Source of the DNA: Pseudorhodoplanes sinuspersici
GTDB taxonomy: Bacteria; Pseudomonadota; Alphaproteobacteria; Rhizobiales; Xanthobacteraceae
Reading direction: 5' to 3'
Length of the DNA: 64,000 nt
Assembly: GCF_002119765.1 (NCBI RefSeq)
Contig: NZ_CP021112.1
Location: forward strand, 3,962,501-4,026,500
Positions 1-64,000 of the stretch are shown piece after piece (the first letter of the stretch is position 1; each line of letters begins with the position of its first letter). The notes beneath the pieces were generated by a model that searched no databases, was not told where the DNA came from, and saw nothing but the letters and a program-made list of their open reading frames with translations. The translations under genes and the position numbers were made by a program.

Positions 1-182
1 CTTAGTCGCACAAAAGCGCCATCCGATATGGCATCGAGTGTGCGGGAGCTGATCATCGCCTTCACCCATTGCGGCGTTGGCTCATGACGCAGTTCATCAC
101 GCTGCTGACCATAGATTTGGACAAGACGATTGCGAATTTGCAGCAGGATCGGCTCGCGTTCGAATGTGAACGTTAGCTGCAT
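1..182 (-). CDS. Endonuclease III-like (HhH-GPD) DNA repair protein, 5' part only
   Basis: The gene runs off the left edge, so only about the first 60 residues are visible. It starts at ATG 182-180, 9 bases after the dnaE2 stop codon, and so is probably the last gene of the SOS mutasome operon. The visible stretch WVKAMISSRTLDAISDGAF resembles the opening of the HhH-GPD glycosylase fold, where a Q/S-T-D pattern follows a conserved helix. Family members excise damaged bases, often with an iron-sulfur cluster. The catalytic Lys and Asp and any cluster cysteines lie outside the window. The family assignment is inferred from a short segment; the coding frame itself is clear. Confidence 0.6.
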   Translation of the reverse strand, partial: MQLTFTFEREPILLQIRNRLVQIYGQQRDELRHEPTPQWVKAMISSRTLDAISDGAFVRL

Positions 183-191
183 GGCTGCCTC

Positions 192-3100
192 TCAATGAAA
201 ATCCCGGCTCTTGAGGAGTGACAAGTCCGGCGGCGGAGTATCCGCGGCCGACTCACCAATGAATGGCAATTCCCCGTCACGCAGGTCCCGCAAATGATCG
301 CTGAGATCGCGGAAACTTTCGGCCACGACATGGATAACAAGTCCTGCGCGCTGCAGGCGGCCGCGCACGGCCAGGAATTTCGAATTCATGACAAGGCGAC
401 GGTGCTTTTCGAACACCTTGCGCCAGACGATGATGTTGGCGATGCCCGTTTCGTCCTCGATCGTCAGGAAAACGACGCCTTTGGCGGTGCCTGGCATCTG
501 CCGGATCAGGACGAGGCCGGCGACGGTGATGCGCTGGTTCTGGGGCAGGTTATCGCTGCGATGTTCGGCTGTGGTAATGGCGCCAATGCGGCGGAGGCGT
601 TCGCGAAAGAAGCGGATCGGATGCGCCTTCAACGACAGGCCGGTGGCGACGTAATCCTCTGCCACCTGTTCGGATAGTTGCATCAAAGGCAGTGCGATTT
701 GCGGCTCGGGGAATAGCTCTTCGCTCATATGCGGCGCAAGAAGCGGGAGCGGCGATGTCGTATCTTTCCTGCGCGTCTTGTGCACCATCGGCTTGCGAAT
801 GCCGATGGTGTCGAGCCGTCGCGCCGCCCAGAGCGCCGCCCGGCGATCGAGCCCAACAGAGCGGAAGGCATCGGCGGCGGCGAGGCGCTCGATGGTGAAG
901 CGCGACACGCCGGCGACGGCGGCGAGCCGCTCCACACTGGCAAAGCCATTGCCGCGCTCCTTCACGAGCTTTTTTAACTCGTCTTCATTCAGTCCCTGGA
1001 TTTGCCGAAAACCGAGACGGACGGCAAGGCGTTCGCCTCCGTCGGAAGCCGGTTCCAGCGTGCAATCCCAATCGCTGTAATTGACATCAACCGGCTTCAC
1101 TTCGACGCCATGCTCACGGGCATCGCGGACAAGCTGCGCCGGCTGATAGAAGCCCATCGGCTGGCTGTTGAGAATGGCGGCGCAAAAGACTTCGGGATAA
1201 TGGCACTTGATCCAGGCTGAAGCATAGACCAGCAGTGCAAAACTGGCGGCATGGCTTTCGGGGAAACCATATTCGCCGAAACCTTCGATCTGGCCGAAGC
1301 AGTTTTCGACGAATGTGCGATCATAGCCGCGCTCGGTCATCCGTTTGATGAATTTGTCGCGGAAAAGATGGACGTTGCCGTTGTGGCGGAATGTCGCCAT
1401 CGCTCGTCGCAAGCCATCGGCTTCGTCGGGCGTGAATTCCGCCGCGGTGATGGCGATCTGCATCGCCTGCTCCTGGAAGAGCGGCACGCCTTTCGTTCGC
1501 TTGAGGACTTCTTCCAGTTCGTTGGCGGGGCCGTATTTGGGGCAGGGCGAGGGATAATATTCCGGTTCGATCCCATCGCGCCGGCGCAGATAGGGATGCA
1601 CCATGTCGCCCTGGATCGGGCCGGGGCGCACGATCGCGACTTCGATGACGAGATCGTAGAATTCTTTTGGTTTGAGGCGCGGCAGCATCGACATCTGCGC
1701 TCGGCTTTCGACCTGGAACACGCCGACGGAATCGGCGCGTGACAGCATCTCGTAAACCGGCTTGCTGGTGACGTCGCCGTCTTTCGGCAGCGTGGCGAGC
1801 GTATAATCTTTGCCGTAATGCTCCTTCATCAGATCGAGGCCACGCCGCAGGCAGCTCAGCATGCCAAGCGCGAGCACGTCGACCTTCATCAGTCCCAGCG
1901 TATCGATATCATCCTTGTCCCATTCGATGAAGGTGCGCTCCTCCATCGCGGCATTGCCGATCGGTACGGTTTCGTCGAGGCGTCCTCGCGTCAGGATGAA
2001 GCCGCCGACATGTTGCGACAAATGACGGGGAAATCCGATCAATTCGCGTGCCAGCATCACCGCCTGCATCAGCGCGCGATTGGATGGATCGAGGCCAGCC
2101 TGCCGAATGTGCTTGTCGGGCAGACCGTCGGCATGGCTGCCCCAGACGGTTTTCGACAAGGCTGCTGTAATGTCCGGCGTCAGGCCGAGCGCTTTGCCGA
2201 CTTCGCGAATGGCGCGGCGTGAACGATAATGAATGACGGTGGCGCAGATCGCCGCGCGGTGACGTCCGTAGCGCCGGTAAACATATTGCATGACCTCTTC
2301 GCGCCGGTCGTGCTCGAAATCGACATCGATGTCTGGTGGTTCACCGCGATTTTCCGAAATAAAACGTGCAAACAAAAGACCGCTTTGGTCAGGGTTGATT
2401 TCGGTGATGCCAAGGCAGTAGCAGACAGCGCTGTTGGCCGCCGACCCGCGGCCCTGGCACAGGATGTTCTTTTCATTACGCGCCCATGCCACGACGTCAT
2501 GTACCGTCAGAAAATATTTGGCATATTTCAGCGTTGCTATGATCGCGAGTTCTTCTTTCAGTCGCTTGACGACATCAGTCGGTGTGCCATCGGGATAGCG
2601 ACGTTGCGCGCCGGCCCACGTCAAGTCTTCGAGGTGCTGCTGCGGCGTTTTTCCCGGAGGCACTGGTTCGTCAGGATATTCATTCTTGAGATCCTCAAGC
2701 GTGAATTGACAGGCATTAGCGATATCGATTGTGCGTTCGATAGCATCAGGGTGATTGCGAAACAGTCGCGCCATTTCGTGGGGTGATTTCAGGTGCCGCT
2801 CCGCATTCGCTTCCAGACGGAAACCGGCTTCGTGAATGGTGCATTTCTCCCGAATGCACGTGACGACATCGGCCAGCGCACGGCGTTCCGGCCCGTGATA
2901 ATGCACATCGTTGACGGCAACGAGCGGTGCGCCGGTTCGCTGGCCGAGCTCGTTCAGAAGGCCCAGTCGCCGGATGTCGTTGCCGTGATAGCGGTGCATG
3001 CCGGCGAGGTAGGTTCGCCCTGATGCGGTCCGCGCCAGCATTTCAAGCCTGTCTGTAAATGCCGATGAAAGGTCTTCGGGTGGGATAACGATGAAGATCT

Positions 3101-3494
3101 GTCCGCCGCCGACCGAAAGCACGTCTTCGAAATTGATGTGACATTCCGCTTTCTTGCCATCCAGAAGGCGATTGCCCTTGGTGATCAGCTTGCAGAGCTC
3201 GCCATAGGCGACGCGGTCTTTGGGATAGGTCAGAACTTCAAAGCCATCGATAGTGACAAGCCGTGTGCCGACGAGCAGCTTGACGATCTTTTCTCCAAGT
3301 TGCTTCTCGTTTCTTATTTTCCTCCATTGATCATAGGCCCGCACGACGCCGGCAAAGTTGTTCCGGTCGGCGATGCCGATAGCCGAGAGCTCCAGCGCGT
3401 CGGCGGCCAGCACCATTTCCTGCGGATGAGAGGCGCCGCGCAGGAAGGAGAAATTAGTGGTGACGGCGAGCTCGGCATAGGCAACCATCCGCAA
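192..3494 (-). CDS. dnaE2: Error-prone DNA polymerase DnaE2 (ImuC)
   Basis: This 1100-residue C-family polymerase carries out translesion synthesis in the SOS mutasome with ImuA and ImuB. An N-terminal PHP domain occupies about residues 4-210. The palm active site shows PDIDVD at 387-392, and a third aspartate lies in [10 protein letters not shown] near 539. A helix-hairpin-helix region and a C-terminal OB domain (about 975-1060) follow. Length and domain order fit DnaE2 rather than the replicative DnaE1, which is longer. It begins 6 bases after the imuB stop, and an endonuclease III-like gene follows 9 bases after its own stop. Met3 is an alternative start. Induction by DNA damage follows from the SOS box before imuA. 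Confidence 0.96.
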
Positions 3495-3500
3495 CGCTCC

Positions 3501-5063
3501 TCACGCAAATAGCCCGTGCACGAACCAGCGCGCCCTGTTGGTTTCGCGTTCATACAACCCTTCCCGGTAAAGCCAGAAGCGGTGACCGGCTTTGTCTTCG
3601 ACGACGTAATAATCGCGCGTCGGCTGGAAATGACTGCTTCGCCACCATTCGCCGGCAATGCGTTCGGGCCCCTGCGAAAAGAGAACATCGTGCAGGGCGC
3701 CCCGCCAGCGAAAGCGTTGCGGCGGTCCTTCCGGCACCATGGCGATGACATCGCATGCCGGTTCGGCGCGCGGCAGCAGCAGCAAGGGGCGTAGTCGGTC
3801 TTGATCCGGATCGGGCCAGGTCTGCGCGATATCGACCGCCGTATAAACTTCTTCGGCTCTTTCAGGGCAATGGCTTTCGATCGGCTTGATTTGTTGCACG
3901 CTGCCCGGTCCCAGACGCTGTTGCAAATGGTCGATCAATTGAGCACAGCGTTCAGCTTCATGCGTGCCATGGAGGACAGATGTGAACTCCACCTGCTGCT
4001 CATCCATCGATTCGGCAATCGTCACCGCAAGCCCGAGCGTCTCAAAGCCGAAACCGGCATCGATGTCTTTGGTGAATCGCTCAAGCTTCAGGTCGATCAA
4101 GCGTGCAATATGGGAAGGATCGCGGGTCGGCATGGTGAGACCGATATCGACAATCGAGACATCGCCATCGACGCGATAGAGCGAGAGCCGCAACGCTCTT
4201 GCGCCGACACCATCGCGGACCAGGGGATGGACGAGATCCTTCATCAAACGCGTCGCAACGGCAATCACCGCGTCTTGTGTCCAGATTGGTTCGAGCAGAT
4301 AGCGTGTGCTGTGATAGAGGGGAGGAGAAACAATAAGGCGGAGCGGCTCCGCTGCATGACCAAGCGCCTGATCAAGGCGCGTCAGCAGTTCCGTCTCGAA
4401 GCGTGCGGCGAAAGGCGCGCGCGGCTTGTCAATCAGCGCGCCGACGCGCTTGAAACCGAGCCGCCGCAGCGTCGTGCGTGTATCGGGTGAGAGCCTGAGT
4501 GCCTCGATGGGCAAGGACGCGAGTGCTGCCGCTTCTTGTCCACCAGGCATCACGACAGCATGCAAGGGATGATAACGCGACAAAGCCCAGGCCGCGCCGG
4601 GCGTGTCCGCGATCGCCAGCCGCGCCTGCAATCCGAAACAGCTCAGCCGGTGAGACAGATCGGCGAGCAGTTTTTCTTCTCCGTCAAATAAATGCGCAGC
4701 GCCGGTAATATCGAGAAAGAAACCATCTGCGCCGTTGTCCTCGCTCCATGGCGACACGGATGGTGTGTAACGCGTGGCCCACAAGGTCAGCCGTCGCAAG
4801 GCTGCATCGTCAGCCGCGGGATCATGAACAGCGACTTGCAGGCCTTCCGCTTTGGCGCGCGCATCGGCCAGTGGATCGCCAACCGCAAGTCCGTATTTTT
4901 CAGCGGCCATATTCAAGGCGGCGATGCGAGGGCCACCGGAGGCGTCGGCTGAGAGAACGAACGGCCGGGCAGGATCAAACGGCTCGCCGGAAGGATCGCG
5001 CGTCTGCGTCGTGAAAAAGCGCAGGATCGGCCATCGCGGCAGCCAGACTGAAACGATACGCAT
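3501..5063 (-). CDS. imuB: ImuB, catalytically dead Y-family polymerase-like mutasome protein
   Basis: This 520-residue protein has the Y-family polymerase fold but acts as an adaptor linking DnaE2, ImuA and the beta clamp. Its first strand reads IVSVWLPRWPILRF, where an active Y-family enzyme would have the metal-binding aspartate (DxD-type DMDAFF). This loss of the acidic residue is typical of ImuB. Fingers and little-finger regions follow, and a C-terminal tail rich in Trp and Arg may bind partners. The 5' end overlaps the imuA 3' end by 89 bases in another frame, so the two are translationally linked. The gene is second in an SOS operon. Confidence 0.93.
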   Translation of the reverse strand: MRIVSVWLPRWPILRFFTTQTRDPSGEPFDPARPFVLSADASGGPRIAALNMAAEKYGLAVGDPLADARAKAEGLQVAVHDPAADDAALRRLTLWATRYTPSVSPWSEDNGADGFFLDITGAAHLFDGEEKLLADLSHRLSCFGLQARLAIADTPGAAWALSRYHPLHAVVMPGGQEAAALASLPIEALRLSPDTRTTLRRLGFKRVGALIDKPRAPFAARFETELLTRLDQALGHAAEPLRLIVSPPLYHSTRYLLEPIWTQDAVIAVATRLMKDLVHPLVRDGVGARALRLSLYRVDGDVSIVDIGLTMPTRDPSHIARLIDLKLERFTKDIDAGFGFETLGLAVTIAESMDEQQVEFTSVLHGTHEAERCAQLIDHLQQRLGPGSVQQIKPIESHCPERAEEVYTAVDIAQTWPDPDQDRLRPLLLLPRAEPACDVIAMVPEGPPQRFRWRGALHDVLFSQGPERIAGEWWRSSHFQPTRDYYVVEDKAGHRFWLYREGLYERETNRARWFVHGLFA

Positions 5064-5766
5064 GATCGAACTCCACCAACCATTCGCCCGGACGTCCGTT
5101 CCGACAGCGTTCGAGCTTAACCCTCCATTGCCAGCGCGTGATCAGGCCGAAGCGGTCGCGCGCGGCTGCGGCTGCGCCGATACGCCAGCGCGTCATCGCA
5201 ACGCTCGTTCCCACAATTTCTGACGGCCGAAGCACCAGCAAAGGACGCCCGGAATTTTCAGCGGCGAGATGCAGTCTTTGACTCGCGCGAAACCCCAGGA
5301 ATTCGATTACGCCGGCGACGGCAGCGGGCGAGGCGGAGCGCAAGGCCTCTTCCAGCGCCCACTGCGTCTCCCTGTCGTCCTTGGTTGCGACAAGGAGCAC
5401 GCGTGCCGGATCGAGCCCCAGTCGCTGGAGACCATGTCCGTACGGGCGGCCATAGGCGGCAACATCGTTTGGTCCTGTGACGATGAGCACAGGTCCGCGT
5501 GCGCGATCGGCCTGTGCGATGCGACCGAGGAGGGTGGTCGTAAAACCGAAGGCCGCCGGCATATCGGCTGCAACGATCGGTGCGATTTCGTGCAGCGCGC
5601 CGAAGGGCAGGCCCCTTTGCGGCAGATGCTCATCGAGAGCGGCAAGGCCGAAGGGAAGCGTGGTTGCTTCGACCGAAGTCCCGTTTGCCCTCGCCAGCAT
5701 CCGGCGAAGGTCCCGAACGGTCTCTTCACGGGTTTGATAAGGGGTTTTGGCATCCAACAACGGCAT
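4975..5766 (-). CDS. imuA: ImuA, RecA-like mutasome protein
   Basis: This 263-residue protein is the first gene of the imuA-imuB-dnaE2 operon. It is a RecA/SulA-like protein that binds ImuB and helps damage-induced mutagenesis. Typical stretches are TLPFGLAALDEHLPQRGLP near residue 36, matching the family's 'G...LD..L...GL' opening, and GPVLIVTGPND near 92, the core strand. A classical Walker A is not seen, as expected of ImuA. The start at 5766 lies 36 bases from the LexA-box edge. The last 30 codons overlap imuB. Confidence 0.92.
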   Translation of the reverse strand: MPLLDAKTPYQTREETVRDLRRMLARANGTSVEATTLPFGLAALDEHLPQRGLPFGALHEIAPIVAADMPAAFGFTTTLLGRIAQADRARGPVLIVTGPNDVAAYGRPYGHGLQRLGLDPARVLLVATKDDRETQWALEEALRSASPAAVAGVIEFLGFRASQRLHLAAENSGRPLLVLRPSEIVGTSVAMTRWRIGAAAAARDRFGLITRWQWRVKLERCRNGRPGEWLVEFDHAYRFSLAAAMADPALFHDADARSFRRAV

Positions 5767-5802
5767 GATGGTAAGGGGTTCTGCATCTCGTTTGGGATGC
5801 TA

Positions 5803-5817
5803 GAACAAAACAAGAAC
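5803..5817 (-). promoter_or_regulatory. LexA (SOS) box upstream of imuA
   Basis: On the minus strand the bases read GTTC-TTGTTTT-GTTC, an exact match to the alphaproteobacterial SOS consensus GTTC-N7-GTTC. It lies 37-51 bases upstream of the imuA start codon, a normal operator position. It implies LexA repression and damage induction of the whole downstream operon. Confidence 0.93.
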
Positions 5818-5820
5818 AAT

Positions 5821-6087
5821 GCAAACAGGTTTCTGCTGTCGAAGGAATTTAGAGGAAACTTCGTCCAAACCGTCAGGTCGGGCTGACCTGGCTTTTCGCC
5901 CATCTTAACTGCAGCAGCCATCGGGCATAGTTTTCACATCACCCGGCAAAAACTGCCGACTGGCAGAACGCTGCTTTTCTTCTCTCGTTAAAGAGACGTC
6001 TCTCTTCGTTGAAAAGACAACGGTTTTCTCCTTGTCCCACGATGGCACACCCCTTGCTCATATTTTCGTAACGACCAGGAGGGGCTC
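5821..6087. other. Divergent intergenic region between imuA and an unknown gene
   Basis: No gene is seen. The region carries promoters for the two divergent units. It contains a 12-base palindrome AGAGACGTCTCT at 5992-6003 and, 67 bases further on, an AGGAGGGG ribosome-binding site at 6077-6084 in front of the GTG start at 6088. The role of the palindrome is unknown. Confidence 0.5.
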
Positions 6088-7227
6088 GTGTCGACAGCCA
6101 TTGGAACCAATCTGACATCGTTATTCAGCTCGGCGGGCCGAGGGTACACTATCCCGGCAGCGCCAAGTCTTGCCCAAATCCTCACCGACGAGGATAAAAA
6201 GAAAACCTCGTCATCGCCTTCGACCATCATCAGCCTGTCGGACGAGGCGAAGGCCTATCTGGCGCAAACATCGCAGCCGGCGAACAGCGATGCGATGCCG
6301 CTTGAGACGCTCGCCACGAATGCCCGCAACTGGTTCGATCAGCAATACGAGAAACTCGGAATCTCATCCGCCATCCTGGATGGCGCGGTCGCTGTCGATT
6401 TCTCCAGTCAAAGCCGCGCAACCCTGTCGGCGATCGTCTCCAACGCGCAAAAGCTGTTCTCGAAAGACGAGGTTAAGGCCGCTCAATCGGCCTTGCAGGG
6501 CCGTTTCGACGATGCCATGGCCCATCATGTTGTGATCGCGCGACATAGCGGCGACTATGCCAGTCTCTATGACGCTGCTCTTGCCTATATGGATGAAGCC
6601 GGTGCCGACGAGCGTAATACCGCCTCGTGGCAGGCTCAGCGCAAGGCGCTTGTTGATGGTGCCGCAGCGGCACGCAAGACTTTCGGCAAAGCGCCGAACA
6701 CGGGCAACAGCGACGACCCGGTTCAGGTGTTGCTCGCCAAGACAAGCGAGATGAATTCTCCGTCTTCAGGTGCAAGCAGCGGCAGCATCGCCGCGCGCGC
6801 CCGCGCGTTGCTGGACGACCAGATCAACGCAGCGGCGGACAAGGGCAGCGAACTGGTTTTCAATGCCCGCCGGACATTCGGCCAGCAGGTCGACTTTTCG
6901 AAATTCGACAACCGGATGCTCGCGACTGTCTCCCTCAATCAGGATGCAACATTTTCCATTGATGAGGCCCGCGCGGCCAAGGCCGAACTGAATCAGCGCA
7001 ACCGTCTGAGCCTTTTGAACGCCATCAATTCAGGGAATAGCAGCGATCCGAGCGCGGGCAGCCTGGCGATGATCAAGCAATATGCGGCGATGAGTGCGGA
7101 AGAAAAATCGGTCCTCGGCGTGACCGAGCAGGTGATGAACCGCCTAGTCCGGGGCTATAACAGCCTTCTCTCCGTGCAGAGCAGCTTCAGCAACAGCGGG
7201 ACTACGGGGATCAGCGCGTACTTGTAG
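6088..7227 (+). CDS. Conserved hypothetical protein
   Basis: This 379-residue protein starts at GTG 6088 behind a strong AGGAGGGG site with 3 bases of spacing. It has no signal peptide, membrane segment or recognised enzymatic motif. It is rich in Ala, Ser and Gln, with long helical stretches separated by Ser/Gly/Asn linkers (for example SSGASSGSIAARARALLDDQ near residue 232). The N-terminus, STAIGTNLTSLFSSAGRG, and the general composition recall flagellar or secreted helical proteins of rhizobia, but that is only an impression. It stands alone between the mutasome operon and an IclR cluster. Confidence 0.75.
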   Translation: MSTAIGTNLTSLFSSAGRGYTIPAAPSLAQILTDEDKKKTSSSPSTIISLSDEAKAYLAQTSQPANSDAMPLETLATNARNWFDQQYEKLGISSAILDGAVAVDFSSQSRATLSAIVSNAQKLFSKDEVKAAQSALQGRFDDAMAHHVVIARHSGDYASLYDAALAYMDEAGADERNTASWQAQRKALVDGAAAARKTFGKAPNTGNSDDPVQVLLAKTSEMNSPSSGASSGSIAARARALLDDQINAAADKGSELVFNARRTFGQQVDFSKFDNRMLATVSLNQDATFSIDEARAAKAELNQRNRLSLLNAINSGNSSDPSAGSLAMIKQYAAMSAEEKSVLGVTEQVMNRLVRGYNSLLSVQSSFSNSGTTGISAYL

Positions 7228-7396
7228 TGCCATTGCTACATGGTCGGATGAGCCGTGATTCCAGTGCTGCTTCGCGCTTGTCGGGCAGTCGATCAGCCCA
7301 GGCAAGCGGGTGACACAGACATCGCGCATTTGGACTTGTGCCCCGATACCCGTATAGAGCGGTGAGCCGTCTCACATTGCGGACCTTATATACGTC

Positions 7397-8218
7397 ATGT
7401 CAGCCAAGAAGGTGCGTTCTCAACGCAAACCGTCATCGCGCAAAATTCCCGTGGCGGTGCCCAAGAGCAGTCTTGAACGAATGATTGGACTTCTCGATCT
7501 GTTTGATGGCGGCGCTCATTGCTGGACCGTCGAACAGATGCATGAGCGTTTTGGCTATACTCGTTCGACCCTCTATCGTTATCTGAAAGTTCTCTCGGAT
7601 GCGGAACTTCTGACCTCCCTGCCGGAGGCGGGATATGTCCTTGGTCCCCGCATCGTCGAAATGGATTATGAAATTCGCCGGCATGATCCTTTGATTGTCG
7701 CCAGCGCGCCGGTAATGGCGGAACTGGTGTCGGAAATTCCCGGCATTGCTCTTCTATGCCGGCGTTATCGCGACAAGGTCCTTTGCGTGCATCAAGCGGC
7801 CAATCCGGAAGTCGTCATTCAAAGCACGTATGAGCGAGGCAAACCGCTTCCTCTATTTTCCGGCGCCGCCTCGCGCATCATTCTGGCTTATTTGCCGCCG
7901 CATCACCTGCAGCGTTTGTATGAAAAGCACACCAGGGAATTTGCCGCTGGTAAATTGGGCGCGACACTTTCGGAGGTGCGGGCGACGCTGAAAGACATGA
8001 GACAGCGCGGATGGCATTCGACGGCGGGGCAGGTGACACCGGGCATTACCGGCGTCGCAGCCCCGATCTTCGACGGTGCGAAGAACATTCTCGGGAGTTT
8101 GAGCCTGAGCATTCCCGACAGGAACATCGACCCATCCCGCCTGTCGATGATTTCCGACCGGGTATCCTTTTGTGCGCGGATCATCTCGCAAGCGATGACC
8201 GGCGGCCGGCCGCGCTGA
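7397..8218 (+). CDS. IclR-family transcriptional regulator
   Basis: This 273-residue protein has an N-terminal winged helix (about residues 28-90: LERMIGLLDLFDGG, then FGYTRSTLYRYLKVLSDAEL as the recognition region) and a C-terminal IclR effector domain ending with the usual TGVAAPIFDGAKNILGSLSL block. A basic N-terminal tail precedes the DNA-binding domain. It lies just upstream of an amidohydrolase and a flavin monooxygenase in the same direction, so it probably controls them. A 27-base inverted repeat at 8233-8259 is its likely operator. The inducer is unknown, but an aromatic acid is plausible from the neighbours. Confidence 0.9.
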   Translation: MSAKKVRSQRKPSSRKIPVAVPKSSLERMIGLLDLFDGGAHCWTVEQMHERFGYTRSTLYRYLKVLSDAELLTSLPEAGYVLGPRIVEMDYEIRRHDPLIVASAPVMAELVSEIPGIALLCRRYRDKVLCVHQAANPEVVIQSTYERGKPLPLFSGAASRIILAYLPPHHLQRLYEKHTREFAAGKLGATLSEVRATLKDMRQRGWHSTAGQVTPGITGVAAPIFDGAKNILGSLSLSIPDRNIDPSRLSMISDRVSFCARIISQAMTGGRPR

Positions 8219-8232
8219 CACCTGCGTTCATT

Positions 8233-8259
8233 GACAAATCCCATATTATAGGATTTGTC
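8233..8259. promoter_or_regulatory. Inverted repeat, candidate IclR operator
   Basis: Two perfect 9-base arms, GACAAATCC and GGATTTGTC, are separated by a 9-base AT-rich spacer. The repeat lies between the iclR stop codon and the amidohydrolase start. A TTGACA sequence overlaps the left arm (8231-8236) and could be a -35 element. No U-tract follows, so a terminator is unlikely. Confidence 0.5.
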
Positions 8260-8328
8260 TCGCTCTAGACCTTCGAGGCTTCGGCGTCTTTTCCGCGCTG
8301 AAATCCCTAAAACCAGTGCGAGAATCCC

Positions 8329-9351
8329 ATGCGCTATATCGACGCCTTCAACCATTTTTTTCCGCAAAAACTCTGGGACGCGATGATGAGCGCCGAAGGC
8401 GCCGCACGCGACATTGGCAAGCGGATGCGCGGGGTGCCTGCCATCTATGATCTCGACGAGCGGCTGCGGCTCGTCGATCGGTTTGAGAATTACACTCAGG
8501 TTATTTCGCTCGGCATGCCGCCGCTCGAATCCTTGGGGGCACCCGAACAAAGCTGCGAGTTTGCCAAGTTGGGCAATGACGGCTCGGCTGACCTTGTCAA
8601 ACGCTATCCGGATCAGTTTGTCGGCTTTCTGGCGTCTTTACCGATGAATGCGCCGGAAGAGGCGGCAAAGGAGGCTGAACGCGCCTTCCGCGATCTGAAT
8701 GCCTGTGGTCTTCAGATTCACACCAACATCAATGGCAAGCCTCTGGATGCGCCCGAGTTCTTCCCGATCTTTGCCGTCGCAGAGAAGTACGGCAAGCCGG
8801 TGATGCTGCATCCGTCGCGGACATCGGACATGCCGGATTACAAGAGCGAGTCCAAGTCGCTCTACGAAATCTGGTGGACGTTCGGCTGGCCATACGAAAC
8901 CAGCGCCGCGATGGCGCGGCTGGTCTTTTCGGGCATGATCGACAAACTGCCGAACCTGAAAGTGCTGGCGCATCATCTCGGCGCCATGGTGCCGTTCTTC
9001 GAAGGGCGTGTCGGTCCTGGCTGGGATCAGTTGGGCAAGCGAACGTCCGACGAGGATTACGGTCCGTTGCTCAAGACTCTGAAAAAGCGTCCGTTCGATT
9101 ATTTCAAGGATTTCTACGCAGACACCGCCGTGTTTGGCTCGCGGCCGGCAACAATCTGCGGACTTGATTTTTATGGTGCCGATCGCGTGCTGTTCGCCTC
9201 GGATTGTCCGTTCGATCCGGAAAAGGGACCGGGATATATCCGCGACACGATCAAGGTGCTGGAATCCATCGAGATGCCGCTGGAACAGCGGGAGAAAATC
9301 AGCTTCCGCAATGCCGAGACGCTGTTCGGCCTGAAACCAGCAGTGGCCTGA
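8329..9351 (+). CDS. Amidohydrolase-2 (ACMSD-like) family hydrolase or decarboxylase
   Basis: This 340-residue TIM-barrel protein belongs to the amidohydrolase-2 family, whose members include 2-amino-3-carboxymuconate semialdehyde decarboxylase and gamma-resorcylate-type decarboxylases. Seen motifs are VMLHPSRTSD (metal His near residue 163), VLAHHLGAMVPFFEGR (near 213) and LFASDCPFD (catalytic Asp near 290). The usual N-terminal HxH metal motif is IDAFNHFFP here, so the first His is missing; I believe this variant occurs in a subgroup of the family. It is followed, 2 bases later, by a flavin monooxygenase, so the pair may decarboxylate or hydrolyse and then hydroxylate an aromatic or related acid. 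Confidence 0.82.
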   Translation: MRYIDAFNHFFPQKLWDAMMSAEGAARDIGKRMRGVPAIYDLDERLRLVDRFENYTQVISLGMPPLESLGAPEQSCEFAKLGNDGSADLVKRYPDQFVGFLASLPMNAPEEAAKEAERAFRDLNACGLQIHTNINGKPLDAPEFFPIFAVAEKYGKPVMLHPSRTSDMPDYKSESKSLYEIWWTFGWPYETSAAMARLVFSGMIDKLPNLKVLAHHLGAMVPFFEGRVGPGWDQLGKRTSDEDYGPLLKTLKKRPFDYFKDFYADTAVFGSRPATICGLDFYGADRVLFASDCPFDPEKGPGYIRDTIKVLESIEMPLEQREKISFRNAETLFGLKPAVA

Positions 9352-9353
9352 TC

Positions 9354-10967
9354 ATGAATGCGACCGAGGTCCTGATCGTCGGTGGCGGCCCGACAGGTTT
9401 GACACTGGCGATCGACCTCGGCCAGCGTGGTATTCGTTGCACCTTGATCGAGCAGAAAGAGGAACCAGCCTTTCTGCCGAAGATGGAGCGCATCAATGCG
9501 CGCTCTATGGAAATTTTTCGGCGCATGGGCCTGTCGCAGAAGATCCGTGCTGCGGGCTTGCGTCCCGATGTGCCGATGGATGTTTACATCATCTTGGCGA
9601 TGAACCAGCCGCCACTGTTGCGGCTGCCGTATCCCTCGGTTCAGCAAGCACTTGCGGAAAGCCGCGCAACGAATAATGGAAGCGCACCGCTTGAAGCCTA
9701 TCAATTGATCTCGCAATACACGCTTGAACCCTTGCTCAAGCAGGTGGCCGAAGCGACCCCAGGCGTGACTGTTTCTTTCGGATGTGAGTTTCTGTCGCTG
9801 CAACAGGATGCGGAGGGCGTCACCGCGACCGTCAGGGATGTCGGGCGCGGGACAAGGACGATACGCTCGTCATACCTTGTCGGTTGCGACGGTGGCGCCA
9901 GTCCGGTTCGCAAGGAAATCGATATCAAGCTGCGGGGTGAAGGCAACCTGCTGCAACTGCGCCAGGCACTCTATCGCTGCGATGAATTGTTTGAACGCTT
10001 GCCATGCGGCGACGGGCCCGGACAAGGCCGTCACTACCATGTGGCTGATGATCAGGCGACATTCCTGATCATGCAGGATTCGACAAAGCACTGGACGCTG
10101 CATGCGGTCGTGGACAGCGACGAGGGAATGAAGGCCCAGTTCGAGAAAACGATCGGTTTTCCCGTCAAATACGAGATGCTGTCCTGCAATCCGTGGCGAC
10201 AGAATCTCCTGCTGGCCGATCGCTACTATGTGAACCGCGTTTTCATCGCGGGAGACGCAGCGCATCTTGTCATCCCGACGGGCGGCCTTGGGATGAATTC
10301 GGGTGTCGGCGATGCGGTCGATCTGTCATGGAAACTTGCGGCCACATTGCGCGGATGGGGCGGCCCCAATCTGCTGGCCTCGTATGAGGTGGAGCGTCGT
10401 CAGGTCGGCGACCGCAACGTTGGCGCCTCGCGGTATGCATCGATCGGCCGGCGCAAATGGCGATCATTATGGCGTCCCGAAATCGGAGACGACACGCCCG
10501 ATGGACGGAAGGCGCGTGATGTTCTCGTGCGCATGGCCGATATCGAGCAGCGCAAATCGAACGAGATGATCGGAGCTGAGCTCGGCTATCGCTACATCAA
10601 TTCGCCGGTGATTTGCGACATCCCGGGAGGCCCGGAGCAGCTTTTCCGTGAGTACCAACCAACCACATGGCCGGGTGCACGCCTTCCGAATGTATGGCTT
10701 GATGACGGTCGGCCGGTGCAAGATCTGATCGGCGAAGGATTTACGATCCTGAAGCTGGGCCGCACCAGAGCCGACGCGAACGGTCTTGAAGCTGCATTCA
10801 AGGCACTCAATGCACCTGTGTCGGTGCTGAATATTCCCGACCCGGTCGCACGTGAGGTCTACGGATTCGACATTCTGCTTCTGCGCCCGGATATGCATAT
10901 CGTCTGGCGCGGGCAGCAGGCCCCGAAAGATCCGGCGGCGATTGCTCGTATTGCAACAGGGCATTGA
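9354..10967 (+). CDS. FAD-dependent aromatic-type monooxygenase
   Basis: This 537-residue class A flavoprotein hydroxylase uses FAD and NAD(P)H to hydroxylate an aromatic-like substrate. The N-terminal dinucleotide motif is VLIVGGGPTGLTLAIDLG (residues 6-23), the DG motif is YLVGCDGGASPVRKE (near 177) and the FAD-ribityl GD motif is RVFIAGDAAHLVIPTGGLGM (near 300). A C-terminal thioredoxin-like domain, usual in phenol hydroxylase-type members, covers the last 130 residues. I chose ATG 9354 because it follows the amidohydrolase TGA by 2 bases and directly precedes the FAD motif; the open frame extends 50 codons further upstream into that gene. The substrate is not determinable. Confidence 0.9.
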   Translation: MNATEVLIVGGGPTGLTLAIDLGQRGIRCTLIEQKEEPAFLPKMERINARSMEIFRRMGLSQKIRAAGLRPDVPMDVYIILAMNQPPLLRLPYPSVQQALAESRATNNGSAPLEAYQLISQYTLEPLLKQVAEATPGVTVSFGCEFLSLQQDAEGVTATVRDVGRGTRTIRSSYLVGCDGGASPVRKEIDIKLRGEGNLLQLRQALYRCDELFERLPCGDGPGQGRHYHVADDQATFLIMQDSTKHWTLHAVVDSDEGMKAQFEKTIGFPVKYEMLSCNPWRQNLLLADRYYVNRVFIAGDAAHLVIPTGGLGMNSGVGDAVDLSWKLAATLRGWGGPNLLASYEVERRQVGDRNVGASRYASIGRRKWRSLWRPEIGDDTPDGRKARDVLVRMADIEQRKSNEMIGAELGYRYINSPVICDIPGGPEQLFREYQPTTWPGARLPNVWLDDGRPVQDLIGEGFTILKLGRTRADANGLEAAFKALNAPVSVLNIPDPVAREVYGFDILLLRPDMHIVWRGQQAPKDPAAIARIATGH

Positions 10968-11068
10968 CCAGTATTCGCAGCTTGGCTGCGATACCAGGCG
11001 GCCGTGACAACTAAAATTGTGCCGGTTTGGATACTCATTTATTCATTTAAATAAATTACGGAAAAGCT

Positions 11069-13033
11069 TTGTGTCACATTGCCGCGTGGACAATGCTGCT
11101 CCAGCTCCAAAACACCATTCTGGAAATGGTGGCGAGAGGTGATCCGCTTCAGGCGACGATCGATCGATTGTGCCGGGAAGTCGAATTGCTTGTGCCCGAT
11201 ATCATCTGTTCGGTATTGACCGTCGACCAGGCGGGATTGCTTCATCCGTTGTCGAGCCCAAGTCTGCCGGATCATTATTCGTCGGCGTTGGATGGTGTGG
11301 AGATCGGACCTTCTAGGGGTTCATGTGGAACGGCTGCCTATCGCCGCGAGCCGGTGGCCGTAGTCGATGTCGAGACAGATCCGCTCTGGGCTGACTACAA
11401 GAACCTGATCCTGCCTCTTGGCCTTGTGGCCTGCTGGTCAACACCGATTTGCAGCGGTCATGGACGCGTGCTCGGTACGTTCGCCTTTTACTATCGGGAA
11501 AGGCGCGGTCCCAGTCCGTTTGAGCAGGAAATCGTGACGACATGCGTGCATCTTTGCGTCATTGCACTCGATCGGCATGAGCGGGTCAGCGAGCGCCATC
11601 GCCTGGCCTATACCGATGCGCTGACGGGTCTCGGAAATCGAGCAAACTTCAATTCAACGGCTTTGCAGCTTTCCTCGGATCGTTGCAGCTCGTGGGGCCT
11701 TCTCCTGGTTGACATCGATAATCTCAAGGTCGTCAACGACAGCTTCGGACACGAAGCGGGTGACGATCTGATACGGTGTATTGGAGGGCGCATCGGTGCA
11801 ATCGCTTCGACGGACAGGGCGTTTCGTTTGGGCGGTGATGAGTTTGCCGTCATCGTTCAGGCGCAGCAGGGCACTCCCGACATCGATGGCATGGCCGATG
11901 AGATATTGGCAGTTTTGAAAGAGCCCGCTGAATGCGGCGGCTATGCGATCGTTCCCAAGGCAACGATCGGAGGAGCGGTGGTTGCTGCCGACGATTGTGG
12001 TATTGAAACCGTTCGTCAGAACGCGGACTTTGCGCTTTATCACGCCAAGGAAACAAATCGCGGAAAATATATCGGTTACGCGCCGCGCTTCCGGACGGCG
12101 ATGATGCGGCGGGTGCGCGCCGTCCGCGATGTCAGCGCTGCATTAAACGATCATCGTATTGAGGCTTATTATCAGCCTATTGTGCGGCTGGATACGAAAG
12201 ACATCGTTGGCGTCGAAGCCTTGTGTCGAATGCGGTCCGAGAACGGCGATATTATCCCGGCGGCTGAATTCTACGAGGCAACTTCTGACATTCACGTCGC
12301 ATCCGAGTTGACACAGCACATGCTCGCTACGGTATCACAGGATGTCCGTCGCTGGCTGGATATGGGGATTCCATTCCAACATGTGGGGGTCAATGTTTCA
12401 TCTGCGGATTTCTATAGCGGGCACCTGGATGAACAGATTACCAGAGCCTTTCAGCATGCCGATGTTTCTCTGGAACATCTTGTTCTCGAGGTGACGGAAA
12501 CCGTTTACCTCGGGAAGCGCGATCACGTCGTCGCGAGCGAAATCAAGTCGCTGAGATCGAAGGGCCTGCAGGTCGCGCTCGATGATTTCGGCACGGGATA
12601 TGCGTCGCTCACGCATCTCCTCACCGTGCCGGCGGATCACATCAAGATTGACAAGTCGTTCGTCGACCAGCTTGTGCGGGGACATGCCAGTGCGGCAATT
12701 ATCGAAGGCTTGGTCAGTATTACGCGGAAGCTGGGAATTAAGGTCGTCGCTGAGGGGATTGAAACACCGGAGCAGGCTGCCCTTTTGAAGGAATTAGGGT
12801 GCGATTTCGGTCAGGGCTACCTCTTCGCAAGGCCGGTTGACCATGCCGTGATGACGGATCTGTTTTTGCGCGAGGTGAGGGCCAGTGCACCGCGATCCCG
12901 TCACGATGAAAGCCCACTACAGCCTGCCGCCAATATGTCGTCTTCCGGAGAAGAGAAGCTCGATCCCCCCTATGGAAAGGCTGGGATCCGCCCGGCGCGG
13001 CCCTTGGTGGCCCGAGCCGCCAGATCGATATAG
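11069..13033 (+). CDS. GAF-GGDEF-EAL cyclic-di-GMP signalling protein
   Basis: This protein of about 654 residues carries a GAF sensor (about 10-165, with GPSRGSCGTAAYRREP), a GGDEF diguanylate cyclase with intact FRLGGDEFAV near residue 254, and an EAL phosphodiesterase with intact VGVEALCR near 381 and the DDFGTGYASL and KIDKSF motifs. Both catalytic signatures look functional, so it could make or break c-di-GMP depending on the GAF ligand. No membrane segment is seen, so it is cytoplasmic. The start is uncertain: TTG 11069 has an ACGGA-like site, while ATG 11093 would remove only 8 residues. It appears to be a single-gene unit. Confidence 0.9.
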   Translation: MCHIAAWTMLLQLQNTILEMVARGDPLQATIDRLCREVELLVPDIICSVLTVDQAGLLHPLSSPSLPDHYSSALDGVEIGPSRGSCGTAAYRREPVAVVDVETDPLWADYKNLILPLGLVACWSTPICSGHGRVLGTFAFYYRERRGPSPFEQEIVTTCVHLCVIALDRHERVSERHRLAYTDALTGLGNRANFNSTALQLSSDRCSSWGLLLVDIDNLKVVNDSFGHEAGDDLIRCIGGRIGAIASTDRAFRLGGDEFAVIVQAQQGTPDIDGMADEILAVLKEPAECGGYAIVPKATIGGAVVAADDCGIETVRQNADFALYHAKETNRGKYIGYAPRFRTAMMRRVRAVRDVSAALNDHRIEAYYQPIVRLDTKDIVGVEALCRMRSENGDIIPAAEFYEATSDIHVASELTQHMLATVSQDVRRWLDMGIPFQHVGVNVSSADFYSGHLDEQITRAFQHADVSLEHLVLEVTETVYLGKRDHVVASEIKSLRSKGLQVALDDFGTGYASLTHLLTVPADHIKIDKSFVDQLVRGHASAAIIEGLVSITRKLGIKVVAEGIETPEQAALLKELGCDFGQGYLFARPVDHAVMTDLFLREVRASAPRSRHDESPLQPAANMSSSGEEKLDPPYGKAGIRPARPLVARAARSI

Positions 13034-13180
13034 ATCATCCGGTAGACGATAACGACGGTCAGGCTAAGTCGCCGCTATGGACCACCTCTAATGGGGCTGC
13101 GCAGGCCCATAAGTCGCCAAATCCCGGCGAGCGAGGAGGTTCGAATATTTTTTTAATGGCGACGTCGCCCTCTGCGGCGT

Positions 13181-13438
13181 TCAAATCTGATCCATGAATT
13201 CAACGAGGTAGGATTTCCACTGCGAGGCCTGAAGCGCCGTATAATGTCCACGCGATTGCGGTCCCGCCGGGATGACGACCAGCCGTCCGTTGCGAAGTCG
13301 TGCCATTGCTTCATCAAGGATGCCAAGCTCGGGCGGATTTAGCTCATCATCCTCGAAATTGATTGCAAGAATAGGAGTCTGCCAAGGCGGGGCGGTGTGA
13401 TGTGTATTCTCGGAGCCGAAGGGCATCCGTCGCACCAT
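13181..13438 (-). pseudogene. C-terminal remnant of an alpha/beta hydrolase (homoserine acetyltransferase-like)
   Basis: The 85-codon frame matches only the last part of an alpha/beta-fold hydrolase of the homoserine O-acetyltransferase superfamily. It shows the acid-residue block ILAINFEDDELNPPELG and the catalytic-histidine block SRGHYTALQASQWKSYLVEF. A complete member is about 330-380 residues and needs a nucleophile elbow and several strands, all missing here. An in-frame stop lies 3 codons upstream of the first Met, and no continuation was found in other frames over the next 300 bases. I take it as a decayed fragment. Confidence 0.7.
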
Positions 13439-13737
13439 ACGATCTTTTCAGCCGCGATTGCGCGCTACAAGAAATACGGCAAGCTCAGCCAGGTCCGCAC
13501 CTGCACGAAGTCTTCGTGCTCCCGGCCTAAGGGCAGCTTAGGCGCTGGCTTGATCAAGTATATTCACCCCGGCTGTGGTTTTTGGATAATGAAACGCGGC
13601 ATTGCCGATGGGAAAATTCGGTCTCTCGTTGAGGGGCGGGACCGTTACGAGGGGCGGCAGATGCAGATAGCGGGTACCGGTTCGCGTGAAGAAACGCGTC
13701 CGACTCCAAGACTAGCTGGATTTTTACCGCAGCATTG
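13439..13737. other. Degenerate stretch, no supported gene
   Basis: The region between the hydrolase remnant and the thioesterase holds no convincing gene. On the plus strand, frames from about 13447 read SAAIARYKKYGKLSQVR and, after a frame change near 13498, LHEVFVLPA followed by a stop. This could be the decayed 3' end of another gene. I do not recognise the family. Confidence 0.4.
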
Positions 13738-14187
13738 TCAACGCTTTGCGCTTTCGGCGCCGCTTTTGATCGCCTTGAAGGCTGCCGTTGTGCTGAAAGT
13801 GCCGCGGCCGATGGCGTAGACCTCGCCATTGTCATCGGTGATTTCGACATCGGCGACGGACATGGTCTTGCCGGAGCGGACGAGACGGCCGGTGGCAATC
13901 AGATCAATCTTGGCGGGTGATTTCAGGAAATCGACGCGGAAATTCGCCGTCGGAGTCGGGCGGCCTAGTGGAAGGCCACAGGCAACTGCGCCGGCAACAT
14001 CGATTAGGGACGCAATCACGCCGCCATGATAGACGCCGGCATCAGGGAAGATGCTGAGCTTGGGGTCATAAGGTTGCCGCAGGACGACGACCCCGGCTGC
14101 TGCATCCGCACTTTCCAGCTTCAGTCCGATCAGCCGATGAAAGGCGGCGGATTCGACGATCTTCTTGAACGCCTCGACATCGAGCAT
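13738..14187 (-). CDS. PaaI-family hotdog-fold thioesterase
   Basis: This 149-residue single-domain hotdog protein probably hydrolyses an acyl-CoA or aryl-CoA thioester. The characteristic GVYHGGVIASLIDVAGAVA block (residues 51-69) holds the conserved HGG and the catalytic Asp/Glu-type acidic residue. It is followed by the usual R-VDFLKSPAKIDLIATGRLVR strands. It is the last gene of a minus-strand operon with an acyl-CoA ligase (16-base gap) and a quinone-oxidoreductase-like gene. The set suggests activation and release of a carboxylic acid as its CoA ester. Confidence 0.9.
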   Translation of the reverse strand: MLDVEAFKKIVESAAFHRLIGLKLESADAAAGVVVLRQPYDPKLSIFPDAGVYHGGVIASLIDVAGAVACGLPLGRPTPTANFRVDFLKSPAKIDLIATGRLVRSGKTMSVADVEITDDNGEVYAIGRGTFSTTAAFKAIKSGAESAKR

Positions 14188-14203
14188 CGTAAGAGTCCTT
14201 CAC

Positions 14204-16009
14204 TTAAAGAGAGGTGATGTTCGCGCGGAATGAAAAAGCCGAGAGCTTGTTACGGACGGCGTCGACGAACGGATCGGGGACGCGTACGGTGACTTCGAGG
14301 CCGTGCAGGGAGTGCGGCTCAACCGTGACGTCGATGATATTGCTATTGCCGACAATTCCGACGACGCAATCTTCCGCAGCGCGTTTTGTGATGTCTAGCT
14401 TCAGCGTTTGTTTGTGAACTTTACCGATCGCTGTAATCGGAAGTTTGGGAAGCAGGATAATCTCCTTCGGGATCGCTGCGCGCTCGGCAATATGCGCGCG
14501 TGCGTGCACGATCAGATCGTCAATGCTTGCGGTGGCGCCGGGGCGGAGCTGAATGTAAGCAACCGGAACTTCGCCTGCATAGGCGTCAGGCTTTCCGACC
14601 GCTGCGACCAATGCGACAGCCGGATGCACCGCCAGGGCGTCCTCGATCATGCCGGGATCGATACCGTGGCCGCCGCGCTTGATCAGTTCCTTTGCGCGGC
14701 CTGTTACCCAGACAAATCCATCGGCATCGATGCGACCGAGATCGCCGGTGTCCAGCCAGCCACCGTCGAAGAATGGCTGTTGCTCTGCGCTTCGATTGAG
14801 ATAACCGCCGAACACCATTGGTCCGCGGATTGCGAGGATGCCAATTTCATCGGTGCGGCAGTCGCGCGTTGAGTACCCGCGATCATCCGTCTGCACGGCC
14901 TTGACCTCGCAATAGGGCAGGGGAAGTCCGACAGAGCCTTGAATAGTCTTGCCGTCGCGCGGGCCGCTGGTCACGGCCAGCGTCGCTTCAGTCAATCCCC
15001 ATGGCTCGACGACAGGGACGCGGGTTGTTTTGCTAAGGCGCGTCCCCAGCACCCGCGGCAAAGCCGCCGCACCGTTGATGAAAAGCCGCAGCCTTTTTGC
15101 GTGCGCGCGATCCGGCGCGTTGGCCGCGAGCTGAGCCATGATCGTCGGTGGGCCAACCACAACGCTGACGTCGAGGGTTTCGATTGTCGATGGCAGCGCC
15201 GCGACGATTCCTTCGCCGCGATAGCCGAGCGGTCCAAGGATGGCGACTTCGCTGCCGCTGACGAGCGGGAAGAGCGAGCATGCGAACAATCCGCCGACAT
15301 GAAACATCGGCATGGCGCAGAGCACGCTGTCTTGTTCGGTATAGCCATAAGCGAATTGGGAAATGATGGCACCGGCGGCGAGATTTTGCGCCGTGAGCGG
15401 AACGAATTTCGGCAATCCGGTCGTGCCGCCGGTATGAAACAATGTGACGACATCGGACAAGGTCCGGCTTGGGATATCGATATCCTCCGCTTCGGCCAGG
15501 TTGATGGTGTCGATGGTGAGAAAGACAGGACCATCGTCGCCGTCATTGTCCTGCAAGGCCGTCAGCATCCCGGCAATGGCAGCCGGGATATCGCGCGGGA
15601 TCAGCACGACTTTCGCATCGCATTGTTTCAGCAGCGCCCGGATCTGATTGGGTTCAAGATAAATATTGATTGGGGCAAGACGTCCGATCGCCATGGCCGC
15701 AAGCGCTGCTGCGACGGTGCCAGGGCCATTGGTCAGGAGCGATGCGATCGTATCGGTCGACGATAGACCACATTCTGAAAGCTGCGTCGCGATCCAGGCC
15801 GCGCCAGCGATTACCTGACGGCGCGAATATGTGAAGGCCTCACCGCCGATCCCGTCCGGCAAATAACGAATAGCCACAGCATCGCCATCACAGCCCGTCT
15901 GATCGCGCAACATGGCTAGGATATCGCGGCCGCCCAGACGCGTCGCGAGCGGTACGCGTGCGAACGCCACGACGTCGTCGACATCAGAAAATTTCGGACT
16001 GCTCGACAT
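14204..16009 (-). CDS. AMP-dependent acyl-CoA synthetase/ligase
   Basis: This 601-residue member of the ANL superfamily activates a carboxylic acid with ATP and joins it to CoA. Seen motifs are the P-loop LFHTGGTTGLPKFVP (near residue 190), VEPWGLTEA (near 336), GWLDTGDLGRID (near 416), GRAKELIKRGGHGIDP (near 432) and a C-terminal LPITAIGKVHK with the adenylation lysine. It resembles the medium/long-chain fatty-acid or cyclohexane-carboxylate type, but the acid cannot be named. It lies between a dehydrogenase-like gene (11-base gap) and a thioesterase in one operon. Confidence 0.9.
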   Translation of the reverse strand: MSSSPKFSDVDDVVAFARVPLATRLGGRDILAMLRDQTGCDGDAVAIRYLPDGIGGEAFTYSRRQVIAGAAWIATQLSECGLSSTDTIASLLTNGPGTVAAALAAMAIGRLAPINIYLEPNQIRALLKQCDAKVVLIPRDIPAAIAGMLTALQDNDGDDGPVFLTIDTINLAEAEDIDIPSRTLSDVVTLFHTGGTTGLPKFVPLTAQNLAAGAIISQFAYGYTEQDSVLCAMPMFHVGGLFACSLFPLVSGSEVAILGPLGYRGEGIVAALPSTIETLDVSVVVGPPTIMAQLAANAPDRAHAKRLRLFINGAAALPRVLGTRLSKTTRVPVVEPWGLTEATLAVTSGPRDGKTIQGSVGLPLPYCEVKAVQTDDRGYSTRDCRTDEIGILAIRGPMVFGGYLNRSAEQQPFFDGGWLDTGDLGRIDADGFVWVTGRAKELIKRGGHGIDPGMIEDALAVHPAVALVAAVGKPDAYAGEVPVAYIQLRPGATASIDDLIVHARAHIAERAAIPKEIILLPKLPITAIGKVHKQTLKLDITKRAAEDCVVGIVGNSNIIDVTVEPHSLHGLEVTVRVPDPFVDAVRNKLSAFSFRANITSL

Positions 16010-16020
16010 GATCCTGGCTG

Positions 16021-17028
16021 CTACGGTTTGACGATGACTTTGCCGAACACCGCTCGGTCTTCGATCGCGCGCACCGCATCGATGCCATCCGAAAGAGGGC
16101 TGACGCGGTCGATCGGCGGATCAAGCCGGCCTTGCGCAGCAAGGTCGAGGCAAGCCTTCTGATCTTCGGCGGTCCAGCCGGTCGAGCCGATGATGGTCAT
16201 CTCCGACATAAAGAGATAGGGGATATCGGTTGTCGCCGAATAGCCACCGGTTCCGCCGCAGCACAGCAGCCGCCCGAAACGCTTCACGCAACGCATGGAT
16301 GGCGTCCAGGTATCACCAGCGGTGAAATTCACGACAACATCCACGCCGCCCCCTCGCAGCAGCGAGCCGGTGGTCTCGCGGATGTATTTGTCGATCTTCG
16401 TGGTGGCGTAATTGATCGTCTCGTCGGCGCCGATCTCACGCAGCCTCGCGCATTTCTCGTCGCTGCTGGCGGCGGCGATCACCTTGCATCCGGTCAGCTT
16501 CGCCAGCAGAACGCAGGCCGTGCCCACACCACCCGATGCGCCGAGAATGAGGATCGTTTCACCGGCCTTGATCTGCCCGCGTGTGTGCAACATGCGATGC
16601 GCGGTGCCGTAAGCGCAGGGAAGCGTGGCCGCCTTTTCATCCGACACATTGTCCGGAATTCGCATCAACTGGCTGGCGCGCACGGTGCAATACTCGGCCA
16701 TCGCGCCATTGCGCGTTTCACCAAGCATCTCGAAATGGCCGGTGTTCCAGTCCACATGATGGGACACTGGCAGCACGCGTTCACCGACCTGCCAGCCTTC
16801 GACGCCTTCCCCAAGCTTGTCGATCACACCGGCGCAATCTCCGCCTGTGACGCCGGGCAGTTCGATTTTGATGCCCGGCATGCCGCGCCGGGAAAACACG
16901 TCGAGAAAATTGAGGCCACAGGCTTTGACTTTGAGCCGGACCCAACCCGGCGCCGGCTCGGGTAGCGGCAGGTCTCCATACTGCAAAACCGACAGATCTC
17001 CGTGTTCTGTGAAGAAAACTGCCTTCAT
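16021..17028 (-). CDS. Zinc-type alcohol dehydrogenase/quinone oxidoreductase family protein
   Basis: This 335-residue medium-chain dehydrogenase/reductase carries a GroES-like N-terminal domain (GVTGGDCAGVIDKLGEGVEGW near residue 68) and a Rossmann domain with LILGASGGVGTACVLLAKL near 152 for NADPH. The start at ATG 17028 is chosen because it matches the family start MKAVFFTEHGD; the frame stays open 66 codons upstream, but that sequence is not protein-like and crosses the operator. It is the first gene of the minus-strand operon, divergent from an ABC importer across 96 bases. The substrate may be an enoyl or quinone compound. Confidence 0.88.
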   Translation of the reverse strand: MKAVFFTEHGDLSVLQYGDLPLPEPAPGWVRLKVKACGLNFLDVFSRRGMPGIKIELPGVTGGDCAGVIDKLGEGVEGWQVGERVLPVSHHVDWNTGHFEMLGETRNGAMAEYCTVRASQLMRIPDNVSDEKAATLPCAYGTAHRMLHTRGQIKAGETILILGASGGVGTACVLLAKLTGCKVIAAASSDEKCARLREIGADETINYATTKIDKYIRETTGSLLRGGGVDVVVNFTAGDTWTPSMRCVKRFGRLLCCGGTGGYSATTDIPYLFMSEMTIIGSTGWTAEDQKACLDLAAQGRLDPPIDRVSPLSDGIDAVRAIEDRAVFGKVIVKP

Positions 17029-17056
17029 TCCAGCCTCAAAACGCTCGTTATTTTCT

Positions 17057-17092
17057 CTTGCATATCCTGCATGACATTGCAGAATGTGCAAG
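17057..17092. promoter_or_regulatory. 36-base symmetric operator in a divergent promoter region
   Basis: The pattern is CTTGCA-N4-CTGCA-N6-TGCAG-N4-TGCAAG, a two-fold symmetric arrangement with four TGCA cores spaced 9, 10 and 9 bases apart. It sits in the 96-base gap between the minus-strand ligase operon (start 17028) and the plus-strand transporter operon (start 17125). That position fits joint control, and the best candidate regulator is the IclR protein encoded at the end of the plus operon (21350-22189). Confidence 0.65.
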
Positions 17093-17124
17093 TCCTTTAT
17101 GGATGCACCTTGAGGGAGGGCAAA

Positions 17125-18093
17125 ATGTTGAAGCGTTTCGCATTTGTCATGGCCATGTTGCTGGCTGCGGGTTCGGCGTCTTATGCGCAGCCCAAGCGTG
17201 TTGCGATTGCAGGCTGGGGTCCGCATCCGACGCTCGATGAAGCGATTGCCGGTTTTAAGAAGGGGCTTGCCGAAGGCGGCTTTCCCGAAGGCTCTGGTGT
17301 CGTATTCGACGAGACTAATGTGAATTTCGATCCGGCCCTCATTCCGCAGATGCTAACGCGACTTTCGGGTGCTCGGCCCGATCTCATGGCGACCATTGCA
17401 ACGCCGGTGTCAGTCGCTTCGCGCAATCAATTGCGTACACGCGCATTCCCGATCGTGTTTCTGCCGATCGCCGATCCCGTTCACGCCGGGCTCGTATCGA
17501 CCTGGGACAAGGGCGACAAGCTCATGACCGGCTCATCGGTCGCGCTCGATTATCAAGCCGTGCTGTCATTCTTCGAAACGCTGCTGCCTGAGATGAAGCG
17601 TCTTGGCGTTCTTTATGATACGGGCGACGATAGTTCGAAGGCGGCGGTCGATGGCATCGAAGCCGTTGCTGGCAAGAACGGCATGACGATTGTCCGCGTC
17701 GGCGTCGACAATCCGAACGAGTTGGCCCAGCGCGTACAATCAGCGGTCGGGCGCGTGGATGCATTGTTCACCGTTGCGTCTGGCCGCATCCAGCAGGGCA
17801 TGGCGGCGGTGTCCGCGACGGCCGACCGCGCCAAGCTTCCCGTCATTACATCGGTCCCGCAAGCCGTTCAGCAGAATTATGCGCTGGCGGCCTTTGCCGT
17901 GTCGTTCGGTCAATCGGGCGAAGCGGCTGGAAAGATCGCCGCGCGCATTCTGAAGGGCGAGGATCCGGCGAGCATTCCGCCCTATCGCGCGACCGCGGCC
18001 GAACACAAGCCAATGATCAATGGTGCCAAGTTGAAGGCGCTTGGACTGACGCTTCCGCCGGCCCTTGCAAACTGTAACTGCGTGATCGACTGA
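17125..18093 (+). CDS. ABC transporter substrate-binding protein (COG2984/TrpX-like type)
   Basis: This 322-residue protein has a clear signal peptide (LKRFAFVMAMLLAAGSASYA, cleavage near AQ-PK) and the periplasmic-binding fold of the COG2984 family, whose members serve importers for amino-acid-like or aromatic ligands. Features are the opening VAIAGWGPHPTLDEAIAGF and a C-terminal SFGQSGEAAGKIAARILKGE. I chose ATG 17125 because it follows GGGAGGG at good spacing and begins the signal peptide. It heads an operon with an ATPase (7-base gap) and a permease. The ligand is unknown, but the linked catabolic genes suggest a carboxylic acid. Confidence 0.9.
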   Translation: MLKRFAFVMAMLLAAGSASYAQPKRVAIAGWGPHPTLDEAIAGFKKGLAEGGFPEGSGVVFDETNVNFDPALIPQMLTRLSGARPDLMATIATPVSVASRNQLRTRAFPIVFLPIADPVHAGLVSTWDKGDKLMTGSSVALDYQAVLSFFETLLPEMKRLGVLYDTGDDSSKAAVDGIEAVAGKNGMTIVRVGVDNPNELAQRVQSAVGRVDALFTVASGRIQQGMAAVSATADRAKLPVITSVPQAVQQNYALAAFAVSFGQSGEAAGKIAARILKGEDPASIPPYRATAAEHKPMINGAKLKALGLTLPPALANCNCVID

Positions 18094-18100
18094 GAACCGA

Positions 18101-18880
18101 ATGATTCTCGCATCGCAATTGCGCAAGGCCTTTAACGCTGGCACGGCGTCCGAGAAGGTCGCCATTTCTGGTGTCGATCTTCAGGTCGGATCGGGTGAGT
18201 TTGTCGCCGTCATCGGCGGCAACGGCGCCGGCAAGAGCACGCTCCTCAATCTCTTGGCGGGCGCAATCCTGCCCGACGAGGGCAGTATCGAAATTGACAC
18301 TGTGGCTGTAACGCGCGTTCCGGAATACGCGCGCGCAAAAATGGTCGCGCGCGTCTTTCAGGATCCGATGATCGGGACGGCGCCATCGCTGACCGTTCAG
18401 GAAAACATGACTCTCGCCTTGATGCGCGCGGAGGGCCGGGGATTGCGACGGGCGCTGACCATGTCACGCCGCGACACATTCCGGCAGTCGCTGGCGCATC
18501 TGCGGCTTGGCCTTGAAGATCGTCTGGACGCTTTGGCCGGCGAGCTTTCCGGCGGCCAGCGTCAAGCTCTTTCGCTGGCTATGGCGACGTTATGTCCTCT
18601 CAAGCTGCTGTTGCTCGACGAGCATACGGCGGCCCTTGATCCACGAACCTCCGAACTCGTGATGGAGGCGACAGTGTCGCTGATCTCGCGGAGCGAGCTG
18701 ACCACGCTGATGGTGACCCACAACATGGAACACGCATTGGCGTATGCCTCGCGCATCATCATGATGAATGCGGGACAGATCGTTGCCGATATCGGTGCGG
18801 ATGAGAAGAAGGGATTGACGGTTGCTGATCTTGTCGCGCGTTTCCGTATCAAAGACGACAGAATGGTGCTGAGCGCATGA
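18101..18880 (+). CDS. ABC transporter ATP-binding protein
   Basis: This 259-residue cytoplasmic ATPase energises the importer formed with its neighbours. The Walker A is GGNGAGKSTLLNLLAG (near residue 43), the signature LAGELSGGQRQALSLAMA is near 148, and the Walker B LKLLLLDEHTAALDP is near 168 with the catalytic Glu, followed by the H-loop VTHNMEHAL. It belongs with the COG1101-type ATPases that pair with COG2984 binding proteins. Its stop overlaps the permease start by 4 bases (ATGA), so the two are translationally coupled. Confidence 0.95.
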   Translation: MILASQLRKAFNAGTASEKVAISGVDLQVGSGEFVAVIGGNGAGKSTLLNLLAGAILPDEGSIEIDTVAVTRVPEYARAKMVARVFQDPMIGTAPSLTVQENMTLALMRAEGRGLRRALTMSRRDTFRQSLAHLRLGLEDRLDALAGELSGGQRQALSLAMATLCPLKLLLLDEHTAALDPRTSELVMEATVSLISRSELTTLMVTHNMEHALAYASRIIMMNAGQIVADIGADEKKGLTVADLVARFRIKDDRMVLSA

Positions 18881-19767
18881 TTTCGGTCTTCATCAATCTC
18901 ATTCCGGTCACGCTCGTCCAGAGCTTGATCTATTCCTTCGTTGCGCTGGCGATCATGATTCCGTTCCGGACCCTATCGCTGCCCGATCTGACGATGGAGG
19001 GAAGTTTTCCGCTCGGTGGTTGCCTGGTTGCGGCGGTTTTGACTGTGGGGCTTGATCCGTGGAGTAGCACGGCTTTGGCCATTGTGGCGGGATTTCTCGC
19101 CGGCGCCGCGACGGCGCTGGTGCACCTCTACTTCAAGATCCATTCATTGCTGGCCGGCATTCTGGTGGCGACCATGATCTGGAGCGTGGACTTGCGGGTG
19201 ATGGGGATGCCGAACAAGTCGGTGCGGCCCGAGCTGTCGGTATTCGACGCGATCTCGCCCGAGATCCTGCTTAACATTTGGCTGCAGATCGCAATCTTTG
19301 GAGCGCTGGTTGCTCTGATCGTGCTCGTACTGATCGCGTTCTACAAATCCGAAATTGGACTGTCGCTTCGCTGTGTCGGTGCCAATGCAAGGCTGTCTCC
19401 GGCACTCGGGATCAATGCTCGCATTTACGTGGTGCTTGGTTTTGGAATCGCTAATGCCCTGGCGGCTTTGGGTGGCGCCATTGTGGTGCAGCAGCAGGGC
19501 TATGCTGATGTCACGATGGGCTTCGGCATTCTGGTGAATGGACTTGCCGCGCTGATTATCGGCGAAGCGATCATCGGTCGCGCAACGATCGACCGTCAGA
19601 TCATCGCTCCGGTCGTCGGCTCGATCATCTACTACCAGCTTGTTTCGCTCGGCCTCGCTACAGGCTTACATCCGTCCGATCTGAAATTCCTCACCGGCGC
19701 CTTCGTGCTGATCACGCTTGGTCTGCCGCTCCTAACTGGACGATCGAGATCGGTTGTCGGGGCGTAG
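18877..19767 (+). CDS. ABC transporter permease (COG4120 type)
   Basis: This 296-residue inner-membrane protein has about eight hydrophobic segments (for example LIYSFVALAIMIPFRTL, ALAIVAGFLAGAATAL and IAIFGALVALIVLVLIAFY). The sequence TLSLPDLTMEGSFPLGG near residue 32 and GLAALIIGEAIIGRAT near 224 are typical of the LivH-like COG4120 permeases that partner COG2984 binding proteins. It overlaps the ATPase gene by 4 bases and precedes the racemase-like gene by 8 bases. Confidence 0.92.
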   Translation: MISVFINLIPVTLVQSLIYSFVALAIMIPFRTLSLPDLTMEGSFPLGGCLVAAVLTVGLDPWSSTALAIVAGFLAGAATALVHLYFKIHSLLAGILVATMIWSVDLRVMGMPNKSVRPELSVFDAISPEILLNIWLQIAIFGALVALIVLVLIAFYKSEIGLSLRCVGANARLSPALGINARIYVVLGFGIANALAALGGAIVVQQQGYADVTMGFGILVNGLAALIIGEAIIGRATIDRQIIAPVVGSIIYYQLVSLGLATGLHPSDLKFLTGAFVLITLGLPLLTGRSRSVVGA

Positions 19768-19775
19768 CAAATGCC

Positions 19776-20495
19776 ATGACGAAAAAACAGCAGACCCGCC
19801 GCATCGGATTGATCGGAGGAATGAGCTGGCGCTCGACCGCTCTTTATTACGAGCGCCTGAACAAGGCGCTCGAAACCGAACTCGGGATGCATCGCAGCTT
19901 TTGCGGAGACATCTGCAATCTCGATTATGCGGCGCTGTTGTCCATGGCCGATGCATCCGACTGGAAGGGCGTTGAAGCCATGCTTTCGGATGCGGCAACG
20001 CGGCTCGCCCGGTCAGGCTGCGAGGTCATTGCCTTGACTGCTGTCACGGCGCATCGCTGGTATCAACCGGTCTGTTCTGCCACCACGGGCACCGTGCCGC
20101 ATATTCTGACGGCCGCCGCGGATCGATTGGATTTCCTTGGAATACGGAAAGCGGGTGTTCTCGGCACATCGTTGACGTGTGGTTCGGATTTCGTTGCCGA
20201 TTATCTTGGGCGCGGTGAACGCAAGCTCATCTTCCTCGACAACAACGAGCAGGATGAGCTGGACCATCAGATTCAAGCCGTCCTGACGGCCAGCGATAGG
20301 ATCGATGCCGGCCGCGGAACGCTGCGCCGGGCTGTGGCGTCGCTGCAATTTCATGGCGCCGAAGTTGTGGTCCTTGCCTGCACCGAACTGCCGCTTCTTC
20401 TGCCGATCGATGCACCCGGCATCACGTTGCTCGACTGTGTCGCGCTGCATATCGACGACATCTGTAATCACATATTGAGTGAATCCCATGCCTAA
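19776..20495 (+). CDS. Aspartate/glutamate racemase-family protein with altered catalytic residue
   Basis: This 239-residue protein has the Asp/Glu/hydantoin racemase fold (opening RIGLIGGMSWRSTALYYERLN). Racemases use two cysteines, normally in CNTxH and ACTE motifs. Here the second is present (VVLACTELPLLL, near residue 206), but the first motif reads AVTAHRW, with Ala in place of Cys. It is therefore unlikely to be a normal two-base racemase. It may be a one-sided epimerase, a decarboxylase or an isomerase. It follows an ABC importer and overlaps the VOC gene, so it probably acts on the imported compound. Confidence 0.85.
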   Translation: MTKKQQTRRIGLIGGMSWRSTALYYERLNKALETELGMHRSFCGDICNLDYAALLSMADASDWKGVEAMLSDAATRLARSGCEVIALTAVTAHRWYQPVCSATTGTVPHILTAAADRLDFLGIRKAGVLGTSLTCGSDFVADYLGRGERKLIFLDNNEQDELDHQIQAVLTASDRIDAGRGTLRRAVASLQFHGAEVVVLACTELPLLLPIDAPGITLLDCVALHIDDICNHILSESHA

Positions 20496-21348
20496 GCCGA
20501 TCGGGGCTATCGATCATCTGCTGACCTATGTCCACGAGCTTGAGGGCGCCGCCTCGTTGTTCCGGCGGATGGGCTTCACTTTGTCCCCCGTCAGCCATAT
20601 CGCGCCGATGGGAATCTCAAATCACCTCGTCCTCATGACACCGGTCGCGAACGGGTTTGCCAATTTCATCGAATTGATGGCCGTGCAGGATCAGACAAAG
20701 CTGCCTGCTCCTATGGCAAAGATTCTGTCGGGTCCACAAGCGGTCAAGTCGATGGTGCTCGGCGCAGCCGACATCAACACTGCTCATGCAGCGATTTTGA
20801 AGCAGGGCTTCGAGGCATCGCCGCCGGTGCACGTGAAGCGGGAATGGATCATCGGGCCATCTGAATCCGTGTTTCCAGAATTTGATGTCATCCTGCCGTT
20901 CCCGGCGCCTCTGCCCTTCAATTGCTGTCGCTATTTCAATGTCGACCTTTACCTCAGACCGGAATGGCTGGTGCATGCCAACACCGCAAAAGGCATTCGG
21001 GCCGTTCTCGCTGTTGCAAAAGAACCAGTTGCGTTGCTGAAGACGTTTGCTGCGATGTTTGACGAACCATTGACGGAAGACGGAGATAGAGCGCACGTGG
21101 TTTCCGGTGGCATTGAGCTTGTTGTCCTCTCGTCCGATGCAGCTTGGAAGAAATTCGGCGTCGATCGCAAGTCGGCAGGGGAAGTCGGCTATCTCGGTTA
21201 CGTGATCGAAGTTGAATCGCTCGATGCGCTTCAGTCTTCGCTTTCGGCAGGCGGAATCGCGTATCGTCGCGACGGTGCATCCATTTATATCGATCCGGCC
21301 GTTGGGTTGGGCAATCTCATGATTTTCCGCGAGAAATCTGGCTTCTGA
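20488..21348 (+). CDS. VOC-family (glyoxalase-like, Glyoxalase_3 type) protein
   Basis: This protein of about 286 residues starts IGAIDHLLTYVHELEGAASL, the first strand and helix of a vicinal-oxygen-chelate fold, with the metal-type His in IDHL. A second related half lies in the C-terminal part (GYLGYVIEVESLDALQ). The family includes metal-dependent dioxygenases, isomerases and lyases. ATG 20488 lies inside the racemase gene's last codons; GTG 20479 is an alternative start. It sits between a racemase-like gene and the IclR regulator, one base before the latter, so it belongs to the catabolic operon. The reaction is unknown. Confidence 0.85.
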   Translation: MPKPIGAIDHLLTYVHELEGAASLFRRMGFTLSPVSHIAPMGISNHLVLMTPVANGFANFIELMAVQDQTKLPAPMAKILSGPQAVKSMVLGAADINTAHAAILKQGFEASPPVHVKREWIIGPSESVFPEFDVILPFPAPLPFNCCRYFNVDLYLRPEWLVHANTAKGIRAVLAVAKEPVALLKTFAAMFDEPLTEDGDRAHVVSGGIELVVLSSDAAWKKFGVDRKSAGEVGYLGYVIEVESLDALQSSLSAGGIAYRRDGASIYIDPAVGLGNLMIFREKSGF

Positions 21349-21349
21349 A

Positions 21350-22189
21350 ATGGCCAAAGCAAAAAAGTTCTCCGCACGCTCGCGCGGCAAAGCCGAGGAT
21401 GAAGGCGGAGTGTCCAACCTTCTGGCTGCGTCCGAAAAACTGCAGGGCATTCAGTCGGTCGAAACCGGCATTGAGGTCCTTGACGCATTGGTGGACGGCG
21501 GCGGACCATTGACGCTGGGCGAGGTAGCACGAGCGACCGGTTTGTCGCTCAGCCAGGCACGACGCTATCTTGTCAGTCTGGTGCGTTGCGGACTTGCGGT
21601 CCAGGATCAGGCAACCGGCCGATATGATCTCGGCTCGCGGTCGCTGCGGCTCGGCCTTGCGGCACTGGCGCGTGTCGAGGCCATCGATCTCGCCACATCG
21701 GCGCTGAAGGAACTGGTCGCCAAGATCCGTGAGGGCGGCACGCTGGCTGTATGGGGAGAAGAAGGCCCCACAGTGGTAGGTTGGCTTCGTGGCGGCATTG
21801 GTGTGACATCGCTCGGATTGGGAACGATCTTTCCGCTCTTGTCGTCTGCTACTGGCCATGTGTTTCTTGCTTATCTCTCCAGCGATCTGACAGAAGCGAA
21901 GCTTCAGCGTGAGCTTGGCAGCGAAAAGATGTCGGCTGATGTTCGCAAGCGCATCGAGGCGATCAAGTGTGACGTCCGAAAAGCTGGCTATGGCTGGTTG
22001 AAGGGACATTTCATCGAGAACATCCGTGGCGCCGCGGCACCCATCTTCGATTCCCAAGGCGAACTGGTGGCGGTTCTCGCGATCGCAGGGGCCGATCGAA
22101 GGGATGCACATGGGAACGACCCTTCGGTCACGACGCTGGTCGAAACCGCATCGCAGGTTTCGCGGCAACTCTGTTTTCGGCCAATGTAA
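21350..22189 (+). CDS. IclR-family transcriptional regulator (second)
   Basis: This 279-residue regulator has a winged helix at about residues 35-95 (SVETGIEVLDALVDGGGPLTL, then the recognition helix SLSQARRYLVSLVRCGL) and an IclR effector domain ending ENIRGAAAPIFDSQGELVAV. It is the last gene of the transporter operon, one base after the VOC gene, so it may autoregulate. The 36-base symmetric site at 17057-17092 is its likely operator. It is only distantly similar to the first IclR protein in the window. Confidence 0.92.
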   Translation: MAKAKKFSARSRGKAEDEGGVSNLLAASEKLQGIQSVETGIEVLDALVDGGGPLTLGEVARATGLSLSQARRYLVSLVRCGLAVQDQATGRYDLGSRSLRLGLAALARVEAIDLATSALKELVAKIREGGTLAVWGEEGPTVVGWLRGGIGVTSLGLGTIFPLLSSATGHVFLAYLSSDLTEAKLQRELGSEKMSADVRKRIEAIKCDVRKAGYGWLKGHFIENIRGAAAPIFDSQGELVAVLAIAGADRRDAHGNDPSVTTLVETASQVSRQLCFRPM

Positions 22190-22357
22190 CCCCCCGAGCC
22201 AGCGAACGAAGCCTCACTGAGCGATATGTGGCTGGCGCCGCAATTAACGGGCGTTCCGAATTTTAGCCCATAGCTTCGTCCAGCACCGTTACCCATGGGC
22301 GTCAGAAAGCCGCAACCGGTTGATCACCGTTGACATCGCCTGTGGTTGGCCATTATC
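22190..22357. other. Intergenic region with promoter of the metal cluster
   Basis: No gene is seen. A TTGACA at 22330-22335 and TTATCT at 22353-22358, 17 bases apart, could form the promoter of the TonB receptor gene, directly overlapped by the palindrome that follows. Confidence 0.5.
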
Positions 22358-22377
22358 TGTTATGTTATAACATAACA
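22358..22377. promoter_or_regulatory. Zur-like operator upstream of the TonB receptor gene
   Basis: The sequence TGTTATGTTATAACATAACA is a perfect 20-base palindrome. It closely resembles alphaproteobacterial Zur sites (AT-rich core GTTATAAC). It ends 47 bases before the receptor start codon and touches the possible -10 element, a position suited to repression when zinc is plentiful. Other Fur-family regulators cannot be excluded from sequence alone. Confidence 0.78.
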
Positions 22378-22424
22378 TTTTCTGAGAATAAGTCTCAAAG
22401 GCTGACGCGGGGGCGTACGAATAA

Positions 22425-24833
22425 ATGAGTGTGAGGTTCAGCAACGCTGCTGTTTGGTATTCGAGCCCTCGAGACTCTCAAGCAAAGAACGGATCGTTGA
22501 GGCTGGATTCGCGGGCGGGCCATGGCGGCTCGTTACGAGCGGCGTGGCTTTCCGGCGCGGCCGCGATCCTCGCCGTGACAGGCGCCTATGGACAGGATGC
22601 GCCACCCGATACTGGTCCCGACAACACCGTGCTGCTGGAGACCATCACCGTCACATCTCCACGCCAACGGGCTGCGGTGCCGGTCAGACCTGTGGCGGGT
22701 AGTGGGTCGCCCATCTCATCCGATTCAACCCCGTCGACCGTGGCCAGCAGCAATCCCCCGTCGTTCGAGGCGCAGCAGCAGCGGTTTGAACGACGGCCGG
22801 GCGCGGAGACGGTCGTGTCCGTCACTGAGCGTGAGCCCGGCAAGCTGACCAATCTAGGTGATATCTTTCAGGAAACGCCGGGCGTCTTCATCTCGGAAAG
22901 CGGTACGTTCATCTCGATGCGTGGCAGCGATATCGCCAACGAAGGGTCGCGCAACGGTCGCGGCATCCGTGCCTATCTCGATGGCTTTCCCCTTGGTCGA
23001 ACAGAAGCGGGCTTCACCAACGCGCTGATTGATCCGCTCGCGACCGACTACGTTGAAGTTTATCGCGGCGGCAACAGCCTGCGCTATGGAGCGCTCGCCA
23101 CGGGCGGCGCCCTCAACTTCGTTTCCAAAACCGGCCGGTCGGCGCCAGGCACCGGCCTCACTGTGTTCGGCGGCAGCTTCGGCACGCTTCAGACACAGAT
23201 CGAGAATGGCGGGGTTAGAGGACCATTCGATTGGTACCTGCAGGGCAATCTCTTCGAGAAGGATGGCTATCAGATCCACACCAGCCAGCAAGACTACCGC
23301 TTCAGCGGTAATGTCGGTTGGAATATCACGCCCAACATTGAGAGCCGTACGTTTTTTGCCGTCGGCAAGACCAACCTGGACATGGGGGATTCAGTCCCGC
23401 TTGATCAATTGGAGACACAACGACGCGGCGCCGTCGGCTGGGCGACGCAATATAACGCCCGTCTCGATTTCGAATATCAGCGGCTCGCGAACCGGACGAC
23501 GATCCACGACGGCAATACGACGTATGAACTCGGCAGCTATTTCCTGAATACGGGACTGGATCATCTGCCAGTGCCGATGGCTGGTATCATCGATTATGGC
23601 TGGCGCGATATGGGCCTGTCAGGCCGGGTCGAGCACAAGACTTCGCTTGCCGGCCTTCCGACTGAACTCGTCGCTGGTCTGCGCATCGGCTACACCGAAG
23701 GCGATTTCGATCGCTTTCAGCATCTCAATCAGGGCACGGCGAAGGGCCGCCAGATCTATGACTGGGCCTTCTCATCATGGCTCGTCGAAAGCTATGCCGA
23801 AAGCGCGATCGAGATTTTGCCGCGCGTTCGCCTGTTCACTGGCTTGCAGGGTGTCTTCACCACCCGCGATCTCGATGACCAATATCGAGGCGGCGCGGTC
23901 GCAACGGTGCCGCCGATTCCCGGTAGCATCCCGCAGCCTGGGCGCGTCAATGCCCTTCTGGGTTACGAACGCGATTTTCAGGCGCTGAATCCGAAATTCG
24001 GCGTCAACTTGGAACACACCCGCAATCACTTCGTGTTTGCGAATGTGACGCGCAGCTTTGAGGTGCCGAGCGGCGCCGACTTCGCCAATATTTTCGCCGT
24101 TGACCGCGGCCTGGGGCGAATCCCGCAACTGGATGCACAGTCGGCCTGGACGTGGGAAACCGGTGTGCGTGGTGGATGGGAGCGCTTCAAATACGACATT
24201 ACATTCTACCACATGCGCCTGCATAACGAGATCCTTACCCGATGCGCAACGGAAATCGGCGCCGGTTGCACGTCCTCTAATACAGTCGCCTTCAATGCCG
24301 ATCATACGATTCACAACGGCTTCGAGCTTGGCGTGAAAACTCTGCCGTTCGTCAATGTGTTCAAGGACGGAGATTCGGTCTTTGCCAACGTTGTCTGGAA
24401 TTATACGGACTTCCGTTTCGATGATGATCCCGTGTTCGGCAACAACCGGCTTCCGGTCATCCCTGAACATCAGCTTTACAGCGAATTGGGTTATCGCCAT
24501 CCGTCCGGATTTTTTGGTTCGGTCAATCTGCGGTATCTGAGCGATCGTTCCACCACATTCGATGGGTCGGGTGGAGATGCTTTCGTCGTGCCGGGCTATA
24601 CGCTGCTTGGCGCCAAGGTGGGCTGGCAGGCACCCGACAAGTCCTGGTCGGTGTTTGTCGAGGGGCGAAACCTCTCCGACGTTGTGTATGCCGCGGACTT
24701 TGCTCCGAGCCCGACTGTGCCCGTTACACAGAATCCTGGCCGGCCGCCGTTCACCTTCACCCCGACGCGTTCGCCCATGGTGAAGCCTGGTGAGGGACGC
24801 GCCGTCTATGCAGGCTTGTCCGTGCGGTTCTGA
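22425..24833 (+). CDS. TonB-dependent outer-membrane receptor
   Basis: This 802-residue protein forms an outer-membrane beta-barrel gated by a plug, importing a chelated metal or similar ligand using TonB energy. A hydrophobic export segment, AAWLSGAAAILAVTGAYGQ, lies at about residues 37-55. A possible TonB box, LLETITVTSPRQ, follows near 70. The plug domain (LGDIFQETPGVFISESGTFISMRG, near 140) precedes a C-terminal barrel ending in Phe (VYAGLSVRF), as usual. The N-terminal cytoplasmic-like extension before the signal segment is long; a later start is possible. The Zur-like box and the chelatase-like gene downstream suggest zinc or a zinc-like metal complex as cargo. Confidence 0.92.
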   Translation: MSVRFSNAAVWYSSPRDSQAKNGSLRLDSRAGHGGSLRAAWLSGAAAILAVTGAYGQDAPPDTGPDNTVLLETITVTSPRQRAAVPVRPVAGSGSPISSDSTPSTVASSNPPSFEAQQQRFERRPGAETVVSVTEREPGKLTNLGDIFQETPGVFISESGTFISMRGSDIANEGSRNGRGIRAYLDGFPLGRTEAGFTNALIDPLATDYVEVYRGGNSLRYGALATGGALNFVSKTGRSAPGTGLTVFGGSFGTLQTQIENGGVRGPFDWYLQGNLFEKDGYQIHTSQQDYRFSGNVGWNITPNIESRTFFAVGKTNLDMGDSVPLDQLETQRRGAVGWATQYNARLDFEYQRLANRTTIHDGNTTYELGSYFLNTGLDHLPVPMAGIIDYGWRDMGLSGRVEHKTSLAGLPTELVAGLRIGYTEGDFDRFQHLNQGTAKGRQIYDWAFSSWLVESYAESAIEILPRVRLFTGLQGVFTTRDLDDQYRGGAVATVPPIPGSIPQPGRVNALLGYERDFQALNPKFGVNLEHTRNHFVFANVTRSFEVPSGADFANIFAVDRGLGRIPQLDAQSAWTWETGVRGGWERFKYDITFYHMRLHNEILTRCATEIGAGCTSSNTVAFNADHTIHNGFELGVKTLPFVNVFKDGDSVFANVVWNYTDFRFDDDPVFGNNRLPVIPEHQLYSELGYRHPSGFFGSVNLRYLSDRSTTFDGSGGDAFVVPGYTLLGAKVGWQAPDKSWSVFVEGRNLSDVVYAADFAPSPTVPVTQNPGRPPFTFTPTRSPMVKPGEGRAVYAGLSVRF

Positions 24834-24885
24834 CATGATCGCGTGCGATCTGCGCCGCTCTGGCCGCGAGGCCGCGTCATGTCTC

Positions 24886-24928
24886 GCCTCGGAGCGATCG
24901 GCTTTCCTCCCACCGGTCGTTCCGAGGC
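24886..24928. other. Long hairpin between receptor and CobN-like genes
   Basis: Bases 24886-24901 pair with 24913-24928 in a 16-base stem that includes two G-U pairs, around an 11-base loop CTTTCCTCCCA. It lies in the 153-base gap between two genes of one apparent operon. There is no following U-tract, so it is probably a processing or stability element rather than a terminator. The loop contains CCTCC, which is complementary to a ribosome-binding site. Confidence 0.6.
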
Positions 24929-24986
24929 CGTGCCTTCCATTGCGGCGTGAGTTTGCTTCAACACCATCAAAGGCAAATATCTGATC

Positions 24987-27900
24987 ATGTTACGACGCGC
25001 GCTGCTGGGCTTTGTTATCGGCTTTACTGGATTGATATCGGCTGCAGCGCAGACGTCTGTGCCTCTGCCCGGCGCACATCGCATCCGCATCATCACCGTC
25101 GATTTCGTTCTGCCAGGCAAACTCGAGAAACTCGGCCGTTTCGCCGAAGATGCTCGTCTTGGTCTCGATCGATTGTATGTCGAGACAGTAAATGGAGAGC
25201 CAGACACGTGGCTTGAAGGTGCTGACCTCATCCTCCTCGATACGCCGCGACCGACGGATCTTACAAAAGTACAGGAACGGCTTGGCTCCGCTCTTGCCAA
25301 TACTCGCACGCCTTGGGTCCGCATCGGTGGCGGTCCGCCAGCCTTCGGCAATATTCCGCCGCAACACGCGCGGCGTCTCATCGCCTATTATGCCGGCGGT
25401 GGTGAAAGAAATATCCGCGCGATGTTTGATTACATCCGGGCATGGCGCAATGGCACGGATACGGCAGCGGCAATGCCACCGTCGGCGCTGCCGGCGATTG
25501 GATTCTATCATTCTGCCGCACCCAGACTATTCGATCATCTGGATGGCTATCTGCAATGGGCGCGTGATCGCTGGAAGAGCGACGGCCCACGGGTTGCCTT
25601 CGCGATCCACTCCGGTCTGATCTCCGGAATGGAAACACAGGTGATCGATGCGCTAATCGCACAAAGCGAAGCGCGGGGCTTGTTGCCGCTTGTCTTCTGG
25701 TTCGACGCCGCTGATCCCGATGCACTACAGAAATTGCTCGGTCCGGCCAAGGCCGATGTCCTCGTCATCGCGACCCACCTTCAGAACGGTCCCGCGCGCA
25801 AGGCTGAATTCCTTAAGCTGAATATCCCCGTGTTGCAGACTGTCAGCTATCGCGAGGGCGACCCGGAGGCTTGGGCAAAGGCCGATAGCGGCATGTCACC
25901 GCGTCTGGTGGCGCCGTTTCTCGCGTTGCCAGAAAGCTGGGGCGTCAGCGATCCTATGGTCATCGACGCTGTACGCAACGGTGAGCCGGTCCCGATGATG
26001 GGCCAGGTCGATGCGTTGCTTGCGAAAGTCGAGCGCCTTGCAACGCTCCGGCATAAGCCGATCGCTGACAAGCGCCTGGCACTGATGTTCTGGAACTATC
26101 CGCCGGGTGAAAAGAATATCTCTGCATCGAATCTCAATGTCCCCCGGAGTCTGGAGAAGCTCACGGCAGCGCTCGCGACCGCGGGCTATGATGTTGCGCC
26201 GACCACGGAGCTGCGACTGATCGAGGCCATGCAGGCGATGCTCGAGGCTATCTATCACCCGGAACGTTTATCGGCGCTTCTCGCGGATGGACTGGCTGAC
26301 ACGATATCGGTGGCACGTTATCGCGCCTGGTTCGATACATTGCCGTCCGCGCGGCGTGATGAGATCCTCGCCCGTTGGGGTGCTCCGGAAGACCAACAAG
26401 GCCTCATTGAGATCGGCGGCGAAAAGCGGTTTGTGATCCCACGTCTCGCAATCGGCAAGCTTCTGATCATGCCGCAGCCACCACGCAGCGGCAGCCCCGG
26501 CAGTGATTATCACGATGCCAAGCAGCCTCCCGGACACGCTTATCTTGCGGCCTATCTTTATCTGCGTGAGATGGCGGGTGTGGATGCACTCATCCATTTC
26601 GGTACGCATGGCACGCAGGAATGGACGCCTGGTAAGGATCGCGGGCTTTCTGCTGGAGACTATCCGTATCTTGCTGTTGGCGATCTGCCGGTTTTCTATC
26701 CTTATATCCAGGACAACATCGCTGAAGCGATCCAGGCCAAGCGGCGAGGCCGTGCCGTTACTGTGAGCCACCAGACGCCACCTTTTGCGCCGGCTGGACT
26801 TTATGACGAGTTGCGCGATCTCCATGCCAGGATTCACGAATATATCCAACTCGATGACGGAGCCGTCCGCGATCGTACGGCGGCGGACATTCGTGCACTA
26901 GTGATCCGGGCCAATCTTCATCGCGACATGAAGTGGGACGAGACGCGGATGGAGACAGATTTTCCGGCCTTTCTCTCGGCGTTACATGATCATGTGCATG
27001 AACTCGCCCGGCATGCCATGCCGCTCGGACTGCATACATTCGGGGAGGCCGCATCGCCCGAGCACCGGCTTGTCACCGTGATGCAGCAACTCGGTGAGCC
27101 ATTCTATCGTCGCCTCGGGACGGAGCCGGACGAGCTCTTTGCCAGCGACTTCAAGGCACTTCAGGACAGCGCGCCTTACCGCATGTTGCACCGGCATCTT
27201 CGCGACGATGTGCCGCTCTCCGATGTTTCTGATCGTGACCTTCGGTCGATGCTGGAGCGTGCAGTTGCTCTCGACCGGCATCTCGCAGAAACGAACGAGA
27301 TCGAGGCATTGCTCGCAGGTCTCGCGGGTGGTTTTGTCGCGCCGGGGGCAGGCGGCGATCCGATCCGCGATCCGGATGTGCCGAGCGGGCGCAATTTGTT
27401 TCCGTTTGAGCCAGACAAAATACCAACCCGCGCGGCCTATGAAGCGGGTGGCAAGGTTTTGCAACAACTGATCGATGCCTATCGCGCTGAGCACAATGGT
27501 GAGACGCCGGACAAGCTCGCGTTCAGTCTGTGGTCCGGCGAGACCATGCGTCACCTCGGCGTCGTCGAAGGCCAGATTCTCCAGGCACTTGGCCTTCGGC
27601 CAGTCTGGAATGACGGCGGCCGCGTGACGGGCCTTGAGATCGTTCCCGCCACCGAGCTTGGACGTCCGCGAATCGATACCGTGTTGCAAGTCACGAGCGT
27701 CTATCGCGACCAATTTGACGGGTTCATGCGACTTCTTGCTGATGCCATTGCGCGGCTCGCCGCACTAGACGAGCCGGACAACACGATTGCCCGCAACGCG
27801 CGGGATGTCGCGCGCAAGCTCGTCGGGCAGGGAATAGCAACGTCGCGCGCAACTGAGCTTGCGGCCTTGCGCTTGTTCAGCAACGAGCCAGGCGACTACG

Positions 27901-28892
27901 GCACGAGCTTGCCAGGCAAGGTGCTGCAATCGACAACCTGGGACAAACAGGAGTCGCTTGCAGACGCGTTTCTTGCGCGTCTGCAATACGCCTATGGCAG
28001 CAAGGATTGGGGCGTCCGGATTGAGGGCGGCAACTTGTTTGCCGAGCAACTGAGGGGGACGCAAGCTGCGGTGCTGTCACGCTCTTCGAAACTTCATGGC
28101 ATCCTCTCCACCGATCATCCGTTCGAATATCTCGGTGGTCTCTCGCTCGCCATTCGTCACCTCGATGGCCGGAGCCCCTCATTGTATATTGCCGACCTTC
28201 GCGAGCAGGCTTCGCGCGTCACCTCAGCTGCGCGGTTTCTCGCGGACGAGATGCGCACGCGCACCCTCAATCCACATTGGATCGGTGGCATGCAGCGGGA
28301 TGGCTATGCCGGAACGCTGGAACTGCTGAACGCGGTCAACAATCTGTGGGGGTGGCAGGTGACAGATCCTGGCACAGTGCGCGCGGATCAATGGCAAGCC
28401 ATCCATGACACCTTCATCCGCGACATGCGACAGCTCGGTCTCAAAGCTTGGTTTGAGCAACACAATCCGACTGCGCAGGCGCAAATCGTCGAGCGGATGG
28501 TCGAGGTGATCCGCAAGGGGTACTGGGATGCAACCGAAACAACGCGCCGTGAACTGGTCGAGCGATGGCGTGAATTGGCTGACCAGCATTCAGTAGATAT
28601 CGGCGAGGCTGCCACACGCGCCTTTGTCGCGGAAATGGCCGCAGGATTCGGCTTGCAGCCGGCCGTTTCGGCGGGAGCGGCACCAACTCAAGCGACTTCC
28701 AACGCCGACGATGCGCAAACAGATGCAGGTGAACAGGTCCGCGGGCAGGTTCTTCAGACAGTTTCATCGTCAAGCAGCGGCAATTCGTCGTTGTGGCGGA
28801 CATGGATCGGGGTCGCGCTGGTTTTGGTCTGTGTCTTTGCAGGCGCCGCGGTGCAGGTGCGATCCAACGCGCGGCTCAGAGTGACAGGATAA
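24987..28892 (+). CDS. Periplasmic, membrane-anchored CobN-like chelatase subunit
   Basis: This 1301-residue protein is homologous to CobN/BchH/ChlH, the large subunits of cobalt and magnesium chelatases that bind the metal and the tetrapyrrole. Family blocks are LIHFGTHGTQEWTPGKDRG (near residue 535), PSGRNLFPFEPDKIPT (near 800), FSLWSGETMRHLGVVEGQIL (near 846) and YGSKDWGVRIEGG (near 1008). Unlike cytoplasmic CobN, it begins with a signal peptide (MLRRALLGFVIGFTGLISAAAQ) and ends with a transmembrane helix (WIGVALVLVCVFAGAAVQV, near 1272), so it should sit in the periplasm on the inner membrane. No CobS/CobT AAA+ partner is nearby; instead ExbB-like and DUF2149 genes follow at 4-base spacing. 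The metal is inferred to be zinc from the Zur-like box. Confidence 0.9.
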   Translation: MLRRALLGFVIGFTGLISAAAQTSVPLPGAHRIRIITVDFVLPGKLEKLGRFAEDARLGLDRLYVETVNGEPDTWLEGADLILLDTPRPTDLTKVQERLGSALANTRTPWVRIGGGPPAFGNIPPQHARRLIAYYAGGGERNIRAMFDYIRAWRNGTDTAAAMPPSALPAIGFYHSAAPRLFDHLDGYLQWARDRWKSDGPRVAFAIHSGLISGMETQVIDALIAQSEARGLLPLVFWFDAADPDALQKLLGPAKADVLVIATHLQNGPARKAEFLKLNIPVLQTVSYREGDPEAWAKADSGMSPRLVAPFLALPESWGVSDPMVIDAVRNGEPVPMMGQVDALLAKVERLATLRHKPIADKRLALMFWNYPPGEKNISASNLNVPRSLEKLTAALATAGYDVAPTTELRLIEAMQAMLEAIYHPERLSALLADGLADTISVARYRAWFDTLPSARRDEILARWGAPEDQQGLIEIGGEKRFVIPRLAIGKLLIMPQPPRSGSPGSDYHDAKQPPGHAYLAAYLYLREMAGVDALIHFGTHGTQEWTPGKDRGLSAGDYPYLAVGDLPVFYPYIQDNIAEAIQAKRRGRAVTVSHQTPPFAPAGLYDELRDLHARIHEYIQLDDGAVRDRTAADIRALVIRANLHRDMKWDETRMETDFPAFLSALHDHVHELARHAMPLGLHTFGEAASPEHRLVTVMQQLGEPFYRRLGTEPDELFASDFKALQDSAPYRMLHRHLRDDVPLSDVSDRDLRSMLERAVALDRHLAETNEIEALLAGLAGGFVAPGAGGDPIRDPDVPSGRNLFPFEPDKIPTRAAYEAGGKVLQQLIDAYRAEHNGETPDKLAFSLWSGETMRHLGVVEGQILQALGLRPVWNDGGRVTGLEIVPATELGRPRIDTVLQVTSVYRDQFDGFMRLLADAIARLAALDEPDNTIARNARDVARKLVGQGIATSRATELAALRLFSNEPGDYGTSLPGKVLQSTTWDKQESLADAFLARLQYAYGSKDWGVRIEGGNLFAEQLRGTQAAVLSRSSKLHGILSTDHPFEYLGGLSLAIRHLDGRSPSLYIADLREQASRVTSAARFLADEMRTRTLNPHWIGGMQRDGYAGTLELLNAVNNLWGWQVTDPGTVRADQWQAIHDTFIRDMRQLGLKAWFEQHNPTAQAQIVERMVEVIRKGYWDATETTRRELVERWRELADQHSVDIGEAATRAFVAEMAAGFGLQPAVSAGAAPTQATSNADDAQTDAGEQVRGQVLQTVSSSSSGNSSLWRTWIGVALVLVCVFAGAAVQVRSNARLRVTG

Positions 28893-28896
28893 TGAT

Positions 28897-29373
28897 ATGA
28901 ATATTTTCGAATCCGGGCTTTTCGAACTATCCAAGCTCTTCCTGATGCCGGTACTCGTCCTAATCGTGTTCGCTCTCGCCTATGCCTTTATTACGGCGGG
29001 AGCTTTTGCCATGGAGGCGTGGCAACGCTTTCGGGGAACATATCAGTCTCCACTCGTTGCCTATCAGGCTACGCACACTGTCGGCAGCGAGGATCTCGAA
29101 CTTTGGATCATGAAGCGGCTGGAAAGGTTGCGGATCGTATCGCGGACCGCGCCAATGCTCGGGCTCGTTGCCACCATGATCCCGATGGGGCCGGCGCTAC
29201 TCGCGCTCGCCAACAATGATGCCAAGGCGATCGGCGAAAGTCTGGTGGTTGCCTTTTCGGCTGTCATTCTTGCGCTCGTTAGCGCATCGATCACCTTCGT
29301 TTTGTTGACGGTGCGTCGCCGCTGGCTGTTGCAGGAGCTGCGTGCCATCGAACGCCAGACGGAGCCAGCGTGA
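28897..29373 (+). CDS. MotA/TolQ/ExbB-family proton-channel-like protein
   Basis: This 158-residue inner-membrane protein has a first helix LFLMPVLVLIVFALAYAFI and two later ones (LGLVATMIPMGPALLALAN and VVAFSAVILALVSASITFVLL). The sequence RTAPMLGLVATMIPMGPAL matches the ExbB/TolQ channel signature. It lacks the long cytoplasmic insert of full-length ExbB, so it is a compact version. It starts 4 bases after the CobN-like gene and overlaps the next by one base, so the three genes form one unit. It probably couples the proton gradient to the periplasmic partner. Confidence 0.85.
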   Translation: MNIFESGLFELSKLFLMPVLVLIVFALAYAFITAGAFAMEAWQRFRGTYQSPLVAYQATHTVGSEDLELWIMKRLERLRIVSRTAPMLGLVATMIPMGPALLALANNDAKAIGESLVVAFSAVILALVSASITFVLLTVRRRWLLQELRAIERQTEPA

Positions 29374-29705
29374 TGCGCTTCCTTGCAGAGAACGATTCCG
29401 ATGACCCGATCCTGTCCGTCGTCAACCTGATCGATATCTTTCTGGTCGTTATTGCGATCCTGATGATCATCATCGTCAAGAATCCGCTCAATCCATTCAG
29501 CAGTAAGAATGTCGTCGTAGTCGAGAATCCAGGCGAAGCGGACATGCGCATCATGGTCAAGGAAGGCCAAGAACTGACGCGATACGAAACGAACGGTGAT
29601 ATCGGTGAAGGGAAGGGAGCCCGCGCCGGGGTGACCTATCGGCTTTCGGATGGGCGTTTGGTTTATGTGCCGGAAAAGCAGACGGAAACTCGTCCTGGAA
29701 AATGA
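29373..29705 (+). CDS. DUF2149-family ExbD-like membrane protein
   Basis: This 110-residue protein has a short cytoplasmic N-terminus (NDSDDPILSVVNLIDIF) leading into one transmembrane helix (IFLVVIAILMIIIVKN) and a periplasmic C-terminal domain. This is the ExbD/TolR topology, and the sequence fits DUF2149. In other genomes DUF2149 genes sit beside CobN-like and MotA/TolQ/ExbB genes, as I recall, which matches here. The Asp residues near the membrane entry could carry protons. ATG 29373 overlaps the ExbB-like stop; GTG 29370 is an alternative. It ends the metal cluster. Confidence 0.82.
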   Translation: MRFLAENDSDDPILSVVNLIDIFLVVIAILMIIIVKNPLNPFSSKNVVVVENPGEADMRIMVKEGQELTRYETNGDIGEGKGARAGVTYRLSDGRLVYVPEKQTETRPGK

Positions 29706-30696
29706 CGTGTGGCGGTTAGTGGAAGCCGGAAGACGATCTGCCATTTGGTTCATAAATCTATTGGGCTACCTGTGCTTCGATTGTTTGTGGTTCAGCAGGC
29801 CAGCGCAGAGGCCGCCTTTCGCGATCAGCTCGACATGATGACCGTGCAATGTTGCGAGCTGAGGGCACTTCTATAAGCGACGAAGAATGATTGTGAGCCC
29901 CATTTCAATGGCGACCTGCTCAACGAATGGTTCAGGATGAAGTTTCGATGACGAGATCTCCGATCTCGTGAGCAACGAATATGAAATGGAACGATACTTC
30001 CGCGATTCTCGAAGCTCCACCGTCGCGGCTGGTACATCCGAGTGATGTCCACTTGCGGACCGACATCAGTCCGATAGTGCTCCTGGCTTGAAACCGTCCT
30101 TCCCAGCTGAATTTTATTGACCGGCTCTCCGGCAGTCGTCGGAGTCAATCTTCGCGCCAGCACATTGCCCATGCCTTGGTGATACGCGCAGCCAGTCGCG
30201 ATACTTTCGATTTCGGCAGGGGCCAATATCTGGGCCCCGCGTGTGCATTCCAATCTTGCCTCGTGTGCATTATGTGTGCACTCAGGGCTCGGGGCGGTCG
30301 TTTTCGGCAAGTTTGAGCAACAAATCGGGCGAATGCGGAAGCTACGGCATGTTCAATTTCTCTGGCGGTCCAATACATAGCGGACTTATTGGAGACAAAA
30401 TTAGCAAATGATATGAATGGCTTAGATCGAAAATTCGCCATTGCGCCGATGATGGATTGGACAGAGAGTTTATTGAAATCAAATAGTTAGACGTGGGTCG
30501 TGTGCAATTTCTGTGCACGCATGTTCTACGATTTTTTACTATTCGTTCTCGCAAAGTTGCCCTCTGCTGCTTTCGCTTTTGCGCCCCAGCACACTAAGCA
30601 ACGTCAGCCATTTCAGATCTTACCGCGAACGCTCGCACGCGCGATGATCTCTTAGGTCGCGTTGAAGGACACTTGGCCACAATGGAGTAGCGGACG
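29706..30696. repeat. 990-base gap with phased TGTGCA repeats at the island border
   Basis: No convincing gene is present; the longest minus-strand frames have unnatural composition and no recognisable domain. TGTGCA occurs at 30242, 30264 and 30275 (steps of 22 and 11) and again at 30501 and 30512 (step of 11), so the copies fall on one helix face within each cluster. The first two share the 10-base CGTGTGCATT (30240 and 30262). This could be a regulator-binding array in front of the 30697 gene, or a junction where the accessory region begins. No tRNA or integrase was found. Confidence 0.45.
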
Positions 30697-32121
30697 ATGC
30701 TCTTCAAACGTTCCGAGGGGCTGACACCATCCGAGCGGCTTCTGGCCGAGCTTTGTGATCGTTCATTCCTGAAACTCTGGACCTATCCCAATCTTTTCAA
30801 GAAGCCGAGCAAGGAGCTCACGGACCTCTTGGTCGTCTTTGGCAACGACGTGCTTGTGTTCTCGGACAAATCCTGTGCCTTTCCCTTGACCGGCGACTCG
30901 ATGCTTGATTGGTCTCGTTGGTTTCGGCGGTCCGTCGCCCACTCGGCTCATCAGGTCGACCAGGCGGAACGCTGGCTTCGCACCTATCCTGATCAGGTCT
31001 TCCTCGACACCAGATGCGCGGAGCCTCTTCCGATCCGTTTGCCGCCACTTACGGAGATGCGTGTTCACCGCATTTGCGTGGCACTGGGCGCGTTGGATCG
31101 AGCCAAGGCGGAAACCGGAGTGCGTGCGCTCAGGATCAATCCAAGAATTGTCGACGATGCCGAACCGTTCACGGTCGGCACAATAAGCCAAGCCCGCGGC
31201 TGGGTTCATGTATTCGACGAAGACAGTATCAAGGTCGTGCTGACGGAGCTCTCAACGACGTCCGACCTAATCCATTACCTGAACAGCAAGATGGCGCTCT
31301 TTGAAAACGGGAAATTTGTATACGCGGAATCTGAACTGGACATCTTGGCCTACTACCTGTGGAACGGCCGCAAGTTTCCGCAACATGACAAGGAATATCG
31401 GCTCGAACCGGATTTGTGGGCGAAAGCGCAGGCGTCTCCCGAATTCCAGGCTGGGCGAGAGCGGAACAAGATAGGGCAGTTCTGGGACGGTTTGATCGAA
31501 TACGTCACCGGCCATTATTTGGCGCAGACGCTTGAGTTCGGGAACGAAATACAGATGTCCGATCACGAGCGACTGGTTAGAGCAATGGCCGGTGAGACAC
31601 GTTTCTCAAGGCGCATCCTGTCAAAACTCATTCTGGAGCGCGCCGAGATTGCCCGCAATAACGCGGTAAGCACATTGCTTCCCTCCGACCAGGCAGACAT
31701 CAACTACGTCCTGTTCATCGGTCGCGGCGATCAAGGGAAGGATTACGCGGCGTACCGCGCCGATCGCATGCTTCACCTGAGGTCGCGATGCATCGCTGCA
31801 AAAGCGGTAAGACCGGAAAGGCGCTTCATCGTCGGGATTGCACTCGATGCACGTGGGATACGCGGCTCGTCTGAGGATTTCATTTTCTGGGACACAGCGG
31901 ATTGGACGGAGGAGTCCATCTTAAGAGCGCAAAAGCTGCGTGAGGAACTTGGATACTTCCAGCCCGGCCAGGTCATTGAAAGCCAGATGATTGAGGATGA
32001 ATATCCGGCCGTGCGGACAACCAAGAATCTCGCGGCACTTGCGGACGAACTCTCCAGTCTTACGCTTGCTGAATCAGCGCAGCTTGCCGAGATGCTGCGG
32101 GACAGGTGGGCGCTGGTTTGA
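30697..32121 (+). CDS. PD-(D/E)XK-like nuclease-related protein of unknown function
   Basis: This 474-residue cytoplasmic protein is not assigned to a family with certainty. Its N-terminus, LTDLLVVFGNDVLVFSDKS (residues 42-60), has the shape of a PD-(D/E)XK nuclease core: Asp42-like residue, hydrophobic strands and a DxK. The remainder is mixed alpha/beta without known motifs. It starts the island and precedes a RecB-nuclease/helicase fusion, a zinc-ribbon protein and a Wadjet system. A defence-related role is inferred from that neighbourhood only. Confidence 0.6.
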   Translation: MLFKRSEGLTPSERLLAELCDRSFLKLWTYPNLFKKPSKELTDLLVVFGNDVLVFSDKSCAFPLTGDSMLDWSRWFRRSVAHSAHQVDQAERWLRTYPDQVFLDTRCAEPLPIRLPPLTEMRVHRICVALGALDRAKAETGVRALRINPRIVDDAEPFTVGTISQARGWVHVFDEDSIKVVLTELSTTSDLIHYLNSKMALFENGKFVYAESELDILAYYLWNGRKFPQHDKEYRLEPDLWAKAQASPEFQAGRERNKIGQFWDGLIEYVTGHYLAQTLEFGNEIQMSDHERLVRAMAGETRFSRRILSKLILERAEIARNNAVSTLLPSDQADINYVLFIGRGDQGKDYAAYRADRMLHLRSRCIAAKAVRPERRFIVGIALDARGIRGSSEDFIFWDTADWTEESILRAQKLREELGYFQPGQVIESQMIEDEYPAVRTTKNLAALADELSSLTLAESAQLAEMLRDRWALV

Positions 32122-32537
32122 ATTCCCTGACGTTTGACCTCGATTGAAGGCAATGGTCAGGTAGACACTGCGTGCCAGACACCTTCGTTGACTCGTCCTG
32201 CGTCAGAATAAGTAAGGCACGTAAGATTCGGCTTGAGATCCGAACAAAAATTGCTCGATCCGGTGGCCCAGCCTCGGCCAGCGAGCGTGCCATTGCAACT
32301 CCGCCCGTGTGCGATGGTAGTCGTCAAGCGTGATCGGTGTCGGACTTCCGCCGGATCGACGCGCAGGACGTCGTCTTTTCCACGAGCAAATAGGCTGACC
32401 GAGCGCGTCCAAAGATTATACGGGCATGGCGGTGGCCGCAGTGAATACGTCGCGTATTGCGACGCAGGAACATGAATTAGCCGAAAAGTTCAATGCCGTG
32501 TTGCGGAGCACGCCCCGGTTGCACTAGCGTGGCGTTC
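32122..32537. other. 416-base gap with no supported gene
   Basis: No clear gene is seen. A minus-strand frame of 69 codons (32203-32412), ending RLGHRIEQFLFGSQAESYVP, has plausible composition but no match I recognise, and it may be chance. The gap probably contains the promoter of the helicase-fusion gene. Confidence 0.35.
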
Positions 32538-35500
32538 ATGCGCAAGGACGGGGAAACGGTCCATCTTACGGCGAGCGACCTGGTGGGGCATCTCAACTGC
32601 CGCTACCTGACAGCGCTCGATCTCTCTACCGCGCGCGGCGAGATCGCGAAGCCGTCCGTTTGGGATCCTGTCCTGGAAGTCCTGGCAGAACGCGGTGCGC
32701 AGCATGAAAAGGCTTACATCGATCATCTCAAAGGGAAGGGAGATGAGATACGCCTGATCGGCGGAATCGGCGTCGAAAAGGATGCCGTCAATAAGACCGT
32801 CGCCGCCATGAAGGGCGGTGCATCCATCGTTGTCCAGGCCGCCCTTCAGGATGGCGTATGGAGCGGGCGGGCTGACGTGCTTCGCCGCGTCGAGAAGCCA
32901 AGCGTCTTTGGCGCCTGGTCTTATGAAGTCGTTGACACCAAGCTTGCCAAGGAGACGAAGGGCGGCACAGTCTTGCAGCTTTCATTGTATTCGGAGCTGC
33001 TCGCATCGATGCAGAAGAAACTGCCCGAATTCAGCTACGTCGTTACCCCGGAGACAGGCTTCGAGCCGGAAATCTATCGGACGACAGATTATTCGGCTTA
33101 TTACCGGCGCGTGCGCCGCAGTCTTGAACAGTCGGTCGACAATGGCACGGCCGACGATCTCTATCCCGAACCGAACCCGCACTGCGACATCTGCCGATGG
33201 CGGCGACATTGCGATGAGAAGCGACGAAAGGACGATCACCTCTCGCTCGTCGCCGGAATCTCGAAAAGCCAGATTGGCGAATTGAGACGCCATGATGTCG
33301 GCACGACCGCGACGCTGGCGGAAGTTGTTCTGCCCTGGCCGTGGAAGCCGGATCGTGGCGCCGCTCAGAGCTACGAGAAAATTCGCGAGCAGGCGCGACT
33401 GCAGGTCAAGGGACGGACGGAAGGCAAGGTCATCCATGAGGCCTTGCCGATTCAGCCCGGGTTCGGGCTTTGTTGTCTGCCCGAACCGTCGCCGGGAGAC
33501 ATCTTCTTCGACCTCGAAGGCGATCCCTTCGTGCGGGGCGGCGGGCTCGAATTCTTGTTCGGCTATGCCTATCAGGACGAAAGCGGACAAGCGCAGCATC
33601 GCGCGGAATGGTCGTTCACCCGGGCCGATGAAAAAGCTGCTTTTGAACGCTTCGTCGATTTCGTCTTTGAGAGCCTCAAAACATATCCGGGCCTGCACAT
33701 CTATCACTTCGCGCCGTACGAACCGGCCGCCTTGAAGCGCCTTATGGGCCGATACGCAGCGCGGGAAGAGGAAATCGATCGCTTGCTGCGCGGCGGCGTG
33801 CTTGTCGATCTGTTCGCCGTGATCCGCCACAGCATTCGCGCCAGCGTCGAGAGCTATTCCATCAAGAAGCTGGAGCCGCTTTACGAATACAAGCGCGCGC
33901 AAGATTTGTCCGACGCCGGAAAGATACTTGCCAAGGTCCAGGCCTGCCTTGAGCTCGGCGATGTGCAGGGCATAGAAGATGCCGATCGCAAGGTCGTCGA
34001 CGCTTACAACAAGGATGATTGTTTATCGGCATGGGCATTGCGTGATTGGCTCGAAGGATTGCGCGCCGAGCTCCTCACGGGAGGCGCGACAATAGACCGT
34101 CCCGAGCCCAAGAGCGGAGACGCAAGCGAAAAGCTCACCGCATGGCAGCAGCGTATTGCTCCGCTCGTCCAAAGCCTGACGCAAGTGGCTCCGGTCGATG
34201 TGACGGACCGGACACCGGATGAACATGCACGCTGGCTTCTGGGCAATGTTCTGGATTTCCACGGCCGCGAGATAAAGGCGACCTGGTGGGAGTATTTCCG
34301 CTTGTCGGCTCTGTCCGCAGAGGAGTTGCTCGACGAGCGTGCTGCGATCTCCGGCCTGACGTTCGCCGGCAATGTTGGAGGAACAGCAAAAGCGCCTATT
34401 CACCGCTACAGCTTCCCGGCGCAGGAAACGGAGCTGCGCGGCGATGAAGATCTGCGTGCGGTCGGAGGGAAGCCGTTTGGCAAAGTTAACGCGATCTCTC
34501 TTGACGACCGTACGGTGGACATCAAGAAGCGGCAGGATTCGGCTTCACTGCACCCGGAGGCAATTTTCTCGCATAAGGTGATTGGAACAGAGGAGCAGGC
34601 AGAAGCCCTCGTGCGTATCGCCGAATATGTCATCGCAAATGGAATGAAGGGGCCGGGACGCTATCAGGCGGCGCGCGATCTCCTTCTATTCGATGCGCCG
34701 AAGATCGGTGGGCAGCCGATCAGAAACGTGGATGAGACGACGCTCAGTGCAGCGGTTCGCATCTCGCCGGCATTCGAGCCTTGTGTGTTTCCCATTCAAG
34801 GACCTCCGGGCGCGGGTAAGACGCACACCGGCGCTCGCATGATTTGCGCCCTTGTTGCAACGGGAAAGAAGGTCGGTATCACCGCGAACAGCCATAAAGT
34901 CATCCGCAATCTGCTGGATGAGATTCAGCGCGCGTGCAAGCAGAGCGGCAAGCCAATTCAGAGCATCCAGAAGCTATCGGAAAAGGCGGACGACGTTCCC
35001 GGCATCCGGTTTACGACCGACAACGCCAAAATCTTCTCTTCGCTCGGGCCCGATTGTCCGGTGGCCGGTGGAACGTCGTGGCTATGGGCTCGCCCGGAAG
35101 CTTTCGAAGCCCTTGATGTATTGTTCGTTGATGAGGCGGCGCAGATGTCGCTCGCGAACGTCCTGGCGGTGTCGCACGCGGCAAAGACGGTCGTTCTGCT
35201 CGGCGACCCGCGCCAACTCGAACAGCCATTGCAAGGCAGTCACCCGGAAGGAACGGACGTATCGGCGCTCAAGCACATCCTGGGCGAACATGCCACCGTC
35301 ACTGCCGACCGCGGGCTGTTCCTGGAAGAAACATGGCGGCTGCATCCGGAGATATGTTCGTTCACTTCTGAGCTGTTCTACGAAGACAGGCTGCGGTCGA
35401 AACCCGGCCTGCAGCAACAGGCGATCAAATCACAAAGCGGCGTGAATGGCTCTGGCTTGCGCTACCTAGCGGTCGAACATGAAGGCAATCAAAGCGCTAG

Positions 35501-35933
35501 CCCTGAGGAAGCGGACGTTATCAAGGCCTTGGTCGAAGAGATCCTTGCATCGAAGGCGACATGGATAGGACCGGACGGAGAAGAGGCTCCTGTTGCACTC
35601 GACAACATCCTGATTATTGCGCCGTACAACGCGCAAGTGTTCGAATTGCAAGATCGCTTGCCGGGTGCGCGGATCGGCACCGTCGACAAGTTTCAGGGGC
35701 AGGAAGCACCGATCGTCATCTATTCAATGACCACATCAAGCCACGCGGACGCGCCGCGCGGTATGGAGTTTCTTTACAGCGCCAACCGCTTGAACGTCGC
35801 CACGTCGCGGGCGCGCTGCGTTTGCATCCTTGTCGGCTCGCCGTCGCTGTTCGAAGCGGAATGCCGTACGCCGCAGCAGATGCAGCTTGCGAATGCCTTC
35901 TGCCGTTACTTGGAGATGGCGCAGGCAATATGA
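32538..35933 (+). CDS. RecB-like nuclease (TM0106 type) fused to an AAA/UvrD-Dna2-like helicase
   Basis: This protein of about 1131 residues has an N-terminal TM0106-type RecB nuclease (HLTASDLVGHLNCRYLTALD at residues 8-27, metal-binding Asp/Glu positions following), a predicted ribonuclease-H-like nuclease segment (DIFFDLEGDPFVRGGG, near 322) and a C-terminal superfamily 1 helicase. Helicase motifs are Walker A IQGPPGAGKTHTGARM (near 755), Walker B LFVDEAAQMSLANVL (near 865), LGDPRQLEQPL (near 895) and KFQGQEAPIVIYSM (near 1050). I start at ATG 32538, which begins the conserved N-terminus; an ATG 15 codons upstream is possible. It belongs to the defence island. Confidence 0.85.
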   Translation: MRKDGETVHLTASDLVGHLNCRYLTALDLSTARGEIAKPSVWDPVLEVLAERGAQHEKAYIDHLKGKGDEIRLIGGIGVEKDAVNKTVAAMKGGASIVVQAALQDGVWSGRADVLRRVEKPSVFGAWSYEVVDTKLAKETKGGTVLQLSLYSELLASMQKKLPEFSYVVTPETGFEPEIYRTTDYSAYYRRVRRSLEQSVDNGTADDLYPEPNPHCDICRWRRHCDEKRRKDDHLSLVAGISKSQIGELRRHDVGTTATLAEVVLPWPWKPDRGAAQSYEKIREQARLQVKGRTEGKVIHEALPIQPGFGLCCLPEPSPGDIFFDLEGDPFVRGGGLEFLFGYAYQDESGQAQHRAEWSFTRADEKAAFERFVDFVFESLKTYPGLHIYHFAPYEPAALKRLMGRYAAREEEIDRLLRGGVLVDLFAVIRHSIRASVESYSIKKLEPLYEYKRAQDLSDAGKILAKVQACLELGDVQGIEDADRKVVDAYNKDDCLSAWALRDWLEGLRAELLTGGATIDRPEPKSGDASEKLTAWQQRIAPLVQSLTQVAPVDVTDRTPDEHARWLLGNVLDFHGREIKATWWEYFRLSALSAEELLDERAAISGLTFAGNVGGTAKAPIHRYSFPAQETELRGDEDLRAVGGKPFGKVNAISLDDRTVDIKKRQDSASLHPEAIFSHKVIGTEEQAEALVRIAEYVIANGMKGPGRYQAARDLLLFDAPKIGGQPIRNVDETTLSAAVRISPAFEPCVFPIQGPPGAGKTHTGARMICALVATGKKVGITANSHKVIRNLLDEIQRACKQSGKPIQSIQKLSEKADDVPGIRFTTDNAKIFSSLGPDCPVAGGTSWLWARPEAFEALDVLFVDEAAQMSLANVLAVSHAAKTVVLLGDPRQLEQPLQGSHPEGTDVSALKHILGEHATVTADRGLFLEETWRLHPEICSFTSELFYEDRLRSKPGLQQQAIKSQSGVNGSGLRYLAVEHEGNQSASPEEADVIKALVEEILASKATWIGPDGEEAPVALDNILIIAPYNAQVFELQDRLPGARIGTVDKFQGQEAPIVIYSMTTSSHADAPRGMEFLYSANRLNVATSRARCVCILVGSPSLFEAECRTPQQMQLANAFCRYLEMAQAI

Positions 35934-36022
35934 CGCGCGGGCTAAGAATATCGGCCGTTGCTGCCTGACCATGGTACAATCGGCTATGCGACGTGATTCA
36001 ATGACCAGGCGGATGTTGACCC

Positions 36023-37651
36023 ATGCGCTTCAAGAATTTGGAGAGTTACAGGATCGGCGGGGTCGGCAGCGACATGCAGCTTGGAATTCCCCTGCCGAAA
36101 ACGCCGGACGGCCGTGTCTATCGGTACTCACCGAACGAAAATGCGCATCCGCGACTTTTTCTGCTTGGCGACCGGGTGGAAGGCTTCGCTCTCCCGGAAA
36201 CCATGAGCGCGCGTATGTCCCATATGCCGGGAACGCCCGGCACAATCTGTCCGTATAGCGGCACATTGGATGAAGACGATGCCTTCACACATCCGGACGA
36301 CGTAGCGGCAGCGCAGGAAGTGGTCGCGCACGCCGCTGCGGCCGACGTCGCTGAGGCCTTTCATGGCATGTTCGCCGATCTTGGGCGCAAATTCGCCGGG
36401 AATAAGTTCGTCAAGATCAAGCCGGGTCCGCAGCCGCATCCGAAACCTCGACCCCGTTTCGCGCGCCGCGATTTGCTGCGCGAGTTGGTATGTGACGAAT
36501 GCGGCCGCGATTACGGGGTCTTTGCGATCTCGCTGTTCTGCCCGGATTGCGGAGCGCCGAACATCCATCTGCATTTCGCCCGCGAGGCGATGCTCGTGCG
36601 GGAGCAAGTGGAGATGGCCGGCAAGCTGGGTGCAGAGCAGGGGGAACTGGCTTACCGGCTGCTCGGCAATGCGCATGAGGATGTCCTGACCGCATTCGAG
36701 GCAACTCTCAAAACCGTCTATCTCTACAAGCTCACGACGCGGCCCGCAGACGCGCCCGAGGTGAAGCCAGTCGGAAATGCTTTCCAGAACATCGAGCGGG
36801 GCCGGAAGCGTTTCGCCGAATTCGGCTTCGATCCATTCGGAAGCCTGAGTGTTGATGCGCTTGCTGTGCTCACGCTGAATATCCAGAAGCGTCATGTCAT
36901 TGGGCATAATCTCGGGATTGCCGATGCGATGTTCACCGAGCACGCGGCTGATGCGCGCCTTGGCGAAACGGTGCCCTTGGTTGGCGAGGACATTCTTCAG
37001 TTCGCGGACATCTGCAAAATGACCGTCGACCACATCGATGCGTGGCTTGCGAGCGGCGCGCTGCCTCCAAGCCGCGATGTGCCGCCTGTAAAGCCGATTA
37101 TCGCGCCTCCAGCGAAGGAGCCGGCGACATTGAGGGTCGGAAAATTAGGCAAGCTGGCCGTACGCATTGCACTATGGGTTGCGGAACGATCAGAAAAAGG
37201 CCTCGGTGATTTCATCGCCGAAGAGGAACTGACGAAGGCCTTTCCGGATTCCAGCATGGACGAGTTGGCGTTCGCCGTGGCCGAGCTTGCGAAGGACGGT
37301 TATCTGCGGACGAGCGCCGTAATCTCCAAACGCATTCTACGGATACGCGTCGCCGCCGAGCTGTTCATCACTTTCGATCCGCATGCGATAAAGACTGACC
37401 CGGCGTCGGATGTGGTTACGCTCGTGGACTTGGCGCTTGCCAGGAGCAACACGGTAGGCGTCGAAGAATTGCATGCAGCGACGGGATGGCCGCTTAGACG
37501 CTTCAATCCGGCCTTTGCTTATATGGTCTCGCAGATCGACGGACGGCGCGTTCTCGCCGGCGGGACCAATGATTATCCGGCTCGCGGCTTTTTTTTGATG
37601 GATGAGGATCGGGTTGATCTCAAGCGTTTTGCCGATCGCCTGAGGGGCTGA
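36023..37651 (+). CDS. Unknown protein with a zinc ribbon and a C-terminal winged-helix-like region
   Basis: This 542-residue protein is not recognised as a named family. Two cysteine pairs, CDECGRDYGVF and FCPDCG, form a CxxC-x12-CxxC zinc ribbon near residues 158-180, preceded by a third possible metal site CPYSG near 76. The last 180 residues (ELAFAVAELAKDGYLRTSAV and so on) look like a winged-helix or similar small DNA-binding fold. It sits between the nuclease-helicase gene (89-base gap) and the Wadjet operon, from which it is separated by a hairpin terminator, so it probably belongs with the upstream genes. Confidence 0.6.
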   Translation: MRFKNLESYRIGGVGSDMQLGIPLPKTPDGRVYRYSPNENAHPRLFLLGDRVEGFALPETMSARMSHMPGTPGTICPYSGTLDEDDAFTHPDDVAAAQEVVAHAAAADVAEAFHGMFADLGRKFAGNKFVKIKPGPQPHPKPRPRFARRDLLRELVCDECGRDYGVFAISLFCPDCGAPNIHLHFAREAMLVREQVEMAGKLGAEQGELAYRLLGNAHEDVLTAFEATLKTVYLYKLTTRPADAPEVKPVGNAFQNIERGRKRFAEFGFDPFGSLSVDALAVLTLNIQKRHVIGHNLGIADAMFTEHAADARLGETVPLVGEDILQFADICKMTVDHIDAWLASGALPPSRDVPPVKPIIAPPAKEPATLRVGKLGKLAVRIALWVAERSEKGLGDFIAEEELTKAFPDSSMDELAFAVAELAKDGYLRTSAVISKRILRIRVAAELFITFDPHAIKTDPASDVVTLVDLALARSNTVGVEELHAATGWPLRRFNPAFAYMVSQIDGRRVLAGGTNDYPARGFFLMDEDRVDLKRFADRLRG

Positions 37652-37692
37652 GACCCGTCCAGAGGAGGGGCGCATTGCGTCGTCCGGAGGGG

Positions 37693-37718
37693 AACGGCCG
37701 CCACGGCTGGCGGCCGTT
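37693..37718 (+). terminator. Rho-independent-like terminator hairpin before jetA
   Basis: AACGGCCGCCA and TGGCGGCCGTT form a perfect 11-base stem around a CGGC loop. The hairpin lies 41 bases after the stop codon of the upstream gene and 180 bases before jetA. A T-rich stretch (GGGTTTGCATTTGTT) follows, though not a clean T-run. It separates the three upstream genes from the Wadjet unit. Confidence 0.75.
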
Positions 37719-37898
37719 GGGTTTGCATTTGTTCTCTAATTGTTCCATACTTTGGGTTCCGGGACAAGCCAGAGCTCCTGATTTGGTGCGGGTAGACCCC
37801 GCCTCAATCTTGGTGTGTGCTCACCAGGGGAAAAGCGCATCAAAAGTTGCACTCCGTAATGCCTGCAGGGGCGATCCACAGACAAATCGAATGCGTCC

Positions 37899-39350
37899 AT
37901 GTCCGACCAGCGTTTCATTTCCGCCGATGCTGCGCCGCGCCTGACCAGCCATCTGCGAGCTCTGTCCTTGATTGCGCCCCTGCAGCGGGCCGAAGACAAC
38001 AAAGGAATGCTGCACGTCTCCGCCAAGACGGCGGAGCGCGTGGACATGCGCTATCTGGCTCTTGCCGCCATCGAATTGCTGATCGACCGAATGGGCGCCG
38101 GCGGAACGGCGGGCCGCGCAGAGCTGATTGAATATCTTGCGGATTTGGCACGGCTTCAGTCGCGAAATCTCTCTGACCCGGATGCGACCGCGCTGGCAGA
38201 GCATGTGTTCGACGGCTTGACCAACGCTCGCGACCGCCGCGCGCGCTTCAAGGTCCGTCTGTTCGATCCAGATCAGCCTGAGGGGGTCTTTTTCGAATTC
38301 GCATTGCTGCGAGCGGAGCCGCTCCCGGACGGGACGGTGGGTTACCGGCTGACCCAGGAAGCGATTGAAATCCATCTCAGCTTGCTGGCGCACGATCCAC
38401 TCACAGCGACGCAGGTCAGCGAGATCATCGTTGGAGAGTTTCTCAAGCGGGGACTCTACGATCATGCGGCGTCTGCGGCCGAACGGACGAGAACCAACAG
38501 TATTCGTCTTGCCGAAGCGATCCGGCTGCTTATGGCGGAAGCGCGCCGCGCCATCCTCAAGGTCATGTGGCATGAGGAGCTTGGCCCGAAGATGGAGGAG
38601 GCGCGCAGTCTGCTGGATGCGTCCATCATGCGCGAGGGCGCCATGCTGGCCCAATTGAGCGATACGGCGGCTGATGTAACGGATGAGACGGACCGCCGCC
38701 ATCTCTCGCGCATCCGCACGCTGCTGCTCGATGTGCAAACGCGTCACCGCAAGCTCATCGTCGTGGTGCAGAAGACGGCAGATGAATATTTGCACCTCCA
38801 GGCTGACACCCTCAAGCTGCGGCCCTTGGCGCGATTGCCCGATCTCGAAAATGAGATTCTCGATCCTTTGTTGCGGGCTCCGGCGAACTTCTTGATTGAG
38901 AATGCATCCGGTGTTTTTGGCGCGATTTCCGGAACGCTGCCGCCGCTTGTCCTCGACATCGCAGCCGCGGTTGCCGCATTCGAGCCGGATGTTGAAGAGG
39001 CGGGCGTCTTCGATCCGATCATTGAATTCGATGATCCTACCGTGGGGCTGGAATTGCCTTTCGACGAGGCAACCATCACGCGGGCTGAACAATTTGCACG
39101 CGCGACCATCCTCGCGACGGGAGCCATCACCCTCGGTGAGCTTTTATCGCGGGCGGCCTCGGATCGACCTGATGACGCAGCCTTTCAACGCTGTCTTTTT
39201 CTTATCCTGGAACAGGCGATCGATCCGCGCACGACAGACGTTGCCGGCGGCGCGTCGATTTTGAGCACGCGTTTCGATGCGGGGTTCGTTGAGGGCACCG
39301 ATGTGAGATTCTCGCGCGCCACGGGCGGAGGAGTTCATGCTTCCCAATGA
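37899..39350 (+). CDS. jetA: Wadjet JetA (kleisin-like) protein
   Basis: This 483-residue protein is the first of four overlapping genes in jetABCD order. Wadjet is an SMC-like complex that recognises and cleaves circular plasmid DNA; JetA is the kleisin subunit (MukF-like) bridging JetC heads. Here the assignment rests mainly on position and size, because kleisin sequences diverge. Long helical stretches with heptad-like pattern, such as EARSLLDASIMREGAMLAQL near residue 231, agree. Its stop overlaps jetB by 14 bases. Which Wadjet type it belongs to cannot be said from sequence alone, though it does not look like a typical DUF3375 type I JetA. Confidence 0.75.
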   Translation: MSDQRFISADAAPRLTSHLRALSLIAPLQRAEDNKGMLHVSAKTAERVDMRYLALAAIELLIDRMGAGGTAGRAELIEYLADLARLQSRNLSDPDATALAEHVFDGLTNARDRRARFKVRLFDPDQPEGVFFEFALLRAEPLPDGTVGYRLTQEAIEIHLSLLAHDPLTATQVSEIIVGEFLKRGLYDHAASAAERTRTNSIRLAEAIRLLMAEARRAILKVMWHEELGPKMEEARSLLDASIMREGAMLAQLSDTAADVTDETDRRHLSRIRTLLLDVQTRHRKLIVVVQKTADEYLHLQADTLKLRPLARLPDLENEILDPLLRAPANFLIENASGVFGAISGTLPPLVLDIAAAVAAFEPDVEEAGVFDPIIEFDDPTVGLELPFDEATITRAEQFARATILATGAITLGELLSRAASDRPDDAAFQRCLFLILEQAIDPRTTDVAGGASILSTRFDAGFVEGTDVRFSRATGGGVHASQ

Positions 39351-40062
39351 CGTGAAAGACGCCTCGAGACTTGTCGAATGGGGCTTGCATCCGCGTGCGC
39401 TGCCCGAAGCACATCCAGAATACCGCGATCTGGTCCGTCGTTGGATGGATGACGGAGGTTTCAAGGCCATTGTCGCTTCCGTCGCCGAAGGTCTGAAGCT
39501 GCGGGTGGTTGGTGTGAACGCGCGCACGGGCATTGTGCTGGGTACGGAAATGGAGTCCGTCTTCGCCTATACGATCTCGCGCTTCCGCCGGAACTTTTCA
39601 AATGACGACGCTGCGGTTGTGGCGCTCGTGTTGGTGGCTGCGTGCGCGACCTTTTATCCGGTACAAGATGCGCTCGACAGCGATGAGATCATGTCGCCTA
39701 GCGCGACATTGTCCGAGATCAGAGATCGTCTGACCAAGCTATGTCAGGCGTTGGAATCGCAGGATCGTACGGGCGATGCGGCAGCTGCACGCTGGCGAAA
39801 GGGCTGGCAATATATCCGGGCATTACCCGAGATCGTCGAGGATGCGCGACGGACGGCACGTAGCCACCTGCATGGCCTTGTCGGGCTGGTCCTCAATCAT
39901 CTTTTTGAAACGGGTTTCGTGGCGGTCGATGAGCGTCAAGACGGAAACCATCTTTACGTTGCCACGCCGCGTTTTCGGATGATGCTCGCAGAGCATGCCT
40001 CCGTGCCGCTTCTCGATCTGGCCCGCGGCGCCAGTGAGGCGAGGGAGAATGCTCATGCTTAA
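39337..40062 (+). CDS. jetB: Wadjet JetB (KITE, MukE-like) protein
   Basis: This 241-residue protein occupies the JetB position. In Wadjet complexes JetB is the winged-helix KITE subunit that binds the kleisin JetA. Small helical and winged-helix-like segments (GLVGLVLNHLFETGFVAVDE near residue 179) fit that role. It overlaps jetA by 14 bases and jetC by 8 bases, so it is translationally coupled on both sides. The family call is by context and is moderately sure. Confidence 0.75.
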   Translation: MLPNDVKDASRLVEWGLHPRALPEAHPEYRDLVRRWMDDGGFKAIVASVAEGLKLRVVGVNARTGIVLGTEMESVFAYTISRFRRNFSNDDAAVVALVLVAACATFYPVQDALDSDEIMSPSATLSEIRDRLTKLCQALESQDRTGDAAAARWRKGWQYIRALPEIVEDARRTARSHLHGLVGLVLNHLFETGFVAVDERQDGNHLYVATPRFRMMLAEHASVPLLDLARGASEARENAHA

Positions 40063-43000
40063 GATCAGTCGCGCATATCTGGACGCCTGCGGTTATGTCG
40101 ATGGCGTGTTTGAGGAGCTTCTGATCAAGCCGACAGACGCGACCGGTTCGGCACTGCATCACGTTATTCACGCGCCCAACGGCGTTGGAAAAACCACGAT
40201 CCTCGCGCTCCTGTTCAGCATCTTCGAGCCGGATCGTCGCAAGTTTCTGCGCACGGAAATCAACCGCCAGCACAGGATCGAGCATTATTTCATGCCGGGA
40301 CGCCTTGGCGTGGTCGCGCTTGAGCTGATCAAACCCGGCGTGAACAATAAACCGGTGCGTCATGTCATCGGCCAGGTATTTTGGCTCACGCCTGCTTCGA
40401 AGGGAGATGATGGAGAACCGGGACACCGGCGGTTCTTTGCATTCCAGGCCGACGCTGACGCCTCATTGGATACGTTGCCCTTTCGCGGGCTGTCGGGTGA
40501 CACGCCATTGCGCTCGCTCGATGACTTCACGCGTTGGGCGCGCGATATGCGCAGCAAGCCGACATTCTTTTCCACCGACTCGCTCACTGCATGGCGCAAG
40601 CATTTGACCTCCGAACTCGGGGTGGAGCTGAAAGTCATCGAAGTGCAACGCCGGTTCTGCGGCACAGAGGGCGGCATCGGTGCGGCATTTCTCGATTTCA
40701 AGTCCGAGCAACAATTTCTCGAAAAGATATTCGCTTTTATGATTCCGCCGGATGCCGCCGACAGTGTCGTGCAGGCGTTGGAGACGGGACTTACGAAAAT
40801 CCGCGGCCTGCCGCAGCGAAAGGACCAGCTTAAGGTTCTTACGCAGCTTGCAGATGGCTTCACGCCGTTCATTTCCGCCGCCGGAGCTCTGGAAGCCGCC
40901 GAAGCCGAGCGTGCCGACGACTTCAAGCGGCTCGGCCGTCTGTTTTCCCGCTTCAAGATCGATCAGACCAAGCTGGAAGTGGAATGGGAGATCGTCGGCG
41001 GAGAATTGGCTATCAAGGGGCAGGGTGTCGAAGACGCTCGCGCCCGCGAGCGCAAGCTCCAAGGAGAGGTTCTCTTTCTGGAGAAGGCTGCTGCCGACCG
41101 GCGATTTAGCGATGCCAAGGCGGCAGTAGAACGGGCAAAAGACAGCTCAGCAGCCGCAAGTCGCAGACTCCAAGCGGCGCGCGCCACTGATATCGGTCGC
41201 AAACTATCGTCGGCGCAAGGACAGCGAGAAGCCTTCGAGGCGGAGTTGGATCGCATCGATCGGGATCTTGCTCCTGACCGTGCACTCCTTGCGCGCGCCG
41301 GAGCGAATCTTCATGCCTTATTGGATCAGCTGGCTGCCGAGGCCGAGCGTGATGCCCATATCTACGAACAGCGGGCCCAAGAGGCAAATCAGCTGGCTGA
41401 AGCGCACGCCGAGGAGGATCGTGCGGCGAGCATTCGCGCACAGGAGTTGAAGGCCGAAGTCGAACGTCTCGCCGCACGGGTGGCGGAGCATGACCGCGAG
41501 CGCAAGGAGCTCGAGCGTCAGGGTGCCCTTCGCGCGGCAGAAAGTCCTGCTGCGGCGTTGGCGCGCATCGATAGCGAATTGAAGGTTCAAGGCGATGCCG
41601 TCGCCGATACCGAATTGCAAGACGAGCAGCGAGAAAAGGAAGCGCGCGATCTTGAAGGCCTCCGCACTGCGGCACTTGCGGATTCGCGCCGCTGCGCAGA
41701 GGAGGCTGCGCGTCTCGCAAAGCTCGGCGAGGCTGGCCGGACTTTGGAGCAGGCCATTCTTGCCAGCGAGGTACTTGCCGCAATACTGGCTGGCGAATCC
41801 AAAGACCCATATCGACCGGATTTGCCGGAGCGCGCGCGCGCCGCGCGGACGTTATCCGAAGAAGTGCACCGCAAGCTTGCGACCGAGCGCGAGGCGATCG
41901 CAGGCGAGCTTAGTTTTCTCGACGCTGAAGGCGTATCGTCCGTGCCGGCCGATGTCGCTGTGGTCGCCCAAGCCCTTAAGGAGGCCGGTATTGTCGATGC
42001 GCAGCCGGCAGAACACTATCTGGCGCAGTTCAAGCCGGATGCCGACGAAGCATTGGCGCTGTTGCGCGATGATCCGGCACGCTTTGGCGGCGTGTTCGTT
42101 GCGCGCCTTGACCGCAAGCGCCTGTCGACGCTCGCAAGTGATGGCCGTCTGAAACTCAAGGGCCCGGTGGTCGTCTCTGAAGCGACGCTGCAGACCACGG
42201 CCACGTCTGCCACGGATACGGGAATCGTCTTTGGCCCCTTCAGCGCGGCGCGCGTTAACAAACAGGCGGCTGCGGAAGAAAAGTCCCGGCTTGCGGATGC
42301 TTTGTCAGCCAAGGAAGCGGAGCTTGCGTCCTGTGTGGCACAGATCGAGGCGATTGGCACGCTCGTCGATCAACTCCGCGAGCTTCACAAGAACTATCGC
42401 GATGACCGCCCTGACGACATATTGCGCCGTTGCGAGCAGTTTAAGTCCGATAAGGAGCGCGCGGATCAGCAGGTCAAGGATGCCATTGCCCGGCAAAAGG
42501 CGATTGCGCAAGAGCGCGCGCAATTCCGCGACCGTCTGCATGAGCTTACCGATGGAATCAGCCGGCTGAAAATGGCGACACAGGCTGTCGATCAGTTCTT
42601 ACGTCGGTATGTTGATATCTCCGAAATGTCCGCGCGCATTCCGGTGGCAACTGCTGAACAGCAGCAACAGCAGGATGCCGCGCTGAAATCTCGCGGCGCT
42701 GCCGTGAAAGCGCGCGCGGCGGCGACCGATTCCGGGGGCCGTGCGGTGGCGCTTCGCGCCGATGCAAACGCACGCCGATCCGACAAGGCGCACTATCCGG
42801 AGACGGACGGTGCGGCCGCCGATCGAACGGGCACGTTTGACGATCTGCGCAGCCAATACAAAACGGCTGAACATGCCCTCGCCAGCAAGCGGGACGCGCA
42901 ACAGGCGACAGTTTCGCTCCAGCTCTCGGCAGTGAAAGAGAGCATTTTTAAATTTGAACAGGAATACGCGCAGGCCAGCGACGGATTAGGGCCGGCCGAT

Positions 43001-44401
43001 TTTGGGCCGTTTAGCGCTGTCGCCGATCTTGCGCGTGCAATCAAGGAAGCGGATCAGAATGACTTGGAATGCCGCGCGGCCGTCGTCCAGGCAGACGCGA
43101 CGCTAACGTCGGCTCAATCGGCGCTTGGTCCCGTCAGTGGGAAGATCGAGCGGGCTGAAAAGAAAAGCGGTCTAAAACCCATTCCGGTTCCGGAATTCGC
43201 GCAAGCGCCAGCCGAACTGTGCGCCAATGAAGCTGCGCTGCGTGAGCAACAGGGAGAGGCGCTTGAAATTGAAATTCGCAACATGGAACGCGAGCATTCG
43301 GGTTTGCGCACGCGCCATGCTGACATCAAAGGCAAGCTGACCGGCGTCCAAGCGCTTGCCAAGCGGGCTGAAGGGCACCTCCCCGAAGCGAGCCGGGACG
43401 AATTGCCAGACCTAAGCCTGAATCATGATGAGCTCGAGCCTGCGCTCGATCAGGTTATCAGCCGGATCGGAGAAACGCGTGCCACAATCAGCCGGCTAGA
43501 CGACGAGGCCGAAGCATGTTTCGAGCAAATTCGCCAACTGATTGAAAGCGAAAGCTTCCGCCGTCTTGAACCTCAAGTCGCCGATCACCTGCGCCGTTAC
43601 TCGCACCGCTCGGCGGGAGCGGAGCGCGAGACGCTTCAAGCACGTATCACCGAGCGCATCGGAATTGTCCGCAGCGAGATCGAAAATCAGATGCGGGACC
43701 AAAATGCGTGTCTGGAACAGCTTCGGCTCCATGTCATACACGCCGATGATCTCCTGCTGCGCGCTGCTCGCTGTTCGAAGATTCCGGACCACATTGCCTT
43801 CTACGGCGGCGAGCGCATTTTGAAGATCAAGCGGCGCCTGCGTGACGTGCCAGTCGAAATGGTACGCAACCAACTCTCGATCTGGTTGGACGAGCAGGTA
43901 CAGACCGGACGTGTTCCCTCAGATGGTGCCGTCCTGGCTGCCGAATTGCTGAATCGTGTACACGCCGGTCGTGCGCTTGAGATCGAAATTCTCAAGCCCA
44001 AGCGAGATGCAATCCAGCCGTATATGCGCGTGGACCGTATGGGTCTGTCAGGCGGTGAGGGCGTAACCGTTGCGATGATGCTCTATACGGTGATCCAGAA
44101 GCTGGCGATGGACGAGCGTACAGACGGAAAGAACGCAGCGTCGGGCGGCTTCTTGATGCTCGACAATACGTACGGCATGTCCAACATGATGGAGCACATT
44201 GTGTTGCAGAAAACGATGGCGGACCTACTGGACATTCAGCTGTTCGTGACGACGTGTAGCGAGGACAAGCACGTTCTCAACATGTTCCCCGCAATTACGC
44301 GTTTGGTGCAGGGCGAGCGCGTGCTGTTGGATGGCCAGCCGAAATACATCCGGGTGCGCTCCGGCGACTATCTCCTGAAGGGGGACGAGCGTGCCGCCTG
44401 A
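40055..44401 (+). CDS. jetC: Wadjet JetC, SMC/MukB-like ATPase
   Basis: This 1448-residue SMC-like motor has Walker A APNGVGKTTILAL (near residue 41), a long coiled-coil middle (about 280-1150, many Glu/Arg/Ala heptads), the ABC signature RMGLSGGEGVTVAMMLY (near 1327) and Walker B GGFLMLDNTYGMSNMMEHI (near 1365). The residue after the Walker B aspartate is Asn, where SMC ATPases normally have the catalytic Glu. Start ATG 40055 is preferred because GAGGGAG lies 7 bases upstream; ATG 40049 is too close to that site. It overlaps jetB by 8 bases and jetD by 11. It loops DNA for JetD to cut. Confidence 0.93.
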   Translation: MLKISRAYLDACGYVDGVFEELLIKPTDATGSALHHVIHAPNGVGKTTILALLFSIFEPDRRKFLRTEINRQHRIEHYFMPGRLGVVALELIKPGVNNKPVRHVIGQVFWLTPASKGDDGEPGHRRFFAFQADADASLDTLPFRGLSGDTPLRSLDDFTRWARDMRSKPTFFSTDSLTAWRKHLTSELGVELKVIEVQRRFCGTEGGIGAAFLDFKSEQQFLEKIFAFMIPPDAADSVVQALETGLTKIRGLPQRKDQLKVLTQLADGFTPFISAAGALEAAEAERADDFKRLGRLFSRFKIDQTKLEVEWEIVGGELAIKGQGVEDARARERKLQGEVLFLEKAAADRRFSDAKAAVERAKDSSAAASRRLQAARATDIGRKLSSAQGQREAFEAELDRIDRDLAPDRALLARAGANLHALLDQLAAEAERDAHIYEQRAQEANQLAEAHAEEDRAASIRAQELKAEVERLAARVAEHDRERKELERQGALRAAESPAAALARIDSELKVQGDAVADTELQDEQREKEARDLEGLRTAALADSRRCAEEAARLAKLGEAGRTLEQAILASEVLAAILAGESKDPYRPDLPERARAARTLSEEVHRKLATEREAIAGELSFLDAEGVSSVPADVAVVAQALKEAGIVDAQPAEHYLAQFKPDADEALALLRDDPARFGGVFVARLDRKRLSTLASDGRLKLKGPVVVSEATLQTTATSATDTGIVFGPFSAARVNKQAAAEEKSRLADALSAKEAELASCVAQIEAIGTLVDQLRELHKNYRDDRPDDILRRCEQFKSDKERADQQVKDAIARQKAIAQERAQFRDRLHELTDGISRLKMATQAVDQFLRRYVDISEMSARIPVATAEQQQQQDAALKSRGAAVKARAAATDSGGRAVALRADANARRSDKAHYPETDGAAADRTGTFDDLRSQYKTAEHALASKRDAQQATVSLQLSAVKESIFKFEQEYAQASDGLGPADFGPFSAVADLARAIKEADQNDLECRAAVVQADATLTSAQSALGPVSGKIERAEKKSGLKPIPVPEFAQAPAELCANEAALREQQGEALEIEIRNMEREHSGLRTRHADIKGKLTGVQALAKRAEGHLPEASRDELPDLSLNHDELEPALDQVISRIGETRATISRLDDEAEACFEQIRQLIESESFRRLEPQVADHLRRYSHRSAGAERETLQARITERIGIVRSEIENQMRDQNACLEQLRLHVIHADDLLLRAARCSKIPDHIAFYGGERILKIKRRLRDVPVEMVRNQLSIWLDEQVQTGRVPSDGAVLAAELLNRVHAGRALEIEILKPKRDAIQPYMRVDRMGLSGGEGVTVAMMLYTVIQKLAMDERTDGKNAASGGFLMLDNTYGMSNMMEHIVLQKTMADLLDIQLFVTTCSEDKHVLNMFPAITRLVQGERVLLDGQPKYIRVRSGDYLLKGDERAA

Positions 44402-45440
44402 GGCCGCGCGTCGCTTTGTACGCGCTCTCAAGAAAACGGGGCGAAGGCGTATCCCGTTAGACATGCTCCGCCGGGAATTCGCCTCGGCATGCCCCGAGCT
44501 TGCCGAGCAGCCGGATCGGCGCACCCGCTTGGCTGAGGTGCTCCTCAATGCCGCGGATACGGGAGAGATACTTCTTCCCAAGCAAAGACGAAGCTGGGAC
44601 CGCGCCGGCGGCGCGGCCCTGCCGGGATTTGTTATGCTCGCCGGGCAACGACAACCACGCCCACCCGTCGTTATCGCCGGCTATGCTTGGCATCCATTGC
44701 TTAGTTTTGCAGCAGGGGAGCGCAACCGGTTGCGGTTGGAATCGGCGAAGCGCATCAACGAGTGGCTCAAAAGTGATCCCGATTTGAGCCTCATCGTGCC
44801 GATCAAAGAACGCTCACTAGAAATTTTCGGCGACGAGAAGCGGCTCGATCACCTACGCGGCGGCACAACCAATCTCTTCGGGCAAGTCAGTCTCACTTCA
44901 CTTGGTTGTCGTCTATGCCCCATTCCTTTGCCGTTCGAAGCGGGACCCGCAACTGCGCGCGGCCAGCCGATCCTCATTGTTGAGAACAACGACACATGGG
45001 CCTCGTTCTCCGCCTGGAACCGCGGTGCGGGACGCTACGCCGCCGTCGCCTATGCCGGCGGCGGTCACGGCAAGAGTCTGGCCTACGATGAGATGTTTAT
45101 CGATGAGTTGATTAATCGTTTCCGGGCCGAAGGGCTTTTCTACTTTGGCGATCTCGACCCCGCGGGGCTGCGCATTGCGAGCCGAGCAGCGGAGCGCCGT
45201 GCTCAGCGCGGTGGGTTGCCGCTTGAGCCTGCTGCGTCTCTCTATGCGTGGCTTCTAAACCGAGGTGCGCGAACGGCCCTTCGCCCGAATGAAAGGGCTA
45301 CGCTAGCCGATCTCGCCTGGCTTCCGGAAGATCTGCGGGGCGCGGTCGAATCTCTATTCGCCGACGGACATCGAATCCCGCAAGAATCTCTAGGTACGCG
45401 TGTGCTCACCGCTGGCGAGAGTCCATTTCATCCACGTTGA
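44391..45440 (+). CDS. jetD: Wadjet JetD, TOPRIM nuclease subunit
   Basis: This 349-residue protein is the nuclease that cleaves plasmid DNA in the Wadjet complex, related to Spo11/topoisomerase VI-A. Its C-terminal TOPRIM domain shows PILIVENNDTWASF (metal-binding Glu near residue 197) and LFYFGDLDPAGLRIA (DxD near 252). The N-terminal half resembles the arm domain that contacts JetC. The start is GTG 44391 inside the jetC end (11-base overlap), which makes coupled translation likely. It completes a four-gene system, so the locus should be functional if JetC's ATPase is. Confidence 0.9.
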   Translation: MPPEAARRFVRALKKTGRRRIPLDMLRREFASACPELAEQPDRRTRLAEVLLNAADTGEILLPKQRRSWDRAGGAALPGFVMLAGQRQPRPPVVIAGYAWHPLLSFAAGERNRLRLESAKRINEWLKSDPDLSLIVPIKERSLEIFGDEKRLDHLRGGTTNLFGQVSLTSLGCRLCPIPLPFEAGPATARGQPILIVENNDTWASFSAWNRGAGRYAAVAYAGGGHGKSLAYDEMFIDELINRFRAEGLFYFGDLDPAGLRIASRAAERRAQRGGLPLEPAASLYAWLLNRGARTALRPNERATLADLAWLPEDLRGAVESLFADGHRIPQESLGTRVLTAGESPFHPR

Positions 45441-45570
45441 ACGCGTCTGCTTGCTTGACCTGCACATGACTTGAGACGGATACCGCCACAATCAGCCGCC
45501 TGATCAGACCGATAACAATCAGATCAACGGCAGGAAAGCGTACCGGTTTAGGCTACGCAGCCGTCTCCGC

Positions 45571-47859
45571 TCATTTTATCGCTCCATCATGCATAAGAGC
45601 GTAGAGGCGTGTGGGAGCCTGGATCAGCAACACAGAGGGAGGTGGTCGTTCCGCCGCGAGCTGCCGAGCCGTGGCGCGGTCGAGCGCGGAAGGGCCTTGA
45701 TCCGCCAGATGCGAGTGCCATGTACCGACGTCGAAAAGCGTCCCGCCGCTGGCTCGATGCCGCACTTTGATGGCAGCTTTCAAGCCGGCGGTCCCCAGCA
45801 CGAAGCGGGTCGCTGAGCGCTCGCTGTCCGGCGGGGCCTCGATCAAGTCGACCACGATGATCGTTCTCAGGCGTGCGCTGCATGTGCCGATCAGGACTCC
45901 CCCGGTCTCCACGGTAGGATAGCGCGCCACCTCTTCTGCGATCTTGGTCATGACACGTGAGGAGGCCCGAACGGTCCATCCCTGCGGACCCTCAATGGTC
46001 ACGACCTCGAAGGGAGCGACGCGTTCGTGCGTCCAGGTAGTGTTGGACGATCCTTCAGCTCTTGTTCCGACAACGATGCATCCCGGATCCTCATCGGCCT
46101 GCATCAGGCCGACAAGCTCTTCAGTGAGTGCCGCCGTCATCGCGGACAGACGCATGTCGGTCATCGGCATGGTGAGCGATCCGCATCCTTGACCGATTTG
46201 AATTTCCGTCAGGCCGAATTCAGGGTCAAACAACAGCTTGCGGACCCGGTCGTCCGTCACCGTGGCGTTGAGCTCGTCGGTCAGGTCGCAAAGCGTTGGA
46301 TTGCGGGCAGCACCCTCAAACAGCAGGAAACCGCCATCGCCGCGCCCGAAGAGTGCCGCTTCAGCAAACCGGGCTTTGGCCTGCTTCGATCCGATCGTTG
46401 AGAGAGCTTCACGGACGGCGAGCGATGCCGTGGTATTGACAGCATAGCGCGCGTCCTTCGGCAGAAACATTTTGCGCTGCTCGTTCTTGGGAAGGTCGGC
46501 GACCAGATCGCCGTCGTGCACCGCGGGCGATTGTCCGAGCAGCCCGAGCTCACTGGCGAGCTCTTTTGCCTTTGAACCGGCGAACGATGCACGGGCCAGC
46601 GCGTGTCGCGCCATGTTGTGCGGTCGAAGCATTCCATTGTCGCTGACCGCGCTAATAGTTACGCCCGACCGCGCGAGATGCATCGCCATCTTTGAACCGA
46701 CGCTGCCGCAGCCCAGCATCGACACGGGAGCAAGTTCGGGAGCGCCGGAGACGTCGCGCAACAGCGTGGGATTCGTCGCATCGATCTGCATGGCCGGCAC
46801 AACGGGCTCCGCATCACCTGCCGCGAAGAGTGCGGCGCGTCCCTTCATGGCCTTGATGTCCACCAGATAAGGCAGCAACTCGATATTGGATACCGATCCC
46901 ACCAGATGCTCGGGCCTCCGCGCGCAGAGGATGATTCCGATTGGAACAGGCGCCTCGAGCACATAGCCCTGCCAACAGCGGTCGAGATTTTCGAGAAAGA
47001 CGTCCAACCCTCGACCGCATCCAAGTTCGTTGGCGCGCTCTTTCAGACGGGCCAGGGTGTCGACGGTCTCAGGCATGTAGGCCGCAGCGACGAACTCGTC
47101 TCCACTCGGCTTCTTATCGGGCCAGACGAGGCAACTCACCGTGTCGCCGAACCAGTATCCATCCCGCGTATTTCGCCCGAATAGCTTCTTGTCATCCCGC
47201 TTGAGTGCAGCTTGAGTCTGGCTGACGTCCAGCCACGTGGTGCCTTGCTTGTCGACGAGCGAACCGTCCCCGCCGCTACGGAAGAAGGTGGACTTGAAAA
47301 CCCGATATTCTCCGTTGCGATCAACGACCGCGCGGCAAGCTTCCGCATTGAGCGCGATCACGTCGTTAAGGTCACGACGTAAGGTCGGCTCCCATCCTCG
47401 TCCGTGATGGATCAGCGTGCCTTCGGCTGCGCGCTGGAGCCAGAGAATAAGCTGATGCACGAGGTTGAAGATGCCGAGCTCAACCAGGCCAAACTGGAAG
47501 AAATACTCTCGCTGGTTGCCATCGATCAGGCAGGGGCGCGGCGGCTCGGTCACCGGACCTGGCTGAACGTGGGGAAGATCCCTCGGGAAGTCCATCCGCA
47601 AGGAGAACGAGGGCGATGACCATGGGTAGCTGGGCCAGAGCCTCACGTTGACCGTCTCGACAACGCGAACGCCGTTCGGGCTCGCGCCGTCGACCTTGAA
47701 CTGGAGCGGCATCTCGACGTTCAAATCGAGCTCAATACGCGAGCCGCCAGCATCGACAGATACTAGGCGGCCGCCCCGGCACTCCGGATGACGAAGCGCT
47801 GCCGCAAGAAAACGTTCGGCGTGGCCGCGAAAGTCATTTCCCGCCATGCCCGGTTCCAT
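45571..47859 (-). CDS. E2-E1-JAB triple fusion of a bacterial ubiquitin-like conjugation system
   Basis: This 762-residue protein has, in order, an E2-like domain with catalytic Cys in EPPRPCLIDGN (Cys110), an E1/ThiF adenylation domain (MLGCGSVGSKMAMHLARSG near residue 380; DNGMLRPHNMARH; a candidate E1 cysteine in IGQGCGSLTMPM) and a JAB/JAMM isopeptidase (VETGGVLIG, then TWHSHLADQGPSALD with intact HxH...SxxD). One chain could thus activate, transfer and remove a ubiquitin-like modifier. Cap2/Cap3 of CBASS and the Bil/Bub systems are relatives. No ubiquitin-like gene is seen next to it. It overlaps an MBL-fold gene by 26 bases; ATG 47847 with a GGAA site is an alternative start. Confidence 0.88.
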   Translation of the reverse strand: MEPGMAGNDFRGHAERFLAAALRHPECRGGRLVSVDAGGSRIELDLNVEMPLQFKVDGASPNGVRVVETVNVRLWPSYPWSSPSFSLRMDFPRDLPHVQPGPVTEPPRPCLIDGNQREYFFQFGLVELGIFNLVHQLILWLQRAAEGTLIHHGRGWEPTLRRDLNDVIALNAEACRAVVDRNGEYRVFKSTFFRSGGDGSLVDKQGTTWLDVSQTQAALKRDDKKLFGRNTRDGYWFGDTVSCLVWPDKKPSGDEFVAAAYMPETVDTLARLKERANELGCGRGLDVFLENLDRCWQGYVLEAPVPIGIILCARRPEHLVGSVSNIELLPYLVDIKAMKGRAALFAAGDAEPVVPAMQIDATNPTLLRDVSGAPELAPVSMLGCGSVGSKMAMHLARSGVTISAVSDNGMLRPHNMARHALARASFAGSKAKELASELGLLGQSPAVHDGDLVADLPKNEQRKMFLPKDARYAVNTTASLAVREALSTIGSKQAKARFAEAALFGRGDGGFLLFEGAARNPTLCDLTDELNATVTDDRVRKLLFDPEFGLTEIQIGQGCGSLTMPMTDMRLSAMTAALTEELVGLMQADEDPGCIVVGTRAEGSSNTTWTHERVAPFEVVTIEGPQGWTVRASSRVMTKIAEEVARYPTVETGGVLIGTCSARLRTIIVVDLIEAPPDSERSATRFVLGTAGLKAAIKVRHRASGGTLFDVGTWHSHLADQGPSALDRATARQLAAERPPPSVLLIQAPTRLYALMHDGAIK

Positions 47860-49021
47860 GCGGGCGGGCCTGCGAGGCGGTCGCGCTGATGCCGAGAGCC
47901 GGTGCGGCGAGAGCCGATGCCTTGCCGATTTTCCGCACGATGCCGTTCGACTTCACCTCGAACTCCAAGGCGACCTTCTTGTCGTTCCAGTATTCGTCGG
48001 TGCAGAAGAACCGGTCGGCATCGTCGTCGAGAATGTCGACGTACTCGCGCTTCGCCCGCTCGTGCGGCGGATTGTCGTCGTCCGCCTTGATGGGCTTGCA
48101 GCTCGCCACGATGATCGCGCCTTTGCGCGTCTGCGAGAGCGCGCTTCGCGCGTCAGGATCGACCTTGACCGCTTCGCCCATCTCGCTCCAGCGATCAAAG
48201 CTCAGACTGCGCCAGGAACAATGATGCGGTGTCTCCATGATGTCGTAGGTGAACCAGTCCGCGCGCTCTGCCTTGTGCAAATTCCACAGCCGATTCCAGA
48301 TCGCGACTTCGGCGTCGCCGCCGGTCAGGAAGCGGCAACGATCGCTGATGCCGCCACCGCGCAGCGAGAAGCGGATGATGACCGACGATTGATTGTGCCG
48401 CAGCGTCTCCTCGTCGTCGTCGTCAATGGGAGGAAGGGGGGCCAGCAACCGCCCCTGGAACGAGCCGTCCTCCACCCGGTTGCAGGCGTCGATCGTCTCA
48501 TCGCGCTTGATGACGATGTCGAGAATATCGTCGGTCTTCCCGTCGATGTCCTCGCCCATGATCAGAATGCGATCGCCTTCCCCCGTCGAAAACCCGTTCT
48601 CGCGGAAGAGCGCGACGCGTCGCCGTGCTTCCTTTTGCCAGGCTTTGGCATCCTCGCAGAGCGACTCGCCGTTGGCGCCGGCGCGGCGGAACACGACAGG
48701 TGACGACCACATCTCGCGGATCAGGATCTTGTCGTCGTCTTCGTCCCAGGAGTCTGGTGGCCCAAGATGAAAATGATTGCGCAGGCCCGCGACGTGGTCG
48801 CTATGGGGATGGCTGACCAGGAAGGCGTCGACGTAGAGGCGGCCCTGGTTGTCCCGCTCAAGCCTACTTCGCAGATCTTCGGCGACGTCCGGCGTGTCGT
48901 CATCGTCGTCGTCCGCCTTGCCGCGGATATTGATGTCGATGAGGATGCGCTGACCGTTGTCGAGGCACATCAGAACCATGTCTCCGTTGGAAACAGGGAA
49001 AAAGGTGAGAGAGGCGGTCAT
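47834..49021 (-). CDS. Metallo-beta-lactamase-fold hydrolase linked to the E2-E1-JAB gene
   Basis: This 395-residue protein has the MBL signature FLVSHPHSDHVAGL (HxHxDH, near residue 70) and a later metal His in TPHHCSWRS (near 265). It is rich in acidic stretches (DDDDDDTPD, DDDDEE). The C-terminus ends in HGTGHGGK, a glycine pair that a JAB protease could in principle expose, although that is only an idea. It is the first gene of a two-gene operon with the E2-E1-JAB fusion. MBL proteins recur next to such prokaryotic conjugation genes, so a shared substrate or effector role is likely. Confidence 0.85.
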   Translation of the reverse strand: MTASLTFFPVSNGDMVLMCLDNGQRILIDINIRGKADDDDDDTPDVAEDLRSRLERDNQGRLYVDAFLVSHPHSDHVAGLRNHFHLGPPDSWDEDDDKILIREMWSSPVVFRRAGANGESLCEDAKAWQKEARRRVALFRENGFSTGEGDRILIMGEDIDGKTDDILDIVIKRDETIDACNRVEDGSFQGRLLAPLPPIDDDDEETLRHNQSSVIIRFSLRGGGISDRCRFLTGGDAEVAIWNRLWNLHKAERADWFTYDIMETPHHCSWRSLSFDRWSEMGEAVKVDPDARSALSQTRKGAIIVASCKPIKADDDNPPHERAKREYVDILDDDADRFFCTDEYWNDKKVALEFEVKSNGIVRKIGKASALAAPALGISATASQARPHGTGHGGK

Positions 49022-49237
49022 GGTCGTTCCCGTACTGGATTTGTTCTATAAACGTGGTGCGTCCCAAAAATGATGGGTCGCCGGCGCTTTGGAACCTGAG
49101 ATAGGAACTCATCGGAGTTCCGCAATATTTGGTTCAATGTGATTCTTTTTCCACAAGATATTGACTCTGGGAGTGTTTGGAGTCCGCACAATTCCGCGAT
49201 TCGGTAGGCTTGGTCGCTGCTCGCCTATTCGAGGTGA

Positions 49238-49363
49238 GTGCTCTTAAGAGCACTGAATGACCTTTTTGGTGCTCTTAAGGGCATAAGATACTTGCCGTTA
49301 AGGAGTTGCCTCCTATATGCTCTTAAGAGCACGAAAACCGGGATTTGGAGCCCTTAAGAGCCC
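49238..49363. promoter_or_regulatory. Four palindromic operators in front of hipBA
   Basis: Four copies of a 16-base palindrome lie at 49238-49253 (GTGCTCTTAAGAGCAC, perfect), 49269-49284, 49317-49332 and 49348-49363 (GAGCCCTTAAGAGCCC). Their centres are 31, 48 and 31 bases apart, so sites form two pairs about three helical turns apart. The fourth touches the hipB start codon. A TATATG between sites 2 and 3 could be a -10 element. HipB-type repressors bind such arrays, so this fits autoregulation of hipBA. Confidence 0.88.
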
Positions 49364-49705
49364 ATGACTGCCAAGAACAATCTCGTCCAGGCGCCCCCCT
49401 TCGAGGTCGATCGAACCTTGAAGAAGCTAGGGGCCGATCTGCGGACCGCCCGCCTGCGCCGCAACCTGACCGTCGACGCCACCGCCGCCAAGATCGGGAC
49501 CGGCCGTCGTGCCATCCTGGACGCCGAGAAAGGCAAGGTCTCGACGCAGATCGGTGTGTATGCGGGCTTGCTGTGGGCCTACGGCCTGATCGATCGCCTT
49601 GGTGATGCAGCCGATCCGCGCTTCGATGAGGAGGGTCAGCGTCTCGCCTTGATTCAGGATCGTGTCCACGCCCGTAGCCCGAAGGGATTGGACAATGACT
49701 TCTAA
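49364..49705 (+). CDS. hipB: HipB-like XRE-family antitoxin/repressor
   Basis: This 113-residue protein has a Cro/C1 helix-turn-helix (LGADLRTARLRRNLTVDATAAKIGTGRRAILD, residues 22-53 in two stretches). It should bind the upstream palindromes, repress the operon and neutralise the HipA kinase. Start ATG 49364 immediately follows the fourth operator. Its last codons overlap hipA by 11 bases. Downstream of the repressor domain it has a dimerisation-type tail ending with Asp-Phe. Confidence 0.88.
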   Translation: MTAKNNLVQAPPFEVDRTLKKLGADLRTARLRRNLTVDATAAKIGTGRRAILDAEKGKVSTQIGVYAGLLWAYGLIDRLGDAADPRFDEEGQRLALIQDRVHARSPKGLDNDF

Positions 49706-50987
49706 GGTCACGCCGACGGAATGCTTCGTCTACATCACCTTGCCCGGTCAGACCGCGCCGGTCACCGCGGCGCGGTTTGAACTCACCAAGGACAGGCGCG
49801 ACATTGCGATCGGCAGACTGGTCTACGGCCGTAGCTATCTCGCCCGCGCCGACGCGGTGCCGATCGATCCGATCGAACTCAGGCTTGCCGGCCAGACCTA
49901 CGAAACTGTCGGCATGAAAGGCCTGTTCGGCGCGCTGCGCGACGCGGGACCGGACTATTGGGGGCGCCGCGTGATCGAGCGACATGTCGGTGCAGCCCAG
50001 CTCAACGAGATGGACTACCTGCTGCACTCACCCGACGACCGCGCAGGCGCGCTCGGCTTCGGACTGAATCAGCAGCCTCCAGCGCCCAAGCGCGATTTCA
50101 ACAAGACGCTGAGCCTCGCTCGGCTGCAGAAGATCGCCGATGCCATCATCGATGAAGAAGATCGCCCAGACGATGCCGAAGCCGCTCAGGTCGAGGAGTT
50201 GCTGCTGGTCGGCACGTCGATGGGCGGCGCGCGGCCGAAGGCCGTCGTCGAGGACACCGACGGCCTATGGATCGCCAAGTTCAACAGGAAGGACGACAAA
50301 TGGAACAGCGCGCGCGCTGAGCATGCGATGCTCGTGCTCGCACGGGCGTGCGGTGTCACAACGGCGGAGAGCAAGGTGATCGTCGTCGGCGGCCGTGACG
50401 TCCTCATGGTCAAGCGATTTGATCGCGAGCGGGCAGAAGGCGGCTATCTCCGCGCCCGCATGCTCAGCGGCCTGACACTCCTGCGCGCCGAAGAGGGGCA
50501 CGACACACGCGACCGGTGGTCCTACGTTCTGCTGGTTGAAGAGCTGCGGCGAATTTCGGCCAACCCGCGTGCCGATGCTGCCGAATTGTTCCGCAGGATG
50601 TGCTTCAACGCATTGATCTCCAACACCGATGATCACCCGCGCAATCATGCGGTTATGGCGATGACGCCGGATTGGAAGCTCTCGCCTGCCTACGATCTCA
50701 CGCCCACGCCGTTGATCAGCGAGGAGCGACGCGACCTCGCCATGGTCTGCGGCGACGCTGGCCGCTATGCCAACGCCGAAAATATCGTCTCGCAAAGCAT
50801 GCGCTTCCTGCTTGAAAAAGACGAAGCCGAAAAAATCGTGTTGGAGATGGAAGAGCAGGTTCGAAACAAGTGGTACGAGGTCGCGCGGCGAGAGGGACTC
50901 TCGGAAGCGGACTGCAACACGATCAGCCGATCGTTTGTTTATCCTGGCTTTCGCCTCCCGATGTCGCCAGCCGCACCACCGGCCTGA
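49695..50987 (+). CDS. hipA: HipA-like serine/threonine kinase toxin
   Basis: This 430-residue protein has the HipA P-loop LVGTSMGGARPKAVVED near residue 176, the nucleotide lysine WIAKFNRKDD, the catalytic loop LISNTDDHPRNHAVM (near 310) and the metal-binding DFG-like SPAYDLTPTP. HipA toxins phosphorylate aminoacyl-tRNA synthetases to stop growth. ATG 49695 lies inside hipB's end, giving coupled translation. A HEPN-like gene follows 34 bases later. All motifs seem intact, so it is probably an active toxin. Confidence 0.93.
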   Translation: MTSKVTPTECFVYITLPGQTAPVTAARFELTKDRRDIAIGRLVYGRSYLARADAVPIDPIELRLAGQTYETVGMKGLFGALRDAGPDYWGRRVIERHVGAAQLNEMDYLLHSPDDRAGALGFGLNQQPPAPKRDFNKTLSLARLQKIADAIIDEEDRPDDAEAAQVEELLLVGTSMGGARPKAVVEDTDGLWIAKFNRKDDKWNSARAEHAMLVLARACGVTTAESKVIVVGGRDVLMVKRFDRERAEGGYLRARMLSGLTLLRAEEGHDTRDRWSYVLLVEELRRISANPRADAAELFRRMCFNALISNTDDHPRNHAVMAMTPDWKLSPAYDLTPTPLISEERRDLAMVCGDAGRYANAENIVSQSMRFLLEKDEAEKIVLEMEEQVRNKWYEVARREGLSEADCNTISRSFVYPGFRLPMSPAAPPA

Positions 50988-51021
50988 CCCTTCAATTCCG
51001 ACTGCCTGACGGAGAACCAAG

Positions 51022-51540
51022 ATGGCGCGCCATCCGCAACGCGATCTTTATGAATCGACGCTCGTCGAGATCGGCCGGATCACCACCACCTGGGCGAAGT
51101 TCGAGCACTGGGTCGATGTTGCAATCTGGTACTTGGCCGACGTCGAGGACCGGCGCGGCGCCTGTATCACGACGCAGCTCGGATCGATTCATGCGAAATT
51201 CCGCGCGCTCGAAGCGCTGATGGTCGAGGCCGGCCGGCCGGAGCCGATCCTCAAGATCATCCGCGGGATCGCCGGCGAAGCGGCCGAGGTGGTGAAGACG
51301 CGAAACAAGTTCGCCCATGGCCCGCTCGACATGGATGTGAACAAGGAGACCCGAGAGTTCGAAGTCTACCTCAAGCACATCAGCGTCAGGGGCAAAGGGG
51401 TGCTGACGTTGGAAAGTGAGGTGCTGACCAAGTCAGAGCTTGAGAGCGCGCAAGCGAAAGTGGCCGGCGTCTATCAGAAGCTGATCAAGCATTGGCACGA
51501 GATCATCGATATTCCGAGCGCCGAGGAACTTGCGCAGTAA
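51022..51540 (+). CDS. HEPN-like small protein downstream of hipA
   Basis: This 172-residue protein is all-helical and contains the HEPN nuclease signature R-x4-H in VVKTRNKFAHGPLD (near residue 96). HEPN proteins are often ribonucleases in toxin-antitoxin or defence systems. It lies 34 bases after hipA in the same direction, so it may be co-transcribed, although a third gene in a hipBA operon is not the usual form. No minimal nucleotidyltransferase antitoxin gene is seen beside it. A stand-alone HEPN toxin or a sensor is possible. Confidence 0.65.
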   Translation: MARHPQRDLYESTLVEIGRITTTWAKFEHWVDVAIWYLADVEDRRGACITTQLGSIHAKFRALEALMVEAGRPEPILKIIRGIAGEAAEVVKTRNKFAHGPLDMDVNKETREFEVYLKHISVRGKGVLTLESEVLTKSELESAQAKVAGVYQKLIKHWHEIIDIPSAEELAQ

Positions 51541-51633
51541 GCGCCCGACACAGCGTCGAGCGTGCGACCGCGCTTTGCAAGAGAGCGCAAGGCAGCGACA
51601 TACACATAGACCGCCGCTGATCTCTTGATGTGT

Positions 51634-52458
51634 TCAGGGTGACGGCTGTTGCGGTGCCTTCGAGCGAGATGCTGCCGCCTTCTTTGCTGGCTTTGTTGCG
51701 GCTTTTTTCGGCGTGATGAGCGTTTCGCAAGACAAGATCAGCTCTCGCGCATAAGTCCGCGCTGCGGCAATCACGCTCTTCCGGTTCACGGCCAGAAGAA
51801 AATACAGGGCATGGGCGGCAGCCACGATCAGGACGACAAGAACGCGTTTCGCGTCAGCGCTCCCGATGTCGAGCGTCCCGTGATAGACGAGCACAGCCGC
51901 ACAAATAGCAACGACGATTCCGTTCAATGCGAGCGCCGTCCACTTCGCGCCCAGCAAATTCCGGCGGAAGCCATACGCGCAGTTCTCGTTGAACAAGATC
52001 GGGAATTTCTTGGCATCCCGGGTGTGCGTGCGAAGCCACGTCCCGGCAAGTTCATAAAATGCATTCGCTGCGGCGGGGTTCTGTTGCTCGTCGTTCGCGC
52101 TCGGCTCCGGCTTCTCGATCTTGGCCGCAAGAAAGGCGCGGTATCGATCCTTTGAGGCCTGGTCGATCGTGTTGTCAGAGCGATGCATCATCGTGACCGA
52201 CGGCTTGCCGCCGATCTCGCTGTACAGGCCCGGCTCGAGCGCCTGTCCCTGTTTCCGTGCCCAGTCGGACAACGCATACAGCAGCGCCAGCATCGCCACC
52301 GTGGTCACCGCCACGTAGAGGTCCAGCTCCTTCCACGGCACGAGCAAGAACAGGGCGGCCAGAGCCGGTGCGACCGCGAGGATGGCGGGGATGAACCGAG
52401 CCCTCACGGTGTAGGCATCGAAGAAACGAAGCATCGAAGACCCCATTTGCTCGATCAT
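51634..52458 (-). CDS. Four-helix membrane protein coupled to an MBL gene
   Basis: This 274-residue protein has two N-terminal hydrophobic helices (FIPAILAVAPALAALFLLV and LYVAVTTVAMLALLYAL) and two central ones (ALNGIVVAICAAVLVYHG and VLVVLIVAAAHALYFLLAV), then a Lys/Ala-rich basic tail (TPKKAATKPAKKAAASRSK). The start ATG 52458 overlaps the MBL stop as ATGA. I do not recognise the family. Small membrane effectors paired with a sensor enzyme are common in defence modules, so a pore-forming or membrane-damaging effector is a reasonable but unproven guess. Confidence 0.7.
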   Translation of the reverse strand: MIEQMGSSMLRFFDAYTVRARFIPAILAVAPALAALFLLVPWKELDLYVAVTTVAMLALLYALSDWARKQGQALEPGLYSEIGGKPSVTMMHRSDNTIDQASKDRYRAFLAAKIEKPEPSANDEQQNPAAANAFYELAGTWLRTHTRDAKKFPILFNENCAYGFRRNLLGAKWTALALNGIVVAICAAVLVYHGTLDIGSADAKRVLVVLIVAAAHALYFLLAVNRKSVIAAARTYARELILSCETLITPKKAATKPAKKAAASRSKAPQQPSP

Positions 52459-53528
52459 GCCGCAACACCCGGCGCCGCCTTGTCGTCGACCTCGGCCTGG
52501 AACGGAACGGGCGTGCTCGACGGCCAACCACGGCTGCTGCCGGAATGGTGCATGATCGTGCTGCCCCGCGTCACATACACGGGATAGCCGCGGCGCAAGA
52601 AGGCGTTGCTGATCTGGCCGCGCGGATATTCGGGCTGGCCATCGCCGACCGAGCAGATCGCGCTTCCGCAGGTGACGCCACTGGCGACCTTTCCTCCCAG
52701 CCAGCGGTCGAGCACATTCGGCGTGACGTTTCGCCGGCTGCCATGATGAGGCACCTGAACCATGTTGGGGATCTTCAGCTTGCCCAGCAGCGCTGCGTAG
52801 TCGGCGGCTTCGTTGAGGCCTTCCGGTCCGACGTCGGCTGTCAGCAAGATGCGCTGCCCGTCGAGTTCGCCCAGTTGCACGACGCTGGTCTCGTTCGACG
52901 CCGATGTCGGGTCGGGGGAGTTTGAAAGCGTTTCGATGTCCCATGTCTCCAGCAACTTGTTCCGTGCCTTGCGCAGCGCTTCGAGGAGGAAGTTGCCGGC
53001 CGAATCCGCGGTGGTCATGCGCTGCGGCGTCTTCTCAAGATCCGGGACCAACCGCACATAGCGGGCGCGCGACGGCGCAAGCACCGTGAAGTTGCCAATC
53101 GTGGCGCCCTGGAACACTTCGTGCACGATGGTGCCTTGTTTGGCCGCAAGATCTTCGAGCTCCACAAGATAGGGATGCAGCTCGCGCATCTTGTTGATCA
53201 GACCCTGAAGCGTATAGCGCCCGTGGAAGTGCTGAAGCGTCTCCGCGGCGTACAGCCACGGCCGGTTCATCCAGAGATTCTGAACCTTCATCTTCTTCAT
53301 CACCTCGACCAGACCGGTCGCGTGATCATCGTCGGCGTGCGAAAGCACCATGTGGTTGATGAAGTAGGAGCTGCCGTAATGTGTCTGAATGTGCGCGACG
53401 ATCTTGTCGCCAACGTCCTTGTAGGCGCCGTCCACCACATGAACGAGGACGCCGCCCGGCACGCTGTACTGGACGCAAATGGCGTCGCCGTTGCTGTTGC
53501 CGACCGGCAGGAAATCAATTTCGAACAT
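52455..53528 (-). CDS. Second metallo-beta-lactamase-fold protein (ComEC/MBL-like)
   Basis: This 357-residue protein has the MBL motif MVLSHADDDHATGLVE (HxDxDH form, near residue 62) and a later metal His in VQVPHHGSRRNVTPN. The HxDxDH form is frequent in ComEC-like MBL domains. It has no signal peptide or membrane segment. It overlaps by 4 bases (ATGA) the membrane-protein gene downstream, so the two form a module. It differs in sequence from the MBL at 47834-49021; both belong to defence-type neighbourhoods. The substrate is unknown. Confidence 0.85.
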   Translation of the reverse strand: MFEIDFLPVGNSNGDAICVQYSVPGGVLVHVVDGAYKDVGDKIVAHIQTHYGSSYFINHMVLSHADDDHATGLVEVMKKMKVQNLWMNRPWLYAAETLQHFHGRYTLQGLINKMRELHPYLVELEDLAAKQGTIVHEVFQGATIGNFTVLAPSRARYVRLVPDLEKTPQRMTTADSAGNFLLEALRKARNKLLETWDIETLSNSPDPTSASNETSVVQLGELDGQRILLTADVGPEGLNEAADYAALLGKLKIPNMVQVPHHGSRRNVTPNVLDRWLGGKVASGVTCGSAICSVGDGQPEYPRGQISNAFLRRGYPVYVTRGSTIMHHSGSSRGWPSSTPVPFQAEVDDKAAPGVAA

Positions 53529-53675
53529 GAACTCCCCCGCTTGGGCGCAATTGCCCTAGTTTGTTCATGTAGTGTTCTGACTCCGGCGCCGCAAGGCAAT
53601 GGTTCACAAGTTCTTAAGGCTGCACGAACGTTCAGAATTATCAATTAGATTCAATGGTTTGCCTGGAAGGCGGTA

Positions 53676-54623
53676 TTAAATCGACCGAACTTCGTCGCCG
53701 GATCCGGGACTCGAACCCTGTACAGGCCGAGCCGGAACCTCGGTCTGGAGCTGCCGGGTCTGTTTCGTCGCCTGCAGACAGCGAATCCACGCCGCCAAGA
53801 GCTTATCCTCCCCAACCGCGGAGACGACCTCCCGGTTTTGCGGATGGCGCGCCGAGTCGAAGTGGCGCAGCAGGGCCTGCTCCATGCGAAAGGCATCGAA
53901 CGCCGTCTCCCATATCTCGTGATAGACCGTGCGGTATCGCAACCCGCCAGCCGCAGGCATGGCCGCCTGATTGAATTGCCGCTCGCGCTGCTTCCAGTCA
54001 AAGGCCCAGCCGATCTTGAATGCGGACGTCGTCGCACCTTCTAGCCTCATGGCATAAGTAAAGGCCGGTGCGCGCCGGAGGTGCATGATGCCGGTGCGTG
54101 TCGTTGATGGGCGAGGCGCGGCTCTCCGCCGGGCGGCGTCAAGCCCTTCCACGCGGACTCTCGCGCGCAGCGGGCTGAGCAGCGGCACAGACTCGCGCGG
54201 TAAATTAAGGATCGCGTCCGCTTCGTTCGGCAGCAGCGGGACAATGCCTTGCGCGGAATCCATATGAAATTGCCGTGCCGAGATGTCGCCTAGCGCGGTT
54301 CGGGGTTCGGTGAAACGCCAGGCGGCGCGGAGTTCAAGGCCGAAGGGCCAACGATAGTTGCCGTGTTCGTCGCGATCGACCTCGCGCACCGCGTCGAGGT
54401 CGAAATAATCGAGCGAACTGACGACCACCGTCGACGGCTCCATCAGGCCGAGGATCATGCCGCGTTCCTGTTCGGGCGTATTGGCGCCGAATGTGCCGAC
54501 AATGGCCACAAGATCGCCAGGTTGGAGCAAGCCACGAGCGCGGTCCCGAAATCCGCTCAGACTGAATTGCAACGGACCGCAGGGCACGCTGAAACCCCAG
54601 GTCTTGGTCATGTACATTGTCAT
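53676..54623 (-). CDS. T5orf172/GIY-YIG-like nuclease with a possible EVE/PUA-like N-terminus
   Basis: This 315-residue protein has a C-terminal T5orf172-type (GIY-YIG superfamily) domain: APAFTYAMRLEG, SAFKIGWAFDWKQRERQFN and MEQALLRHFDSAR (about residues 180-270). The N-terminus (LLQPGDLVAIVGTFG, ERGMILGLMEPST) has a shape reminiscent of the base-binding EVE/PUA-type folds, which would make it a type IV-like restriction enzyme; that link is tentative. Start ATG 54623 overlaps the upstream gene's stop as ATGA. It is the last gene of a three-gene minus-strand unit. Confidence 0.68.
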   Translation of the reverse strand: MTMYMTKTWGFSVPCGPLQFSLSGFRDRARGLLQPGDLVAIVGTFGANTPEQERGMILGLMEPSTVVVSSLDYFDLDAVREVDRDEHGNYRWPFGLELRAAWRFTEPRTALGDISARQFHMDSAQGIVPLLPNEADAILNLPRESVPLLSPLRARVRVEGLDAARRRAAPRPSTTRTGIMHLRRAPAFTYAMRLEGATTSAFKIGWAFDWKQRERQFNQAAMPAAGGLRYRTVYHEIWETAFDAFRMEQALLRHFDSARHPQNREVVSAVGEDKLLAAWIRCLQATKQTRQLQTEVPARPVQGSSPGSGDEVRSI

Positions 54624-55471
54624 GAGGAGCGCCCGCTCAGGCGTTCGTGTTCTCCGATAAGAAAGGTGATGTAGCTGCGGATCAGGTTGCAGTAGAGGCG
54701 GGCTTCGTTGATGTGAAGCGCGAGCCCATCGCGCAGATCGACGCCGTGGCGAACGCCGCCACCGGTCGGCGAGGACAGATAGCCATGCAGCGTCATCATC
54801 CATTGCAGGATCTGATCCTGATGGCCGCCACGACCACGTGATTTCAGTTCGCCTATGATCTTGTTGAAATACCGGCCCTGGATGGAGCCGTCGAAAATCT
54901 CGTCGCTTCGGAAAGCGGTCGAGACCGTCTCGAGAAGCCATAGAACTTCTTGCACCGCCTGCCGGCCGTTGCCTTCGGCGAGAGCTCTCTCCGTCGCTTG
55001 AAGGGCCGTGTCGATCAGGGCGCGAGCTTGAGCATCGAGGGAAGGGGCCTGCTCAGGAACCGTGATCGGAATGTGAGTCCGCGTTGCGATGAGATTCGGA
55101 AGATCGATCTGATAGCCGGCCCCATGCTCGGTCAGGATGCGGTTGATGCGCGTTGCGTCGGGCAGCGCCATTTCGGGATTGCGCTGCTGCAACTGCTCAC
55201 ATCCGGAGTAAAAGGCGTCGATAAACAAGGGTGCGTTAGCAGCGGCCTCGTCCATCGCCCGATCGAGATCGCTGGCGGCCCAACTCGCGTCGCTGCTCGA
55301 ATGATAGGGGATGCCGGCTGCGGCGGCGAAAGCCGATTTGAAGTGTTCGAGGATAGCCTTTCGCGACCCTTGACCGCTGATGCGGTTGATCAGATTGAGA
55401 AAATCGCTGACGACGCCGGGCTCGATCGGACCGGGACTGTCAAACCGCCATTGGTTGTTGAATCTCAGCAT
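54620..55471 (-). CDS. Helical protein with a possible Abi_C/HEPN-like C-terminus
   Basis: This 283-residue protein has an unrecognised N-terminal helical region and a C-terminal segment GGGVRHGVDLRDGLALHINE with A-x-L-x2-N helices after it (LYCNLIRSYITFLIGE). This resembles the Abi_C (HEPN-related) ending of abortive-infection proteins, but a canonical R-x4-6-H is only approximate. It lies in a three-gene unit between a DUF5677-like helical gene (6-base gap) and a T5orf172 nuclease (4-base overlap). The defence role is an inference from neighbours. Confidence 0.55.
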   Translation of the reverse strand: MLRFNNQWRFDSPGPIEPGVVSDFLNLINRISGQGSRKAILEHFKSAFAAAAGIPYHSSSDASWAASDLDRAMDEAAANAPLFIDAFYSGCEQLQQRNPEMALPDATRINRILTEHGAGYQIDLPNLIATRTHIPITVPEQAPSLDAQARALIDTALQATERALAEGNGRQAVQEVLWLLETVSTAFRSDEIFDGSIQGRYFNKIIGELKSRGRGGHQDQILQWMMTLHGYLSSPTGGGVRHGVDLRDGLALHINEARLYCNLIRSYITFLIGEHERLSGRSS

Positions 55472-55477
55472 CGGTGG

Positions 55478-56251
55478 TCAGCCTTGGTTGTTCAGCGGCT
55501 CGGGATCGTCAGATTCCACGAGGCCCTCCGCGATCATGAGCTTCACGGCGTGATTGAGCGCTGCGCGCTCGCGGTCGGTGAAGGCATGATTGGGATGGCG
55601 CTCGTCGTAGTCGAGGCTCAATTCCTCGATCAAATGGATCATCAGGGTGATGTGCAGCGCAAAGGATCGACGGGCCAGGCCTGTATCGGTCTCGGGAAAG
55701 TAACGGGTCATGGCCGTGGGCCCAGGAAGATCTTCCATAGGACCATCCCAGGCAGTCACGCTTTCAACGACGTCGTGCTTCGACACATGCGCCGCAGCGG
55801 TGAGATCGCCATAGAGCCGGCGCAGGGATTTCTCGAGCGCCGTCACATTGGGGGAGCCATTCGGTTTGCGCCGACCTTCGCGGACCGCCTTTAGCTGCGC
55901 CAGGATTTCCATCTCCTGTCGCAGCAGCGCGTGCGCTTGCAGATAGCGCGCTTCTTCAATGGCGCTCTCGCAGGCGTTCAGCCCAATGACAAATCCAGCG
56001 AAGAGTGCGTTGCGCTCTTCCGACGTGGCAGTGATCGGTGTCACCACGCCATTGGTGCGCAGCAATCCGGCGCCCAGCACGCCGGCGACGAGAAGGTGGG
56101 CGTCGATGAGGCGTCCATAAGCCTGCTTGGCCTTCACTCTGGCCTGATCGCCAAACATCTTCTGAACACCGTAAAGCATCGCCGCCGGATGAATCAGCGC
56201 CTGCTTATGCTCTTCAATTGACTCATTATCGTCGCCAGACGCCGCCGCCAT
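55478..56251 (-). CDS. Helical protein resembling DUF5677-type HEPN-like proteins
   Basis: This 257-residue all-helical protein contains AHALLRQEMEILAQLKAV (near residue 105) and LRRLYGDLTAAAHVSKHD (near 147), patterns like those of DUF5677 proteins (L-R-x3-E and Y-x2-L-x3-A-H). It begins a three-gene minus-strand unit. No enzyme motif is confidently seen. The upstream gap contains GC-rich hairpins and the divergent ArdC leader. Function unknown. Confidence 0.55.
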   Translation of the reverse strand: MAAASGDDNESIEEHKQALIHPAAMLYGVQKMFGDQARVKAKQAYGRLIDAHLLVAGVLGAGLLRTNGVVTPITATSEERNALFAGFVIGLNACESAIEEARYLQAHALLRQEMEILAQLKAVREGRRKPNGSPNVTALEKSLRRLYGDLTAAAHVSKHDVVESVTAWDGPMEDLPGPTAMTRYFPETDTGLARRSFALHITLMIHLIEELSLDYDERHPNHAFTDRERAALNHAVKLMIAEGLVESDDPEPLNNQG

Positions 56252-56490
56252 GTTTCCCGCCCGTGGTCACTGTCCTGGTCGAACCGACAATAGATGCTTT
56301 TGGGGGCATTCGGCGGAAAGTGGCAGTCAAAGGCGCTATCCGAGATGGATCGGGCGTCTCCCTGCGGGACCGCGCCGTCGGCTGTCGCTGAAGCCCCGGC
56401 TATGCCGGGTCTTCACCCTCCGGGCTTCCGTCCCTGACGCGGCGCTTGCGGATTCGTTCGGTGAAACCGACGCCCGCGTGCGCTGCTGGT
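56252..56490. other. Divergent intergenic region, no gene
   Basis: No gene is seen. GAAGCCC (56390-56396) can pair with GGGCTTC (56422-56428), and CCCGGC-TAT-GCCGGG lies inside at 56395-56409, giving alternative hairpins. It probably holds promoters for both directions. Confidence 0.45.
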
Positions 56491-56582
56491 GCGCAGGAGG
56501 AGAGTGAGAGTGCCGGCCGGGTGGGCCGTGACGGGTTGGAAGCCGCGGGAGAGGCTCGCGGCGCCCGTCGCGGAGACCCGCG
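56491..56582 (+). ncRNA. Structured leader, copy 1, before ardC
   Basis: A purine-rich tract (GCGCAGGAGGAGAGTGAGAG) is followed by a small hairpin (56514-56518 with 56524-56528). Next comes a two-part stem: outer GACGGG (56530-56535) with CCCGTC (56564-56569), inner GCCGCG (56542-56547) with CGCGGC (56557-56562). The left internal loop begins TTG, the right side is a single G, and the apical loop contains GAGAG. A ribosome-binding GGAGA sits in a GCG...CGC mini-hairpin just before the ardC ATG. The same plan recurs before parB and before the helicase gene. Confidence 0.72.
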
Positions 56583-57545
56583 ATGTCGAGAAATGCTTAT
56601 CGTGCGCGCGCCGGCGAGGACCGGGCGAGCCTCTATGACGAAATCACCGACAAGATCATCGCCGAATTGGAGGCCGGTCGCGTACCCTGGGTCCAGCCTT
56701 GGGGTACGGCTGCCGCAAAGGCGCCCCTCGCAATGCCGCAAAACGCTTCCACTCGGCGGCAATACAGCGGCGTGAACGTCCTGATCCTCTGGGGGTCTAT
56801 GATCGAGCACGGCTTCACCGGCCAGAGCTGGCTCACGTTCCGCCAGGCACTCTCGCTCGGCGGCCATGTCCGCAAGGGTGAGCGCGGCACGACTGTCGTC
56901 TATGCCGACCGCTTCATTCCCAATGATGAGAAGAAGCGCGCGGCAGAATCCGGGGAAGAACCGCAGGCGATTCCGTTCCTAAAGCGCTTTACGGTGTTTA
57001 ACACCGACCAGTGTGATGCGCTGCCGGACGAGATCGTAACCATCGCGCCGCCGCCACCTCCCGGTGTGATCGAGCCGGAGGTAGAAGCGCTCATCAAGTC
57101 GACCGGCATCGACTTTCGTATCGGAGGCAACCGCGCCTTCTACATTCCATCGGAGGACTACGTGCAGGTGCCGCCGCCTGCCGCGTATTTCGAACCCATC
57201 AACTGGCACCGCACAGCCCTGCATGAATTGGGCCACGCCAGCGGCCATCGCTCACGCCTCAACCGCGACCTGTCCGGCGCGCACGGCTCGAAGAAATACG
57301 CCTTCGAAGAACTGATCGCTGAGCTGTGCGCGGCGTTCTCCTGCGCGTCGCTCGGCATCGTGCCGACCGTGCGCCATGCCGACTATATCGGCTCGTGGCT
57401 CGACGTGTTGCGCGAGGACAATCGCGCGATCGTCCGCGCCGCGTCGCAGGCAAGCAAAGCGGCTGATTGGCTGCTCGGCTTCCGTTCAGAGCCGCTTGCC
57501 AGCGCCTTCGCTGAGATCGCCGTCGGAGATCAGGAGGCCGCGTGA
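56583..57545 (+). CDS. ardC: ArdC-like antirestriction protein (ssDNA-binding plus zincin-type)
   Basis: This 320-residue protein has the ArdC N-terminal ssDNA-binding domain (YDEITDKIIAELEAGRVPWV, residues 18-37; WLTFRQALSLGGHVRKGERG, 83-102) and a C-terminal metallopeptidase-like domain with HELGH (214-218) and a third ligand in YAFEELIAELCAAF. ArdC protects incoming single-stranded plasmid DNA from host restriction during conjugation. It is the first of three leader-equipped genes and marks this end of the window as mobile-element DNA. Confidence 0.9.
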   Translation: MSRNAYRARAGEDRASLYDEITDKIIAELEAGRVPWVQPWGTAAAKAPLAMPQNASTRRQYSGVNVLILWGSMIEHGFTGQSWLTFRQALSLGGHVRKGERGTTVVYADRFIPNDEKKRAAESGEEPQAIPFLKRFTVFNTDQCDALPDEIVTIAPPPPPGVIEPEVEALIKSTGIDFRIGGNRAFYIPSEDYVQVPPPAAYFEPINWHRTALHELGHASGHRSRLNRDLSGAHGSKKYAFEELIAELCAAFSCASLGIVPTVRHADYIGSWLDVLREDNRAIVRAASQASKAADWLLGFRSEPLASAFAEIAVGDQEAA

Positions 57546-57565
57546 CAGGCGTGGGTTGGGTCGCC

Positions 57566-57649
57566 AGAGAGGGAGAGGGGAGCGGGTTTTCCCGCGACGG
57601 GTTGGAGGTCGAGAGAGAGGCTTTCGGCCGCCCGTCGTGGAGAACTCAC
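57566..57649 (+). ncRNA. Structured leader, copy 2, before parB
   Basis: After a purine tract (AGAGAGGGAGAGGGGA), a hairpin GCGGG-TTTT-CCCGC (57582-57595) abuts the outer stem GACGGG (57596-57601)/CCCGTC (57631-57636). The inner stem GGTCGA (57607-57612)/TCGGCC (57624-57629) includes one U-G pair. The 5' internal loop TTGGA, single 3' G and GAGAG-containing apical loop match copy 1, although the inner stem sequence differs. GTG-GAGAACT-CAC presents the ribosome-binding site before ATG 57650. Confidence 0.74.
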
Positions 57650-59761
57650 ATGGCAAAGGCCGTGCAGAAGATCACTCTGTCGCGCTCGCGTGACATCCCA
57701 TTCAACAAGCTGGTGCTCAGCCAGTCGAACGTACGCCGCGTCAAGGCCGGCGTGTCGGTCGAGCAACTGGCCGAGAGTATCGCGCAGCGCACTTTGCTGC
57801 AGAGCCTCAACGTCCGCGCCGTCCTTGATGGTGAGGGCAACGAGACCGGCATGTTCGAGGTGCCGGCCGGCGGTCGCCGCTACCGCGCCCTCGAACTGCT
57901 GGTGAAGCAGAAGCGTTTGGCGAAGACGCAGCTCGTTCCCTGCGTCGTCCGCGAAGGGGGTATCGCCGAGGACGACTCGATCGCCGAGAACGATGAGCGC
58001 GTCGGCCTGCATCCGCTCGACCAGTTTCGCGCCTTCCAGACCCTGCGCACTCTCGGCATGAGCGAGGAAGACATCGCCGCGCGGCATTTCGTGACCGCGG
58101 CGATCGTCAAGCAGCGCCTGCGCCTGGCATCCGTGTCGCCGAAACTGCACGAGGTCTATGCAGAGGACGGCATGACGCTCGAACAACTCATGGCCTTTTC
58201 CGTGACCGGCGATCACGCGCGACAGGAGCTGGTCTGGGAAAACGTCAGCAAATCTGGCTATGACGAGCCGTACCAGATCCGGCGCATGCTCACCGAGGAT
58301 ACGGTGCGTGCGTCGGACAAGCGGGCGCAGTTCGTCGGCGTCGCGGCATATGAAGCCGCCGGCGGAGGTGTTTTGCGCGACCTGTTCGAGCGCGACGATG
58401 GCGGCTGGTGGCAGGACGTGCCGCTGCTCGAGCGTCTCGTCACCGAAAAGCTGAAGGCGGATGCGGAGACCATTGCCGCCGAGGGTTGGAAATGGATCGA
58501 GGTCGCAATCAGCTTTCCCTATGGCCATGACAACGGTTTCCGTCAGCTCGAGGGAACGCCTGCAGACATCACGGCCGAGGAGCAGGCGATGGTGGAAGCG
58601 CTGCAAGCCGAGCACGCGAAGCTCGAGGCCGAGTATCAGGACGCCGACGAGATTCCCGACGAGGTCGACGCCCGCCTCGGCGAGATCGAGAAGGCGCTGT
58701 CCGCCTTCGACAATCGGCCGCATATCTTCGATGCGGCCGACATCACCCGCGCCGGGGTTTTCGTTAGCATCGACAGCGATGGCAGCCTGCTGATCGATCG
58801 CGGTTTCGTGCGTCCGGACGACGAAGCGCCGGTTGAGGGCGCAGACGCAAATGCCGACCCTTCTGACACGGACGCTGTCGATCCCGACGCGTCATCCGTA
58901 CGGCGGACCGTCATCACGGTTAGCGGCCAGCCTGAGGCCAAGGACGAAGAAGACGACGGCATCAAGCCGTTGCCTGAGCGCCTCGTGATGGAGTTGACGG
59001 CCCATCGCTCGCTCGCGCTGCGTGACGCCGTAGCGACCAATCCCCAGGTCGCGATGACGGCGCTGCTACACAAGCTCTGCCTCGATACCTTCCAGCGTGA
59101 GATGCCGAACGGCTGTCTGCAGGTAACAGTTCGGCAGGTCCACTTCTCTGCGCAGGCATCCGACCTGAAGGACTCCCCGCCGGCGAAAGCCATCGACGAA
59201 AGGAATAAGGCCTGGGCGGCGGAGATGCCGAACGACGAAGTTGCACTGTGGGATTGGCTCGCCGCGCTCGACGACGCCAGCCGTTCGGCGCTGCTGGCGC
59301 ATTGCGTGTCGTTCGGCGTGAATGCCTTGTTCGAGAAGATTGATCGATACGGCGGCACCGGCGTGTCGGCGCACGGCCTGCGCCATCGGATCGATCAGGC
59401 CGATCGCCTGGCACGTGCCGTCAATCTCGACATGGCGGAAGCAGGCTGGCGCCCGACAGTCGACAACTATCTTGGTCGCGTCACCAAGAGCCGCATCCTC
59501 GAAGCCGTGCGCGAGGCAAAGGGTGAGGCGTCGGTGCAACTCATCGACCATCTCAAGAAGAACGAGATGGCGAAGGAGGCAGAGCGGCTGCTCGATGGCA
59601 TGGGCTGGCTTCCCGAGCCGTTGCGCCTTGCCGAGGTGGCTGCGGCATCAGGCGAACCCAACACCACAGGCGAACCGCTTCCCGAATTCCTCGCCGATGA
59701 CGAGGACGAGGCGGGTGAAACCGGCGAGGACGAACAGCCCCACGCCGTTGCGGCTGAATGA
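57650..59761 (+). CDS. Large ParB/RepB/Spo0J-family protein
   Basis: This 703-residue protein has an N-terminal ParB domain (IPFNKLVLSQSNVRRVKAG near residue 16; EVPAGGRRYRALELL near 70, the CTP-binding GxRR-type motif) and a helix-turn-helix region (EEDIAARHFVTAAIVKQRLR near 142). The rest is long and acidic toward the C-terminus (DDEDEAGETGEDE). Chromosomal ParB is about 300 residues; this long form is usual on alphaproteobacterial plasmids and integrative elements. I start at ATG 57650 because the frame upstream is the structured leader. It is not paired with a ParA in view. Confidence 0.88.
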   Translation: MAKAVQKITLSRSRDIPFNKLVLSQSNVRRVKAGVSVEQLAESIAQRTLLQSLNVRAVLDGEGNETGMFEVPAGGRRYRALELLVKQKRLAKTQLVPCVVREGGIAEDDSIAENDERVGLHPLDQFRAFQTLRTLGMSEEDIAARHFVTAAIVKQRLRLASVSPKLHEVYAEDGMTLEQLMAFSVTGDHARQELVWENVSKSGYDEPYQIRRMLTEDTVRASDKRAQFVGVAAYEAAGGGVLRDLFERDDGGWWQDVPLLERLVTEKLKADAETIAAEGWKWIEVAISFPYGHDNGFRQLEGTPADITAEEQAMVEALQAEHAKLEAEYQDADEIPDEVDARLGEIEKALSAFDNRPHIFDAADITRAGVFVSIDSDGSLLIDRGFVRPDDEAPVEGADANADPSDTDAVDPDASSVRRTVITVSGQPEAKDEEDDGIKPLPERLVMELTAHRSLALRDAVATNPQVAMTALLHKLCLDTFQREMPNGCLQVTVRQVHFSAQASDLKDSPPAKAIDERNKAWAAEMPNDEVALWDWLAALDDASRSALLAHCVSFGVNALFEKIDRYGGTGVSAHGLRHRIDQADRLARAVNLDMAEAGWRPTVDNYLGRVTKSRILEAVREAKGEASVQLIDHLKKNEMAKEAERLLDGMGWLPEPLRLAEVAAASGEPNTTGEPLPEFLADDEDEAGETGEDEQPHAVAAE

Positions 59762-59892
59762 CTCCACGAGCGGGGCGGCTCCGGCCGTCCCGCTTCCTTT
59801 CAACAGCGACATTTGTTCGTCAGACCGGCCTGCGCGAACCGATGCCCACGATCAACTCGCTGTTTCTTGGAGTTGGCCCGTTCATGCGTTGG
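59762..59892. other. Short intergenic region between parB and leader 3
   Basis: No gene is seen. This 131-base stretch probably contains a promoter for the downstream gene. Confidence 0.4.
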
Positions 59893-59992
59893 CGCAGGAG
59901 AGGGAGAGGCGGGCCGGGACGGATTTGAGCCGCCGTGGATCGAGAGAGCGTCCGGGCGGCTGATCCGTCCCCGCTCTCGCGAGGCTCCCTCC
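59893..59992 (+). ncRNA. Structured leader, copy 3, before the methylase-helicase gene
   Basis: The purine tract GCGCAGGAGAGGGAGAGG (59893-59909 region) is shared with copy 1. The outer stem is GACGGAT (59918-59924)/ATCCGTC (59963-59969) and the inner stem AGCCGCC (59928-59934)/GGCGGCT (59955-59961), with TTG on the left and one G on the right, as in the other copies. The apical loop is longer and contains GAGAGAG. GAGG-CTC-CCTC before ATG 59993 can mask the ribosome-binding site. The small 5' hairpin is weak here. Confidence 0.68.
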
Positions 59993-62900
59993 ATGTCCCG
60001 CCGTTCAGTGTCCACGGCCGTCCCCGCGGCCAGCCCTGTCCCTGCCGCCGATCCGGCGTCCGCAGTCTTCGTCGCCGCGCGCCTTCTCCTTCCCCACCTC
60101 GAACACGGCCGCCGCATCGACGCGCCGATGTTGAGGACCGCGCTGGAAACCGCATTCGGCGCTTCCGACGCCGATGGCGCATGGGATTGGAAGACGGCTT
60201 ACGACGCCTGCGAGGCGGCGAGCGTCCTGTTCGTGCGCAGGTTCGGGCCCGCGATGCGGGCGAGGTCCGGCTCGGACGCGGCTATGCTGCCGATGCTTGC
60301 CAAGCTCGCAAGACTTCTTCCTACCCACACGCGCCGCTCCGAAGAGAGCGAGGCATTTCAGCAGTTCTCGACACCGATCGCCTTGGGCTTCGCCGCCAGC
60401 GTCGCTGCCGCGATCACGCCAGCCGACATTGTGCTGGAGCCGTCGGCCGGCACCGGCCTGCTTGCCATCTTGGCCGAGCTGTCGGGCGCAGCGCTCGTTC
60501 TCAACGAGCTCGCAGATACCCGCGCTGGCATTCTCGAGCGGTTGTTCGCCGGCGTCTCCACGACGCGCTTCGACGCTGCGCAGATCGACGATCACCTCGA
60601 TGCCGGGATCGTGCCGAGCGTCGTGCTGATGAATCCGCCGTTCTCGGCGGTCGCGCATGTCGATCGGCGCATGGCCGATGCGGCCTTGCGGCACATCGCA
60701 TCCGCGCTTGCGCGACTGCCCGAAGGCGGACGCCTGGTCGCGATCACCGGCGCGAGCTTCGCGTCCGACAACCCCGCGTGGACCGACGCCTTCGTGCACC
60801 TGCAGGAGCGCGGCCGCGTCGTGTTCTCCGCCGCCATCGACGGTGCCGTCTATGCGAAGCACGGCACCACAATCGACACGCGCCTGACCGTGATCGACCG
60901 TCTGCCGGCTGACGATACGACGGTGTTTCCGCCGTATCGCGATGTCGCGCCCGACGTGACGACGCTGCTCGGCTGGGTCACGGAGCGCGTCCCGCCGCGA
61001 CTACCGATCGCGGGCAACGTCATCGCTCCGACGGTTCAGCGCGCGGCCATTCCGCGGACCGTTCGCGCGTATGTCTCACGGCCGTCCGCGTCCACGACAT
61101 CGACGGCCGATCCGGAGGCCGTCGAACTCGCTTATGAGCAGGTCGCGTGGGCACCCACGGAAAGCCGTAAACTCACGGATGCGATTTACGAAGAATACGG
61201 ATTGCAGTCGATCCGTATTCCCGGATCGACGGCGCATCCGACGAAGCTCGTGCAGTCGGCCGCGATGGCGTCGGTCGCGCCGCCGATTCCGACCTATCGG
61301 CCGCATCTGCCGGCGAACCTCGTCCGAGGCGGGTTGCTCTCGGATGCCCAGCTCGAATCCGTCGTCTATGCCGGCGAGGCCCATTCCGACTTCCTCGCCG
61401 GGTCCTGGAGCGTCGACGAGACCTTCGATCTCGTCACGGCCGCATCGGATGATGCCGAAGATGCGGTGCGCTTCCGGCGCGGCTGGTTCCTGGGCGACGG
61501 CACCGGCGCCGGCAAGGGCCGCCAGGTCGCGGGCGTTCTCATCGACAACTGGCTGAAGGGCCGACGCCGCGCGGTTTGGATCAGCAAGTCTGACAAGCTG
61601 ATTGAGGATGCCCAGCGCGACTGGTCGGCGCTCGGCATGGAGCGGCTGCTGGTAACACCGCTGTCGCGCTTCCGGCAGGGCACATCGATCCGGCTCGCCG
61701 AAGGCATCCTGTTCACGACCTATGCGACGCTGCGGTCCGATGCGCGCGACGAAAAGGCTTCGCGCGTCCGCCAGATCGTCGACTGGCTCGGCGCGGACTT
61801 CGACGGCCTGATTGTGTTTGATGAATCACACGCGATGCAGAACGCCGCCGGCGGTAGGGGCGAGCGCGGCGATGTCGCAGCCTCGCAGCAGGGCCGGGCC
61901 GGACTGCGCCTGCAACATGCCTTGCCGAACGCGCGCGTTCTCTACGTCTCGGCGACGGGCGCGACCACGGTCCATAATCTCGCCTATGCGCAGCGCCTCG
62001 GCCTCTGGGGCGGAGAAGACTTCCCGTTCGCGACGCGCGCGGAGTTCGTCGAGGCGATCGAGGCGGGCGGCGTCGCCGCGATGGAAGTGCTGGCCCGCGA
62101 TCTCAAGGCGCTCGGCCTCTATGCGGCGCGGTCGCTTTCCTACGAGGGCGTCGAGTACGAACTGGTCGAGCACCGTCTGAGCGATGAGCAGATCCGCATC
62201 TACGATGAATATGCGGGTGCCTTCTCGATCATTCATAACAACCTCGATGCCGCGATGCGCGCGGCGAACGTCACCGGCGAGACCGGCACGCTGAACGCGC
62301 AGGCCAAGTCCGCCGCGCGCTCCGCTTTCGAGAGCGCCAAGCAGCGCTTCTTCAACCATCTCATCACGGCGATGAAGACGCCGACGCTGATCGCGTCCGT
62401 CGAGCGTGACCTGAAGGCGGGTCATGCCGCGGTGATCCAGATCGTCTCGACCGGCGAGGCGCTGATGGAACGCCGGCTTGCCGAAATCCCGACCGAGGAA
62501 TGGGGCGACGTGCAGGTCGACATCACCCCGCGGGAATACGTGCTCGATTATCTGGCGCACAGTTTCCCGACCCAGCTCTACGAGCCGTTCACGGACAGCG
62601 AAGGAAACTTGTCGTCACGGCCAGTCTATCGCGACGGCCAGCCGGTGCAGAGCCGGGACGCAGTCGCACGCCGGGATCGCTTGATCGAGAAGCTCGCGTC
62701 ATTGTCCCCCGTGCATGGCGCGCTCGACCAGATCGTGCAGCGCTTCGGCACGGACATGGTGGCGGAGGTCACGGGCCGCTCGCGCCGCATTATCCGCAAG
62801 ACTGGATCGGACCGGATCGACCGCCTCGTCGTCGAGAACCGTGCCGGCTCCGCGAACCTCGCCGAGACGCAGGCGTTCATGGATGACGTCAAGCGTATTC

Positions 62901-64000
62901 TGGCGTTCTCGGAAGCTGGCGGCACGGGACGCAGCTATCACGCCGAACTGTCGGTCCGGAACCGGCGGCTGCGCATACATTATCTTTTGGAGGCCGGGTG
63001 GAAGGCCGACGCGGCGATTCAGGGGCTGGGCCGTACCAATCGCACCAATCAGGCGCAGCCGCCGCTGTTCCGGCCGATCGCCACCAACGTGAAGGCGGAA
63101 AAGCGCTTCCTCTCGACCATCGCGCGGCGCCTCGACACGCTCGGGGCCATCACCAAGGGGCAGCGCCAGACCGGCGGGCAGGGCCTGTTCCGCCCCGAGG
63201 ACAACCTCGAGAGTCACTATGCGCGCGACGCCTTGCGTCAGCTCTATCTCCTTCTGGTCATGGGCAAGGTCGAAAGCTGCTCGCTTCAGACCTTTGAGGA
63301 TGCCACGGGACTGAAGCTGACCGACGCGAACGGCATCAAGGACGAACTCCCGCCGATCACGACGTTCCTCAACCGTCTGCTGGCGCTGACCATCGACCTG
63401 CAAAACATCCTGTTCGTCGCCTTCGAGCAGTTGCTGACCGCACGGGTCGAGGGCGCGATCGCGTCCGGCACCTATGATGTTGGCCTGGAGACGCTGACGG
63501 CCGAGAGCTTCACCGTCACGGATCGGCAGACCATCTATACGCATCCCAACACCGCGGCCGAAACGCGATTGCTGACGATCACGCAACGCCAGCGCAACCG
63601 GCCGGTTACGCTCGACGAGGCGTTGGAGCATCTCTCCGATCCGCGCGCCTTGCTGCTGGTCAACACGCAATCCGGCCGCGCCGCCGTGCAGGCGCCGGCG
63701 CGCAGCGTCATGCTCGATGACGGCCAGGTCGAACGTCGCGTGCGCCTGATCCGGCCCATGGAGCACCCGGTCATCGCGCTTGCGACCATGCCACAGACCC
63801 ATTGGCGTGAGGCGGATCGTGAGAGCTTCGCGCGCGTCTGGTCGGCCGAACTGGCCGACGTGCCGGCGTTCACCGACAGCGAGATTCACATTGTCGCCGG
63901 TCTCCTGCTGCCGATCTGGAAGCGGCTGCCGAATGAATCGACACGCGTCTATCGGCTCCAGACCGATGATGGAGAACGCATCATCGGCCGCAAGGTGTCA
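59993..64000 (+). CDS. Methyltransferase-strawberry notch-type helicase fusion, 3' end outside window
   Basis: An open frame runs without a stop for at least 1336 codons to the right edge. The N-terminal part has DNA-methylase motifs EPSAGTGLLAIL (residues 149-160) and VLMNPPFSAV (motif IV NPPF, 214-217), so it may be an adenine-type methylase or a decayed one. The helicase part has Walker A GDGTGAGKGRQ (near 500), VFDESHAMQN (DExH, near 607), and QGLGRTNRTNQ (near 1010), as in strawberry notch/SNF2-like ATPases. Such fusions are common on large alphaproteobacterial plasmids and integrative elements. Several other frames are open here but lack motifs. Confidence 0.88.
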   Translation, partial: MSRRSVSTAVPAASPVPAADPASAVFVAARLLLPHLEHGRRIDAPMLRTALETAFGASDADGAWDWKTAYDACEAASVLFVRRFGPAMRARSGSDAAMLPMLAKLARLLPTHTRRSEESEAFQQFSTPIALGFAASVAAAITPADIVLEPSAGTGLLAILAELSGAALVLNELADTRAGILERLFAGVSTTRFDAAQIDDHLDAGIVPSVVLMNPPFSAVAHVDRRMADAALRHIASALARLPEGGRLVAITGASFASDNPAWTDAFVHLQERGRVVFSAAIDGAVYAKHGTTIDTRLTVIDRLPADDTTVFPPYRDVAPDVTTLLGWVTERVPPRLPIAGNVIAPTVQRAAIPRTVRAYVSRPSASTTSTADPEAVELAYEQVAWAPTESRKLTDAIYEEYGLQSIRIPGSTAHPTKLVQSAAMASVAPPIPTYRPHLPANLVRGGLLSDAQLESVVYAGEAHSDFLAGSWSVDETFDLVTAASDDAEDAVRFRRGWFLGDGTGAGKGRQVAGVLIDNWLKGRRRAVWISKSDKLIEDAQRDWSALGMERLLVTPLSRFRQGTSIRLAEGILFTTYATLRSDARDEKASRVRQIVDWLGADFDGLIVFDESHAMQNAAGGRGERGDVAASQQGRAGLRLQHALPNARVLYVSATGATTVHNLAYAQRLGLWGGEDFPFATRAEFVEAIEAGGVAAMEVLARDLKALGLYAARSLSYEGVEYELVEHRLSDEQIRIYDEYAGAFSIIHNNLDAAMRAANVTGETGTLNAQAKSAARSAFESAKQRFFNHLITAMKTPTLIASVERDLKAGHAAVIQIVSTGEALMERRLAEIPTEEWGDVQVDITPREYVLDYLAHSFPTQLYEPFTDSEGNLSSRPVYRDGQPVQSRDAVARRDRLIEKLASLSPVHGALDQIVQRFGTDMVAEVTGRSRRIIRKTGSDRIDRLVVENRAGSANLAETQAFMDDVKRILAFSEAGGTGRSYHAELSVRNRRLRIHYLLEAGWKADAAIQGLGRTNRTNQAQPPLFRPIATNVKAEKRFLSTIARRLDTLGAITKGQRQTGGQGLFRPEDNLESHYARDALRQLYLLLVMGKVESCSLQTFEDATGLKLTDANGIKDELPPITTFLNRLLALTIDLQNILFVAFEQLLTARVEGAIASGTYDVGLETLTAESFTVTDRQTIYTHPNTAAETRLLTITQRQRNRPVTLDEALEHLSDPRALLLVNTQSGRAAVQAPARSVMLDDGQVERRVRLIRPMEHPVIALATMPQTHWREADRESFARVWSAELADVPAFTDSEIHIVAGLLLPIWKRLPNESTRVYRLQTDDGERIIGRKVS

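What the first reader, a model, noticed from the sequence alone, without database searches (positions are those of the whole stretch)
22358..29705. Zur-box-controlled periplasmic CobN-like chelatase with ExbB/DUF2149 motor: a possible proton-driven metal handling system
Seen: a perfect 20-base Zur-like palindrome, a TonB receptor, a CobN homologue with signal peptide and C-terminal anchor, then ExbB-like and DUF2149 genes at 4-base and 1-base-overlap spacing. Known: CobN/ChlH chelatases work in the cytoplasm with AAA+ ATPase partners. Here there is no CobS/CobT and no ATP in the periplasm, while an ExbB/ExbD-like motor is co-encoded. Inference: the motor may replace the ATPase, using proton flow to load or unload a metal (zinc) from a carrier brought in by the receptor.
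Basis: partly seen in the sequence, partly recalled or inferred. Interest (0 to 1): 0.85.

Follow-up and report, generated by a model that had tools for sequence, protein, structure and literature searches.

The report
Proton-motor-linked periplasmic zinc chelatase operon
A likely zinc-starvation operon pairs an outer-membrane receptor and a periplasmic metal-chelatase with its own proton motor; the same motor sits beside such chelatases in archaea that have no outer membrane, which suggests that the motor drives the chelatase rather than the receptor.

Summary
In detail: a perfect 20-bp Zur-type palindrome, a TonB-dependent receptor (TBDT), a CobN-like chelatase with signal peptide and C-terminal anchor, then ExbB-like and DUF2149 genes. 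The only other copy of the box in the genome precedes a CobW-family (COG0523) GTPase. The layout has known kin: P. aeruginosa PA1922-25 is Zur-controlled, and Bacteroidota hmuYRSTUV uses HmuS, a heme de-chelatase. 'No CobS/CobT' is true of the operon only; the genome has an unlinked pair. New here is a test of whom the motor serves. Among DUF2149 loci examined, an ExbB-like gene lies beside it in 18 of 18 bacterial and 26 of 26 archaeal ones; a CobN-like gene is near in 18 of 18 and 20 of 26; a TBDT in 16 of 18 and 0 of 26. Archaea lack an outer membrane, so the published role (energising the receptor) cannot be general. Cytoplasmic CobN and BchH (26 of 26 loci, 1.5-kb flanks) have no such motor. 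The window's clade also shares the HmuS-type active-site His/Glu set. Best reading: a proton-driven chelate-stripping module, here under zinc control. Substrate, direction and coupling are inferred. New variant of a known kind, with a possible new energy source for class I chelatases.

The parts
22358..22377 (.). Perfect 20-bp Zur-type palindrome, 47 bp upstream of the TBDT start codon
   Evidence: the second genomic copy precedes a CobW-family GTPase
22425..24833 (+). TonB-dependent outer-membrane receptor (802 aa); ETITVTSP near the N-terminus reads like a TonB box (recalled motif)
   Evidence: Pfam PF00593, PF07715
24987..28892 (+). CobN/HmuS-like class I chelatase, signal peptide plus C-terminal anchor, 1301 aa; His541 (HFGTHG), Glu580, Asp1043-His1044-Glu1047, His264
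28897..29373 (+). ExbB/TolQ-like proton-channel subunit (158 aa)
   Evidence: PF01618; family profile hits TolQ 9avi E 2e-9 and ExbB 5sv0 E 7.3e-8
29370..29705 (+). DUF2149 (HmuV-like), one TM helix with near-invariant Asp22 and a small extracytoplasmic domain; ExbD-like by layout
   Evidence: PF09919; alignment; Asp aligned to the ExbD/TolR Asp by hhalign, prob 62.5

Best explanation
A Zur-repressed operon for scavenging metal, most likely zinc, from a chelate. (1) Zinc starvation lifts Zur from the 20-bp box. (2) The TBDT, energised by the cell's ordinary TonB/ExbB/ExbD, brings a metal chelate (possibly a metallo-tetrapyrrole) into the periplasm. (3) The anchored CobN-like protein binds it in its central cavity and removes the metal between His541 and His1044, chemically like HmuS. 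(4) The ExbB-like/DUF2149 pair is a small Mot/Exb/Tol-type proton motor whose output acts on this chelatase, in the role that the AAA+ ring (CobST, ChlID) plays for cytoplasmic class I chelatases. (5) Freed metal enters through a separate importer; three ZnuA-family binding proteins exist in the genome. Shown: the sequence anatomy, the box, the residues and the motor-chelatase association in bacteria and archaea. Inferred: Zur binding, substrate, direction, and force transfer from motor to chelatase.
For: Box perfect here and at one other place in the genome, before a CobW-family GTPase. Zur-like boxes upstream in L022 and L031 of the window's clade beat 60 of 60 shuffles with both consensuses, L032 with one of two. 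DUF2149 loci: ExbB-like 18 of 18 bacterial and 26 of 26 archaeal; CobN-like 18 of 18 and 20 of 26; TBDT 16 of 18 and 0 of 26. Cytoplasmic CobN (21 loci) and BchH (5 loci) have no ExbB-like/DUF2149 in 1.5-kb flanks and no C-terminal hydrophobic segment (0 of 26, against 38 of 45 rows labelled motor). Two clusters hold a classic ExbB-ExbD-TonB set as well as the DUF2149 pair: Trichlorobacter lovleyi and L023. HmuS-type residues: H541, E580, D1043, H1044, E1047, H264. Best PDB match is the HmuS heme dechelatase 9d26, 421 bits. The window fails the CobN equivalog TIGR02257 (549 bits, cut-off 822), which three cytoplasmic CobNs pass. One B12-pathway marker, CbiC/CobH, is absent. Recombinant HmuS alone is restricted to 1-2 turnovers, for which its authors list additional cofactors among the possible reasons; a missing motor would fit.
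Against: Recombinant HmuS makes PPIX with NADH and no motor in the reaction, and the lysate reaction needs no ATP. DUF2149's likeness to ExbD is weak: no Pfam ExbD hit, PDB profile hits to TolR E 0.88 and ExbD peptide E 5.2, hhalign 62.5%. The window's ExbB-like protein keeps the Thr of the PxxGLxxT motif but has Val where the classic ExbB in the alignment has the Thr of its last TM (functional role recalled). Archaeal loci L062, L066, L112 and L113 have the motor but no CobN in the stretch; L103 and L110 also lack it but are cut by contig ends; in L064 it is about 8 kb away and in L116 it is in pieces. DUF2162 is another frequent archaeal neighbour, 21 of 26. Met79, the HGR motif, Gln299 and the Met-rich insertion of HmuS are absent. 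The tree does not join the window's clade to HmuS. A CobST pair exists in the genome. No Zur box at Azospirillum cobN.
Confidence: 0.5

Rival explanations
1. The ExbB-like/DUF2149 pair energises the TBDT through a TonB encoded elsewhere, and the chelatase works without it. This is the published picture for HmuU/HmuV and HmuR.
For: Authors assign HmuU/HmuV to HmuR energisation (PMC12583661; PMC10100974). A TBDT lies in 16 of 18 bacterial stretches. Recombinant HmuS is active without a motor.
Against: The pair occurs with CobN in archaea, which lack an outer membrane (established knowledge): 26 of 26 ExbB-like, 20 of 26 CobN-like, 0 of 26 TBDT. L035 and L037 have no TBDT in the stretch. T. lovleyi and L023 have a separate ExbB-ExbD-TonB set in the same cluster. 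The operon's four genes include no TonB. Two ExbD/TolR genes exist elsewhere in the genome.
Confidence: 0.25
2. The protein handles cobalt or another metal, or inserts metal instead of removing it; Zur control reflects metal sparing rather than zinc harvest.
For: A cobalamin riboswitch lies in the stretch in 7 of 18 bacterial loci (L023, L033-L036, L038, L039). Nickel genes flank the Runella copy and nikR lies near the Azospirillum one, which is in the window's clade. Cobalt represses tested P. aeruginosa Zur-regulon genes (PMC13083405 passages).
Against: Of the 7 riboswitch loci, 6 are in the tree and all 6 lie outside the window's clade; L034 was not in the tree. No riboswitch in the window. 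No CbiC/CobH in the genome. The His/Glu pair of HmuS and the window is absent from the cytoplasmic CobNs aligned, which mostly have D-YYQF-type residues there.
Confidence: 0.17
3. The motor drives an inner-membrane metal permease (DUF2162/HmuT-like), and the chelatase is only a neighbour.
For: DUF2162-like genes in 21 of 26 archaeal stretches, including 3 of the 6 without CobN; DUF2162 beside the pair in T. lovleyi.
Against: Only 1 of 18 bacterial stretches has it and the window has none, whereas CobN is in 18 of 18.
Confidence: 0.08

Closest known systems
Pseudomonas aeruginosa PA1922-PA1925 (Zur-regulated TBDT, CobN-like, Exb-like, hypothetical)
   Same: Gene content and Zur control. Transcripts up 147-, 122-, 45- and 56-fold in a znuA mutant (PMC4542158); Zur binds the PA1922 promoter (PMC8531726). 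Role called undetermined in PMC4542158.
   Different: PA1923 sequence was not fetched, so orthology is untested. The f78 relative L024 has DDPFQ where the window has DHPFE; that f78 is Pseudomonadaceae is a guess.
hmuYRSTUV / HmuS heme de-chelatase of Bacteroidota
   Same: Receptor, anchored CobN-like protein, ExbB-like (HmuU) and DUF2149 (HmuV); site-2 residues His538, Glu577, Asp1208-His1209, Glu1212 all have equivalents; best PDB match.
   Different: No HmuY or HmuT in the operon; no Met79, HGR, Gln299 or Met-rich insertion; a Zur-type box; the tree puts HmuS outside the 40-row motor-linked group (support 87, not starred).
CobNST cobaltochelatase and ChlHID/BchHID magnesium chelatase
   Same: CobN/ChlH family, HFGTHG-type motif.
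   Different: These lack ExbB-like/DUF2149 neighbours and a C-terminal hydrophobic segment, and use AAA+ partners (PMC7689651 passages).
T. lovleyi (Geobacter lovleyi) plasmid cobN cluster
   Same: TBDT, DUF2162, ExbB-like, DUF2149, CobN; CobST not found in that strain and role called unknown in PMC3403914 (passages).
   Different: Sits among cobalamin genes; DDFFQY motif; also has classic ExbB-ExbD-TonB.

Membership tests
HmuS de-chelatase family | Catalytic His538 in HFG(T/A)HG and Glu577 | tested here: met
   His541 in HFGTHG and Glu580; both are also common in the wider superfamily
HmuS de-chelatase family | Asp-His1209 and Glu1212 (LSLDHxxEFMGG) | tested here: met
   LSTDHPFEYLGG: Asp1043, His1044, Glu1047; three other positions differ from the strict HmuS motif
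HmuS de-chelatase family | Site-1 heme ligands Met79 and His254 with HGR and Gln299 | tested here: not met
   His264 present; Pro87, Leu265-Gln266 and Pro310 at the others
HmuS de-chelatase family | Methionine-rich insertion in domain IV | tested here: not met
   The phmmer stretches leave window residues 706-769 against HmuS 702-932; family feature from PMC12583661 section 13
HmuS de-chelatase family | hmuYRSTUV operon | tested here: not met
   The operon's four genes match TBDT, CobN, ExbB and DUF2149 only; no DUF2162 match in the window
HmuS de-chelatase family | Removal of metal from a porphyrin | not testable with these tools
   needs biochemistry
CobN of CobNST cobaltochelatase | Cytoplasmic, CobST-partnered, B12 pathway present | tested here: not met
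   Signal peptide by eye and C-terminal anchor; CobN equivalog TIGR02257 549 bits against cut-off 822; CobST exists but unlinked; one pathway marker, CbiC/CobH, absent
ExbB/TolQ/MotA channel family | Homology and 3-TM layout | tested here: met
   PF01618 over cut-off; TolQ 2e-9, ExbB 7e-8 (the profile includes one classic ExbB, L160); layout judged by eye
ExbD/TolR family (for DUF2149) | Sequence membership in PF02472 | tested here: not met
   No PF02472 hit in 5 of 5 DUF2149 proteins scanned at E up to 5; HMMER's filters drop most matches above about 0.1
ExbD/TolR family (for DUF2149) | Single TM with conserved Asp near its start | tested here: met
   Asp22 in at least 90% of 25 sequences, Glu in Runella; aligned to the ExbD/TolR Asp; helix 13-37 in a poor model
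Zur regulon | Zur box upstream | tested here: met
   binding itself not tested; that this palindrome is a Zur box rests on recalled consensus and on its neighbours
PA1922-25 type | Orthology to PA1923 | not tested
   PA1923 sequence not fetched

The most novel reading that the evidence does not exclude
A third energetic class of tetrapyrrole chelatases: an ExbB-like/DUF2149 proton motor in the cytoplasmic membrane drives extracytoplasmic CobN-type (de)chelatases, doing with proton flow what AAA+ rings do with ATP in the cytoplasm. It is shared by bacteria and archaea and fitted to iron/heme, cobalt, nickel and, here, zinc by exchange of receptor and regulator.
Probability: 0.45. Interest if true: 0.88.

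Novelty: new variant of a known kind. Interest (0 to 1): 0.7.

Why it matters
HmuU/HmuV are drawn in print as the energy source of the outer-membrane receptor. Their occurrence with CobN-like genes in archaea makes that role untenable as a general one and gives a testable alternative: a proton-driven chelatase. It would explain how class I chelatases work outside the cytoplasm where ATP is absent, could explain why recombinant HmuS alone stops after 1-2 turnovers, would give DUF2149 a function, and adds a zinc-controlled branch to a family so far studied for heme. It also bears on the unexplained Zur target PA1922-25.

Tried and rejected
Considered and set aside: (a) B12 cobaltochelatase: anchored with signal peptide, no CbiC/CobH, not on the cytoplasmic CobN branch, below the CobN equivalog cut-off. 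(b) Filing it as HmuS: site 1, the insertion and the operon fail. (c) A common origin of the DH..E motif of the window's clade and HmuS: the tree nests the window's clade among DD..Q proteins, so the likeness may be convergent. (d) DUF2149 fold: single-sequence model, mean pLDDT 58.6, too poor for a fold search. (e) PDB profile search of DUF2149: top hit is a designed protein (sc-CC-6-95), taken as spurious. (f) A coproporphyrin-zincophore link: 0 papers hold 'zinc coproporphyrin' with 'TonB'.

Mistakes found on the way: L156 was labelled motor but has no ExbB-like or DUF2149. L034 was dropped from the tree because its ORF start was in doubt. In L033 and L034 first-pass ORF picks overlapped other frames; stop-to-stop frames were used. 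First-pass TBDT counts missed L033, L034, L036 and L039, corrected. The labels cytoplasmic CobN and BchH were given by eye; 6 of the 26 were later checked and all 6 passed the matching NCBIfam equivalogs. The Paracoccus alcaliphilus DUF2149-like stretch stands alone and was not counted among the 18. The weak hit G062/L040 (22.9 bits, below cut-off) was left out of the 18.
Full report
OBSERVATION. The window lies at C1:3962501-4026500 of a 5.97-Mb, one-contig genome. The taxon is not named; Hyphomicrobiales is my guess. The five features are present as described. The 20-bp palindrome at 22358-22377 is perfect. Its 18-bp core has 1 match in the window at up to 3 mismatches against a shuffle mean of 0.00, and 2 places in the genome, both perfect. 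The second lies upstream of a small unknown ORF and a CobW-family (COG0523) GTPase (PF02492 182 bits, CobW_C 92 bits). A subset of that family is linked to zinc homeostasis by the title of PMC2770081 (listing; one passage on CobW seen); that such genes are Zur targets is recalled. Three ZnuA-family proteins exist in the genome; none lies at either box, so other Zur sites may be more divergent.

THE CHELATASE. The 1301-aa protein matches PF02514 over positions 2-1089 of 1090 and NCBIfam NF004644 at 2001 bits, while it fails the CobN equivalog TIGR02257 (549 bits, cut-off 822). Among solved structures the best match is the HmuS heme dechelatase 9d26 (421 bits), ahead of CobN 9uk9 (392) and ChlH 4zhj (383). 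It is the only PF02514 match in the genome. Against B. finegoldii HmuS (L158) the window keeps the site-2 residues reported for B. theta HmuS (PMC12583661 section 14): His541 for His538, Glu580 for Glu577, Asp1043-His1044 for Asp1208-His1209 and Glu1047 for Glu1212. It also keeps His264 for the site-1 His254, but not Met79, HGR or Gln299. Window, L022, Azospirillum (L157), L031 and L032 share DHPFEYLGG; most other motor-linked bacterial proteins and cytoplasmic CobNs have DD..Q or related forms, while the two HmuY-linked proteins and archaeal L114 and L115 have DH..E. The five form one clade with support 100 inside a 40-row group made up of motor-linked rows and L156. That group's branch has support 87, which is not starred. 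HmuS, Aureibacter, L114 and L115 fall outside it, so the shared His/Glu pair may be convergent.

THE MOTOR. The ExbB-like family profile hits TolQ (E 2e-9) and ExbB (E 7e-8) (one of its 23 rows is a classic ExbB). DUF2149 has a single TM helix with a near-invariant Asp22, Glu in Runella. hhalign against four ExbD/TolR proteins puts this Asp on theirs (probability 62.5), but Pfam and PDB profile searches give no significant ExbD match. I therefore call DUF2149 ExbD-like by layout, not a proven member. Published work already calls HmuU/HmuV similar to ExbB/ExbD (PMC10100974 passages).

WHOM DOES THE MOTOR SERVE? DUF2149 is rare and patchy in Pseudomonadota: 3 of 101 genomes of the relatives search, the window's own included and one below cut-off, and 17 of 398 of the phylum sample, own included. 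I fetched 18 bacterial neighbourhoods from 17 genomes, that is every over-cut-off hit and 27 other than the window's. All 18 of 18 hold ExbB-like and CobN-like genes; 16 of 18 hold a TBDT somewhere in the stretch, L035 and L037 none. The decisive comparison is with archaea, which have no outer membrane. DUF2149 is in 6 of 8 genomes reached by a 16S probe and in 115 of 392 genomes of that phylum. Of 26 archaeal neighbourhoods from 25 genomes, 26 have an ExbB-like gene beside it, 20 have a CobN-like gene in the stretch (L064 only at about 8 kb, L116 in pieces), 0 have a TBDT and 21 have DUF2162. Six lack CobN: L062, L066, L112, L113, and L103 and L110, which are cut by contig ends. Conversely, of 30 CobN/BchH loci returned by the phylum search, 26 are cytoplasmic CobN (21) or BchH (5) with no motor gene in 1.5-kb flanks; nine wider stretches (L146-L154: six BchH, three CobN) show none either. 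None of the 26 has a C-terminal hydrophobic segment. The other four are the window and L143-L145; L143-L145 show the motor genes in their flanks. L155 (motor present, weak DUF2149) and L156 (no motor, no C-terminal anchor, possibly truncated) show the edge of the pattern. In T. lovleyi and in L023 the DUF2149 pair and a classic ExbB-ExbD-TonB set stand in the same cluster.

WHICH METAL? Regulators and neighbours vary. A cobalamin riboswitch lies in the stretch in 7 of 18 bacterial loci, directly upstream of CobN in L036 and at 7 kb or more in L033 and L034; of the archaeal loci only L061, L101 and L108 were tested, with none. HmuY genes mark the Bacteroides and Aureibacter operons. Runella has the trio inside hyp genes with a nickel-permease-like protein (Pfam NicO below cut-off), and nikR lies near the Azospirillum trio. 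Of 16 loci tested for a Zur-type box, the window, L053, L022, L031 and, outside the clade, L030 beat 60 of 60 mononucleotide shuffles with both consensuses; L032 does so with one of two; ten do not (L024-L029, L157, L158, L161, L162). So the module looks general and the window's copy is the zinc-controlled branch.

PRIOR KNOWLEDGE. PA1922-25 is Zur-controlled, with role undetermined (PMC4542158, PMC8531726, PMC10393844, PMC11761036, PMC13083405; passages only). HmuS is a demonstrated heme de-chelatase (PMC12583661: abstract, sections 5, 11, 13, 14, first part of 21, passages). Recombinant HmuS with NADH is restricted to 1-2 turnovers, and the authors list the need for additional cofactors as one possible reason. 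The P. gingivalis HmuS paper says HmuT/U/V may affect activity (PMC13227078 passages). HmuV has been called diagnostic of heme transport and not used for other ligands (PMC10100974), which the zinc-box, B12-riboswitch and archaeal contexts here speak against. The link of DUF2149 to a TolQ-like protein in methanogens is in a table of PMC9425974 (passage). In four searches (CobN+Zur+TonB+ExbB; CobN+ExbB+archaea; cobN+Zur regulon; HmuS+HmuU+HmuV+ExbD) I saw no title or passage that proposes the pair as the driver of the chelatase. I did not read most of the listed papers, and subscription journals are mostly not held.

MECHANISM AND CONFIDENCE. Motor works with the chelatase: about 0.65. Direction is removal rather than insertion: about 0.65, from HmuS. 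Metal is zinc in this copy: about 0.6, from the box. All three together with a tetrapyrrole-like chelate: lower. The strongest point against motor dependence is that recombinant HmuS is active without one, if only for 1-2 turnovers.

Noticed in passing
L053:7199-7216 and 6903-7178 (-): Second perfect Zur box in the genome sits just upstream of an unknown 91-aa ORF (no Pfam hit) and then a CobW-family GTPase.
   Followed up: partly
L030:9419-13369; L061:10070-14410; L099:1788-6551: Motor-linked CobN-like proteins that have lost the HFGTHG histidine and have HPM-type residues at the second motif; L030 also has a Zur-like box upstream. Possibly another substrate or a non-catalytic role.
   Followed up: no
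L159:4280-4555 (Paracoccus alcaliphilus plasmid): A DUF2149-like stretch without annotated CobN or ExbB next to it, beside repABC; perhaps a remnant.
   Followed up: partly
L054:6517-9468: CobS-CobT pair in a genome whose only PF02514 protein has a signal peptide and which lacks CbiC/CobH; the Caulobacter control also has CobT but no CobN hit.
   Followed up: partly
L036:3750-3902: Cobalamin riboswitch (33.5 bits, gathering 31.5) directly upstream of a CobN-like gene with ExbB-like and DUF2149: a B12-controlled version of the module.
   Followed up: no
window 32493-44401 and 45571-47859: RNase H/helicase protein, three large ORFs without Pfam match (542, 483 and 1468 aa) and a Prok-E2/ThiF/JAB protein: looks like a defence or mobile region.
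   Followed up: no
L023:7993-10065: Fusion of a periplasmic binding protein domain with CbiZ (adenosylcobinamide amidohydrolase), beside CbiK and the CobN-motor genes.
   Followed up: no
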